DNA of 38,227 bases from positions 1 through 38,227 of the IMG/VR virus record IMGVR_UViG_3300009488_000036; one strand, 5' to 3'. Made by a program: the position numbers and the translations under genes. Shown piece by piece: positions 1-38,227 of this stretch (positions within the stretch are counted from its first letter, which is position 1; every line of letters begins with the position of its first letter). The notes beneath the pieces are model-generated. The model was not told the origin of the DNA. It worked only from the letters and a program-made list of their open reading frames with translations, and made no database searches. This DNA comes from a virus.

Positions 1-255
1 CATCCAGGTAGCACCAACTACCGTGCCATTAGTAGAGCCACCAAAGTCGAAGATAGTAGCACCTGCACCTGGAACTCCTGGTAGATAGAGCTTACTGCTA
101 AGGTCAGGTGGAGCAAAGTGATTTCCATTCCAAACCATCTTCCACTTGTCATAGTCAAGCTGCCTAATACCATTATGAGAGATGTACTTTGCTCCATTGA
201 CACTACTAATAGTTCTAGGAGCTACTCTATTCTTAATTCCATTTATGGTAGTCAT
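1..255 (-). CDS. LamG-like (concanavalin A-like) virion protein, N-terminal part only
   Basis: The frame is open from ATG at 255 to the left window edge (85 codons), so only the N-terminus is present. AAGGAGGAGCT lies directly upstream, and the SD overlaps the stop codon of the 762-residue gene, so the two are translated in series. The visible end reads FDFGGSTNGTVVGATW, which resembles the first strand of LamG/concanavalin A-like domains (pattern D-x-G-x-x-N-G-T-x-x-G-A-x-W). In phages such domains often sit in fibres or other exposed virion proteins that bind carbohydrate. The domain call rests on this short stretch; the late-operon position supports a virion role. Confidence 0.6.
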   Translation of the reverse strand, partial: MTTINGIKNRVAPRTISSVNGAKYISHNGIRQLDYDKWKMVWNGNHFAPPDLSSKLYLPGVPGAGATIFDFGGSTNGTVVGATWM

Positions 256-264
256 AGCTCCTCC

Positions 265-2553
265 TTAACTAAACACCGTCTGATAAGTCCAGGTGAACCC
301 AAAGTCTCTAGCCTGTGAATTAGCCCATAGCATATCAAGTTCGTCAGAGTCTAGGAAGTAGGCATTCTCAAATGGAACAAAGAGGCTAACTATAGCAGGT
401 GTCTTGGTATTCTGGGTAAAGAGCAATGTATCGTAGGTATCAGCCGTACCAGAGTCCTTCGTTATGGTTAGGCTCTCATCTGTAGTACCTGCTGTATCTA
501 TTTCGCAGTCTATGCTAAGTAGCCTGAATGGAGTCTTAGGAGCAAGAGTGCTATTGGCTGAGGTATCAGTACTGAAGTAGCGTCTATGGCCTATTCTTCC
601 ACTTCCACCACTGTCAGGCTTCAGAGCAATCTGCTCATTGTTGAGAGTTATATCAGCTACCCAGGCATCCTTGAACTCATTGTCTCCAGTGTGCCAGCCG
701 TACTCAAAGGAAATCCTATACACTACCATAGTGTTGAACCGCTCATCACCTTGGAAGTCATCTAGTCCGAAGAGGTTGCCAGGACCTGTGCCAGTTATCA
801 GACTAGTATTAGCTATACCTTCACCATAGTAGTAGAACTGGTTGGTGGTCTGGTTGAGTTCATGAGCATCCCAGCCTGAAGCCTTTTCAAGAGTAGCTAT
901 ATCCGCCTTCTGAGTTATCTCAGCTCTTATATCATAGTCATAAGGGTCATGCACCCAGATAACCATGTTGAGTCCAAAGGCTTCTGCCTCAGTTAGGTAG
1001 TATGACCACCTAGCAGTGTGCAGTAGTGGTAAAGGTAGCTCGTTAACTGGGATGTAGATAGCCGCCCAGTCATTCCATGCAGACTGTACTCCACCGTAGA
1101 GATTAGCCATCCAAGCACTACCACTCTTCTGGTTGAGGTGCTCGAGACCTGGCCTTGACCAAACAGCATCACCATTACCTCTTGCTATCAGAGTAGGTTC
1201 ACCAAACGTAGGTTCTGAGAAGTTCTTCCTAGTTCCAAGGTCATCCAAGTCTGCAGGCGTCCAGTCAACTGCTATATTGTTTATCTGGCAAGAACCAACC
1301 CACACATCACCTGTGCTTCTAGTTCCACTCCAGAAGCCAAAGTCTATCTTAATCATAAAGACAGTCCAGGTGCTGAATATAGAGTCAGCCTGATAGTTCG
1401 CCCAGGTGTAGTTGGTTCCTTCAGTTGGGCAGGTATCAGGAGTTCCAGTTACCTGTCCATACCAGAAGAGAGCTGTAGTAGCTGAGTTGATAATAGTCTC
1501 ATGCCAACCTGCAGTTACTGCACCAGCAGCACTAGCAGTATGACTAATCTCTGCTCTCTGGTCATGGTCTGCTGGGTCATGGACACAGATTACTATGTTA
1601 GGAGCAGCAGCGCCTACATCTGCAGTTCCAGCTAGGAACTTGTAGTAGGTATACATGAATTCGTCAAGGTCAGTCAGGTGCATGTCATTTATAGGAATCC
1701 AGATAGAAGCCCAATCCTCACCACTACTCTGAGGACCTCCATTTAGATGAGCAGCCCAAGGACCTTGCCTGAATTGCCTATTACCATCAGTACCTAGAAC
1801 ATACTTAGCATTTCTAGCCACCTTCTCCCAGACAGCCCAACCATCATTGTCTGCTCGGAGTTCAGGCATACCTATCATTGAGGCAAAGTCAGCACCGCCA
1901 GTATTAACTCTCACTCTTCCTAGTTGGTCAACTGAGAGCGGAGTGTAGTCTCCATCAGCACTAACCATGCTGGCAGGTATATCCTGCCTAACAGCAAGTG
2001 TCATAATACCTTTGTCGCCAGAGCTATGAGCTGCATCTTCAGCCTTCTCAATTACTGCTCCAGCGGCATCTACCAATAGTGACTTGACAGCATCCGCAGT
2101 ATCGTCAGTAACTTCATCACCAGTAGCAGTCACCATTCTAACCTTACCGATGACTGCTGAGCCAGCAGCTAGTACAGTATTAGTAGCTAACCATTTGACT
2201 CTTCCTAGCAGAGCTACTAACCCACCAGAAGCATAGCTAATACCTCTAACTGCAAATACACGGTCTGCTGTCTGGGCTGCTGAAAGGTAGACTTTGATGT
2301 ATTGATACTTACCACCTATAGGTATAGTAGTTCTAAACCCACCAGTGGTAGATGGAATAGGCTCTTCGTAGCCTATGAGGTCAAAGGTGCCAGCAGACTG
2401 ATTAGCACCCTTGATTTGGATTTCAGCTGCTTCTATGGTAGGGATGTCTACTTCGATTGCTTCGAAGGCATCCTGTAGGTCTACCTCAGGAGTGTTCTGG
2501 TCATCTGTACCAAATGCCAGAGTAGTTGAAAACCATTTACTTATTAAGGACAT
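265..2553 (-). CDS. Virion structural protein with an internally duplicated domain (762 aa)
   Basis: Large late gene with SD AAGGGGGTAAGAA before ATG. Residues 190-220 contain a DGDYTPLSVDQLGRVRV-type stretch that recurs in many phage structural proteins. Residues about 264-430 and 479-644 are clearly duplicated: both copies run (W)-x-A/N-L-x-G-G-x-Q-S then D-W-A-(S/A)-I-(W/Y)-I-P-(I/V)-N, then V-H-D-P, then R-A-E-I, then a W/F-Y-G block, and end in a hydrophobic beta-rich segment. The remainder is rich in Thr, Ala, Gly and beta strands. Position downstream of the capsid gene and before a LamG-like gene suggests a fibre, spike or decoration protein. No catalytic motif was recognised, so the exact role is unknown. 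Confidence 0.75.
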   Translation of the reverse strand: MSLISKWFSTTLAFGTDDQNTPEVDLQDAFEAIEVDIPTIEAAEIQIKGANQSAGTFDLIGYEEPIPSTTGGFRTTIPIGGKYQYIKVYLSAAQTADRVFAVRGISYASGGLVALLGRVKWLATNTVLAAGSAVIGKVRMVTATGDEVTDDTADAVKSLLVDAAGAVIEKAEDAAHSSGDKGIMTLAVRQDIPASMVSADGDYTPLSVDQLGRVRVNTGGADFASMIGMPELRADNDGWAVWEKVARNAKYVLGTDGNRQFRQGPWAAHLNGGPQSSGEDWASIWIPINDMHLTDLDEFMYTYYKFLAGTADVGAAAPNIVICVHDPADHDQRAEISHTASAAGAVTAGWHETIINSATTALFWYGQVTGTPDTCPTEGTNYTWANYQADSIFSTWTVFMIKIDFGFWSGTRSTGDVWVGSCQINNIAVDWTPADLDDLGTRKNFSEPTFGEPTLIARGNGDAVWSRPGLEHLNQKSGSAWMANLYGGVQSAWNDWAAIYIPVNELPLPLLHTARWSYYLTEAEAFGLNMVIWVHDPYDYDIRAEITQKADIATLEKASGWDAHELNQTTNQFYYYGEGIANTSLITGTGPGNLFGLDDFQGDERFNTMVVYRISFEYGWHTGDNEFKDAWVADITLNNEQIALKPDSGGSGRIGHRRYFSTDTSANSTLAPKTPFRLLSIDCEIDTAGTTDESLTITKDSGTADTYDTLLFTQNTKTPAIVSLFVPFENAYFLDSDELDMLWANSQARDFGFTWTYQTVFS

Positions 2554-2590
2554 TTCTTACCCCCTTGAAATGTTTATTTTTCTATTTAGT

Positions 2591-2767
2591 TTATCGTCCG
2601 AAGTCTAGTTCCTTCCCAGTAGACTGGCGAGCCATACTGTAAGCTTGCCCAGCAGCCTCCTCCTGGGTCTTGCCCTCCCTTATCAGTTGACCAATAGTGT
2701 CACTGATAGCTTGGCGTATCTGCTCCATTGAGCTAGTATCGTTGAGTGCTTCTACTGCAAGAGGCAT
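2591..2767 (-). CDS. Small late protein, 58 aa, unknown function
   Basis: Read directly from the minus strand: ATG at 2767, TAA at 2591-2593. The start overlaps the stop of the upstream FmdB-like gene as TAATG, with SD GGAGGTGA a few bases before, so translation is probably coupled. The product (begins MPLAVEALND, ends GKELDFGR) is acidic and helical, with a helix-turn-helix-like spacing (SMEQIRQAISDTIGQL, then TQEEAAGQAY). I do not recognise the family. The tight packing and SD make it a convincing gene; a virion accessory role is inferred from the operon only. Confidence 0.7.
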   Translation of the reverse strand: MPLAVEALNDTSSMEQIRQAISDTIGQLIREGKTQEEAAGQAYSMARQSTGKELDFGR

Positions 2768-3021
2768 TATGCACTCACCTCCTTACCAGATTTCTTTCTT
2801 ATTGGATATTCAGTACGTTCAGTAGTTTGTCTTTGCCCTATCACAGAGCCATCGTGTCCATAGGTAGTGAAGGTATGAGCAAACAGAGGCTTGCCCAGTA
2901 AGGATATTCTAACATGGACAGGTTTTTCACAGTTAGGGCATACCACATTATTCCTATCCTCTATGCTGTGCAGCTCCTCAAACCTGTGTCCACCTTCACA
3001 CTCATACTCGTATAAGGGCAT
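2767..3021 (-). CDS. FmdB-type zinc-ribbon protein (84 aa)
   Basis: Begins MPLYEYECEGGHRFEEL, the usual opening of the FmdB/CxxC regulatory zinc-ribbon family, followed by CPNC about 22 residues later. The first metal-ligand pair is C-x3-H rather than C-x2-C. The frame is open further upstream to an ATG at 3063, but only the ATG at 3021 has an SD (AGGGAGAAC) and matches the family start, so it is chosen. Such small zinc ribbons are common beside phage capsid genes; their role there is unknown. The stop overlaps the next gene's start. Confidence 0.8.
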   Translation of the reverse strand: MPLYEYECEGGHRFEELHSIEDRNNVVCPNCEKPVHVRISLLGKPLFAHTFTTYGHDGSVIGQRQTTERTEYPIRKKSGKEVSA

Positions 3022-3072
3022 CTTGTTCTCCCTGGGGAGGGCAGTTGTTAGCCACCCTCCCATTTACTGATT

Positions 3073-3198
3073 CTACTTCTTCTTGAAACGTAGTGCTTTC
3101 AGTAGAGATTTCCTATCAGGATTAGGTACATCTAAGCCCTTCTCCTTACATAGGTCAAGCAGGTCACCAGCAGACATTCGGTTAAGTTTATCAGCCAT
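3073..3198 (-). CDS. Small basic protein with HeH/SAP-like fold (41 aa)
   Basis: Read from the minus strand: ATG at 3198, TAG at 3073-3075, SD AAGGAGATAGC overlapping the end of the upstream 327-residue gene. The product (MADKLNRMSAGDLLDLC..., ending RFKKK) has the pattern L-x-x-L-C-x-x-x-G-L-x-x-x-x-x-x-x-x-L-x-x-x-L, typical of the short helix-extension-helix (HeH/LEM/SAP) fold often fused to phage head proteins. A free-standing mini version next to capsid genes is plausible. Function unknown; nucleic-acid or protein binding is inference. Confidence 0.6.
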   Translation of the reverse strand: MADKLNRMSAGDLLDLCKEKGLDVPNPDRKSLLKALRFKKK

Positions 3199-3199
3199 G

Positions 3200-4183
3200 C
3201 TATCTCCTTAGCTGCAGATAGTACATTACTGCGGTTTGCTCGTCAGCACCAGTAGTACCCTCAACATAGGTGCTAAACATTACCTGACCTGCGATTGGAT
3301 TGTTCTGGAAATAGGTAGAACCATCGTGAGCATTACTAATAATAGAGCCATCACCCATCACCCAGTATAAGGACTCTCTATTGGACTGCCCACCAAAGTC
3401 AGTTATCCAGATTGTAGAGCAAGGTCCCCAGGTCTGATACCAAACATAGTAGTCAGCGTCTGGGTTATTGTAGCAGCAAGCACCCATAGCTCCATAGTAA
3501 ATATCAGAAGCTGACGCTACCTCCCTGTAACAGTGCTTCCAGGGATTAGGCAGCAACATGGAGGTCAAGGCAGTAACACTCGTAACAATAGGCTGATCAA
3601 GTATAAGTTCACTATTAAGAGTATTGCCACTATTGTCCCACGTAGTTCCAAGACTTTCAGGTCTAGTAGGCTCAGTGGCAGACCCAGCAGCAGCAGTGTA
3701 GTTGTGAGCCACAATTCTGCGATAGAACGGTCTTGTCGCAGAGCCAGTATCCTTACCGTTGACCCAACCACCTGATAGGTAGTTGTCTGCCTTTAGTCCT
3801 GTAGGAGCAGATGGTGTAGTTGTGTACCACATAGAATCCTCTCCAGCTACCGCCCTAGTGACTAAGCCAGAAGCCATATCTCTCTGATAGGCATTGGTGA
3901 AGTGTATCCTACCAAGCTCATCAGCACCAGTTGCCCCAGGTGTTGCTCCATGTGTTGCAGCACGACCTAGATGCTTGCCGTAGTAGAAGATTCTCTCACC
4001 CTCTACATACTTAGTACCTACAGGATATAGAGCAGCAACATCGTTAGTATTGTAGACATTAGGCAGCTTTAGATTACCCCAACCACTCTCACCTTGAAAC
4101 CAAGGAGGCATTATGATATAAGAACCATTGTTACTCCTTATGTCATGGTTAAGGTATTTGCCAGTTTCAACTTTGTTCGCCAT
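3200..4183 (-). CDS. Capsid-proximal virion protein (327 aa)
   Basis: SD AAAAGGAGAAAAGTAAA precedes ATG at 4183. The gene follows the major capsid gene immediately and starts MANKVETGKYLNHDIR. It carries a block (AALYPVGTKYVEGERIFYYG) of a type I associate with uncharacterised proteins beside phage capsid genes, then a low-complexity Thr/Gly/Ala-rich beta-type region and Trp/Tyr/Cys-rich C-terminal half. High expression is expected from its position. It may be a head decoration or fibre protein; no catalytic motif was seen. Confidence 0.65.
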   Translation of the reverse strand: MANKVETGKYLNHDIRSNNGSYIIMPPWFQGESGWGNLKLPNVYNTNDVAALYPVGTKYVEGERIFYYGKHLGRAATHGATPGATGADELGRIHFTNAYQRDMASGLVTRAVAGEDSMWYTTTPSAPTGLKADNYLSGGWVNGKDTGSATRPFYRRIVAHNYTAAAGSATEPTRPESLGTTWDNSGNTLNSELILDQPIVTSVTALTSMLLPNPWKHCYREVASASDIYYGAMGACCYNNPDADYYVWYQTWGPCSTIWITDFGGQSNRESLYWVMGDGSIISNAHDGSTYFQNNPIAGQVMFSTYVEGTTGADEQTAVMYYLQLRR

Positions 4184-4215
4184 TTTACTTTTCTCCTTTT
4201 ATATTTTGGTGTTTA

Positions 4216-4241
4216 AGTAGGCACACCGTTCAAAGCCTACT
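4216..4241 (-). other. Hairpin directly after the major capsid stop codon
   Basis: AGTAGGC (4216-4222) and GCCTACT (4235-4241) form a 7-bp stem with a 12-nt loop, two bases beyond the capsid TAA. There is no clear U-tract on the minus transcript, so a simple intrinsic terminator is unlikely. A 3' mRNA-stabilising hairpin or partial terminator that sets the capsid to downstream ratio is the likely role. Confidence 0.5.
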
Positions 4242-4243
4242 GC

Positions 4244-5329
4244 TTAAGCAGTTATTGCGTGGTCTTGAATGTCAAAGATTCTTCCCAGGCATTGACTCGA
4301 GCCTAGTAGTAAGGCACTGTTATTAACAAGCCTTAAACCACCAGCATCGTAGTCTTCCAACTCAGGGAAGCGGACTAGTTTGTAGAGGTCTCCAGCCCCC
4401 TCAGTTCCACCATAAGCGTAGGTTAGACCAGGCTCCATATTCAGTACGTTCCCATGCTTTACTGCGAAGATGGAGTAGGCACGAGTGCCTGAGCTATATA
4501 GTCCTCTAGCATTGGCTGTACCCCCAGTACCAGTTCCATCTGCCTCTGCAACGAGGTAGTCAGTTCTGATAATAGGAATACCATCCCAGAAGAGGACTCT
4601 CTTACCAAGATCATTGTAGCCCATAGTGATGAAGCTGAGACTGCCCGCAGTGCCAGATGCTAGACTAGCAAAGCCTGTCTCCTGATAGGCAGCATCCATT
4701 CTGCGTACAATCTCAAAAGGCGACCAGAGCTCATCTACACCGTGTAGCATATTATCGACTAGCACCCTCAGGTTCCAAAGGCTAAGAGCTCCACTTGCCC
4801 CATCAATATTCTTAGGGTCGTAAGCAGAGCCTTGAGTCCAAGGAGTACCATGCTCAGCAGCCAGAGCGTGAACACCATCAAACTGCTTGCTTGAGCTATA
4901 GGTGTTATCGGCGTAGATTATCCTAGCCCCTATCTTCCTCTTCAATCCCTTCTCAGATTCCAGAAGCATCCTTGCTTCATAGTTGTTGTAGGTTCCATAG
5001 ATACCAGGTAAGTAGTGGTCTAGTTTCCTCTGGATATAGACTCTACGAAGAGTCATTTCTTTCTCATCATAGTTTACATCCTCAGTCCAGGACAGTTGCT
5101 CACCGATATCTATCTCAACCACAGCTGCTTCAATAGCAGTTACTGCTGCTGCCTGCTCCCTCAGCCACTCTATCTTAAGTCCACTGTGAGCAGCCTGTGC
5201 TACAGTGAGCCTCTCTAGTGGATTATTCCTCTTGATGTCCTCTTCGAAGACACCTGGAATCTTGGTAGATTGAGTTAGCTTCTGAGCAGCAGCTAGATTT
5301 GTCCAATGTCCACCTGACTCATCCGCCAT
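4244..5329 (-). CDS. Major capsid protein, HK97-fold type (361 aa)
   Basis: The length, position directly after a scaffold gene, and sequence style fit phage major capsid proteins. There is an N-terminal acidic arm, a segment R-R-V-Y-I-Q-R-K-L-D-H-Y, repeated alpha/beta insertions with G-x-x-x-x-L-R-x-L-V-D-N-M, a P-I-I-R-T-D segment at the usual place of the A-domain strand, and a late F-P-E-L-E-D region. SD AGAAGGAGACAAGTAAT is strong. Scaffold and capsid are served by the late promoter at 6040-6069. The N-terminus is not the long delta-domain type, consistent with a separate scaffold. Family call is by synteny and pattern. Confidence 0.85.
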   Translation of the reverse strand: MADESGGHWTNLAAAQKLTQSTKIPGVFEEDIKRNNPLERLTVAQAAHSGLKIEWLREQAAAVTAIEAAVVEIDIGEQLSWTEDVNYDEKEMTLRRVYIQRKLDHYLPGIYGTYNNYEARMLLESEKGLKRKIGARIIYADNTYSSSKQFDGVHALAAEHGTPWTQGSAYDPKNIDGASGALSLWNLRVLVDNMLHGVDELWSPFEIVRRMDAAYQETGFASLASGTAGSLSFITMGYNDLGKRVLFWDGIPIIRTDYLVAEADGTGTGGTANARGLYSSGTRAYSIFAVKHGNVLNMEPGLTYAYGGTEGAGDLYKLVRFPELEDYDAGGLRLVNNSALLLGSSQCLGRIFDIQDHAITA

Positions 5330-5352
5330 ATTACTTGTCTCCTTCTAGTTTA

Positions 5353-6018
5353 TTACTTATCAGCAGACCTGGTACCTGTTAAGGGAGTGCTTGCTAAGGT
5401 TTCTGCTGCTCTCTCCATTTCGGTCTTAGGAGCAGCTTCACCTTGCCCTCCACCTAGTGCATAAGGTCCAAGACCACTTCTAGATGTTGCCAGCGCCTTC
5501 AGCGCTTCTTCAAAAGAGTCAAGCTCCATAAGTGACTTGTCTTTTAACTGCTCCTCACTAACTGTTCCCTGCGAAGCAAGGACAATGTTAGCTCGGCGGA
5601 GTTCTAGAACTCTGGCACTAGCCTGTTCTAAACTACTTTTGGTAGTCTCTGCCTCCTGCTTGACCCTCGCAGCTTCCTCATCAGAAACTGCACCCGCCTG
5701 ACGGGCCTGCTCGTTCTTCTGGATTGTTGCATTTAGTTGGGCTATCTGCTGTAGAGCATTAGAAGCCTCTAACTTAGCACTATCAATAGCACCTTCGTGG
5801 GCTGTCTGCTGCTTTTCCAACTGCCCTTCTAAATTCTTCTTCGCAGCAATCAGGTCAGACTCTGCTACAAAACTCTTACCATCAACTAACACCTTACCAT
5901 CTTTTACTTCTACCTTAGCGGTAGGCTCTATTGGTTCAGGCGGAGTTGCTGGCTCAGCTGCAGGAGCCTGAACTTCAGGACTGCTAGAAGCACCATTCGG
6001 CTGGTTCTCAGTTCCCAT
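5353..6018 (-). CDS. Head scaffolding protein (221 aa)
   Basis: Directly upstream of the capsid gene. The N-terminal 45 residues are rich in Pro, Glu and Ala; residues about 60-150 are a long Gln/Ala/Glu-rich coiled coil; the C-terminus is Gly/Ala/Thr-rich with a basic end. This layout (disordered N-terminus, coiled coil, short C-terminal capsid-binding tail) is standard for phage scaffolds, which guide shell assembly inside the prohead and then leave or are degraded. SD AGGAGGATGTAGAT. It is the first gene after its own promoter. A protease domain was not seen. Confidence 0.8.
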   Translation of the reverse strand: MGTENQPNGASSSPEVQAPAAEPATPPEPIEPTAKVEVKDGKVLVDGKSFVAESDLIAAKKNLEGQLEKQQTAHEGAIDSAKLEASNALQQIAQLNATIQKNEQARQAGAVSDEEAARVKQEAETTKSSLEQASARVLELRRANIVLASQGTVSEEQLKDKSLMELDSFEEALKALATSRSGLGPYALGGGQGEAAPKTEMERAAETLASTPLTGTRSADK

Positions 6019-6039
6019 ATCTACATCCTCCTATTAGTC

Positions 6040-6069
6040 AGTATAACATACCCTCCTATGTGGTGTCAA
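6040..6069 (-). promoter_or_regulatory. Late promoter for scaffold and capsid genes
   Basis: On the minus strand TTGACA (6064-6069) and TATACT (6040-6045) are separated by 18 bp, about 20 bp before the scaffold start region. It matches the other minus-strand promoter at 17718-17746 in both its -35 box and its unusual TATACTGA -10. It would boost the most abundant virion proteins independently of read-through from the giant gene. Confidence 0.75.
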
Positions 6070-6121
6070 GGATATAATAATATGTATTACTAATGTATAC
6101 GGATTAAATTTTTACCATTGA

Positions 6122-9100
6122 CTATCTACTCCCAATCATATCAGGAGTTAGGTACTGCTTCCTAAGGTCCTCATACATTTGCTCTGCTTCCTTAGACATG
6201 AGAGTATCAGTTCTCCCAAAAAAGTTAAGCCAGGCATCAGTCAGAGGGTCAAGTATGCGGAAGCGTTGGCGAGCTTCTCGAAGTCTCTTGTTAAATCCTG
6301 AGATGAGTTTAAGACCATCAGGACCTATGATTTCCTGTAACTCCTCTCGTTCAGTACCTCGAGCTACCTCAAATCTGCGGATATGCTTGACTTGCTCTTC
6401 ATCATATTCTCGGAGTACTATGTCTCTGAGGTTTCTGTAGGGTCTTAGATGTTCTCGGCTAACGTTCCAGTAGAGCCTCTCCATAGGAGTCCAGTCAGCC
6501 TGGATACGTTGAATAAGGCGTTCTCGGTGAGCAGCATCTAGAGATTCCAGCAGGATATCAATCTTGGCATAGTAGGTTTCAAAGTCCATCTCCATTCTCT
6601 CAGATTCCCAAGAGTACTTATACTCAGGACGAAGTTCGTAGTAGTAGTACAGTAGCTCCTGGTCAGGCCCTTGAGTTGGTGTAGGTATACCTCGCTCCTC
6701 TAGCATCTCAGCTCGCTCATCAAAGGTCTTAGGTACATCCTTGTAGGCAGGAGATTCTCCTAGAATCCTACCAGCCTCACCTAGACCACTCTGTATATCA
6801 CTGCGTAGTCCCATCCACTGGTCAGGACCTATTTCATCAGATATAAACTGGCGATTAGCTTCTACTATGCTAGGTCTAACCGTTACTCCATCTTCATAGA
6901 CTCCTTCATATCTTGCTTCATTGTATACTTTGTCTAGCTCCTCATAGTAGTCTCTAATCTTCACATCAAGGAGCTGCCAAGAGGAAGGATAGAGAGGAGT
7001 TGTTACTCCTTGCCAGCGACGATAAGATTCAAATTCGTAGAGGAGTTTCTGTTGTAGAACATCTAGACTGTAGTAGTCACTAAATCTCTTGCCAGTAACA
7101 GGATACATTCTATCTATCTGTTCCTGCACTGCTACAGGCACCCCAGTTGCGTCTTCAATAGCTAGCCTCATTGACTCTCGGATTTGAGTATATTCCTGAG
7201 GTCTTATGCGGAAGATACCAGTTTGCTGCATAAGGATACCTTTGATGCCGTTGGCTCTATTCTCAGCTCTAAGCCAGAGCTTCTCCTCTTCAGGCGTAAG
7301 TGTTATTCCTTGCTTCTTCTTCCGCCAAATAGCATCAGCATCATAGCCCTCTTCACCCAGAGTAAGCATGGTCTGGAAGTCTCTAAAGCGGTCAGGGTAG
7401 ACTATGTCTAGCACCTTACCTATATGCTCAGGAGACATAGCTCTTAGTCCTGATAGCCCTGTCCTTACCCAGGCAGGAGCTAGTTCACCCCACTCTGGCT
7501 TTCCTGCTAGTGCCCCAAAGGCTACAATAGGAGCCATAACATGAACTCCTGGGAAGAAGCCTGCTCTGCCAATATAGTCTATCTGTTCCATTCCTGGAAA
7601 CTGGTCATAGTACTCAGGGAAGTCTTTAAGGTAGAAGCTCCTTAGTCCACCCATCCAGACTGAGCCTCGGAGTGGATTGAGTTGAAGGTCAGTGCCAGGT
7701 AGAGGCACATAGCCTTGGTCTGTATAATTCATCCAGCGAGCTAGACCAGTCATAGTACCTGGTGTTCTCATCCAGGTACGAGGTATCCATCTCCAGCGGA
7801 AGAGTTCATAGTTCCAGAATGGAAACACTGCTCTCATAGACTCGTCTATTATGTTAGCATTATCGTAGGTAGGATAGGCTAGAGCATGACGTTCTCGGGC
7901 TAGAGTCATAGCCTGTTCTTTGTTAGACCACCACTGAGGCCTTACAGCAGTAGGAGCTCGTAGAGGACCCTCAATTCTACTCTTCAGAACGCTAGATGGA
8001 ATTACAAGTTCAGACTCTATCACAGAGCCAATAGCTAAGACATCATCAACTTTAATAAGAATATCATCTATTTCAGGAGCTAACTCTTTGCCAGTCCTGT
8101 CCACCCAAGACTTCTGGAAGTCCACTGCCGTACTTCTGCGACTAGTAACATTAGTAAACTCCCTCTCCAGCGCTTCACCAGGCTTGAGAGCACCACCTTG
8201 TCCACGATAGATTCTGATATACCCAGATGGATAGTTCTCATTAAGTATCTTGCGGATTCCTTGGGTATACTCAGGACTTCCTTGAGCTACTCTACCTATA
8301 GTCTGTAACTCATCATTATGAGCCTCCAACTGCCATATATCAGTTACATCTCTGAGGGTGTCACCATTAGCCTTGGTCTCCTGAGCAATCTTATCAACCT
8401 GACTCCTGATACGATTAATCTCTTCTGGGTCAACCATAACATCACGCCGCCTAGGAACTGTAACTAGTTTCCTAGCCTGCTCCATAGTATAGCCTTCCTG
8501 AACAGCTAGCTCCCTTGCTCGTTCTTCAATGAGGCGTTCAAACTCAGCTTCCTCAATAATACGCTCGCCAAGACCAATATCTGCCTCAGGCACTACACGT
8601 TCAGCATACATAGGCAGATTATCTAAGTCATCAGCTACTCCATTGACATACTGTCTCCACTTGACTACATCAGGAGCACTAACTACCTGTATAGGTTCCA
8701 CAAGTTCAATAGGACCCATAGGCTTCTTAGAGAATACAATAGTAGTCTGACCCTCCTTAGCAGCCAACTCATGAAGACTACTCATATCGGCATGGCTCAA
8801 CAGGTTCCTGTCAGTTTGAACTGCCATCTCTCCAGCCTTCTTGTAGTTAAACGTAATGTACCCTGCCTTGCCAGATGTCAAGCCCTCTACGACACTGCTT
8901 CTAGGTCCTGCAAGCGGAGATATCACTTCAGTGTGCTGTCCAGCCCTAGAAACTCTATGCAGCTCTCCCTGCCACAGCACAGCTCTGTAGTCCCCAGAAG
9001 GGTTCGCCTTAACACTAGGCAACTTATAAGCTGCATGGAGTCTATGCAGCTCCTGCCTTATCTCTTCCATCTGCATTACTGTTGGAGAGTCAGGAGTTAG

Positions 9101-12100
9101 AGTCGTAGGCTCTATTCCCAGATTCCTCCACAGTTGGTCATAGACATCACCTATTGCTTCATCAGTAAAGCCTATATCAGCAGCTACTTTATTAAACTTT
9201 GAGGCATAGGCATCTGCCTGGTTTCTAGCAAGTAGGATGAAGTCTTCTCTTGGATGTATAGTTATATGATGGGATACTCTGGTAAGTCCTCGGTAGAGGT
9301 CATCACCTGTTGCTCCGAAGAGGTAAGCTAAGTGACTAGGAGTCAGTTCATCTACAATATCAGGTATGAAGTCAGGAACGTAGATAGGCTTATCTACTGA
9401 TTGAAGGAAGTTGCGACTAGCCCGCAGTCTAAGGTCTTTGAAGCGGCGAGAGTTAGTATCATACTCATCCCAGATAGAAGCTTTCTGTGTTCTCTGCTGT
9501 TGCCAGAACCTATTATCACGCCTACGCTTAGCAGTGCGAGGAATGACAGATTCTATTTCTGCTATCTTGTTACGAGTTGCTAGGATGTTATTCAGTTCAA
9601 GGCGAGAGATGTTATCTAAGTCGGTAAGGCGAGCTAGTTGAATATCAGACATCATTGGAGTAGGAGACACCACAGATGTAGGGTCAAGTACAAATATATC
9701 CTCACCAAAGCTAGTAGCAGTATAGCCCCTTCTCTTAAGAATACCTACCCATTCAGGCTCTGGGAATAGAAACAGACTATCAGACAATTCGCCTGTCTGA
9801 GCAGCTTTAAGGTCAGCAGCCCCCTTACCAACTACGCTAGTATACTCATCTAACAGGCTTGTAACTTCCGAAGACCCCACATCCAAAATATTCTGCTTCC
9901 CAGTTATAACAAACTCTGACACATCTCCATACTGTGCAGCCTGAGCACGACTACGAGATACGAATACTCCAGGGAAGTCTCTAGCTGCTCTCTCGGGAGA
10001 TGGAGCTCCTCTAAACACATTAATACCAGTAGCACCAGGAGCACCCTTAGCATTCTCCACTATCTGATTCATCATTCTCACTAGCTGCTCTTCTGAAGTA
10101 TCCATGAATTCTGCTAGTAGCTTAGCTGAACCAACTTCAAAGTCATCAAAGTCAGCAGGGCTAAGTTTAGCCTTTCTTAGCTCTGTCAACCTCCTATAGT
10201 CATGTATCCTCTCCCCAGTGCCTTCTATCATAGAAGTTATGCTCTGCATATCTCCAAGGAACTCATCTATGTTTCTAGGAGGATTAGCCAAGAAGGCATC
10301 TGCTTCACTCTTCAAGACATCTATCTGATTCTGTAGACTAACTAGTGACAACTCTCTTTCTGCTTCTATAAAGGCAGCAACCCTATCGTCTATGTTCTTG
10401 AAGATAGAGCCGTCCAGCACCTCATCTCTAATACCATTCTTAGTTATCATTCTTACTTCAGTAGCCCTATCAAAGGTTTTGCCCAGTTCCTTGCTAATCT
10501 GTCTCCGTTCCATAGTAAGCACATCTATATCAGCATGAGCTCTTACCTCAGCAGAGCCTACAGTTGAATCTGCTAGAATAACCCGCTCCAAGTCCTTAGC
10601 ATCACCTTTGGTAAAGGCAGTTATATTATCTAGCTCAGCTCTGTGGTTATCTAGTACCTGACTTATCGCTCTCATATCATCTGGAGCTACTTCTGTTAGA
10701 GCCTTCATATAGTGGACTTGGTAGTCATAGGATACTTGAGTAGAGTTAAGATGAGCCCACATATCATACTGGTCTTGGAAGCTACCAAGTTGGAAATCCT
10801 TACCAGCAATATTCATCTTCTTGCCTATAGTCTTGCCTCCAAGGAAAGGTATCCGTTCAGGTATAGTTACTTCCTTAGTTACAAATGGTATATTGCCTCC
10901 CTTGAACACTGCAGTTCTACCAGTCTTAGGGTCAATTATAGCCTGAGCTAGCCTTGCCTCTCCACGCTCAAACATATGGAGTTCATAAGGAGCATTAGCT
11001 AGACCTTTGAATAGTCTATTAGTCTCTGCAACTCCACCATAGGCTCTAGGATAGAGCACCTCAGCTCCACCAAGGAAGCTTCTCTGCATATTCTCAAAGA
11101 AGTTGAAAGGTCCAAAGTTCAGGAAGAGCAGATTCCACCTAGCTACTGGCATTACCACTCGGCGTTCCAGTGCTACCAATTGAGTCGAGTACAGTATATT
11201 ATCCATGTTTCTAACAAAGGCTGATACTGACCTACCTGCCTGAGTCATATGTTCAGTCAGAGGGCTATGAAGGTTAGAATATCTTATCCCTTCCATTCTA
11301 TTGAACAGGTTAAGCATAATGTCTTCAGGCACATCACCCTTAAGAGCGGCTAGGGAGTCCTTAGCTACTTTATCCTTAAGAGTAGATAGTTTAGCTGCCA
11401 TCTTCTCAACCGCTTCTTCAGTAGCTTCTACCCCAAGGTCAGCTATAATTTTACCAGCTGTTACTCTCTCACCCTGACCACTAAACATATTGAGTACTTC
11501 ATTATTAAAGTGAGCTAGGCGAGCAGTGTCCATAGTTACTTCTGCAGCTTCAGATATTACCTCCCCAGCAGGACCGTAGATAGGAGTTCTTATAGGCTCT
11601 AGTATCTTCTTGGCTGCTACGTCATCTAGATAGTTGAACTCTAATAGACCAGCCCCTGCCTTATTCATCAGGTTGTGGCCTTCATAAGGATTGTCCATAG
11701 TCTGCTTTATGCAAGCCTCAGCAGTATCTCTCAAGTCCTTAGCCGTCAGCCCCTTCATGCTACTAACATCTGGGAAGGCTCTGTCAAGTACAGCCTTAAA
11801 GTCCATAAAGCCTTTACGAGCAAAGTTCCTAGCCAATGTAGTAGCAGTTCGAGGAATCTGATAGCCTGCACCAAGAGTCCAGAATGCACCTTTGATAGGC
11901 TGCTTAGCTAGCCACATCCCACCTTGGAATGTAAGGTCAGCTCCTGCCATGAAGCCTTGCTCAAAGTCAATAATTAGATTACCTATCCTTGAGCCTCTGT
12001 TAGCCATTCTGCCACCCCTGGCTACTCCACCAAGCTTACCACCTATACCAGTAATAAGACCAAAGCCTATATAACTTATAGGGTCAAATGCTGCCTCAGT

Positions 12101-13249
12101 AGCTATCTTTGCATACCAAGGAGCATCCCACTCATTAAAGGCCATAGCAAGTGAAGCCCAGTTGCTCTCACCTTGTGAGCGGTAGAGGGTAAATTGTCTT
12201 TCCAGTTCAGCAGCATATGTATCTTCTGAAGTTTTGAATAGCCTATGAGTACCTATAATAGCAGCAGATGCAAGTGGTCTGGGAAGCATATTGAAGTACT
12301 TATCCAACATCTCCATAGTTGCCATCATAGGCTGAGTTACCATTAGTTTAGTAAACTCCCAAGGTGTGAGGCTAGGAGCTTCTGCCTGTAGAGCACCAGC
12401 CCGAATAAGGTTAAGCCTATCAGACTCTATAGCCCAGGCATTAGCCCGCTCTGTTAGCCAATCCTTAGCAGAATCAATCTCCTCATCTTGTAGCTCTATC
12501 TGGGCAAGTATGTCTCGAACGCCCTCTTCTGTCATATTCCTTGGCAGTTCTGCTACTCCAAAGGCAAAGGACTTAGCAATTTCATCTACAGTTAGATTAT
12601 GCACTCCTTTGAGCTCTAGTTTAGGTGCAGTTAGTACTTCATTTAGTACCTTAGACTGAGCCTCCCAAGTATCACCATCAAAGCCTTCTGGCAGTACGTT
12701 AGACAGATGCTTCATTCTATCGTATAGGTTAGTAAGCCATATGTTGTCGTCAGGTCTTAGAGCATCATTAGGAATGTAGTTAAGTACGTCCTCAGAGCGT
12801 TGGATTTTATAGTCAGGGATAGATAAATAGTTCGGTAGGGATATCATTACCTCCTGACGCCATCTAATAGACTTCAGTTCCTGAAGAGATAAGTCAAGCT
12901 CTACCTGTGCTTCTTCTATCTGCTGCTCGTAAACTGCTACATCGGTTAGTCTAAAGCTCAAGAATGGAAAGATAGGGAATATTCTCTCGCCCGCTCTAGG
13001 TAGTTCAAATGGAGCAGCAAATTTGAATCTACGGGCTAGACCTGCTCTTGCCTGCTCAGCTGCCATAGCCCTCTGCTCAGCCCTCCTTTGGGCTACTCCA
13101 AGTTGCTGTAGCTCCTGACCAAAGCCAGGAAAGAACTCAGGCTGCTCAACAGGTGGAGGCAATAAGAGCCTGCCAGCCTCACCCAGCTGCCAGCCTTTCT
13201 CTTCTAGTACTTTCTTAGTATATTCAGTAATTTCAGCTATGTCTGGCAT
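6122..13249 (-). CDS. Giant virion-associated polyvalent protein with ADP-ribosyltransferase-like domain(s) (2375 aa)
   Basis: Lies between portal and scaffold, where MuF-type or ejected head proteins often sit. SD GAGGAGTAAACT. The N-terminal region is helical and charged; about 389-430 is a Gly-rich hydrophobic stretch. Residues about 1677-1760 fit the R-S-E class ADP-ribosyltransferase plan: R1682 in IRIYRGQ, a T-N-V-T-S-R-R-S segment around 1699-1706, and E1745-S-E1747 in VIESELVIP. A second, weaker ART-like region lies at about 1076-1193 (VFRGAP with R1080, FVSRSRAQAAQYG, later GYTATSFGEDIFVLDP) but has no clear E-x-E. Residues about 1800-1830 are Trp/Phe/Arg-rich; the C-terminal 250 residues are helical. 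Injection with DNA, as for T4 Alt, is inferred from position and size. Confidence 0.7.
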   Translation of the reverse strand: MPDIAEITEYTKKVLEEKGWQLGEAGRLLLPPPVEQPEFFPGFGQELQQLGVAQRRAEQRAMAAEQARAGLARRFKFAAPFELPRAGERIFPIFPFLSFRLTDVAVYEQQIEEAQVELDLSLQELKSIRWRQEVMISLPNYLSIPDYKIQRSEDVLNYIPNDALRPDDNIWLTNLYDRMKHLSNVLPEGFDGDTWEAQSKVLNEVLTAPKLELKGVHNLTVDEIAKSFAFGVAELPRNMTEEGVRDILAQIELQDEEIDSAKDWLTERANAWAIESDRLNLIRAGALQAEAPSLTPWEFTKLMVTQPMMATMEMLDKYFNMLPRPLASAAIIGTHRLFKTSEDTYAAELERQFTLYRSQGESNWASLAMAFNEWDAPWYAKIATEAAFDPISYIGFGLITGIGGKLGGVARGGRMANRGSRIGNLIIDFEQGFMAGADLTFQGGMWLAKQPIKGAFWTLGAGYQIPRTATTLARNFARKGFMDFKAVLDRAFPDVSSMKGLTAKDLRDTAEACIKQTMDNPYEGHNLMNKAGAGLLEFNYLDDVAAKKILEPIRTPIYGPAGEVISEAAEVTMDTARLAHFNNEVLNMFSGQGERVTAGKIIADLGVEATEEAVEKMAAKLSTLKDKVAKDSLAALKGDVPEDIMLNLFNRMEGIRYSNLHSPLTEHMTQAGRSVSAFVRNMDNILYSTQLVALERRVVMPVARWNLLFLNFGPFNFFENMQRSFLGGAEVLYPRAYGGVAETNRLFKGLANAPYELHMFERGEARLAQAIIDPKTGRTAVFKGGNIPFVTKEVTIPERIPFLGGKTIGKKMNIAGKDFQLGSFQDQYDMWAHLNSTQVSYDYQVHYMKALTEVAPDDMRAISQVLDNHRAELDNITAFTKGDAKDLERVILADSTVGSAEVRAHADIDVLTMERRQISKELGKTFDRATEVRMITKNGIRDEVLDGSIFKNIDDRVAAFIEAERELSLVSLQNQIDVLKSEADAFLANPPRNIDEFLGDMQSITSMIEGTGERIHDYRRLTELRKAKLSPADFDDFEVGSAKLLAEFMDTSEEQLVRMMNQIVENAKGAPGATGINVFRGAPSPERAARDFPGVFVSRSRAQAAQYGDVSEFVITGKQNILDVGSSEVTSLLDEYTSVVGKGAADLKAAQTGELSDSLFLFPEPEWVGILKRRGYTATSFGEDIFVLDPTSVVSPTPMMSDIQLARLTDLDNISRLELNNILATRNKIAEIESVIPRTAKRRRDNRFWQQQRTQKASIWDEYDTNSRRFKDLRLRASRNFLQSVDKPIYVPDFIPDIVDELTPSHLAYLFGATGDDLYRGLTRVSHHITIHPREDFILLARNQADAYASKFNKVAADIGFTDEAIGDVYDQLWRNLGIEPTTLTPDSPTVMQMEEIRQELHRLHAAYKLPSVKANPSGDYRAVLWQGELHRVSRAGQHTEVISPLAGPRSSVVEGLTSGKAGYITFNYKKAGEMAVQTDRNLLSHADMSSLHELAAKEGQTTIVFSKKPMGPIELVEPIQVVSAPDVVKWRQYVNGVADDLDNLPMYAERVVPEADIGLGERIIEEAEFERLIEERARELAVQEGYTMEQARKLVTVPRRRDVMVDPEEINRIRSQVDKIAQETKANGDTLRDVTDIWQLEAHNDELQTIGRVAQGSPEYTQGIRKILNENYPSGYIRIYRGQGGALKPGEALEREFTNVTSRRSTAVDFQKSWVDRTGKELAPEIDDILIKVDDVLAIGSVIESELVIPSSVLKSRIEGPLRAPTAVRPQWWSNKEQAMTLARERHALAYPTYDNANIIDESMRAVFPFWNYELFRWRWIPRTWMRTPGTMTGLARWMNYTDQGYVPLPGTDLQLNPLRGSVWMGGLRSFYLKDFPEYYDQFPGMEQIDYIGRAGFFPGVHVMAPIVAFGALAGKPEWGELAPAWVRTGLSGLRAMSPEHIGKVLDIVYPDRFRDFQTMLTLGEEGYDADAIWRKKKQGITLTPEEEKLWLRAENRANGIKGILMQQTGIFRIRPQEYTQIRESMRLAIEDATGVPVAVQEQIDRMYPVTGKRFSDYYSLDVLQQKLLYEFESYRRWQGVTTPLYPSSWQLLDVKIRDYYEELDKVYNEARYEGVYEDGVTVRPSIVEANRQFISDEIGPDQWMGLRSDIQSGLGEAGRILGESPAYKDVPKTFDERAEMLEERGIPTPTQGPDQELLYYYYELRPEYKYSWESERMEMDFETYYAKIDILLESLDAAHRERLIQRIQADWTPMERLYWNVSREHLRPYRNLRDIVLREYDEEQVKHIRRFEVARGTEREELQEIIGPDGLKLISGFNKRLREARQRFRILDPLTDAWLNFFGRTDTLMSKEAEQMYEDLRKQYLTPDMIGSR

Positions 13250-13264
13250 AGTTTACTCCTCACC

Positions 13265-15025
13265 CTATGCTTCCCTTTGAGGCTCTCTGCCTCCACCAGG
13301 TAGTTGCGGTATAGCCTCAGGTCTACCCATACCTGGAACCTGACCTGGAGGGGGCTGTGCTGGCTGTTGAGGCCCTAGCATATTCAGAGCCATGTCTGAA
13401 GCTAGTTCGTAGAGTCTAGCAGAATCAACATCACCTATCCGAGTTAAGTAAGCAGCCTGTCTGCGATAGTACTGGATAAGAGCTATGATTGAGTTGCTAG
13501 GATGAAGTTCAGCTTGGTCAGCTCTAACCTGAGCTCTCTCCATTAGAGGGTCTGCGATATCTGGGAAGAGCTTTTTAGATACATAACTATAGCTTAACCT
13601 GAAGTCAGGGTCTAGCATACGGGCAGTTGTAGCTCTCTGCACTAAGTCCCCAGGAATCTCTACCTCATACTCGGCAGATACTCTCACACCTTCTGGTAGT
13701 GCGGTTGGATAGGCCCAACCGTAAGGTTTAACTCCTCGTGTCTTAATATCCTCTAGCCAGTCATTGTCCTCATCCTCATACTTGGCTATAAATGCCTGGT
13801 GGAAAGGCTTAATTATCTGGTTAGCAGAGGCAGCTATCTGACTCATTACATAAGCGGTCATTTGACCTTGTACACTTCCATACATAGACCAACTAACACC
13901 ACCTCGTTGCATCATAGCTTCAAGGTCTAGTTGAGTACTCCTGAGCTCTAGTGGTATAGGTGGAGTTCCAATGAAGTCAACTGAGTCATCAGGACCTCCC
14001 CTAAATATAGCCCCTCTGCGAAAGACATCCTCTGGCTTGACTATAGACTTACCACTCCTACTTCGTTCAAAGATTCTAGGTTGAGCAGTATCTCTCAGTA
14101 GCTGCATACTGAAGCTCCACCACTTATTCCAGGCTCGGTAGATGTTCTCATTGGTTGCTATAATCGCCTGCCCAATCTCAGCCTTCCAGCGGTCAACATT
14201 AGATTCCTGAGTCTGAAGTTTGAGAGTGGCTGAGTAAGTTGGTAGTGCTCCTTCAGTTAAACTGCCCATATCAGGTAGCCCACCAACTGGTGCTACATAT
14301 ATAGGCATACGCCTGAATCGGGTAGGTCCAAACTTCACCAGTTCTTTGTCTATCACTATTGCATTGTAGATGAGCTTAGTGAATGGGAACTCCTCTGCTA
14401 TCTCAGTCCACCAGTAGTCACAGATAGTTACATCCTTGCCGACAGCAGCTCTCCACTGGTTGTAGGCACTCCTGAACTTCCACCCATTCTCCCTAGCCAT
14501 AGCAACTGCCTGCTTGGAGCTTATCTTGTAGATGTGAGCAACCTCATCCAGTCCCAGTGCTCCATCCCACATAGGATAGACTTCAATAGGATTCCAAGGC
14601 TCGGCATAGCACCTCTTACCATCATCTGATACTATAGCAAACTCAGCATACCAGCCAGTTGCTAACATAAATCCAAGAGAAGTCCGCTGGAGGCTTTGCC
14701 TGGGGTTACCTCGGCGGAAGGTATTATGGACATCCTTCCAGGCAGTTCGGAAGAATGAGCTAACAGAAGCGACTGCATTAGCTGCTTCTAAATCTACTAG
14801 TTCATAGTCCTTAATCCTATGAGGTATGTCAGTGTCAAGGAGATGAAGCACCAAGTTGAATAGTGCCCTAGGATCATTACCTACAAAGGACTCCATCTTT
14901 TCAGTCTTGAGCTCATCTACCATCTCTATCATTCTGTACCAAGCACGCATCTTAGTATCTCTAGGAGACCAGAACTCTTTAAGCTCATTGCATCTCGCTA
15001 TAACTGATGTAGCATCATTCTTCAT
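13265..15025 (-). CDS. Portal protein (586 aa)
   Basis: Located directly after TerL, with SD GGAGGAAGCAA. It has the features of a portal: an early AWYRMIEM and F-V-G-N-D-P-R segment, a central beta/alpha wing with acidic residues, EPWNPIEVYPMWD (the 'P-x-x-V-x-P-M-W-D' segment seen in many portals), a long helical stem, and a disordered Pro/Gly/Gln-rich C-terminus. The portal forms the dodecameric ring through which DNA is packaged and released. Length is in the usual range. The assignment is by synteny and pattern. Confidence 0.85.
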   Translation of the reverse strand: MKNDATSVIARCNELKEFWSPRDTKMRAWYRMIEMVDELKTEKMESFVGNDPRALFNLVLHLLDTDIPHRIKDYELVDLEAANAVASVSSFFRTAWKDVHNTFRRGNPRQSLQRTSLGFMLATGWYAEFAIVSDDGKRCYAEPWNPIEVYPMWDGALGLDEVAHIYKISSKQAVAMARENGWKFRSAYNQWRAAVGKDVTICDYWWTEIAEEFPFTKLIYNAIVIDKELVKFGPTRFRRMPIYVAPVGGLPDMGSLTEGALPTYSATLKLQTQESNVDRWKAEIGQAIIATNENIYRAWNKWWSFSMQLLRDTAQPRIFERSRSGKSIVKPEDVFRRGAIFRGGPDDSVDFIGTPPIPLELRSTQLDLEAMMQRGGVSWSMYGSVQGQMTAYVMSQIAASANQIIKPFHQAFIAKYEDEDNDWLEDIKTRGVKPYGWAYPTALPEGVRVSAEYEVEIPGDLVQRATTARMLDPDFRLSYSYVSKKLFPDIADPLMERAQVRADQAELHPSNSIIALIQYYRRQAAYLTRIGDVDSARLYELASDMALNMLGPQQPAQPPPGQVPGMGRPEAIPQLPGGGREPQREA

Positions 15026-15040
15026 TTGCTTCCTCCACTA

Positions 15041-16711
15041 TCATTTCCCCCAACTGTCATCCCATCCTGCGCTTCCTTGATAACCTCTTGCTATTGGCAC
15101 AGCATCTCGGCAGGCTACAGCAATAGCAGCAGCATCATGGTGGTCATCAGCACCAACTACCAGTATGCCACTCTTAACCATAGCATTTCTGCGTATGTTC
15201 TTACACTGAGACCAGAATCTTACATCTTGACAGTCAATATCATCCAGGTGCCTGTTAAGTTCTGTTATCATATAAGGCTTGGTAGATACATTAGTCTGCC
15301 AGCCTACAGCCCTAACTGACTTGCCAGTTCTAACATCCTCACGCCAGTAGAGGTCGGAGTAGTCTCTAAGGTGAGAAACAATGTCTAGGTTGTCCTCAGG
15401 TGCTATTACTGCTGTATTGTAGTAGTGCCCAACTTCCTTCATATACTCAGCCGTCTCCCACTCATCATAAAAGCCAGCTAGAGTAGCACAGTGCTGCATT
15501 ATTGGATGAACTTCATTGCCATCCTTGTCCCTGTAACCTTCTGCAAAAGTCCATACTTGACCTACAGACTCAGATGTCTTACCTTTCCCAGGGTCAATGC
15601 TAATTAGGTAGCCTCTGCCTTCCTCTACATCGTGCCAGATTTCAAGTGTAGCAGATGTACCATTCTTAGGATTCACTATATTCTTTGTAATAGGTGCTGG
15701 CACACAGTTGCGTATCTTATCAGTTATTATGTCAGAGTTGTAAGCCTGGTCACCTGCTACAAGGAAGCAGCTCTCATCATCTTCAGGATACTCCTGCTCA
15801 AATAGCATAACAGTATCACCACTTCTGCGTAGGCTAGCCATTTCTGCCTTCTTATATCTCCTCCATCGAAGTTTAGCCATAGCCTCATACTCATCAAAGT
15901 TGTATACTTCCACTAGCAGTCTCATCATGATTACTTCATCTGAATGCAGATTGTTCAGAGGCTCTACAGCATCTCCAGATAGACAGAATGGGTCATCAGC
16001 ATACATCACATACTCAGGATGAATAAACCAGTGGTAGAAGTGAGGTTGATAGACTGACTGAGCTACAGTTGTTCCTTCTTTGGCGGCTCTATACATTTCG
16101 CAGAAAGGATTATCTTCACCATTGGCGGTAGACTGAACTCTTATCTTTGTTCCAGGCTTCAGTGGTACTCTCTGAACAGCTGAGCCAAATACCGCTTCAT
16201 GAGTGCCTAGGAGCCAGAAGGCATACTCATCCAGTAGCAGGTTATGTATTGCTTCACCTCTTCCTAGAGTGTAGCTTCTAGATGAGAATATGTACATTAC
16301 TGAGTAGTGCCCAGTATTCTTATCCTCCCAGGTAAGTTCCTCAGCTCCCTTATGCTCTAGCTTTGGAATAGTAGGGATTCTCTTAAGAAGGAAGCTGTGG
16401 AATCTCTTAGCCTTAAGGATGAGCCTCTTAGCACTAGTTTCATCGTAGCTTATAATGACTGACACAGTGCCATTGATAGTAATGTTGTCTAGGTAGAAGT
16501 CAGCCACATGAACTGACGTAGCACCCACCTGCCCAGGCTTGACATAGATGTCTCTAAAGCCTGAGTTCGTTATCATATCTGCTTGAATAGGATTTAGTAT
16601 GAAAGGAACAAGCCGCCTTTCCTTGTTCTCTATTTGGAGTAGTGACTCCATAGTCAACTGGCGGTTAGAGAATAGAGTCCGCAGAGCTTGGTCTTGAGTA
16701 ACAGTAGCCAC
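15041..16711 (-). CDS. Terminase large subunit (TerL, 556 aa)
   Basis: DNA-packaging motor ATPase and nuclease. The P-loop region is KPGQVGATS (58-66), Walker B is NLLLDE (157-162), and a coupling-motif region STANG lies at 194-198. The C-terminal RNase H-fold nuclease shows D373 in SIDPGKGK, E439/D440 in APEDN and D522/D523/D526 in ADDHHDAAAIA. The classical Walker A lysine position holds Ala (GATS). The start is GTG at 16711 with SD GGAAGAGATA. It follows the small-subunit candidate and precedes portal, the normal order. Confidence 0.9.
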   Translation of the reverse strand: MATVTQDQALRTLFSNRQLTMESLLQIENKERRLVPFILNPIQADMITNSGFRDIYVKPGQVGATSVHVADFYLDNITINGTVSVIISYDETSAKRLILKAKRFHSFLLKRIPTIPKLEHKGAEELTWEDKNTGHYSVMYIFSSRSYTLGRGEAIHNLLLDEYAFWLLGTHEAVFGSAVQRVPLKPGTKIRVQSTANGEDNPFCEMYRAAKEGTTVAQSVYQPHFYHWFIHPEYVMYADDPFCLSGDAVEPLNNLHSDEVIMMRLLVEVYNFDEYEAMAKLRWRRYKKAEMASLRRSGDTVMLFEQEYPEDDESCFLVAGDQAYNSDIITDKIRNCVPAPITKNIVNPKNGTSATLEIWHDVEEGRGYLISIDPGKGKTSESVGQVWTFAEGYRDKDGNEVHPIMQHCATLAGFYDEWETAEYMKEVGHYYNTAVIAPEDNLDIVSHLRDYSDLYWREDVRTGKSVRAVGWQTNVSTKPYMITELNRHLDDIDCQDVRFWSQCKNIRRNAMVKSGILVVGADDHHDAAAIAVACRDAVPIARGYQGSAGWDDSWGK

Positions 16712-16723
16712 TATCTCTTCCTT

Positions 16724-16954
16724 TTAATTCCTTCCGTTGATACGCTTCATAATTGTAGTAAGTTCTGCAAGAGCTCTGGTATGCTTCTCCCTAGTCTTCT
16801 GGTCTTTCTTGAGCAGGTTTTCTAGCCGCTCAGAGTGAGCCTCGTGCATATCGTGGACTCGGCGTTCAGTATCTCTTCTATCCTTGCGGTACATAAAGAA
16901 AATCAGGTATGCTAGGAGGGCTACAGGTCCTCCAATCAGTGCTCCTTCAATCAT
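16724..16954 (-). CDS. Small membrane protein with coiled coil; possible BhlA/UviB-type holin-like protein (76 aa)
   Basis: An N-terminal hydrophobic helix (about residues 4-21, GGPVALLAYLIFFMY) is followed by a basic turn and a long charged coiled coil to the end. This one-helix-plus-coil plan and the 'GP-x-A-L-L-x-Y-L-x-F' opening resemble BhlA/UviB-like holin-related proteins of Gram-positive phages. The start overlaps the stop of the 62-residue gene as ATGA, with SD AGGAGGACTCG. No endolysin is nearby, so a lysis role is unproven. Confidence 0.55.
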   Translation of the reverse strand: MIEGALIGGPVALLAYLIFFMYRKDRRDTERRVHDMHEAHSERLENLLKKDQKTREKHTRALAELTTIMKRINGRN

Positions 16955-17139
16955 CGAGTCCTCCTAAGTGGCATTCTTGCTCTACGACCTGTTGCTGGTC
17001 TACTATATCTCATTCTGCTAGCTGTTATTCTACCAACACTTCGAGGTTCTCTAATTCTTATTCGGCTCATCTGAGCCCGCTTGATGTTGCGTCTTGCTGC
17101 ATGGATGACCTTGGCTGTAACTGTCTTCCGCCTAGGCAT
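16951..17139 (-). CDS. Very basic small protein, unknown (62 aa)
   Basis: About one third Arg and Lys with almost no acidic residues. It overlaps the terminase small-subunit candidate by 8 nt upstream and the membrane protein by 4 nt (ATGA) downstream, fitting a translationally coupled chain. The weak point is the SD (GGTGGAGAAGGGAG runs right up to the start). It could be a nucleic-acid-binding or head-internal protein. An opposite-strand frame covers part of it, but the overlap chain favours this strand. Confidence 0.5.
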   Translation of the reverse strand: MPRRKTVTAKVIHAARRNIKRAQMSRIRIREPRSVGRITASRMRYSRPATGRRARMPLRRTR

Positions 17140-17695
17140 CTCCCTTCTCCACCTTAACAGTTTCAGTCCTGCTAATCTCTACTGAAGTAATAATATCCTG
17201 ATTCCTTCTTGTCCACTCAGCAAAGTTGAAGTCACCGCCAGTTCCACTAACTACCTGCTCAAGTATTTGGAGCTGTTGAGGCGTATAGTTGCTACGCATC
17301 TTGAGTAAGTACTGCTGGTCATAGGGAGACAGTGAAACTACTTTACCGTCTTTACCTTCCTCTAGCCCAAGTGAGATGCGGAGTACCTTGTAATCCTTCT
17401 CCAGCACCATTCGGAAGTTGCGGAAGAAGTCTAACTCAATGTACTCCTTAGATAGTTCCTTGCGAATTTCTGGAACCTGGAGTTCAAAGGTAGAGAATTC
17501 TGCCTCCTGCCTAACTTCCTCTAACCAGGACATAGAAAGACCGAGCATATATAGAGCTTCCTCAGGCATAAAGCCACAGGCTAGGTAGCCCAGATATCTT
17601 GCTCGGTAATCATCTTTTCTCCAAGGAATAAGGGAGGTTGCTACAGCTACTTCCTTTGGAGTATCTGAGGGAGGTAGAAGTTGAGGCTCTGTCAT
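17132..17695 (-). CDS. Probable terminase small subunit (187 aa)
   Basis: First gene of the late operon, right after its promoter and with SD ATAGGAGGTATTT. Residues about 28-60 (RARYLGYLACGFMPEEALYM, then LGLSMSWLEEVRQE) form a helix-turn-helix of the kind that opens small terminase subunits; a helical central region and an acidic/Thr-rich C-terminus follow. The small subunit recognises the packaging site and regulates TerL. The call depends mainly on position and the predicted HTH. Confidence 0.6.
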   Translation of the reverse strand: MTEPQLLPPSDTPKEVAVATSLIPWRKDDYRARYLGYLACGFMPEEALYMLGLSMSWLEEVRQEAEFSTFELQVPEIRKELSKEYIELDFFRNFRMVLEKDYKVLRISLGLEEGKDGKVVSLSPYDQQYLLKMRSNYTPQQLQILEQVVSGTGGDFNFAEWTRRNQDIITSVEISRTETVKVEKGDA

Positions 17696-17717
17696 AAATA
17701 CCTCCTATTGTAGTCTC

Positions 17718-17746
17718 AGTATACCATGTCATAGTTGCCATGTCAA
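17718..17746 (-). promoter_or_regulatory. Main late promoter (minus strand)
   Basis: Minus-strand TTGACA (17741-17746) and TATACT (17718-17723) with a 17-bp spacer, about 20 bp before the SD of the terminase small-subunit candidate. The -10 is followed by GA, like the scaffold promoter. It is back to back with the early promoter at 17796, leaving about 50 bp between the two -35 boxes where a regulator could act. Confidence 0.8.
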
Positions 17747-17795
17747 GGATAAAATATAATCGGGTGACAGTTTTTTATATAGTTGAATAGTACAG

Positions 17796-17825
17796 TTGAC
17801 AAGGCTACCACTTATATGGTATAAT
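17796..17825 (+). promoter_or_regulatory. Early promoter (plus strand) in the divergent control region
   Basis: TTGACA (17796-17801), 18-bp spacer, TATAAT (17820-17825) preceded by TATGG (extended -10 TG). A 166-bp leader follows before the ATG at 17992; it holds a short GCTCA/TGAGC inverted repeat near 17918-17936 but no clear gene. The 17696-17991 stretch is otherwise gene-free. Confidence 0.8.
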
Positions 17826-17935
17826 GAGATATAGAATGGTTAAGGTAGGAACCCAGAATAGATATTTGGATAAGTAGGTGTAATAAATCAGTTAAATGCT
17901 CGTACTGCCTGGAGCTCATTACTAATGGTGAGCCT

Positions 17936-18310
17936 ATGGTCTTTGGCAAACTATGGATGAGATTTACACAGGAGGGAGGTGAGGCAAGAAGATGGGTGAA
18001 GAACTTCCGATGGCACGCTCAGAGGAAGAGGGATGGGCGATGCTGCTGGCTAGCATCGGGTCTGGAGCATCTAGCATCAAACCCCCACGTAGAGACAAGA
18101 GGAAAAAGAAAGCTTCTAATTCCAAAGGAAAAGAGGGAGGAAAGGTTCAAGATTCTTCGCCAAAGGGCAAGGTTAGTGCAGAAGCTGAAGGTCCTGATGC
18201 TAGACCCAAACGAGGAAGACATAGACAGGATAATAGTGATAGGAAGCGAAGTGGAGGAGTTGAAGGAGAGAATGGTAGACCTAGGCGGAATTCCCAAGAG
18301 TTGGGGGTAG
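17936..18310 (+). CDS. Overlapping frame, possible second early product (up to 124 codons)
   Basis: This frame overlaps 17992-18651 by over 300 nt. Its second half (from about 18095) reads like a genuine charged helical protein (IPKEKREERFKILRQRAR, then LMLDPNEEDIDRIIVIG), while the first half is unconvincing and the ATG at 17936 has no well-spaced SD. Either the true N-terminus comes from the other frame through a +1 shift near the A-rich run at 18102-18112, or the assembly has an indel there. I list it because the coding look is strong after 18095. Confidence 0.3.
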   Translation: MVFGKLWMRFTQEGGEARRWVKNFRWHAQRKRDGRCCWLASGLEHLASNPHVETRGKRKLLIPKEKREERFKILRQRARLVQKLKVLMLDPNEEDIDRIIVIGSEVEELKERMVDLGGIPKSWG

Positions 18311-18651
18311 AGCATCCAGGCTCATTCTGCCCATCAGGAGAGCCTCACTACTTTGCTCAGAATGAGTATGTTGATGGTGGTGTACTGTTCAAGTGTAATA
18401 AGTGTTTGAAGTACCTATGGTTGCCTTCATCGCTAGATGGAGCTAATCAACTCAGTGTTTTGATGAATAAGCATGGCAAGAATGAAGGTTATCAGAGATA
18501 CTTGAATAGATATAGAGCTGCTAAGATAAGAGTAGCCAAGATGCAGGACTTGTGGTATATTAGTCAGGAGGTAGAGGATGAGGTAGAGCTTGCTAGGATA
18601 ATTGTTAGAGTGATGGCAGAGAGAGACTATGACAAAGTGAAGGAGGAATAA
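17992..18651 (+). CDS. Early protein with C-terminal zinc-ribbon-like region (up to 219 aa)
   Basis: ATG at 17992 follows GGAGGTGAGG with a somewhat long spacing. The C-terminal third (after about 18301) looks real: CPSGEPHYF then CNKC, which could bind zinc, then a helical charged tail. Residues about 40-105 are low in hydrophobics and look like the shadow of the other frame (17936-18310). One explanation is two genes: an N-terminal piece that shifts frame, and a separate zinc-ribbon gene starting near 18301 (TTG). First gene of the early operon; function unknown. Confidence 0.45.
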   Translation: MGEELPMARSEEEGWAMLLASIGSGASSIKPPRRDKRKKKASNSKGKEGGKVQDSSPKGKVSAEAEGPDARPKRGRHRQDNSDRKRSGGVEGENGRPRRNSQELGVEHPGSFCPSGEPHYFAQNEYVDGGVLFKCNKCLKYLWLPSSLDGANQLSVLMNKHGKNEGYQRYLNRYRAAKIRVAKMQDLWYISQEVEDEVELARIIVRVMAERDYDKVKEE

Positions 18652-18652
18652 A

Positions 18653-19045
18653 ATGGATACTAGCGAAACGTATATCAAGATGAGGATGGCAGCGCAGGAG
18701 GACATACCGCTCAGGCATTTCAAAGGAGCAGCATCAATCTTCATAGTAGACAATGGTGTTATGCTTGCTAGTGATGGTTACTACTACTTGTACTACGACA
18801 GCACGAATGAAGAGGCTTATGGTGACCTGCCTACTCAAGACCAGTTGCAGGAGATGGTCATGAACTTTGAGATATACCCTCCATTCTTACAGTTACAGAG
18901 ATGGCATGATTGGGCATTTGAATATAGTCTCAAATATTGGTACAAGTTTACCTCAATGGAACAACTCTGGTTGGCTTTCGTGATGAAAGAAAAACACAAC
19001 AAAGTCTGGAATAGTGAGGAATGGATAGAAAAAGTTTCAGAATGA
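18653..19045 (+). CDS. Hypothetical early protein (130 aa)
   Basis: Starts one base after the previous stop with SD AAGGAGGAATAAA. The product has a beta-rich centre (ASIFIVDNGVMLASDGYYYL) and an aromatic-rich C-terminal half (WHDWAFEYSLKYWYKF). I do not recognise the family. It ends at a perfect palindrome GAGAATTCTC (19044-19053) that overlaps its TGA stop. Confidence 0.65.
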   Translation: MDTSETYIKMRMAAQEDIPLRHFKGAASIFIVDNGVMLASDGYYYLYYDSTNEEAYGDLPTQDQLQEMVMNFEIYPPFLQLQRWHDWAFEYSLKYWYKFTSMEQLWLAFVMKEKHNKVWNSEEWIEKVSE

Positions 19046-19174
19046 GAATTCTCGCTCTACAGTATAATATTATTATATCACTGCAAACTTGCCTGACCGT
19101 ATGGGGGCTAGAAGTTTTGAAGTTCGTATACGATGGGTAGGAGAGAATGCCACTCCAAATAGTAATTAGCACAT

Positions 19175-19211
19175 CTGTTCTTATACCTATGCGACTATCG
19201 TATAAGAACAG
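19175..19211. repeat. 12-bp perfect inverted repeat
   Basis: CTGTTCTTATAC (19175-19186) and GTATAAGAACAG (19200-19211) with a 13-nt loop. No U-tract follows on either strand, so it is more likely an operator, origin hairpin or structured RNA than a terminator. Confidence 0.7.
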
Positions 19212-19344
19212 TAGCTGCCAGGTCGTATGCGATGATTGTATAGTTGGCACTTTGAAAGTGGTAGCATATGGCCAATATAATGACTATGCATTAGCATGGT
19301 GGCGATTGAACTATGCCACTGCCTGTCAATCATTGTCAGTCCAG

Positions 19345-19373
19345 TTGACAAGGTTATTACTATATGATATGAT
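19345..19373 (+). promoter_or_regulatory. Early promoter before the first microprotein gene
   Basis: TTGACA (19345-19350), 17-bp spacer, TATGAT (19368-19373, one mismatch). The spacer begins AAGG, as in the promoters at 17796 and 28088. The 42-residue gene starts 31 bp downstream of the -10. Confidence 0.7.
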
Positions 19374-19403
19374 GTATGTATAAAGTTCATTGGAGGCAGC
19401 ACA

Positions 19404-19532
19404 ATGAAGTCAATCCACTGGATTATAGGGTATCTCGAGGGTAGACTGAGCTGGTACACCAAACATGCACCTAATGAGACAATAGCCATAGCTGAACTCG
19501 ATGCCCTACTCAACAAGATTAAAGCGATGTAA
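19404..19532 (+). CDS. Microprotein, 42 aa
   Basis: ATG at 19404 with SD TTGGAGGCAGCACA, TAA at 19530-19532. The product starts MKSIHWIIGYLEGRLSWY and continues as an amphipathic helix with acidic and Leu/Ile residues. Function unknown. The promoter-SD-start arrangement makes it a likely real gene despite its size. Confidence 0.6.
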   Translation: MKSIHWIIGYLEGRLSWYTKHAPNETIAIAELDALLNKIKAM

Positions 19533-19553
19533 TAGCCTAAGGGCTTTACATAA

Positions 19554-19582
19554 TGCTGGATTGGAAGTGGTAATGTCCAGCA
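19554..19582 (+). other. Intergenic hairpin
   Basis: TGCTGGA (19554-19560) and TCCAGCA (19576-19582) form a 7-bp stem with a 15-nt loop between two microprotein genes. A second small stem ATTAGT/ACTAAT (19626-19640) lies just before the next SD. No U-tract. Possibly mRNA processing or translational control. Confidence 0.4.
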
Positions 19583-19659
19583 CAGCACCTTAACAACTGC
19601 ATAGGTTATGGCCTCCAGTGGTAGGATTAGTTCTACTAATAATCATTGGAGGTAACACA

Positions 19660-19734
19660 ATGAAAAGACAGCTACGCCGATTCTATGCATACTTGCTGGA
19701 CATCTGGGTTGTTGTCACTTGCAAGAACCTGTAA
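19660..19734 (+). CDS. Microprotein, 24 aa, basic N-terminus and hydrophobic centre
   Basis: ATG at 19660 with SD TTGGAGGTAACACA, nearly identical to the SD cassette of the 42-residue gene; TAA at 19732-19734. The product (MKRQLRRFYAYLLDIWVVV...) has a basic head and a short hydrophobic helix and could associate with the membrane. Supported mainly by the SD cassette. Confidence 0.5.
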   Translation: MKRQLRRFYAYLLDIWVVVTCKNL

Positions 19735-19740
19735 TGTAAA

Positions 19741-19757
19741 GGGAGGTTAGTCCTCCC
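19741..19757 (+). other. GC-rich hairpin before the 176-residue gene
   Basis: GGGAGG (19741-19746) and CCTCCC (19752-19757) with loop TTAGT. There is no U-tract. It lies between the 24-residue and 176-residue genes; the stem sequesters SD-like bases. Confidence 0.45.
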
Positions 19758-19798
19758 ACTGGAGGTTATAACTGGCAGAAAATAATGGAGGTGACACT

Positions 19799-20329
19799 AT
19801 GGCAGATGAGCCAGAAGTAGCCACAGCAGTTGAGCCTACTGAAGACCAGTTGATGGCTGAACTTGATGTGGCAATGAAGTCGAAGGACTTCAAGACCGTA
19901 GCCGCAGTCAGTCGCAAGATTGATACTCTCCAGAAGGCACGGGAGAAAGTAGAACTGGATGCCAAGAAGGCCGCATTAGATTCAATGAGTGACAAAGTCA
20001 AAGCGGCAATCACCAAGGCAGTCACACCGATAATAGATAGCAAGGACCTTGACGCTGCTGATGGTATTTGGTACAGTTATGACTTCGGAGAACAGGCGCC
20101 AGTACTGCGACTGATGAAAACCACTACCAAGACTAAGACAACAGGTGCCAGTACAGGTAGTGGAGGCGGCAGGAAGTTCAACATTAGTACTGAAGATATG
20201 CTGCAAAGGCATGCTAATGAAGAGTACAAAGACGGTATATCCTTTGCTCAAGCATATGAGTCAAGTGCTGATAAGAACTGGAGGTATGCCATAAGGCAAG
20301 CGCTACTGAAGAAAGAAGGCATCATATAA
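19799..20329 (+). CDS. Hypothetical early protein (176 aa)
   Basis: SD ATGGAGGTGACACT. The N-terminal half is acidic, then a Lys/Ala-rich coiled coil (residues about 25-80). A linker of Thr, Gly and Ser (about 108-124) leads to a conserved-looking C-terminal domain (about 125-176) with F-N-I-S-T-E-D-M-L, Y-K-D-G, S-F-A-Q-A-Y and K-N-W-R-Y-A-I-R. This modular plan suggests a nucleic-acid or protein-interaction module, but I do not recognise it. It is followed by the only textbook terminator in the window, so it may be strongly expressed as the last gene of its unit. Confidence 0.7.
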   Translation: MADEPEVATAVEPTEDQLMAELDVAMKSKDFKTVAAVSRKIDTLQKAREKVELDAKKAALDSMSDKVKAAITKAVTPIIDSKDLDAADGIWYSYDFGEQAPVLRLMKTTTKTKTTGASTGSGGGRKFNISTEDMLQRHANEEYKDGISFAQAYESSADKNWRYAIRQALLKKEGII

Positions 20330-20346
20330 ACCAGACCAGTAGCAAC

Positions 20347-20384
20347 AAAGAAGGACAGGTTAGTTACCGCCTGTCCTTTCTTTA
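20347..20384 (+). terminator. Intrinsic terminator
   Basis: AGGACAGG (20352-20359) and CCTGTCCT (20370-20377) form an 8-bp stem, extendable with A-rich and T-rich flanks (AAAG before, TTCTTTA after). It stands 18 bp after the 176-residue gene and before a new promoter, so it separates two early transcription units. Confidence 0.85.
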
Positions 20385-20450
20385 TGCTTACTTTTAGATA
20401 GTAAGGTAGTAAAGTCATGTGGTTACTTGTTGCACCACGCAACAGACAGG

Positions 20451-20479
20451 TTGACATCCATTGAACTATATGTTATAAT
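20451..20479 (+). promoter_or_regulatory. Early promoter
   Basis: TTGACA (20451-20456), 17-bp spacer, TATAAT (20474-20479) with GGATATATAA after it. It restarts transcription after the terminator at 20347-20384. Confidence 0.8.
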
Positions 20480-20509
20480 GGATATATAATCAATAAGGGG
20501 GAAATAGAA

Positions 20510-20662
20510 ATGGATGCAAAGACATTGCCCATGAGTGAGCTACTCAAGCTGTACTCTGAGTTTCGACCATTATGGAATGCTACTGGTGACAATAAGAACC
20601 TGAAGTATTATGTACGTAAGATGATACTTGAGCACCATAGGGAAATGATGAATGGTAGTTGA
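20510..20662 (+). CDS. Small protein, 50 aa
   Basis: ATG at 20510, SD AAGGGGGAAATAG, TGA at 20660-20662. The product (MDAKTLPMSELLKLYSEFR...) is helical with a basic centre and a Met/His-rich tail. Its stop codon overlaps the -35 box of the next promoter. Function unknown. Confidence 0.6.
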   Translation: MDAKTLPMSELLKLYSEFRPLWNATGDNKNLKYYVRKMILEHHREMMNGS

Positions 20663-20687
20663 CATAAGGTGGGAAGTCTGGTATAAT
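20659..20687 (+). promoter_or_regulatory. Early promoter overlapping the end of the 50-residue gene
   Basis: TTGACA (20659-20664), 17-bp spacer, TATAAT (20682-20687), again followed by GGATATATAA. The -35 box includes the TGA stop of the previous gene. Confidence 0.8.
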
Positions 20688-20715
20688 GGATATATAACAA
20701 TGAGAAGGACAGGCA

Positions 20716-20991
20716 ATGGCAAGTAACCAAGCCGCCTATAAGGCGTTCAGGAAAGGTAAATCAGGTAAGGGTAGCAGCACATCCAGTACAGGTGATAAGC
20801 TGTTCAGCTACGGCACTGTAATACTCCAAAGGCTACCCAATGGTCAGACGATAGGTAACACTACTAAGTATTCTGCTACTACATCTAAGCACCAATCACA
20901 GGCTGGTATGAACACAGCAGACTTGCTAGCGGTAGGAGTACCAAGAGGAACAGCTGACCTAACACCCTACATAGCGGGGAGGCGAGCCTAA
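20716..20991 (+). CDS. Hypothetical protein, 91 aa, Ser/Gly/Lys-rich N-terminus
   Basis: SD GAGAAGGACAGG before ATG. Residues 10-27 are Lys, Gly, Ser and Thr-rich; residues 28-60 look like a small beta domain (LFSYGTVILQRLPNGQTIGN), with Q-x-x-A-G after. Ends with TAATG overlap to the next start. Unknown function; could be a small nucleic-acid-binding protein. Confidence 0.6.
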   Translation: MASNQAAYKAFRKGKSGKGSSTSSTGDKLFSYGTVILQRLPNGQTIGNTTKYSATTSKHQSQAGMNTADLLAVGVPRGTADLTPYIAGRRA

Positions 20992-21089
20992 TGCACCGCA
21001 CTCTTAAAATATTAACTGGGATACTTGCAACTGAAGTAGTGGTACTCACTATACTAGTCATACTGCTGGCAGTAATACAGGCACAGTAA
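20991..21089 (+). CDS. Single-helix membrane microprotein, 32 aa
   Basis: ATG at 20991 overlaps the previous stop (TAATG); SD GGGGAGGCG lies in the end of that gene. After MHRTLKI comes a hydrophobic helix (LATEVVVLTILVILLAV) and a short polar end. A one-pass membrane peptide is likely; role unknown. Confidence 0.55.
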   Translation: MHRTLKILTGILATEVVVLTILVILLAVIQAQ

Positions 21090-21092
21090 CTT

Positions 21093-21122
21093 ACTGTGCT
21101 GTACCGCACTGTACTGCACAGT
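21093..21122 (+). other. Near-perfect hairpin of 12-nt arms
   Basis: ACTGTGCTGTAC (21093-21104) and GTACTGCACAGT (21111-21122) pair over 11 of 12 positions with a 6-nt loop. It starts four bases after the membrane microprotein stop. There is no U-tract, so it may be an mRNA end, a processing site or an operator rather than a terminator. Confidence 0.6.
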
Positions 21123-21154
21123 TAGTAGCACTCGAAACAATGGAGGTGTAAACA

Positions 21155-21250
21155 ATGAGCAAAGCAATTAGAATCATAGCAGCCTTAATCACACTCCCTT
21201 ATGGAGTGGCTAAGACACATGGAGCTGCTATCAACAGCATAAGGAGGTAA
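21155..21250 (+). CDS. Basic microprotein, 31 aa
   Basis: ATG at 21155 with SD ATGGAGGTGTAAACA; TAA at 21248-21250. Product MSKAIRIIAALITLPYG... is amphipathic and basic. Its last codons (AGG AGG) form the SD of the next gene. Unknown function. Confidence 0.5.
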   Translation: MSKAIRIIAALITLPYGVAKTHGAAINSIRR

Positions 21251-21253
21251 GCA

Positions 21254-21646
21254 ATGGCTGATGTTAGAAGAACAGAAAGGGGATGGGCAGGTCACTTCAT
21301 CTGCGCTAACCAATGCCGATTCAGAAGGAACACTCTGCTAGAGTATGAGGATATAAAAATAGTAGTATCAACTGTAGGTCTGCAAGAGAATCCCCTCAAG
21401 GGTAAAGGATACGGCTTTGATGAGATGTTCTCAGAGATAGGTGCTGACAGATACTATGAGACTATGGCATTTCACGCCAAACCAGGTGATACTCGATACC
21501 ATGACGCTGATGTAGAAAGGGAAGTGTTCTTTGACAGCCCTTGGAGCATATCAGAAGTAGATGCTGACGATAAAGCTAATGTTATGCACGAGGTAGTTGT
21601 TAAGGAGATAGCAGCGGGCTTACTACGGGGAGGCATATATGACTGA
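21254..21646 (+). CDS. Conserved-type phage hypothetical protein (130 aa)
   Basis: SD AAGGAGGTAAGCA. The sequence R-T-E-R-G-W-A-G-H-F-I-C-A-N-Q-C-R-F-R-R-N, then R-Y-Y-E-T-M-A-F-H-A and later D-S-P-W-S-I is of a kind I associate with small phage proteins of unknown function from many hosts. Two Cys in the first third could form part of a metal site. Overlaps the next gene by 8 nt. Confidence 0.75.
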   Translation: MADVRRTERGWAGHFICANQCRFRRNTLLEYEDIKIVVSTVGLQENPLKGKGYGFDEMFSEIGADRYYETMAFHAKPGDTRYHDADVEREVFFDSPWSISEVDADDKANVMHEVVVKEIAAGLLRGGIYD

Positions 21647-21869
21647 CACTCACACCAAACTACTAAGCGAGGCTGAGTTTGATGTACTAATACTAACTGC
21701 CCAAGGTCTAACAGCTGAGGACATAGCACTCGTACGAGGAACTAGCAGCCACACAGTAAGACATCAACGCTATACTATAAATATAAAACTAAATGCTCGC
21801 AGTATAGCCCATGCAGTTAGCATAGCCTACCGCACAGGTATATTAACAGTGAGGAGGGTCGGACAATGA
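21639..21869 (+). CDS. LuxR/GerE-type helix-turn-helix regulator (76 aa)
   Basis: Almost the whole protein is one LuxR-type HTH: LSEAEFDVLILTAQGLTAED, then IALVRGTSSHTVRHQRYTI and LNARSIAHAVSIAYRTG. This matches the LTxREREVLxLLAQGLSxxEIAxxL...TVKxH plan, with D/L replacements at a few positions. It has no sensory domain, so it probably binds DNA on its own or with a partner. It lies in the early operon and could act on the divergent control region. Confidence 0.8.
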   Translation: MTDTHTKLLSEAEFDVLILTAQGLTAEDIALVRGTSSHTVRHQRYTINIKLNARSIAHAVSIAYRTGILTVRRVGQ

Positions 21870-22096
21870 ACATTATCCACTTATCCAGGGAATCAGTAAT
21901 AGCCCAGACGGCTATTAATCTCCTAGCAGCAGGTATTATTGAGGATACGGATATAGAAATCTGCAAAGCTCTCTTAGAAAACCTAGACCCAAAAGACCTA
22001 CTGGCTAATCTGATAGAGTCCTACCAATTACGGGAGAAGGCAGGAGGTCCTGACAGTTACTACATAATAGACAAAGCAAATCTAAATCCAAACTAA
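21866..22096 (+). CDS. Hypothetical protein, 76 aa
   Basis: Starts at ATGA overlapping the HTH gene's stop; SD GAGGAGGGTCGG. Helical and acidic, with a centre IEICKALLENLDPKDLLANL. Unknown function. Co-translated with the HTH protein, so a partner role is possible. Confidence 0.6.
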   Translation: MNIIHLSRESVIAQTAINLLAAGIIEDTDIEICKALLENLDPKDLLANLIESYQLREKAGGPDSYYIIDKANLNPN

Positions 22097-22105
22097 GGAG
22101 GTAGC

Positions 22106-22450
22106 TTGGAACTAGAGCCAGGTGATGTACTAGAAACCTACCACCTAATAGGTGATGACCTCTATGGCTACAAGGTAGTTGACCCATTCTATCCTACTCC
22201 TGACTGGACAGGTAGTAGTCAGACCAACACTGAAGATACTCCCGACTGGCTAGTCATCTCCTGCCCTCTATGTTATGGTACTGACTGCTATATCATCCGC
22301 TATCCAACTGACAGTCAGCTCAAGGTGGTACTAGATAGGCCCTGGTCTAGCCAGTCATATATGCTGTGCCACTATTGTAAAGAATGCTACCTAGCATGGG
22401 ATAAAATATGGGTAGGAATAAAGGAGCAAACAGATGTCAACACTAGATGA
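22106..22450 (+). CDS. Zinc-ribbon-like hypothetical protein with TTG start (114 aa)
   Basis: The start is TTG at 22106, fixed by SD AAGGAGGT just before it. The product has CPLC at about residues 53-56 and C-x2-C-x2-C (CHYCKEC) at about 88-94, which could bind zinc. It overlaps the next gene by 17 nt. Function unknown; nucleic-acid binding is a guess from the Cys pattern. Confidence 0.65.
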   Translation: MELEPGDVLETYHLIGDDLYGYKVVDPFYPTPDWTGSSQTNTEDTPDWLVISCPLCYGTDCYIIRYPTDSQLKVVLDRPWSSQSYMLCHYCKECYLAWDKIWVGIKEQTDVNTR

Positions 22451-22631
22451 GATGCTAATAGAGAATGCTTACCTAGATGATGCAGATATTAAGGCAATTA
22501 AAAAAGTATTCCAACAATGGCTTGCTGAGGTAGGCTTAACTGATTACTACAGCCTAGACAAGAATGGTATGACCATCAATACTACTGAATCAATCAGACA
22601 GTTACTAATAATTCTAGTAGATGAACTATAA
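22434..22631 (+). CDS. Hypothetical protein, 65 aa
   Basis: SD AAAGGAGCAAACAG, ATG inside the end of the previous gene. Acidic helical protein (LDDADIKAIKKVFQQWLAEVG). No family recognised. Confidence 0.6.
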   Translation: MSTLDEMLIENAYLDDADIKAIKKVFQQWLAEVGLTDYYSLDKNGMTINTTESIRQLLIILVDEL

Positions 22632-22643
22632 AGGAGAAACTAA

Positions 22644-22832
22644 ATGGCAGAAAAGGCAGCTCACCTTGATTGCTACTATTTACGCAAACTGCGTGTCTCA
22701 ACAGACTCTATATATTGGTGTGAGCTAAGCGACTATCCTTGCGAGGTCGAGTACAACGGGACAGAGTGTGAGGAACTAAACGAACAGTTAAAGGAGGAAT
22801 CAGATGGAGAATCAGAAGTGCAGTACCTGTAG
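22644..22832 (+). CDS. Hypothetical Cys-containing protein, 62 aa
   Basis: SD AAAGGAGAAACTAA. Four Cys residues (C10, C26, C33, C41) and an acidic C-terminal tail. Overlaps the next gene by 29 nt; the SD of that gene (AAAGGAGGAATCAG) is inside this one. Function unknown. Confidence 0.55.
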   Translation: MAEKAAHLDCYYLRKLRVSTDSIYWCELSDYPCEVEYNGTECEELNEQLKEESDGESEVQYL

Positions 22833-23097
22833 CAAGAAAGATAGCTGCGGTGTAGCTGGTATGCTAGATTGGCTCGGTGATGATATTAACAGTAGTGGTA
22901 TAGAGAGTCAGAGGCTAGACTTTACTAAAACTGCAGCATATCTTGCTAGTCATTTACTGTCATCTACACAAGTGCTGACGGAAGTGATGAAAGACCCAGA
23001 ATCGTACTACAGACTATTCATTATGCTTATCAGCTATGGCTACTTCAGGGGCAGAACCTACATAGACAATGTAGCAGAACCTTTTAGGAGAGAGTAA
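22804..23097 (+). CDS. Hypothetical protein with N-terminal Cys cluster (97 aa)
   Basis: Starts MENQKCSTCSKKDSC, a compact CxxC plus C cluster that may bind a metal. The rest is helical with aromatic residues near the end. SD AAAGGAGGAATCAG. Function unknown. Confidence 0.65.
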   Translation: MENQKCSTCSKKDSCGVAGMLDWLGDDINSSGIESQRLDFTKTAAYLASHLLSSTQVLTEVMKDPESYYRLFIMLISYGYFRGRTYIDNVAEPFRRE

Positions 23098-23103
23098 CTA
23101 GGA

Positions 23104-23286
23104 ATGAGTACTAAACTAGACAACTTAGAAGCACGCTGCAACCGCTGTGGCTGGCTAGGCCTCACTCACCAACTAAAGCCTACCTACCTGCCAGACCCTT
23201 CAGACCCAACTGAAGTAATCCCTGAACCTAGCTGCCCTGCCTGCCTATCAGACCAGTGGCTAGAGTATAAGGAGGAAATAGACTGA
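23104..23286 (+). CDS. Small zinc-ribbon protein (60 aa)
   Basis: Two CxxC-type knuckles: CNRCGW near residue 12 and CPAC near residue 44, the classical zinc-ribbon spacing. The SD is weak (CTAGGA). Stop overlaps the next ATG (TGATG). Small zinc ribbons are common in phage early regions; partner unknown. Confidence 0.65.
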   Translation: MSTKLDNLEARCNRCGWLGLTHQLKPTYLPDPSDPTEVIPEPSCPACLSDQWLEYKEEID

Positions 23287-23384
23287 TGGACTATCAATTT
23301 ATTGGAGGCATTGCACTTGGACTAACCATTGCTGGCTTCATATGGCTAGCAGTTAAGGAAGGAGTATACAAAGATGAAGGATAA
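23286..23384 (+). CDS. Single-helix membrane microprotein, 32 aa
   Basis: ATG at 23286 overlapping the previous stop; SD AAGGAGGAAATAG; TAA at 23382-23384. Sequence has one hydrophobic helix (FIGGIALGLTIAGFIWLAV) and a charged tail. Overlaps the next gene by 11 nt. Likely membrane peptide of unknown role. Confidence 0.55.
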   Translation: MDYQFIGGIALGLTIAGFIWLAVKEGVYKDEG

Positions 23385-23568
23385 TGAAGTTCAGAGAACA
23401 CTTACTAGAATGGAGCATGCTACAGTAGCTGATGGGTTGAAGCAGGACAGGTCGCCTGACTATTGCGAGGGCTTCGATGCAGGTGTCCAATGGCTCTATG
23501 ACTACCTCTTTGGAGAACTATTAAATTGGAAGAAATATCCACAGCAGAACTCAGACGAAGAATATTAA
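23374..23568 (+). CDS. Hypothetical protein, 64 aa
   Basis: SD AAGGAAGGAG before ATG inside the end of the membrane peptide gene. Features a D-Y-C-E-G-F-D-A-G-V-Q-W-L-Y segment of a type frequent in small phage proteins, and an acidic C-terminus. Function unknown. Overlaps the next gene by 43 nt. Confidence 0.55.
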   Translation: MKDNEVQRTLTRMEHATVADGLKQDRSPDYCEGFDAGVQWLYDYLFGELLNWKKYPQQNSDEEY

Positions 23569-23810
23569 GAGATAGAGGACTCCTCCCTCCACAGCATCGA
23601 AAGCCCACTGACTCTCCTGACCTGCTACCTGAAGAGTTCCCTATGACTCCTCGCATGAAGTACATTGAGGTACGCTATGAAGTCAAAGTCAAGATTGACA
23701 TCTTCAAGGGTAGCCTCAATGAAGTCTGCCAGCGCTACAACTGGGAGGTAGACCGCAGTACCATTAGCCGCTGGCGAAAGTATATCCGTAGGTTCCTGGT
23801 GAACAGTTAA
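23526..23810 (+). CDS. Helix-turn-helix protein with TTG start (94 aa)
   Basis: TTG at 23526 with SD TTTGGAGAACTATTAAA. The C-terminal 35 residues carry an HTH (GSLNEVCQRYNWEVDRSTIS, then RWRKYIRRFL) like those of transposase or repressor N-termini; the N-terminus is basic with a Pro-rich linker. It may bind DNA. The 43-nt overlap with the upstream gene makes the exact start uncertain; a later start near 23643 (ATG) would keep the HTH. Confidence 0.5.
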   Translation: MEEISTAELRRRILRDRGLLPPQHRKPTDSPDLLPEEFPMTPRMKYIEVRYEVKVKIDIFKGSLNEVCQRYNWEVDRSTISRWRKYIRRFLVNS

Positions 23811-23819
23811 GGAGGCAAA

Positions 23820-24185
23820 ATGAGAGAGCATAAATATAGAGCTTGGCATACTGAGCAGCAAAAGATGTATAGCCCAGAGGAGATGGGGGCAGACCAAATA
23901 ACCTTGATGCCTGATGGTAGGGGCTTCGTTAATGTCTCTGGCACGAGCACTAGGCTCAGCCAATTCTACCCTCATATGATACCATTAGAGTACACTGGCT
24001 TAAAAGACAAGAACGGCGTTGAGATATATGAGGGGGATATACTAAAGTGGCTTGGCAGAATACACAAGGTAGAATCAACATTCGGTGGCTGGAATCCTTT
24101 TATAGATGATATGCAGACTGATGGCTCTTGGCACTATGAAGTAATCGGTAACATCTACTCCAACCCTGAATTGCCGAGTGAATAG
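23820..24185 (+). CDS. YopX-family protein (121 aa)
   Basis: SD TAAGGAGGCAAA. Matches the YopX layout: start K-Y-R-A-W-H-T-E-Q-Q-K-M, centre PLEYTGLKDKNGVEIYEGDI, end Y-E-V-I-G-N-I-Y-S-N-P-E-L. YopX proteins are frequent in phages of Gram-positive and other bacteria and form a toxin-fold-like decamer in one crystal structure; their function is unknown. It closes the upstream early unit before a new promoter. Confidence 0.93.
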   Translation: MREHKYRAWHTEQQKMYSPEEMGADQITLMPDGRGFVNVSGTSTRLSQFYPHMIPLEYTGLKDKNGVEIYEGDILKWLGRIHKVESTFGGWNPFIDDMQTDGSWHYEVIGNIYSNPELPSE

Positions 24186-24200
24186 TTAAGTTAATCATCT

Positions 24201-24212
24201 GTTCAGCTGAAC
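24201..24212. repeat. 12-bp perfect palindrome upstream of a promoter
   Basis: GTTCAGCTGAAC reads the same on both strands and lies 17 bp before the -35 box at 24230. Its position suits an operator; no binding protein is known. Confidence 0.45.
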
Positions 24213-24229
24213 CCTAGTAGCTGTTGGGG

Positions 24230-24259
24230 TTGACAACTGCCCCCTAAGTATGATATAAT
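24230..24259 (+). promoter_or_regulatory. Early promoter
   Basis: TTGACA (24230-24235), 18-bp spacer, TATAAT (24254-24259) preceded by TATGA. Drives the 137-residue gene at 24337 and possibly the RNA region beyond. Confidence 0.8.
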
Positions 24260-24336
24260 GAGAAGGTACAATTAGATAAAACCTAACCAAGAAGAATGCT
24301 GGTAGTAATTAAAATAGGATTAAGGAGGATTTGAAG

Positions 24337-24750
24337 ATGGTAGAGGATATAAACAATTATCGCCAGAATCATCCTGAGTTGATAGTAGCTGACTTAGCCC
24401 AGTATGTGCCAGAAGATAAAATCCGTTTTGTTTTGAAATATAGAGGTGTGAACAAATGGCTGAGAGTTAGACGGCTACTTATTCAGTTAAAGCATAGGTG
24501 GAAACAGGATATAAAGGATTTGCAAGAAGAGAAACAGATAGCCCGCTTGATGGGGGATGAGAAACGGTTTTATAAAATACAGGGAATGGTAGAAATGCTA
24601 ACCGATTGTCGCCAGCAAGTTAGAGCGTTGTGCCATTCGCCCAGAGAAATAGATTTCCCCTTAGACAAACATGATTTCGGGATAGACTGTTTGCTATCAA
24701 GTGAATTTCCAACTAGACCACATAAACGCTGGTTTAGGAGTATAAAATGA
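24337..24750 (+). CDS. Hypothetical basic helical protein (137 aa)
   Basis: The frame also has TTG at 24331, but SD AAGGAGG (24322-24328) is correctly spaced for ATG at 24337, which is chosen. Residues about 30-100 are a basic, long coiled-coil-like helix (RVRRLLIQLKHRWKQDIKDL). The C-terminus has Trp and Phe. Stop TGA overlaps an ATG (ATGA) of an 11-codon frame. Unknown function; nucleic-acid binding is possible from charge. Confidence 0.65.
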   Translation: MVEDINNYRQNHPELIVADLAQYVPEDKIRFVLKYRGVNKWLRVRRLLIQLKHRWKQDIKDLQEEKQIARLMGDEKRFYKIQGMVEMLTDCRQQVRALCHSPREIDFPLDKHDFGIDCLLSSEFPTRPHKRWFRSIK

Positions 24751-24782
24751 AAAAGCGTAAAATCATCTTCGGTATCTGTTGA
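24747..24782 (+). CDS. Possible 11-aa leader peptide or gene remnant
   Basis: ATGA overlap with the previous stop and SD TTAGGAG before it give a short frame encoding MKKRKIIFGIC and then TGA. It resembles the start of a small membrane protein but stops at once, just before the hairpin-rich region. It may be a leader peptide or the broken start of a gene. Confidence 0.25.
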   Translation: MKKRKIIFGIC

Positions 24783-24808
24783 ATCTCTGGTAGCATACCG
24801 AATATAAT
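24779..24808 (+). promoter_or_regulatory. Possible promoter within the RNA region
   Basis: TTGAAT (24779-24784), 18-bp spacer, TATAAT (24803-24808). The -35 is off consensus, so it is weaker than the others. It could drive the structured RNA at about 24.82-25.07 kb and the genes after it. Confidence 0.4.
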
Positions 24809-24822
24809 ATAAGGATTATATA

Positions 24823-24930
24823 ATGAGATATATAGCAAAACTCTAATTCATCTTCACTTGGTACATACCAGGACCTTATGACTGGAAGTCTGTAAGTAAA
24901 GCATTAAAAGGATACAATAGAATAGGGCTG
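24823..24930 (+). pseudogene. Possible remnant of a small gene broken by an in-frame TAA
   Basis: ATG at 24823 gives seven codons and then TAA (24844-24846). Beyond it the same frame reads FIFTWYIPGPYDWKSVSKAL, which looks like genuine protein sequence, until it enters the RNA junction at about 24924. This suggests a small gene interrupted by a stop and perhaps by insertion of the RNA element. The evidence is only the coding look of about 27 codons. Confidence 0.22.
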
Positions 24931-25084
24931 GTGTCCGAGGTGCAAGTCCTCAACCTTCGGCTTACGAGAAAGGCGGAGATGATAGGAGAAAGCCGAGCCA
25001 GCCAAAGAAAGGATGGCTTAAGTTGGCTCTATAGTTGTCTAGCCCCACCCAGAGCCGAGAAAGCGAGAATAAAAAGGAGGCATA

Positions 25085-25342
25085 ATGACATTAAGGGAAG
25101 ACATAATAGACCAGCTTAGAATGTACTACCGTGTTTCTACTGCACAGGGGCTTCTCCAAGATGACTGTGCTGCCCAAATCCTCACCAAAGTAAAAGAGCA
25201 TCTGGAGACAAAGTTATTGAGTCCAGAGCAAATAACAGAGATTATAGAACACAATGAAGACAAACCATTCCCAATGCGTCAAATGGTTAGAGATGGGGCC
25301 CAAGCCCAACTTGAATCCTGTACTAAATCTCTAGAGGAGTAA
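25085..25342 (+). CDS. Hypothetical protein, 85 aa
   Basis: SD AAAAAGGAGGCATA. A helical acidic protein (MTLREDIIDQLRMYY..., EQITEIIEHNEDK). It shares with the 87-residue product at 25448 the order: start of about 10 residues, R-x-x-x-x-x-x-x-x-Y/V-x-x-x-x-x-G-L-x-Q/V-x, then a coiled coil, so the two may be distant paralogues. Unknown function. Confidence 0.6.
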   Translation: MTLREDIIDQLRMYYRVSTAQGLLQDDCAAQILTKVKEHLETKLLSPEQITEIIEHNEDKPFPMRQMVRDGAQAQLESCTKSLEE

Positions 25343-25344
25343 GA

Positions 25345-25428
25345 GTGATAGAAAAGATAGTGAAGTTCCTAGGCAATATAAAGGATTTCGTCGTAGACCT
25401 ACTCACACTTGGGGTTCATAAAGGTTAA
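25345..25428 (+). CDS. Amphipathic microprotein with GTG start, 27 aa
   Basis: GTG at 25345 follows SD AGAGGAGTAAGA, two bases after the previous stop; TAA at 25426-25428. The product (VIEKIVKFLGNIKDFVVDLL...) is a single amphipathic helix rich in Val, Ile, Leu and Lys, like short membrane-active peptides. No family recognised. Confidence 0.4.
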   Translation: MIEKIVKFLGNIKDFVVDLLTLGVHKG

Positions 25429-25447
25429 GGCTAGTTGGAGGAGTAAG

Positions 25448-25711
25448 ATGAACATAGAAGATGGTGTAAGAGAGAAGCTAAGAACAATAGTGGTAAACAA
25501 CCTGACCGAGTATCACACCTCTGATGGTTTAGTGCAAGTAAAGTTAAAGAAAATGCTTGGCCAATTGGAGAAAGAGATAGAAGAGGCAAGGAAGGATGAG
25601 AGAGAGAAGCTATTTATTAAGATAGAAACTGGCTGTCAACACTTGGATAGAGATTGGGTTGGTTCATCTATTTGTGACCAATGCTGGCAAGCCCTGAAGG
25701 GGAATAAATAA
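25448..25711 (+). CDS. Hypothetical protein, 87 aa, with C-terminal CxxC
   Basis: The frame extends upstream to a TTG at 25409, but SD GGAGGAGTAAG is only correct for ATG at 25448. A coiled coil (LKKMLGQLEKEIEEARKDE) is followed by C-x2-H and C-x2-C-W near the end (CQHLD, CDQCW), a possible zinc site. Stop overlaps the next start (TAATG). Confidence 0.6.
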   Translation: MNIEDGVREKLRTIVVNNLTEYHTSDGLVQVKLKKMLGQLEKEIEEARKDEREKLFIKIETGCQHLDRDWVGSSICDQCWQALKGNK

Positions 25712-26181
25712 TGGCAGAAGATATTATGCTGACACCGGAGGAAATGGAACCTATACTGCAGAAGTATCCATTTAATATATTTTCCAAGATGCTAGAAGCC
25801 CAGATAGACAAGATGTTAAAGCTCGGCTATATCCAGGTCGCTGAGGCAGCAGCTAGACCTAAAATAATATGCCTTTGCGGGTCTAGTAGATTTGTGGCTG
25901 AAATGGCAGTGATAGCCTGGACTATGGAAAAGGAAGGTGCTATAACCTTGGGGCTGCATTTATTACCAGCTGGATATACTGACGTGGAAGACCATATAGC
26001 TGAAGCTGAGGGTGTTGCTGAAAAGATGGATGTGCTTCATCTGCGCAAAATAGACCTTGCCGATGAGGTGTTTGTCCTGAATGTCGGTGGCTACATAGGC
26101 AACTCTACTAGGAATGAGATAGAGTATGCCGCTTCGATTGGTAAGACTATTAAATATCTAGAGCCCAATACAACTCCATAA
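25711..26181 (+). CDS. Nucleoside 2-deoxyribosyltransferase-like protein (156 aa)
   Basis: After an N-terminal extension of about 50 residues, the core has the deoxyribosyltransferase/DUF4406-type plan: KIICLCGSSRF (51-61), a helix with A-I-T-L-G, R-K-I-D-L-A-D-E-V-F-V-L-N, then G-Y-I-G-N-S-T-R-N-E-I-E-Y-A (about 130-143), where the E is in the catalytic position, and a short C-terminal strand. Family members cleave or exchange the nucleoside glycosidic bond, or have related nucleotide roles. Given dCMP deaminase and PolA nearby, nucleotide salvage is likely; substrate unknown. Confidence 0.75.
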   Translation: MAEDIMLTPEEMEPILQKYPFNIFSKMLEAQIDKMLKLGYIQVAEAAARPKIICLCGSSRFVAEMAVIAWTMEKEGAITLGLHLLPAGYTDVEDHIAEAEGVAEKMDVLHLRKIDLADEVFVLNVGGYIGNSTRNEIEYAASIGKTIKYLEPNTTP

Positions 26182-26214
26182 TGGGAGAGCTGAATCTACC
26201 CTGGAGGATATAGA

Positions 26215-26724
26215 ATGAGACAAGGTACTGTTAGTATTATTCTTGGTTGCCATTCGCTCGTCCATTCGCTAATTGTCTTTGTTGCATGGTGTAGGCTCTA
26301 CCATTCTCCTCCTAATGTTTGGCAGACAGTCTGTATATTTCTCCATGACATAGGCCACTGGGGAAAAGACTACCTAGACGATTATGAGCAAAAAAAGCAA
26401 CACGCAGAATTAGGTGCTAAAGTCTCAAGGTTTCTGTTCGGGCGGAAGGGTTATGATTTAGTAATTGGTCACAATCCATATGACGGGTCTCCAAAGAGTC
26501 TTTTGCATGATCCTGATAAGTATTCATGGGTCATAGCCCCTGTCTGGTGGATGATAACTAATACCTTGTTTGAACCAAAGTTACAACGAAGGGGCAGTAG
26601 CAGAAAAGAATCAGCCCTGATGTTTAAGGATGCCATGAAAGAGAACTGGCAGAGTGGCTTTAAAGAACTCGGTCATGAGATATACCTGAAGCAGTGGGGT
26701 CACTATAAAAATAATAAAACTTGA
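26215..26724 (+). CDS. HD-domain-like hydrolase (169 aa)
   Basis: SD CTGGAGGATATAGA. Contains an early H-S-L-V-H-S region, the HD pair in IFLHDIGHWG (about residues 42-51), then H-A-E and I-G-H-N-P-Y-D. The H...HD...H order fits the HD superfamily, whose members are metal phosphohydrolases of nucleotides. The fourth ligand (D) is not certain. It may cleave dNTPs or cyclic nucleotides; this is not shown. Confidence 0.65.
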   Translation: MRQGTVSIILGCHSLVHSLIVFVAWCRLYHSPPNVWQTVCIFLHDIGHWGKDYLDDYEQKKQHAELGAKVSRFLFGRKGYDLVIGHNPYDGSPKSLLHDPDKYSWVIAPVWWMITNTLFEPKLQRRGSSRKESALMFKDAMKENWQSGFKELGHEIYLKQWGHYKNNKT

Positions 26725-26768
26725 ATCTACCCGATGGAACAACTGGGATTAGATTGGAGGGTTTAAGG

Positions 26769-26957
26769 ATGAGACCGCTGAATGAATATGAGCCTTGGCC
26801 TAATGAGTACCAATTCAAGAAACGCAGAGATATGAAGCCACTTGTAAAATGTGCCATTTTGATTAGGTGGTGGCTAGTTAAGTGGTTAGTGCCTAAAAAG
26901 AACCGGTTATCTACTAGATATCCTACTGGTATGTTGCCGCCCAGAGAATATCGCTAA
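26769..26957 (+). CDS. Small basic protein, 62 aa
   Basis: The frame is open from 26721 (TTG), but SD TTGGAGGGTTTAAGG fits only ATG at 26769. The product is basic, with a hydrophobic Trp-rich segment (CAILIRWWLVKWLV) between charged ends, so it may contact membrane. Unknown function. Confidence 0.55.
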   Translation: MRPLNEYEPWPNEYQFKKRRDMKPLVKCAILIRWWLVKWLVPKKNRLSTRYPTGMLPPREYR

Positions 26958-27013
26958 ATCTACCGTTTAGAGGGGGAATTAAAATCTAGACTGTTAAGAA
27001 AGGTAAACTATAT

Positions 27014-27982
27014 ATGAGTGACATTCATAGTAAGGATAAGCAACTATTCACTACATCCGACTTATTAGAATGGACTCCTCCTCACCGTACTCGCATCATC
27101 TCCAAAGGTGTCCTCAATGTCAAGAACCGAATGATAATCTTTGGAGATGAAGGCTGCTGGAAGTCCATTCTAGCCATCCATACTGCTCACTGCCTAGCCA
27201 GAGGGAGTATGTGGCTAGGCTTCAACACCTATCCTTCTAACATCCTTCGCCTTCAAGTTGAGCTACCTATGTATATAGACCGTGAGCGGCTAGAGAAGTA
27301 CTGTATAGGTAGCAAGCAAATATACCTTGCTAAGGATGGGCATAAGGAAGTAACATCAGAACAACTAGACCAACTGGATGCTAAGGCAACTGCCTTCTCC
27401 TATCCAAACAATGCTATCAATCGCACTGAACAGTTCATCCACATAGATGAGTCCTCAGGCTGGGAGTCTCTTCGTAAAAATATAGAAACCTGCATAACTG
27501 AACTACCAGAAGCTCCCCTCACTGTCATCCTCGACCCACTATACAAGATGTTCAACAGAGACATATCAGCCGAAACTGACGTAAAGCCTCTCCTTGATAA
27601 AATAGACTTAATAATGGAAGATGCTGCTAAGTCAATTCCAGGTGTATCCTTTATTATAGTCCACCATACTCGCAAGTCTAAGATGGATGAGTCAGGTAGA
27701 CCTATATCTATGGGTAGTCAAGATGCTACTGGTTCTCGGGCACTCCTCCGTTGGGCTGACACTATTCTCCGCATAGACCCTGACCCTAGCGATAACACTA
27801 TGACTAGAGTCCAGGCTACCTTCACTAAGCACCGCAATGCTGATGATGTACTACCCATCCTTATCCTCCGTTGGGACAGAGAGACTCTCCACCCTCAGAT
27901 ACTCAGCCGCCGTATGCCTATCTATGAGGAGGAAGAGCAGCTAACCCTCAGAGGCGAACAAGACCTTTCAAAACTAGAATAA
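27014..27982 (+). CDS. RecA-fold/AAA-type ATPase, RepA-helicase-like (322 aa)
   Basis: P-loop GDEGCWKS at residues 44-51 and Walker B TVILDPLY (170-177) with D174, then FIIVHHTRK (213-221) as sensor region; late R residues in RALLRWADTILRID. This order is typical of the RepA/AAA_25 group of hexameric replicative helicase-like ATPases of phages and plasmids. The third P-loop glycine is Trp here. It opens the replication gene block and may act as the replicative helicase or loader; no DnaB-type primase was seen in the window. Confidence 0.8.
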   Translation: MSDIHSKDKQLFTTSDLLEWTPPHRTRIISKGVLNVKNRMIIFGDEGCWKSILAIHTAHCLARGSMWLGFNTYPSNILRLQVELPMYIDRERLEKYCIGSKQIYLAKDGHKEVTSEQLDQLDAKATAFSYPNNAINRTEQFIHIDESSGWESLRKNIETCITELPEAPLTVILDPLYKMFNRDISAETDVKPLLDKIDLIMEDAAKSIPGVSFIIVHHTRKSKMDESGRPISMGSQDATGSRALLRWADTILRIDPDPSDNTMTRVQATFTKHRNADDVLPILILRWDRETLHPQILSRRMPIYEEEEQLTLRGEQDLSKLE

Positions 27983-27999
27983 TAATCTTTTAATATACT

Positions 28000-28029
28000 T
28001 TGACAATGTACTATATGGTAAAATATAAT
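28000..28029 (+). promoter_or_regulatory. Early promoter after the ATPase gene
   Basis: TTGACA (28000-28005), 18-bp spacer, TATAAT (28024-28029) in an AT-rich stretch. Another promoter follows at 28088, so the replication block has two start sites in tandem. Confidence 0.65.
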
Positions 28030-28087
28030 ATATTATATAATGTAATATGAATTTCATTTACCCAAACTTTCAGTAAAAATACATGGG

Positions 28088-28117
28088 TTGACAAGGCTTT
28101 GCACTCTATGGTATAAT
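28088..28117 (+). promoter_or_regulatory. Second promoter of the replication block
   Basis: TTGACA (28088-28093), 18-bp spacer, TATAAT (28112-28117) preceded by TATGG. It is strongly similar to the promoter at 17796 (AAGGCT after the -35, TATGG before the -10). Confidence 0.8.
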
Positions 28118-28153
28118 GGTCTAGATGGAATTGAATAATACGGAAGGGTAAGA

Positions 28154-28495
28154 ATGAAAGTATCAGAACTTATCAAGGTTGGGGATGAGATAAGGAATAG
28201 TGACGGGGCCTTTGTTTCAGTAACACAAGTAGACGTGGGGCGTTGCGGGTTACTTGTTAAAGGCACTTTCCCTGGTGGAACTCCGTATGAAGGCTTTGCC
28301 CGCTACGAGCTACCGCCTACCGAACACATAAGGAACTGGAATGGATGGGCTGGGCGAGCACATTTTGTTCTATCTAGTGGGATGAAGCTAGGGGTTGTGG
28401 CACTGCCAAGGGATGACCCTAGAGATACCATCGAGGAATACGATGCCAAGTGGGAAGAGACACTCGAACTAATGAGAACGGAGGTGAGATATTGA
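28154..28495 (+). CDS. Hypothetical protein, 113 aa
   Basis: First gene after the tandem promoters; SD GAAGGGTAAGA. Starts MKVSELIKVGDEIRNSDGAF, a small beta-barrel-like opening, then a Trp-rich middle (RNWNGWAGRAHF) and an acidic helical end. No family recognised. Its stop is overlapped by the ATT-started frame. Confidence 0.6.
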   Translation: MKVSELIKVGDEIRNSDGAFVSVTQVDVGRCGLLVKGTFPGGTPYEGFARYELPPTEHIRNWNGWAGRAHFVLSSGMKLGVVALPRDDPRDTIEEYDAKWEETLELMRTEVRY

Positions 28496-28589
28496 GGTAA
28501 CAATAATCATAGTGGTATTAGTAGCAGCTACACTAATACCTTTCGGAATCTTACAGGCAATAAGTTATAGAAGGAGAAAAAGTAAATGA
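28491..28589 (+). CDS. Membrane microprotein with a probable ATT start (32 aa)
   Basis: A complete frame begins at ATT (28491), six bases after SD GGAGG, and ends at TGA (28587-28589), overlapping the next gene's ATG as ATGA. Its product reads (M/I)EVTIIIVVLVAATLIPFGIL, then QAISYRRRKSK: one hydrophobic helix plus a positive tail, as expected for a one-pass membrane peptide. There is no ATG, GTG or TTG at the SD-directed place. ATT starts are rare (infC and a few others), so this is a proposal. Confidence 0.45.
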   Translation: MEVTIIIVVLVAATLIPFGILQAISYRRRKSK

Positions 28590-29359
28590 CACAAGAAGGA
28601 TTACCAACTACAAGAGGTCTAATCGAGTCAGATGTAGGACCTCTGCGGAGGTTTACTGGAGTTCTCGACAGTATGCCTACGGAGAAAAGGACAGGCGGTG
28701 TAGGTGAAGCAGCCTACGAGCGTGAGGTTGTCAATGTTAATCTCAAGGATATAGAGGTCCTGGAGGCAGTAGAACCCTACCACTTCCCTACTTACACTAT
28801 AATGGTAGGACAATCTAACCGCAAGAAGTCCAAGTGGGGATTCCTTTCTGAAGGCTCCTCTGAGGACAGAACTGTCGGCTTCAATAATGTTGCTGACCAG
28901 CAGTACTCTCCTGCCCAACTTGACCAAAGCAACCCTGCCTATGTCAAGCCTGCACAGAGAACAGACTTAAAGGACTGCACTGGTAAGAGGATAGGCTTTG
29001 TAATGGCAGATGGTGACGATGGCAGACCTCACCCTCCTATGCTTTGGGACGGTAGAGCCAATGACGGCAAAGGTGGAGATACACCCTCACCATCCTGGAC
29101 TATCTACTCTATCGAAGGCATAGGCGTTGCTAGTAGTCAAGGTCAGTCAGCTATGGACCTAGCAATGAGCTTACTAGATGGTAAGACCCTTGCCAACTTC
29201 AATGATGAAGCCCTGAAGAACACAGTCATCAGGAATGATGCTGACCTACTCCAGGCTATCTCTAAGCCCATATCAGCACCAGACTCATTTGCTAATACTC
29301 TGGTGACAGCAGGTAAGTTCACTAAGGATGAGCAGGAAGTCTACCATATAGTATCATAG
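28586..29359 (+). CDS. Hypothetical replication-block protein (257 aa)
   Basis: SD AGAAGGAGAAAAAGTAA. A beta-rich, acidic protein with the blocks NVNLKDIEVLEAVEPY, FPTYTIMVGQSNRKKSKWG and PSPSWTIYSIEGIGV. It stands before the Cas4-like nuclease and the ATPase, where phages often code a single-strand-binding or recombination partner, but no OB-fold signature can be claimed from sequence alone. Function unknown. Confidence 0.6.
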   Translation: MTQEGLPTTRGLIESDVGPLRRFTGVLDSMPTEKRTGGVGEAAYEREVVNVNLKDIEVLEAVEPYHFPTYTIMVGQSNRKKSKWGFLSEGSSEDRTVGFNNVADQQYSPAQLDQSNPAYVKPAQRTDLKDCTGKRIGFVMADGDDGRPHPPMLWDGRANDGKGGDTPSPSWTIYSIEGIGVASSQGQSAMDLAMSLLDGKTLANFNDEALKNTVIRNDADLLQAISKPISAPDSFANTLVTAGKFTKDEQEVYHIVS

Positions 29360-29368
29360 TATGTAGTG

Positions 29369-29413
29369 GAGGGAGTCTGTAGCAGTGTACTGCAAGGTGG
29401 TGCAGGCTCCCTC
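29369..29413 (+). other. Intergenic two-tier hairpin
   Basis: GAGGGAG (29369-29375) pairs with CTCCCTC (29407-29413); inside, GCAGT/ACTGC (29382-29386/29389-29393) can form a second stem. There is no U-tract. It stands between the 257-residue gene and the next SD and may stabilise or process the mRNA. Confidence 0.5.
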
Positions 29414-29427
29414 TGAGGAGGAGTGAA

Positions 29428-29613
29428 ATGGAAATGTTAAGTATCAAGGAAACTATCAAGATAGAAGCACTAGCCAAAGCTATTGAATCTGCAAGTGCAA
29501 AGGAGCTCACTAGCCAAGTAGCCAATGAAGCTGTGACTAAAGACATACTAGACCGTGCTGCTGCATTTGTTAACTTCATATCACCGCATGAGGAGAGGCA
29601 TGAGACGAGTTGA
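29428..29613 (+). CDS. Hypothetical helical protein, 61 aa
   Basis: SD GAGGAGGAGTGAA. A helix-rich, Ala/Glu-rich protein (SIKETIKIEALAKAIESASA). Overlaps the Cas4-like gene by 14 nt. Function unknown; could be a small partner of the next gene. Confidence 0.55.
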   Translation: MEMLSIKETIKIEALAKAIESASAKELTSQVANEAVTKDILDRAAAFVNFISPHEERHETS

Positions 29614-30301
29614 CAACCCTGAACTCAAGCGGCAGGTACTCAACCACTTGGCAGGCTTATACAAGATAAAGGAAGTCCGTGAGTCCAACCATCTAAGCAG
29701 CTATGTTACCTGCCGTACCAGAACATTCCTTGATCAGAGGCAGGCAGCAGAACCTACCGATGAGGAAGTAATGCTATTTGCTTTAGGCTTCGGTCTGCAA
29801 GATGTGCTTACACCTAAGAACATGGAGCCTATAGTATACACTTATGAAGATGTCATTTATAGCCCAGACATGAGCTTCACTCCTACAACATCTGACATCC
29901 AGCAACTCATCGAACTCAAAACTACTCGCAAGTCAGCCAGGTATCACTATATGGATGATTCTGTACCAGTAACTTGGCTAGACTATATGATGGGAGGCTG
30001 TAAGATTAGGGGTACTACCCAGTATGACCTTGTAGTTCTCTATATGATGGGTGACTTTAGCCCACCTTTCCCAGTAATATACTGTGATACCTTCACCTTT
30101 GAGGAGGAGGAAATAGATGCCAACTGGGAGAAGATAACCTACAACAAGGGAGTACTAGATGCAGCTTTAGCAGACAACATTCCTCCTACTCCTTTTGCTA
30201 ACTGCTACGACTGGGAGTGTAAGTACTGCCGATACAAGTTAGTATGTGAAACTATAGTAAATGCCCAGCGACTAAAGGAGGACCAGAAGTTATGGGACTA
30301 G
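29600..30301 (+). CDS. Cas4/PD-(D/E)xK-type exonuclease with Fe-S cysteine cluster (233 aa)
   Basis: ATG at 29600 is chosen for SD GAGGAGAGGC; upstream starts in frame lack an SD. The nuclease core shows DVIYSPDMS followed by I-E-L-K-T-T-R (the E-x-K of PD-(D/E)xK). The C-terminus has CYDWECKYCRYKLVC, a cysteine cluster like those binding a 4Fe-4S cluster in Cas4/AddB-type nucleases. Phage Cas4-like exonucleases act in DNA recombination and end processing. It precedes a Sak4-like ATPase, with a homing endonuclease gene between. Confidence 0.82.
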   Translation: MRRVDNPELKRQVLNHLAGLYKIKEVRESNHLSSYVTCRTRTFLDQRQAAEPTDEEVMLFALGFGLQDVLTPKNMEPIVYTYEDVIYSPDMSFTPTTSDIQQLIELKTTRKSARYHYMDDSVPVTWLDYMMGGCKIRGTTQYDLVVLYMMGDFSPPFPVIYCDTFTFEEEEIDANWEKITYNKGVLDAALADNIPPTPFANCYDWECKYCRYKLVCETIVNAQRLKEDQKLWD

Positions 30302-30774
30302 ACAACATTTCTGATGTAGATGCTGCTTACATAGCAGGAGTAATAGACTGTGATGGATGTGTACACCTTGTAAGAAGAGATAGCAAGAGGAATAGAAATA
30401 TTCAATATAGCTTGGAAGTCTCATTTTCTAACACATCTATCGAGCTGATAGACTACCTCAGGGAGCAGTGCTTGTTAGCTGGTTATACATTCACCAACAA
30501 GGTCATACAGCAGGACAATAGGTCCCATAGAAAACATATATGCTACACATACAGAGTGAGCGGAGAGAACGCACTCCTTCTCCTACAGAGAGTGCTCCCA
30601 TTTATTGTAGCTAAGAGAGAACAGGTCAGGCTAGCTATAAGATTTGGATTAACCAAGGGGTTTCAACAAGGCAGCAAATCTCTCACACCTCTGTATCCTA
30701 TATTCCAGCAGATGTATGAGGACATGCGAGTACTTAAAGGAACAGATGACAGGAGGAAAGTGTATGAGCGATGA
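30292..30774 (+). CDS. LAGLIDADG homing endonuclease, free-standing (160 aa)
   Basis: A single LAGLIDADG motif near the start (AAYIAGVIDCDGCV, about residues 11-24) with the usual D-x-D-G, followed by the typical N-x-S-x-E-L-I-D-Y-L and a long C-terminal helical part. One-motif enzymes act as homodimers that cut a long site and promote their own spread. The gene overlaps Cas4-like by 10 nt and the ATPase gene by 11 nt. No intron or intein borders are visible, so it is free-standing between intact genes. Confidence 0.9.
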   Translation: MGLDNISDVDAAYIAGVIDCDGCVHLVRRDSKRNRNIQYSLEVSFSNTSIELIDYLREQCLLAGYTFTNKVIQQDNRSHRKHICYTYRVSGENALLLLQRVLPFIVAKREQVRLAIRFGLTKGFQQGSKSLTPLYPIFQQMYEDMRVLKGTDDRRKVYER

Positions 30775-31627
30775 CTACATCGGAATTGTGGCGATATGCG
30801 GAGACGAGGGCACATGCAAGACAACTATGGGCCTTACATTTCCAAGGAAGACATCACACCTAGATGTGGATGTTGGAGGATTCGCTAGAGCAGCTTGGCG
30901 TATAGATGTAGAAGGAGTAGAATCTTACAGTTTCCCTAAGCCACTAACTGATGCAGATATAGCCAAGATGAAAGGCATTACCACCGAAGCATCTACCAGG
31001 ACAGTGTCATACCCTAAGAAGATAGAGGGTACGAAGGAGCTGTGGCAGAACATCATAGAGCAAATTGTTGCAGACTGTCTGGCTCAGGATATTAAGACTA
31101 TCATAGTAGACTCAGCTACCCTCCACTATAAAATAGGATGTGATGCCTACCTACAAGAACTCCAGGACAAGCAGGTGCTAAAATGGAAGAAAGACCATCC
31201 TAGTACTCCATTCGATGAGAATGACTACCGAGAGAAGCTGCAGCCTGTCGAGTACGGAGTAGTGTATGATAGGCTTCAGAGGATATACCATACCTCCAGA
31301 TCCTACAGAAAAAATCTAATTCTTATACACTACCCAACTGAAGAGTACGGCTCTATATCTGATGGTAAGGGTGGAGTGACGGAAGGCAAGACTGGAAAGA
31401 TTATAATGGATGGATATAAAGAAACTGCAAAGTTCTCTGATTTAGTCTTGTGGCTCAGTATTAAGGAGACTATGGTAGGGGGTGTGCCTGACAAGCAGCC
31501 TGTAGCTAAGATAACTAAGTGTGGGCTGGAAGGTATGGGACTTAGTGCAGTTGGGTTAGAAATCCCTGCCACCTATGAAGGCGTTATTAACCTACAGAAT
31601 ACAATGAGAGGTGCAGCCAGTGCCTAG
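30764..31627 (+). CDS. RecA-fold ATPase, Sak4-like recombinase candidate (287 aa)
   Basis: ATG at 30764 fits SD AGGAGGAAAGTGT, so upstream in-frame ATG 30716 is rejected. P-loop GDEGTCKT at residues 13-20, Walker B TIIVDSATLHY, then LILIHYPTEEYG, an order typical of the phage AAA_24/Sak4 group of short RecA-like ATPases that load or anneal single-stranded DNA. It works beside the Cas4-like exonuclease, a common phage pair for recombination. Confidence 0.75.
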   Translation: MSDDYIGIVAICGDEGTCKTTMGLTFPRKTSHLDVDVGGFARAAWRIDVEGVESYSFPKPLTDADIAKMKGITTEASTRTVSYPKKIEGTKELWQNIIEQIVADCLAQDIKTIIVDSATLHYKIGCDAYLQELQDKQVLKWKKDHPSTPFDENDYREKLQPVEYGVVYDRLQRIYHTSRSYRKNLILIHYPTEEYGSISDGKGGVTEGKTGKIIMDGYKETAKFSDLVLWLSIKETMVGGVPDKQPVAKITKCGLEGMGLSAVGLEIPATYEGVINLQNTMRGAASA

Positions 31628-32075
31628 AATATACTGTGATGCCAACCCAAGTACAGTCGCTTACGTCATTGATGGAGGAGGAAGTGGATACCAGTACCTA
31701 CCTGATGGGCATACTAGTATGGAGGCAGAGTATCTGGCTATTATATTCGGACTAGGTGCATTCTACATCAAGTGGAATAAGGAGCTAGATGCTCGGCAAG
31801 GCGACTTAGATGTTGAGAAACTAAGAGCCACTGGCGAGGAGGACTTTGCCAAGGTAATATCTCCATCAGATGAAACTCCTAGGCAGCTGCCTCCACCTAT
31901 ACTAATATGCTCTGACAATGAGGTAGTTGTAAAACAACTATCCCGCCAGTATAGTATAGGTAATAGTAGACTGAGAAAGCTAGCCCAGCGAGTATGGCAA
32001 ATGACTGAGAAGGTGGAAGTAACTTATCAGTGGATACCTAGAGCAGATAATCTAGCAGGGAAGATGCTAAAGTGA
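31620..32075 (+). CDS. RNase H-fold protein (RNase HI/RVT_3 type, 151 aa)
   Basis: GTG at 31620 fits SD GAGAGG, so it is preferred over GTG at 31611. Numbering from 31611, the acidic set is D10 (IYCDANP), E38 or E40 (MEAEYLAI), D102 (ICSDNEVV) and D146 (RADNLAG), in the usual order of RNase H. The C-terminal P-R-A-D-N-x-A-x-x-L is characteristic of RNase HI/RVT_3. It could remove RNA primers. An acidic insert of about 30 residues (about 60-90) is unusual. Confidence 0.8.
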   Translation: MPRIYCDANPSTVAYVIDGGGSGYQYLPDGHTSMEAEYLAIIFGLGAFYIKWNKELDARQGDLDVEKLRATGEEDFAKVISPSDETPRQLPPPILICSDNEVVVKQLSRQYSIGNSRLRKLAQRVWQMTEKVEVTYQWIPRADNLAGKMLK

Positions 32076-32272
32076 TGGAAGTGCCTTGCCCGAACTGTCC
32101 TTATAGCTCAGGTATACTGATGCTCCATACTTCACACCAGTACGGCTGGGCAAACAATAAGCCTATCTTCCTAATACAAGAATTCAAATGTCCTAGTTGT
32201 AGCACTAGAATTAGAATGTCATTTCCTGTATCATACTACAAAGGAGGAAGCAATGAGAAACAACTTACCTAA
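32072..32272 (+). CDS. Small zinc-ribbon protein (66 aa)
   Basis: Has CPNC near the N-terminus and CPSC near residue 40, the two knuckles of a zinc ribbon. Start is GTG at 32072 or ATG at 32075; both lack a strong SD and overlap the RNase H stop, so translational coupling is likely. Role unknown, probably nucleic-acid or protein binding. Confidence 0.65.
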   Translation: MMEVPCPNCPYSSGILMLHTSHQYGWANNKPIFLIQEFKCPSCSTRIRMSFPVSYYKGGSNEKQLT

Positions 32273-32900
32273 CAAGTCGATGGATATGGAAGCTCGTGAT
32301 GTGAATTATATCCTACCTGCCTATGTCCGAGTATATCTATTCGAGTCTAAGAATGAAGACCCAGAGAAGATTATATTCCCTATGTTTACTTCAGTACCTC
32401 ATCCTACCAAGCGGGGAGTAATGATTCCTATTGAGTGGGTACCTCCACTAGACCCAGTAGCTATTGAGATAGCAGACGATGGTAAGGACGTGGCAGAGGT
32501 TACTCCTGAAGAAGAAGCAGAGCTAGATGAGAAGGATGAGTTAGTTAAACAGTTAAGAAAGGAGATATCGTCACTTGGAGACCAGCTGTCTATTGCTAGA
32601 CTCGACTCAGAGTCCAACCAGCAATCACGAACTGACGCAGCTGACACACCTAGCACATCTGAGGCAGTACCCCCAGCCTATCCTGACCGTGTTCCTAATC
32701 AGCCTCCAGGCGGAGACATAGGACCTGGCACTCCACTATCAGATATGCACCAGAGAGACGCAGCTGACTTGCCAAGGACTAAACTAGACCTAACAGAAGG
32801 ACCTGATGTAGATGAGTATGAAGAGAAGCCTTTTGAGAAGGAAGTTAGCAGAGATAGTGAGGGTAATCCAGTAGTAGAGGATAACAGTGCTTCTAGCTGA
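32253..32900 (+). CDS. Acidic, mostly disordered hypothetical protein (215 aa)
   Basis: SD AAAGGAGGAAGCA inside the previous gene. The N-terminal 75 residues could be a small fold (RVYLFESKNEDPEKIIFPMF). Then a short coiled coil (DEKDELVKQLRKEISSLGDQ) leads into a Pro, Ser, Asp and Glu-rich disordered tail. It overlaps the XPF-like gene by 14 nt. Unknown; may be an adaptor for replication proteins. Confidence 0.6.
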   Translation: MRNNLPNKSMDMEARDVNYILPAYVRVYLFESKNEDPEKIIFPMFTSVPHPTKRGVMIPIEWVPPLDPVAIEIADDGKDVAEVTPEEEAELDEKDELVKQLRKEISSLGDQLSIARLDSESNQQSRTDAADTPSTSEAVPPAYPDRVPNQPPGGDIGPGTPLSDMHQRDAADLPRTKLDLTEGPDVDEYEEKPFEKEVSRDSEGNPVVEDNSASS

Positions 32901-33750
32901 CAGTAACGAACCTGACAACTTAATAAAGCTACTCAAGCAGTCCTGCCCTGTGACTGTAACCAATATCAATACAGCAAGGATGGCAGACTATTGGTTTGCC
33001 AACTATGAGGGCACTAGGTTGCAGTTCAACAGAGTACAAGCCAATGAACTATTAGCCGACATAGACTCTATGGAAGATGAACTCCGCCGATACTACAACA
33101 ATGCTGATGAGAACTACCAGATTATTGAAGGTATCATTAGCCCAACTCCACTATCCACATTCACAGACAAACAGATATATACAGTCCAGAGTGGCAAGAT
33201 TGCTTGGAGAGAGTTAAGATATGAGCCTAAGGTCAGGATGCCAGATACCCCCACCACCCGCCCTTCCCCCCGAACCTTGTCCTATACATACAGGATAGAG
33301 AGTATCATAGACAAGGAGTCAGTAGAAGTCAGTGCTATAACTGGAGGCAGAGGGCATAACGTACCTATCAGCCTAGTATACGTCTGGATACATAGGTTAA
33401 ATAAGGTAGGTGTATCTACTTACTATACTCTCAACTGGACAGAGACTGCACGCCTGCTGACTACCATATATAGGAATGAGCAGAAGCCCTTAGAAGAGCA
33501 TGGTACGCTACAGAGAGTAGCTAGACCAAGAATCCACATTAGAGAAGTAGACCCATTTGTTAAGGCACTACTATTCCTCAGCAATGCCTACCAGCTGGGA
33601 GTTGGAGAGGTCAAGGCTCAGGCGATAGCCAACAAGTTCGTCAATATTCTAGACCTAGCAACTGTCGGTGTTAGTGAACTGATGGAAGTTGAAGGAATAG
33701 GCAAAAAAATGGCAGAAAAAATACTCAGCTCCTTAGGAAGAGAGATATGA
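32887..33750 (+). CDS. XPF/ERCC4-type nuclease-like protein with C-terminal helix-hairpin-helix (287 aa)
   Basis: GTG at 32887 with SD GAGGATAACA. The N-terminus follows the ERCC4 plan: LLADSNEP (compare V-D-x-R-E-P), MADYWF, then a short strand and QIIEGI before the middle domain. The canonical ERK motif is FNR-V-Q-A-N-E-L here, so the catalytic Glu/Lys set is altered. The C-terminal 45 residues (TVGVSELMEVEGIGKKMAEK) form a double helix-hairpin-helix, the DNA-binding part of this family. It may resolve branched DNA or may bind DNA without cutting. Confidence 0.72.
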   Translation: MLLADSNEPDNLIKLLKQSCPVTVTNINTARMADYWFANYEGTRLQFNRVQANELLADIDSMEDELRRYYNNADENYQIIEGIISPTPLSTFTDKQIYTVQSGKIAWRELRYEPKVRMPDTPTTRPSPRTLSYTYRIESIIDKESVEVSAITGGRGHNVPISLVYVWIHRLNKVGVSTYYTLNWTETARLLTTIYRNEQKPLEEHGTLQRVARPRIHIREVDPFVKALLFLSNAYQLGVGEVKAQAIANKFVNILDLATVGVSELMEVEGIGKKMAEKILSSLGREI

Positions 33751-33980
33751 AATCAGCAGATGAGGTAACTCTAGACGATGTAGGTGCTATTGTGATTGCT
33801 GATGTGGAGTTATACCCAGTTCCAAAGAACATAATTAGAAGAGTTCAAATGGTTATCAAGGCACCTAGGGGAAGGTTGATTATATATGGGCCTACAGCAG
33901 ATGAAAAAGTACCAGTCGAAAATGCAAGGAATCGAGGTAGAGCTATTAAGTTCTTTGTAGATGAGCACTTACATGACTAA
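33747..33980 (+). CDS. Hypothetical protein, 77 aa
   Basis: Starts at ATGA overlapping the nuclease stop; SD TAGGAAGAG. Has a beta-strand-rich middle (GAIVIADVELYPVPKNIIRR) and a basic part. Overlaps the methyltransferase by 20 nt. Unknown function. Confidence 0.55.
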   Translation: MKSADEVTLDDVGAIVIADVELYPVPKNIIRRVQMVIKAPRGRLIIYGPTADEKVPVENARNRGRAIKFFVDEHLHD

Positions 33981-34773
33981 AGACTTTGCTCCTGAATACT
34001 CTCGCAATGAGCAAGGCTGGATAATATTCCCAGCTGATGCTGGGTATCGCAAGAGAATCTTTCCTCCAGAAGTAAACCAGCACCCAGCAAAAGCAAATGT
34101 ATATTTAGTACAGTCTATCATTGAGTATGTATCAGAGCCTGATGATACTTTGTTAGATGTAATGGCAGGCACAGGTACTATTATGGTAGGAGCACTCATT
34201 GGCAGAAGAGTCATATGTGTAGAGATTAGTGGAAAGTTTAGCAGCATCCAGACAGCCGCCTTGAACAGGTTAGAGGAGATAGCTCCAGGCATAAGTGGAA
34301 TGATTATGTGCATTAACTTGCCCTGCCAAGTCTACCTGCCCATTCCTAACGTAGCAAACCATATTATATTCTCACCTCAGTATGCAGGGATAATGAAGAA
34401 GAAATCAGTAACAGACCAGTGGAATATAGACATAGGATATGATTTTGTAGAGTATAGCAAGAATCCTCTGAATCTAGGCACTATGTCAGAGTTCCTCTGG
34501 GCTCAGGAGATGGAGAAGGTTTATAAGAAGTGCTTCGACTCTCTCACAACTCCTGGCAGTATGACTTTGATTGTAAAAGACCACATGAGCAGTGGGCAGA
34601 GAGTACATCTAACGCAGAAGGCAATAGATGCTAGTATCCGAGTTGGGTTCAGCTATGACCCTGAAGAGCACTTCAAGTGGGCTGCTCCTGGGATGCCTTA
34701 CACTGCTGCTAGGAGAGCTAAGGGAATAGAGGTAGTAGACGACGAGTCGATAGTAACATTAAGAAAAATATAA
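33961..34773 (+). CDS. SAM-dependent DNA methyltransferase (270 aa)
   Basis: Motif I is LLDVMAGTGTIMVGALIGRR (66-85), with V-I-C-V-E-I-S following as motif II; motif IV is HIIFSPQYAG, where the usual S-P-P-Y/D-P-P-Y is S-P-Q-Y; later P-G-S-M-T-L-I-V-K-D-H fits motif VI-VII of N4/N6-type DNA methyltransferases. ATG 33961 or 33973 could start it; neither has a clear SD. It may modify the phage genome against host restriction. The Q in motif IV needs checking. Target unknown. Confidence 0.75.
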   Translation: MSTYMTKDFAPEYSRNEQGWIIFPADAGYRKRIFPPEVNQHPAKANVYLVQSIIEYVSEPDDTLLDVMAGTGTIMVGALIGRRVICVEISGKFSSIQTAALNRLEEIAPGISGMIMCINLPCQVYLPIPNVANHIIFSPQYAGIMKKKSVTDQWNIDIGYDFVEYSKNPLNLGTMSEFLWAQEMEKVYKKCFDSLTTPGSMTLIVKDHMSSGQRVHLTQKAIDASIRVGFSYDPEEHFKWAAPGMPYTAARRAKGIEVVDDESIVTLRKI

Positions 34774-34784
34774 GGGGGAGAACA

Positions 34785-35177
34785 ATGAGACTAGATTGGG
34801 ACACTTACTTCATCTGGATAGCAAAGGAAGTGGCATCCAGAGCAACCTGTCCAAGAGCAGCCGTAGGAGCTATTATAGTGAAGGATAATAGAATCCTAGC
34901 TACAGGCTACAATGGAGCAGCTCCAGGAGAGCCTCACTGCACAGACGAAGGCTGCATCATGGTAGATGGGCACTGCCAGAGAGCAATCCACGCTGAGACT
35001 AATGCTATAGCCCAAGCTGCCAAGTATGGAGTGTCAGTAGAGGGAGCTACACTATACTACTGGGACAGCAAAGGCAGATATGCCCAGAACATAGAAGAGC
35101 TTCGGGGTCACTGTGAGAAGTGTGGACAGCTAGCCCAGGCAGCAGGTATAGTAAGAATCTGCGGTAGAGGACTATAG
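34785..35177 (+). CDS. dCMP deaminase (130 aa)
   Basis: SD AAGGGGGAGAACA. Zinc-binding set is complete: H-A-E-T-N-A-I (His and catalytic Glu) and C-E-K-C-G-Q. The rest follows the ComEB/dCMP-deaminase plan: A-S-R-A-T-C-P-R-A-x-V-G-A-I-I-V, the G-Y-N-G-A-A-P-G-E-P-H-C segment, and an extra Cys/His pair (CTDEGC...GHC). It converts dCMP to dUMP for dTMP synthesis. The usual P-C-x-x-C is H-C-x-x-C here. No thymidylate synthase gene is in the window. Confidence 0.93.
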   Translation: MRLDWDTYFIWIAKEVASRATCPRAAVGAIIVKDNRILATGYNGAAPGEPHCTDEGCIMVDGHCQRAIHAETNAIAQAAKYGVSVEGATLYYWDSKGRYAQNIEELRGHCEKCGQLAQAAGIVRICGRGL

Positions 35178-35378
35178 TTGCCTAAGTGCATATTCATATC
35201 TAGACCTAAGGAGTGCAGTAGCTGCCTAGCCAATAGGAAGCTGCAGTGCCTGCTCAACCATCAGCACCTCGTACTGGAGGAGTCCGCCAAGGAAGAACTC
35301 ATAGCTCTACTAGTAGAGAGAATAGATAGCCAGGATAGATACAAGACTATCTCAGGTGAGAAAGGAAGACACCACTAG
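35178..35378 (+). CDS. Small Cys-rich protein with TTG start (66 aa)
   Basis: TTG at 35178, SD AGAGGACTATAG. Begins MPKCIFISRPKECSSCLANR, with C-x8-C-x2-C and a further Cys near residue 28, a possible zinc site; the remainder is acidic. Its TAG stop overlaps the polymerase GTG start as TAGTG. Unknown role, probably co-expressed with the polymerase. Confidence 0.6.
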   Translation: MPKCIFISRPKECSSCLANRKLQCLLNHQHLVLEESAKEELIALLVERIDSQDRYKTISGEKGRHH

Positions 35379-37045
35379 TGCCTGTCTACTACTACGGAGA
35401 CGGAGTTGCGAAGGAGCGCTTCCAGCACTACCTTGACCATCCACCAGCTGCTATATCTGTAGATGTAGAAACTGTCAGCCTAACTGAAAGGATGCCTCTT
35501 GGCTTTGCTATAGCATTCTCACCCCAAGAGGCATTCTATTTCCAAGTGCATCCTGAAGCACCGAGAGAGCTAGAACTACTCAGACCTCTACTATTCAACT
35601 CCCAAGTCTGTAAGATAGCACACAATATGTTATTCGATATGGGAGTGCTACCTATGGTGCCTCACCTTGCAGGCTTTGACAGGAGCAACATCTGGGATAC
35701 TAATGTAGCATCTAGATTATTGGGTAGAACAGAGACGTCACTAGAGCTACTAGCAGGTGAGGTAGGCATGATAGCCACATCTGCTAGAGAGATGCTAACT
35801 GGTGGTAAGACTATGCTAGACCTTGACCCTATGGCAGTTGCCAATAAGTGCCAAAATGATGCTAAGGTAGCTTATGCACTATATCTAGACTACCTGCCAA
35901 AGATAGCCAGTATGTATCCTGAGTACTTCCAGGTAGAAATGGCAGTTATTCCGATACTAATAGACCTGAGCCTCAGAGGTATGGCTATAGACCAAAGAGC
36001 CAGGGCAGAGCTGGAAATCAAAATGCAGGAAGATGTGGGATTCTATCGCAAACAGTTATGGGAGTATGGAGTAGAAAAGCCTGGTAGCACTCAGCAGGTA
36101 GGCTATGTGCTAGGAAAGAGGGGCAACTTCCTGCCAATGACTAAGGGAGGTAAGGATGGAAAGAAGAAGCAGCTATCAACTAGAGAAGGTGACCTACAGT
36201 TCCTCAGTGACCCTATGGCAGCAGCAGTGCTAGGTTGGAGGCACGAGTCTACACTGCTCAGCAGATACATACTCCCCATGCAAGGCGAGGATAGATTCTA
36301 TACTGAATACTATCTTGATACTGTAGTAGGCAGACTGAACAGTCGCAATAGAAATATCCAAAACTTTCCACTTGAATGTAGACGCATACTCCTGCCAGAC
36401 AATGGGTGCTTTACCACAGGCGACTACAGAATGGAGCATATGTACATACTCGCCTCCATGTCTGGCGACAGGGATATGCTCCGTATTCTCTATGACCCTG
36501 ACCGAGAGAAGTCCGACCTGCATATGCACACTGCCAGGAAGATGAATGTAACTAGAGGTCTAGCCAAGACCCTGAACTACGCAGTTGCTTATGGAGCTAC
36601 ACCTAAAACCATTAGTGAGCAGGCAAAGATTAAAGACCTTAGGAGATGCAGTGCCCTACTAGACGACTGGTTCAGAGCATATCCAGGTGTAGCTGACTGG
36701 GTACAGACAGTTAAGAGGTCTGGACTACAATCAGGCTGGACAGAGCCCACACTGTTCAGTAGGAAGATTCGCGTACCAGAGGAGTTCAATCAATGGGGTG
36801 TTCTGAACAAGGAGGCTATGGAGAGGAAGGCAGTCAACTATCCCATACTTGGCAGCGATGGCGAAGTTATGAAGCGAGCAATTATAATGTGTAGTCGCAG
36901 AGGCTTAGGTCCTCCTATAATGGCTGCTACAGTCCATGATAGTATCAGCTTTGATGGAGATGTAGAATTACCCCAAGAAGAGCTAGAGATGCTCGCTGGG
37001 TTCAGACTACCCTTTGAGATAAAGTGCACTTTAACCTGGGAATAA
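35378..37045 (+). CDS. Family A DNA polymerase with 3'-5' exonuclease (PolA-type, 555 aa)
   Basis: GTG start. The exonuclease shows ExoI D29/E31 in SVDVET, ExoII in IAHNMLFDMG (H82, N83, D87) and ExoIII around D161. The polymerase shows GRLNSRNRNIQNFP (318-331), motif A D349-Y-R-M-E353, motif B R393-x3-K397-x3-Y401-x3-Y405-G and motif C V-H520-D521-S522. Tyr401 replaces the Phe762 of E. coli Pol I, as in T7 and many virulent phages. Motif C lacks the usual Glu (HDS rather than HDE). It is short for the family and lacks a 5'-3' exonuclease domain. It replicates the phage genome. Confidence 0.93.
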   Translation: MPVYYYGDGVAKERFQHYLDHPPAAISVDVETVSLTERMPLGFAIAFSPQEAFYFQVHPEAPRELELLRPLLFNSQVCKIAHNMLFDMGVLPMVPHLAGFDRSNIWDTNVASRLLGRTETSLELLAGEVGMIATSAREMLTGGKTMLDLDPMAVANKCQNDAKVAYALYLDYLPKIASMYPEYFQVEMAVIPILIDLSLRGMAIDQRARAELEIKMQEDVGFYRKQLWEYGVEKPGSTQQVGYVLGKRGNFLPMTKGGKDGKKKQLSTREGDLQFLSDPMAAAVLGWRHESTLLSRYILPMQGEDRFYTEYYLDTVVGRLNSRNRNIQNFPLECRRILLPDNGCFTTGDYRMEHMYILASMSGDRDMLRILYDPDREKSDLHMHTARKMNVTRGLAKTLNYAVAYGATPKTISEQAKIKDLRRCSALLDDWFRAYPGVADWVQTVKRSGLQSGWTEPTLFSRKIRVPEEFNQWGVLNKEAMERKAVNYPILGSDGEVMKRAIIMCSRRGLGPPIMAATVHDSISFDGDVELPQEELEMLAGFRLPFEIKCTLTWE

Positions 37046-37057
37046 AGGAGGGAAATA

Positions 37058-37576
37058 ATGGGTAAGGTAGTTTTAGAAACACGGAAATACAAGGCAGGGT
37101 ATGAGGTAAGAGAGGAGCTACACGGCGTTGAGTTTGAGGCCGAGGTTTTAAGCGGAGGGAGCGATGATAGTGTAGATACCGAGGAGTTATTGAAGTACTT
37201 AAATACTGAAACAACAGTGCTCATAAAAGTAGCTTACACCCCAACAGGCGATTATATTGGCGACAGCAAGAGAGCACACTTCCTTTGTGTCAAGAAGAGA
37301 ATTAAGCCAGAGAAGGTAAACCCCTCACACAATGTATGTTCTATCGGCTTCTGTGAGGCAGAGCAGAAATGGTATGGCTGGTCACATAGGGCTATCTTCG
37401 GCTTTGGGATAGGTGACACAGTAAAAGAAGGCGACTGCACTAATAGTTCTGGCTGGGTAGAGGAATATCTCAAGGAGCATCCAGAAGCAGACTTGAGCCT
37501 ACCAGTTGGTTTTAAGGCAAATAATCTAGATGATGCTAAACGAATGGCAGTAGCCTTTGCCGAATCAGTAGGCTAG
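37058..37576 (+). CDS. Conserved-type hypothetical phage protein (172 aa)
   Basis: SD AAAGGAGGGAAATA. The C-terminal half (residues about 95-170) has the block CSIGFCEAEQKWYGWSHRAI, F-G-F-G-I-G-D-T-V-K-E-G-D-C, and L-P-V-G-F-K-A-x-x-L-D-D-A-K-R-M-A. Repeated conserved residues of this kind point to a widespread phage protein with unknown function. It is the last plus-strand gene of the replication block. Confidence 0.75.
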   Translation: MGKVVLETRKYKAGYEVREELHGVEFEAEVLSGGSDDSVDTEELLKYLNTETTVLIKVAYTPTGDYIGDSKRAHFLCVKKRIKPEKVNPSHNVCSIGFCEAEQKWYGWSHRAIFGFGIGDTVKEGDCTNSSGWVEEYLKEHPEADLSLPVGFKANNLDDAKRMAVAFAESVG

Positions 37577-37707
37577 ATACTTATATAGACTATAACCAAT
37601 CCATATTGAAACATTGCCACCACTTCCAAAGCCCCCAGATTTCACGTACAATGCGTTACATCACGCACGGAATCACCACCAATTACCCCAAATAGGGACA
37701 ATGTGGA

Positions 37708-37748
37708 AGGCAGAGGAATCAGCTGGCAACTAGCCAATCCCCCTGCCT
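37708..37748 (+). other. Imperfect hairpin in the 3' region of the early operon
   Basis: AGGCAG (37708-37713) pairs with CTGCCT (37743-37748); inside, TGGC/GCCA (37724-37727/37733-37736) can form an inner stem. It is not followed by a U-tract. The 37577-37780 stretch contains no gene on either strand; it is the meeting point of convergent transcripts. Confidence 0.45.
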
Positions 37749-37761
37749 CTTAAGGAGGTGC

Positions 37762-37792
37762 CCTGCCACTAATGGGCAGGCTATTTATTATA
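37762..37792 (+). terminator. Putative terminator between convergent operons
   Basis: CCTGCC (37762-37767) and GGCAGG (37775-37780), loop ACTAATG, followed on the plus strand by a T-rich stretch (CTATTTATTATA). It would end early plus-strand transcripts at the boundary with the minus-strand virion gene; its T-rich part overlaps the last codons of that gene. On the minus strand the same hairpin stands directly after the TAG stop but lacks a U-tract. Confidence 0.55.
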
Positions 37793-38227
37793 GTCAGGCA
37801 TCTGCCTTATTGCTCCAGCAGTGAAGTCTCCAATGTACTGTTTGCGGTCTCGCCAGATAGAATAGGCTTCATTCCTCCGCTCATTAGCATCTGTTCGGAA
37901 GCGGTCAGCTAGTACTGCACTAGCTCCTGCTGCACCTACATAACCTGCTGCCTGCCTAATGTACTCTTCAACTTGAGCGAGTCTGGATTCAGCTTCTCTA
38001 GCAAAGGTATTTGCTATTGCTACATAACCTGCTGAGCGCTCTATGAAAGACCGTAAGAAGCTGAGGTGTTGGGCTGCCTCGTTAGCAAAGACCATAGCAG
38101 CGTTAGTTCTCTTAGTAGCATTGTCAAGATAGAATCTCCTATCCTGCTCAAAGGCAGCTACCAGTGACTCCTTAGTAGCTCTAGCAAAATCCATATAGGC
38201 TCTCGATACTTCTGCACCTTCGCCTCC
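37781..38227 (-). CDS. Helical virion-like protein, C-terminal part (148 codons seen)
   Basis: Minus-strand frame open from the right window edge to TAG at 37781-37783. ATG at 38194 is in frame but has no SD, and the 11 codons before it are also open (G-G-E-G-A-E-V-S-R-A-Y), so the gene probably begins outside the window. The visible part is a long, Ala/Arg/Glu-rich helical rod with a repeated pattern A-x-x-A/G-Y-V-A/G at about 23-27 residue steps (SAGYVAIANTF, QAAGYVGAAGAS). Long helical coils are common in phage structural proteins. Function unknown; strand fits the late virion genes. Confidence 0.55.
   Translation of the reverse strand, partial: GGEGAEVSRAYMDFARATKESLVAAFEQDRRFYLDNATKRTNAAMVFANEAAQHLSFLRSFIERSAGYVAIANTFAREAESRLAQVEEYIRQAAGYVGAAGASAVLADRFRTDANERRNEAYSIWRDRKQYIGDFTAGAIRQMPDYNK

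What the first reader, a model, noticed from the sequence alone, without database searches (positions are those of the whole stretch)
6122..13249. Giant head-module protein with an R-S-E ADP-ribosyltransferase signature
The 2375-residue protein lies between portal and scaffold, a slot used for ejected or MuF-type proteins. Residues about 1677-1760 fit the R-S-E ADP-ribosyltransferase layout (R1682, the TNVTSRRS segment, E1745-x-E1747). A second region at about 1076-1193 has R1080 and a similar FVSRS turn. If packaged and injected, it could modify host proteins at infection as T4 Alt does, but as part of a very large polyvalent protein.
Basis: partly seen in the sequence, partly recalled or inferred. 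Interest (0 to 1): 0.72.

Follow-up and report, generated by a model that had tools for sequence, protein, structure and literature searches.

The report
Phage giant protein with swappable enzyme cassettes
A very large protein encoded among the head genes of an uncultured tailed virus carries two likely ADP-ribosyltransferase modules, and comparison with its relatives shows a conserved backbone with fixed sites where different enzymes (transferases, probable proteases, DNA-binding domains) are swapped in and out, as if the virus carries exchangeable tools to inject into its host.

Summary
In detail: one 2375-residue ORF lies on the minus strand (6122-13249) between portal and scaffold, and R1682, TNVTSRRS and E1745-S-E1747 are where stated. 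Only one relative of that module was found; the two are 57% identical although the rest of the proteins is 21% identical, and R, TS and ExE are invariant. A motif built from T4 ModA/ModB hits only this protein among 945 ORFs. AlphaFold failed for this region (pLDDT 35), so its fold is unproven. The second region (1066-1200) gave a usable model (pLDDT 75) whose best matches are ART folds: a cyanophage ejectosome protein, diphtheria toxin, AcrIF11 and phage ART-PolyVal proteins. Its predicted active site is R1080...D1184, not R-S-E.

The larger result is the setting. At least 112 viral stretches encode the same core, between portal and MCP, with cargo inserted at about six fixed sites: ART, GNAT, HExxH, ParB and NTase-like domains. 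Cores 95% identical carry different cargo, and the same module appears at different sites. Two relatives carry an N-terminal transglycosylase as T7 gp16 does. Best reading: an injected polyvalent protein, new variant of a known kind. Injection and activity are untested.

The parts
6122..13249 (-). giant head-module protein, 2375 aa (whole ORF, stop included)
   Evidence: relatives at about 29-81% identity in the C-terminal core
10292..13249 (-). conserved N-terminal core, residues 1-986
   Evidence: aligned in L003 and others
9650..10054 (-). cargo site B: ART-like region 1 (residues 1066-1200), R1080, FVSRS 1096-1100, D1184
   Evidence: absent in L006/L019/L003, replaced by other domains in L005, L012 and others; homologous to the site D insert of L093, 41%; AF2 pLDDT 75, ART folds as best structural matches
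9020..9640 (-). conserved core block between sites B and C (residues 1204-1410)
8669..9019 (-). cargo site C: insert X of unknown kind (residues 1411-1527)
   Evidence: absent in most relatives; other inserts in L038 and L060; no Pfam match
8288..8593 (-). cargo site D, leading part (residues 1553-1654), predicted helical
   Evidence: low-confidence model
7955..8287 (-). cargo site D: R-S-E ART-like module (residues 1655-1765); R1682, TNVTSRRS 1699-1706, E1745-S-E1747
   Evidence: site empty in L019, L037, L002 and filled by other domains in other relatives
6125..7936 (-). conserved C-terminal core (residues 1772-2375); intein-like insertions sit at 1812-1816 and 1842 in relatives
13265..15025 (-). 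portal position gene (586 aa), assigned by gene order only
   Evidence: conserved upstream of the giant in the relatives; no family match
15041..16711 (-). terminase large subunit
   Evidence: homologue in L095 matches PHROG 2 terminase, E 1.7e-12; order conserved
5353..6018 (-). scaffold-like coiled coil
   Evidence: PHROG 530 part, E 0.002 here and 1.1e-4 in L003
4244..5329 (-). major capsid protein
   Evidence: PHROG 212, E 3.5e-7

Best explanation
The protein is the conserved giant internal virion protein of a widespread group of uncultured tailed viruses with genomes near 42-44 kb. Its core (about 1,800-2,100 aa) probably sits inside the head near the portal and is ejected with the DNA, as T7 gp16 and N4 gp50 are. 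At fixed sites of this core, evolution inserts and exchanges enzyme domains that reach the cell with it. This copy carries two predicted mono-ADP-ribosyltransferases: region 1 (diphtheria-like / ART-PolyVal fold, predicted active site R1080 and D1184) and region 2 (R-S-E motif R1682, S1703, E1745/E1747), plus an unknown insert. They are expected to modify host proteins in the first minutes of infection, for example to redirect transcription or disable defence. Shown: core, conserved order, insertion sites, cargo exchange, motif conservation, modelled ART fold of region 1. Inferred: packaging, ejection, catalysis, targets.
For: Conserved TerS-TerL-portal-giant-scaffold-MCP order in the 67 distinct giants examined, as far as each contig reaches. 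36 of 46 long giants carry at least one insert of more than 50 aa, at sites S613, S958, A, B, C, D; the core length is 1,783-2,104 aa. Exchange outpaces divergence: L060/L036 cores are 94.6% identical, but L060 carries inserts at B, C, D where L036 is empty; L046/L047 cores are 90% identical with different D cargo; L089/L095 are 84% identical, empty against a 263-aa insert. Both window ART modules are shared with viruses whose cores are only 21-23% identical (module identity 57% and 41%), one at a different site. Cargo: ART-PolyVal PF18760 in two inserts, L011 among them (best E 4.5e-7), GNAT in L006 (1.2e-6), ParB in L030 (1.1e-5); HExxH in five site-B/S958 inserts. Ejection: SLT transglycosylase at the N-terminus of L064 (PF01464 9e-13; PHROG 342 internal virion protein 9e-16) and L063; region 1's best PDB match is a cyanophage A4 pre-ejectosome chain (E 8.9e-4; Z 6.5). 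No other ORF over 1,000 aa in two relatives of 42.6 and 43.8 kb, so no tape-measure candidate. T7 gp16 carries an N-terminal transglycosylase and is ejected into the cell envelope (PMC8954989).
Against: No proteomic evidence that the protein is in the virion. The window's own copy lacks the transglycosylase. The giant core shows no sequence similarity to any known ejection protein, and its gene order (portal-giant-scaffold) differs from T7. Region 2 has no reliable model and no profile match to known ARTs. Region 1's alignment contains ART-PolyVal-like rows, which may have helped the model towards that fold; Z values of 5-6.5 are middling. In region 1 the tyrosine and glutamate of classical H-Y-E enzymes are missing.
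Confidence: 0.62

Rival explanations
1. The giant is a virion structural protein (internal core or scaffold partner) that never enters the cell; the inserted domains are old enzymes reused as binding or packing modules, without catalysis.
For: Region 1 lacks canonical H-Y-E residues; two HExxH-type inserts (L066, L038) have lost the motif; giants without any cargo exist (10 of 46), so cargo is dispensable.
Against: R, TS and ExE of region 2 stay invariant between two modules 57% identical; five otherwise divergent zincin-like inserts keep HExxH; the recognisable cargo is of enzyme or DNA-binding type, as in effectors.
Confidence: 0.15
2. The giant is made late and acts inside the infected cell (or is a self-processing polyprotein) rather than being packaged.
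For: Polyvalent proteins are thought to be cut by their own metallopeptidase domains (PMC5512222); some relatives carry HExxH inserts.
Against: The gene is locked between portal and scaffold/MCP in the contigs examined; two relatives have an N-terminal transglycosylase typical of ejected proteins; no protease domain was found in the window copy.
Confidence: 0.12
3. Region 2 (1655-1765) is not an ADP-ribosyltransferase; the R-S-E look is coincidence.
For: No profile or PDB match, hhalign against ModA/ModB not significant; AF2 model pLDDT 35.
Against: Motif spacing and context (YRG, TS, A-x-x-F, E-x-E-x-x-I-P) fit the ModA family and occur in no other fetched ORF apart from copies of this protein; the conserved positions of the L030 homologue concentrate there; relatives carry recognised ARTs at the same site.
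Confidence: 0.2

Closest known systems
Polyvalent proteins of phages and conjugative elements (Iyer et al. 2017, PMC5512222)
   Same: Very large proteins in the head-gene neighbourhood that combine unrelated enzyme domains (ART, GNAT, ParB, zincin-like, NTase-like).
   Different: Here a long conserved core of unknown family has fixed insertion sites. [quoted passage not shown] this family appears to hold both. No MuF or LPD domain was matched.
T4 Alt / ModA / ModB (R-S-E ADP-ribosyltransferases)
   Same: R-S-E-type signature YRG ... TS ... ExE; Alt is packaged and injected.
   Different: No significant profile similarity to ModA/ModB (Alt itself was not compared); here the module is one of several inserts in a 2375-aa protein.
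T7 gp16 and N4 gp50 (ejected internal virion proteins)
   Same: Very large head-internal candidate; two relatives carry an N-terminal transglycosylase like gp16.
   Different: No sequence similarity of the core was found, different gene order, and no such cargo sites are known to me for gp16.
Cyanophage A4 pre-ejectosome protein (PDB 9k3a chain B)
   Same: Best PDB match of region 1 (E 8.9e-4, Z 6.5), suggesting an ART-like domain in a solved ejectosome protein.
   Different: Only the ART-like domain was compared; the publication was not available here.
AcrIF11 (PDB 6kyf), phage ART anti-CRISPR
   Same: Same fold class as region 1 (Z 6.0 over 112 of 137 residues); also departs from H-Y-Y-E (H-F-H-D, with D115 needed; PMC12421852), as region 1 seems to (R...D1184).
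   Different: A small free protein, not a virion cargo module; its target is Csy1.

Membership tests
R-S-E ADP-ribosyltransferase (Alt/Mod type), region 2 | R, TS and ExE motif in order and spacing | tested here: met
R-S-E ADP-ribosyltransferase (Alt/Mod type), region 2 | profile similarity to the T4 ModA/ModB family | tested here: not met
   hhalign probability 1%; the query profile has two sequences only
R-S-E ADP-ribosyltransferase (Alt/Mod type), region 2 | ART fold | tested here: inconclusive
   AF2 with two sequences, pLDDT 35
R-S-E ADP-ribosyltransferase (Alt/Mod type), region 2 | NAD+-dependent transferase activity | not testable with these tools
   needs an assay
ART superfamily, ART-PolyVal / diphtheria-like, region 1 | ART fold | tested here: met
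   pLDDT 75, pTM 0.69; top PDB and viral matches are ARTs; the alignment was partly ART-PolyVal-like
ART superfamily, ART-PolyVal / diphtheria-like, region 1 | H-Y-[ED] active site | tested here: not met
   R1080 replaces H, no Y; D1184 conserved in L093
ART superfamily, ART-PolyVal / diphtheria-like, region 1 | match to Pfam PF18760 | tested here: not met
   window region no hit; the L011 insert matches at 27.1 bits, under the 31.2 cutoff, and a second insert matches too
Polyvalent proteins | unrelated enzyme domains in one polypeptide | tested here: met
   at family level: GNAT-like plus ART-like in L003 and L042, HExxH plus ART-like in L093, ParB plus R-S-E module in L030; the window copy has two ARTs and an unknown insert
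Polyvalent proteins | encoded among virion genes of a portal-terminase phage | tested here: met
Polyvalent proteins | delivered into the host with the DNA | not testable with these tools
   needs virion proteomics and infection assays
MuF-fused effector proteins | MuF domain | tested here: inconclusive
   no Pfam or PHROG match in the window giant or four divergent giants
T7 gp16-like ejection proteins | N-terminal transglycosylase | tested here: not met
   absent in the window copy; present in L064 and L063

The most novel reading that the evidence does not exclude
A large group of uncultured tailed viruses uses one ejected giant protein as a standard chassis with about six fixed sockets, into which effector enzymes are swapped by recombination between distant lineages and between sockets, including an R-S-E ART of a type reported absent from polyvalent proteins. 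This would be a general plug-in system for first-minute host takeover.
Probability: 0.5. Interest if true: 0.78.

Novelty: new variant of a known kind. Interest (0 to 1): 0.64.

Why it matters
It gives a natural experiment in effector delivery: pairs of viruses with nearly identical cores and different or missing cargo show which sites of a head protein tolerate whole domains. The cargo list is a source of untested anti-defence and host-takeover enzymes, and the family would extend polyvalent proteins to R-S-E ARTs and phage NTases. It also offers a test of whether enzymes can pass through a portal as part of an ejected protein.

Tried and rejected
AF2 of region 2 with two rows: unusable; no more relatives of it found in viral or genome contigs. 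PDB sequence searches with ART and core profiles: nothing credible; a hit of region 1's profile to a glucan-branching enzyme (E 0.007) and of the HExxH profile to a designed barrel (E 7e-4) are read as chance. Known phage genomes: no match to the giant or to either module. Prokaryote genomes: no relative of the core, so the host is unknown. MuF membership considered, no domain found. The hydrophobic segments are weak (best 19-residue mean 1.65), so no transmembrane claim is made. Profile comparisons among insert groups did not link region 1 to region 2, so I do not claim they are a duplication.

Full report
Observation. It is the largest gene of the window. Upstream lie the terminase and a gene in the portal position, downstream a scaffold-like coiled coil and the major capsid protein. 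The portal is assigned by position only; no family model matched it.

Relatives. A search of IMG/VR with the whole protein gave three contigs, and profile searches with its two ends gave more; 112 stretches encode the C-terminal core. No isolate phage and no prokaryote genome matched. In the 67 distinct giants examined the gene lies between portal and scaffold/MCP as far as the contig reaches. Two relatives of 42.6 and 43.8 kb contain no other ORF above 1,000 aa, so there is no obvious tape measure and a short tail is plausible, though not shown.

A conserved core with cargo sites. The first alignment already showed that the relatives agree over long stretches and then differ completely between fixed borders. 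Mapping 46 long giants gives insertion sites at window residues about 613, 958, 987 (A), 1065-1203 (B), 1410-1527 (C) and 1553-1772 (D); 36 giants carry one to three inserts, 10 carry none. Without inserts the core is 1,783-2,104 aa. Sites 1812-1816 and 1842 hold intein-like insertions in L002, L010, L036, L061, L081 and L045. The contents differ: GNAT (L006), ART-PolyVal (L011 and a second insert), ParB-like (L030) by Pfam; GNAT-like at site A, HExxH zincin-like and nucleotidyltransferase-like by motif only; several without any match.

Cargo moves. L060 and L036 have cores 94.6% identical over 1,326 residues (most DNA blocks 87-90%), yet L060 has 150, 167 and 80 aa at B, C and D where L036 has nothing. 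L046 and L047 are 90% identical with unrelated D inserts, and L089 and L095 are 84% identical with D empty against 263 aa. The GNAT-like domain occurs at A in six relatives and at B in two; the zincin-like one at B and at 958. The window's region 1 (site B) has its nearest relative at site D of L093, and region 2 has its only relative in L030. Both of these viruses have cores only 21-23% identical to the window while the modules are 41% and 57% identical. The simplest reading is that the modules were exchanged between lineages.

Region 2 (1655-1765). Between window and L030 the conserved positions concentrate in YPSGYIRIYRG, ALEREFTNVTS, AIGS and ESEL. The motif of the T4 ModA/ModB family matches this protein alone among 945 ORFs. 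Against this, hhalign with a ModA/ModB profile is not significant, databases give nothing, and the AF2 model is unusable, though its low-confidence strand order is compatible with an ART. I hold the ART reading at about 0.75-0.8.

Region 1 (1066-1200). With nine rows AF2 gave pLDDT 75 and pTM 0.69. Foldseek's only PDB match under 0.001 is a cyanophage A4 pre-ejectosome chain; most of the credible remaining matches are ARTs (diphtheria toxin, tankyrase, an insecticidal ART), and VIA-align adds AcrIF11, ParT, NatT and RES toxins at Z about 5-6. Viral structure matches are ART-PolyVal proteins, often in very large polypeptides. Z under 8 is middling, but the list is uniform in kind. R1080 stands where H is usual and D1184 where E is; AcrIF11 also uses D (PMC12421852).

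Mechanism. Two divergent giants (L064, L063) begin with an SLT transglycosylase; the L064 one resembles endolysin and internal virion protein families. In T7 gp16 this domain opens peptidoglycan during ejection while the rest reaches the inner membrane and cytoplasm (PMC8954989); N4 ejects a 3,500-residue RNA polymerase (PMC12633501). Together with the fixed place beside the portal, I infer that the giant is packaged and ejected, and that cargo domains act in the new host. The packaging and ejection steps are inferred, not shown.

Comparison. Iyer et al. (PMC5512222) defined polyvalent proteins and predicted their injection; ARTs are their commonest protein-modifying domains, of the H-Y-D kind, and R-S-E ARTs of the Alt/VIP2 clade were stated to be absent from genuine polyvalent proteins. 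A later survey (PMC9503650) found Alt/VIP2 ARTs fused to MuF. The present family is thus a new variant: a new core, fixed insertion sites, and a probable R-S-E ART.

Limits. All relatives are metagenomic and the host is unknown. Several cargo names rest on motifs. The motif test was not blind. The region 1 alignment contained ART-PolyVal-like rows.

Noticed in passing
L002:654-1592, L010, L036, L061, L081 (site 1812-1816) and L045 (site 1842): Intein-like insertions of about 300 aa (begin with C, most end TGN, followed by T or C) in the most conserved motif of the giant's C-terminal core; L002 matches Pfam Intein_splicing weakly (E 3.9e-5, below cutoff). At least three nearby insertion points.
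   Followed up: partly
L064 (residues 18-118 of ORF 2-7276) and L063 (N-terminus of ORF 5390-11710): SLT transglycosylase domain at the N-terminus of the giant, not found in the other giants fetched.
   Followed up: yes
L005:9494-9886 and L060:8042-8491: Nucleotidyltransferase-like inserts (GSFLGKKAPKDIDI; GTYARVAEVPTPKTHDVDVLI), by motif; the 2017 survey saw pol-beta NTases only in conjugative-element polyvalent proteins.
   Followed up: partly
L038:7619-8131, L038:8729-9268, L060:9089-9589: A domain without family matches that occurs twice in one giant (sites B and C of L038, 36% identical) and again in part in L060.
   Followed up: no
L019:4812-7496: Terminase large subunit ORF of 895 aa, about 340 longer than in the window; perhaps an intein.
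   Followed up: no
window 17936-38194: The other half of the window is mostly on the plus strand and by inspection encodes replication-type genes (family A polymerase-like at 35378-37045, ATPase-like at 27014 and 30716, deaminase-like at 34785, methyltransferase-like at 33961); no tRNA.
   Followed up: no
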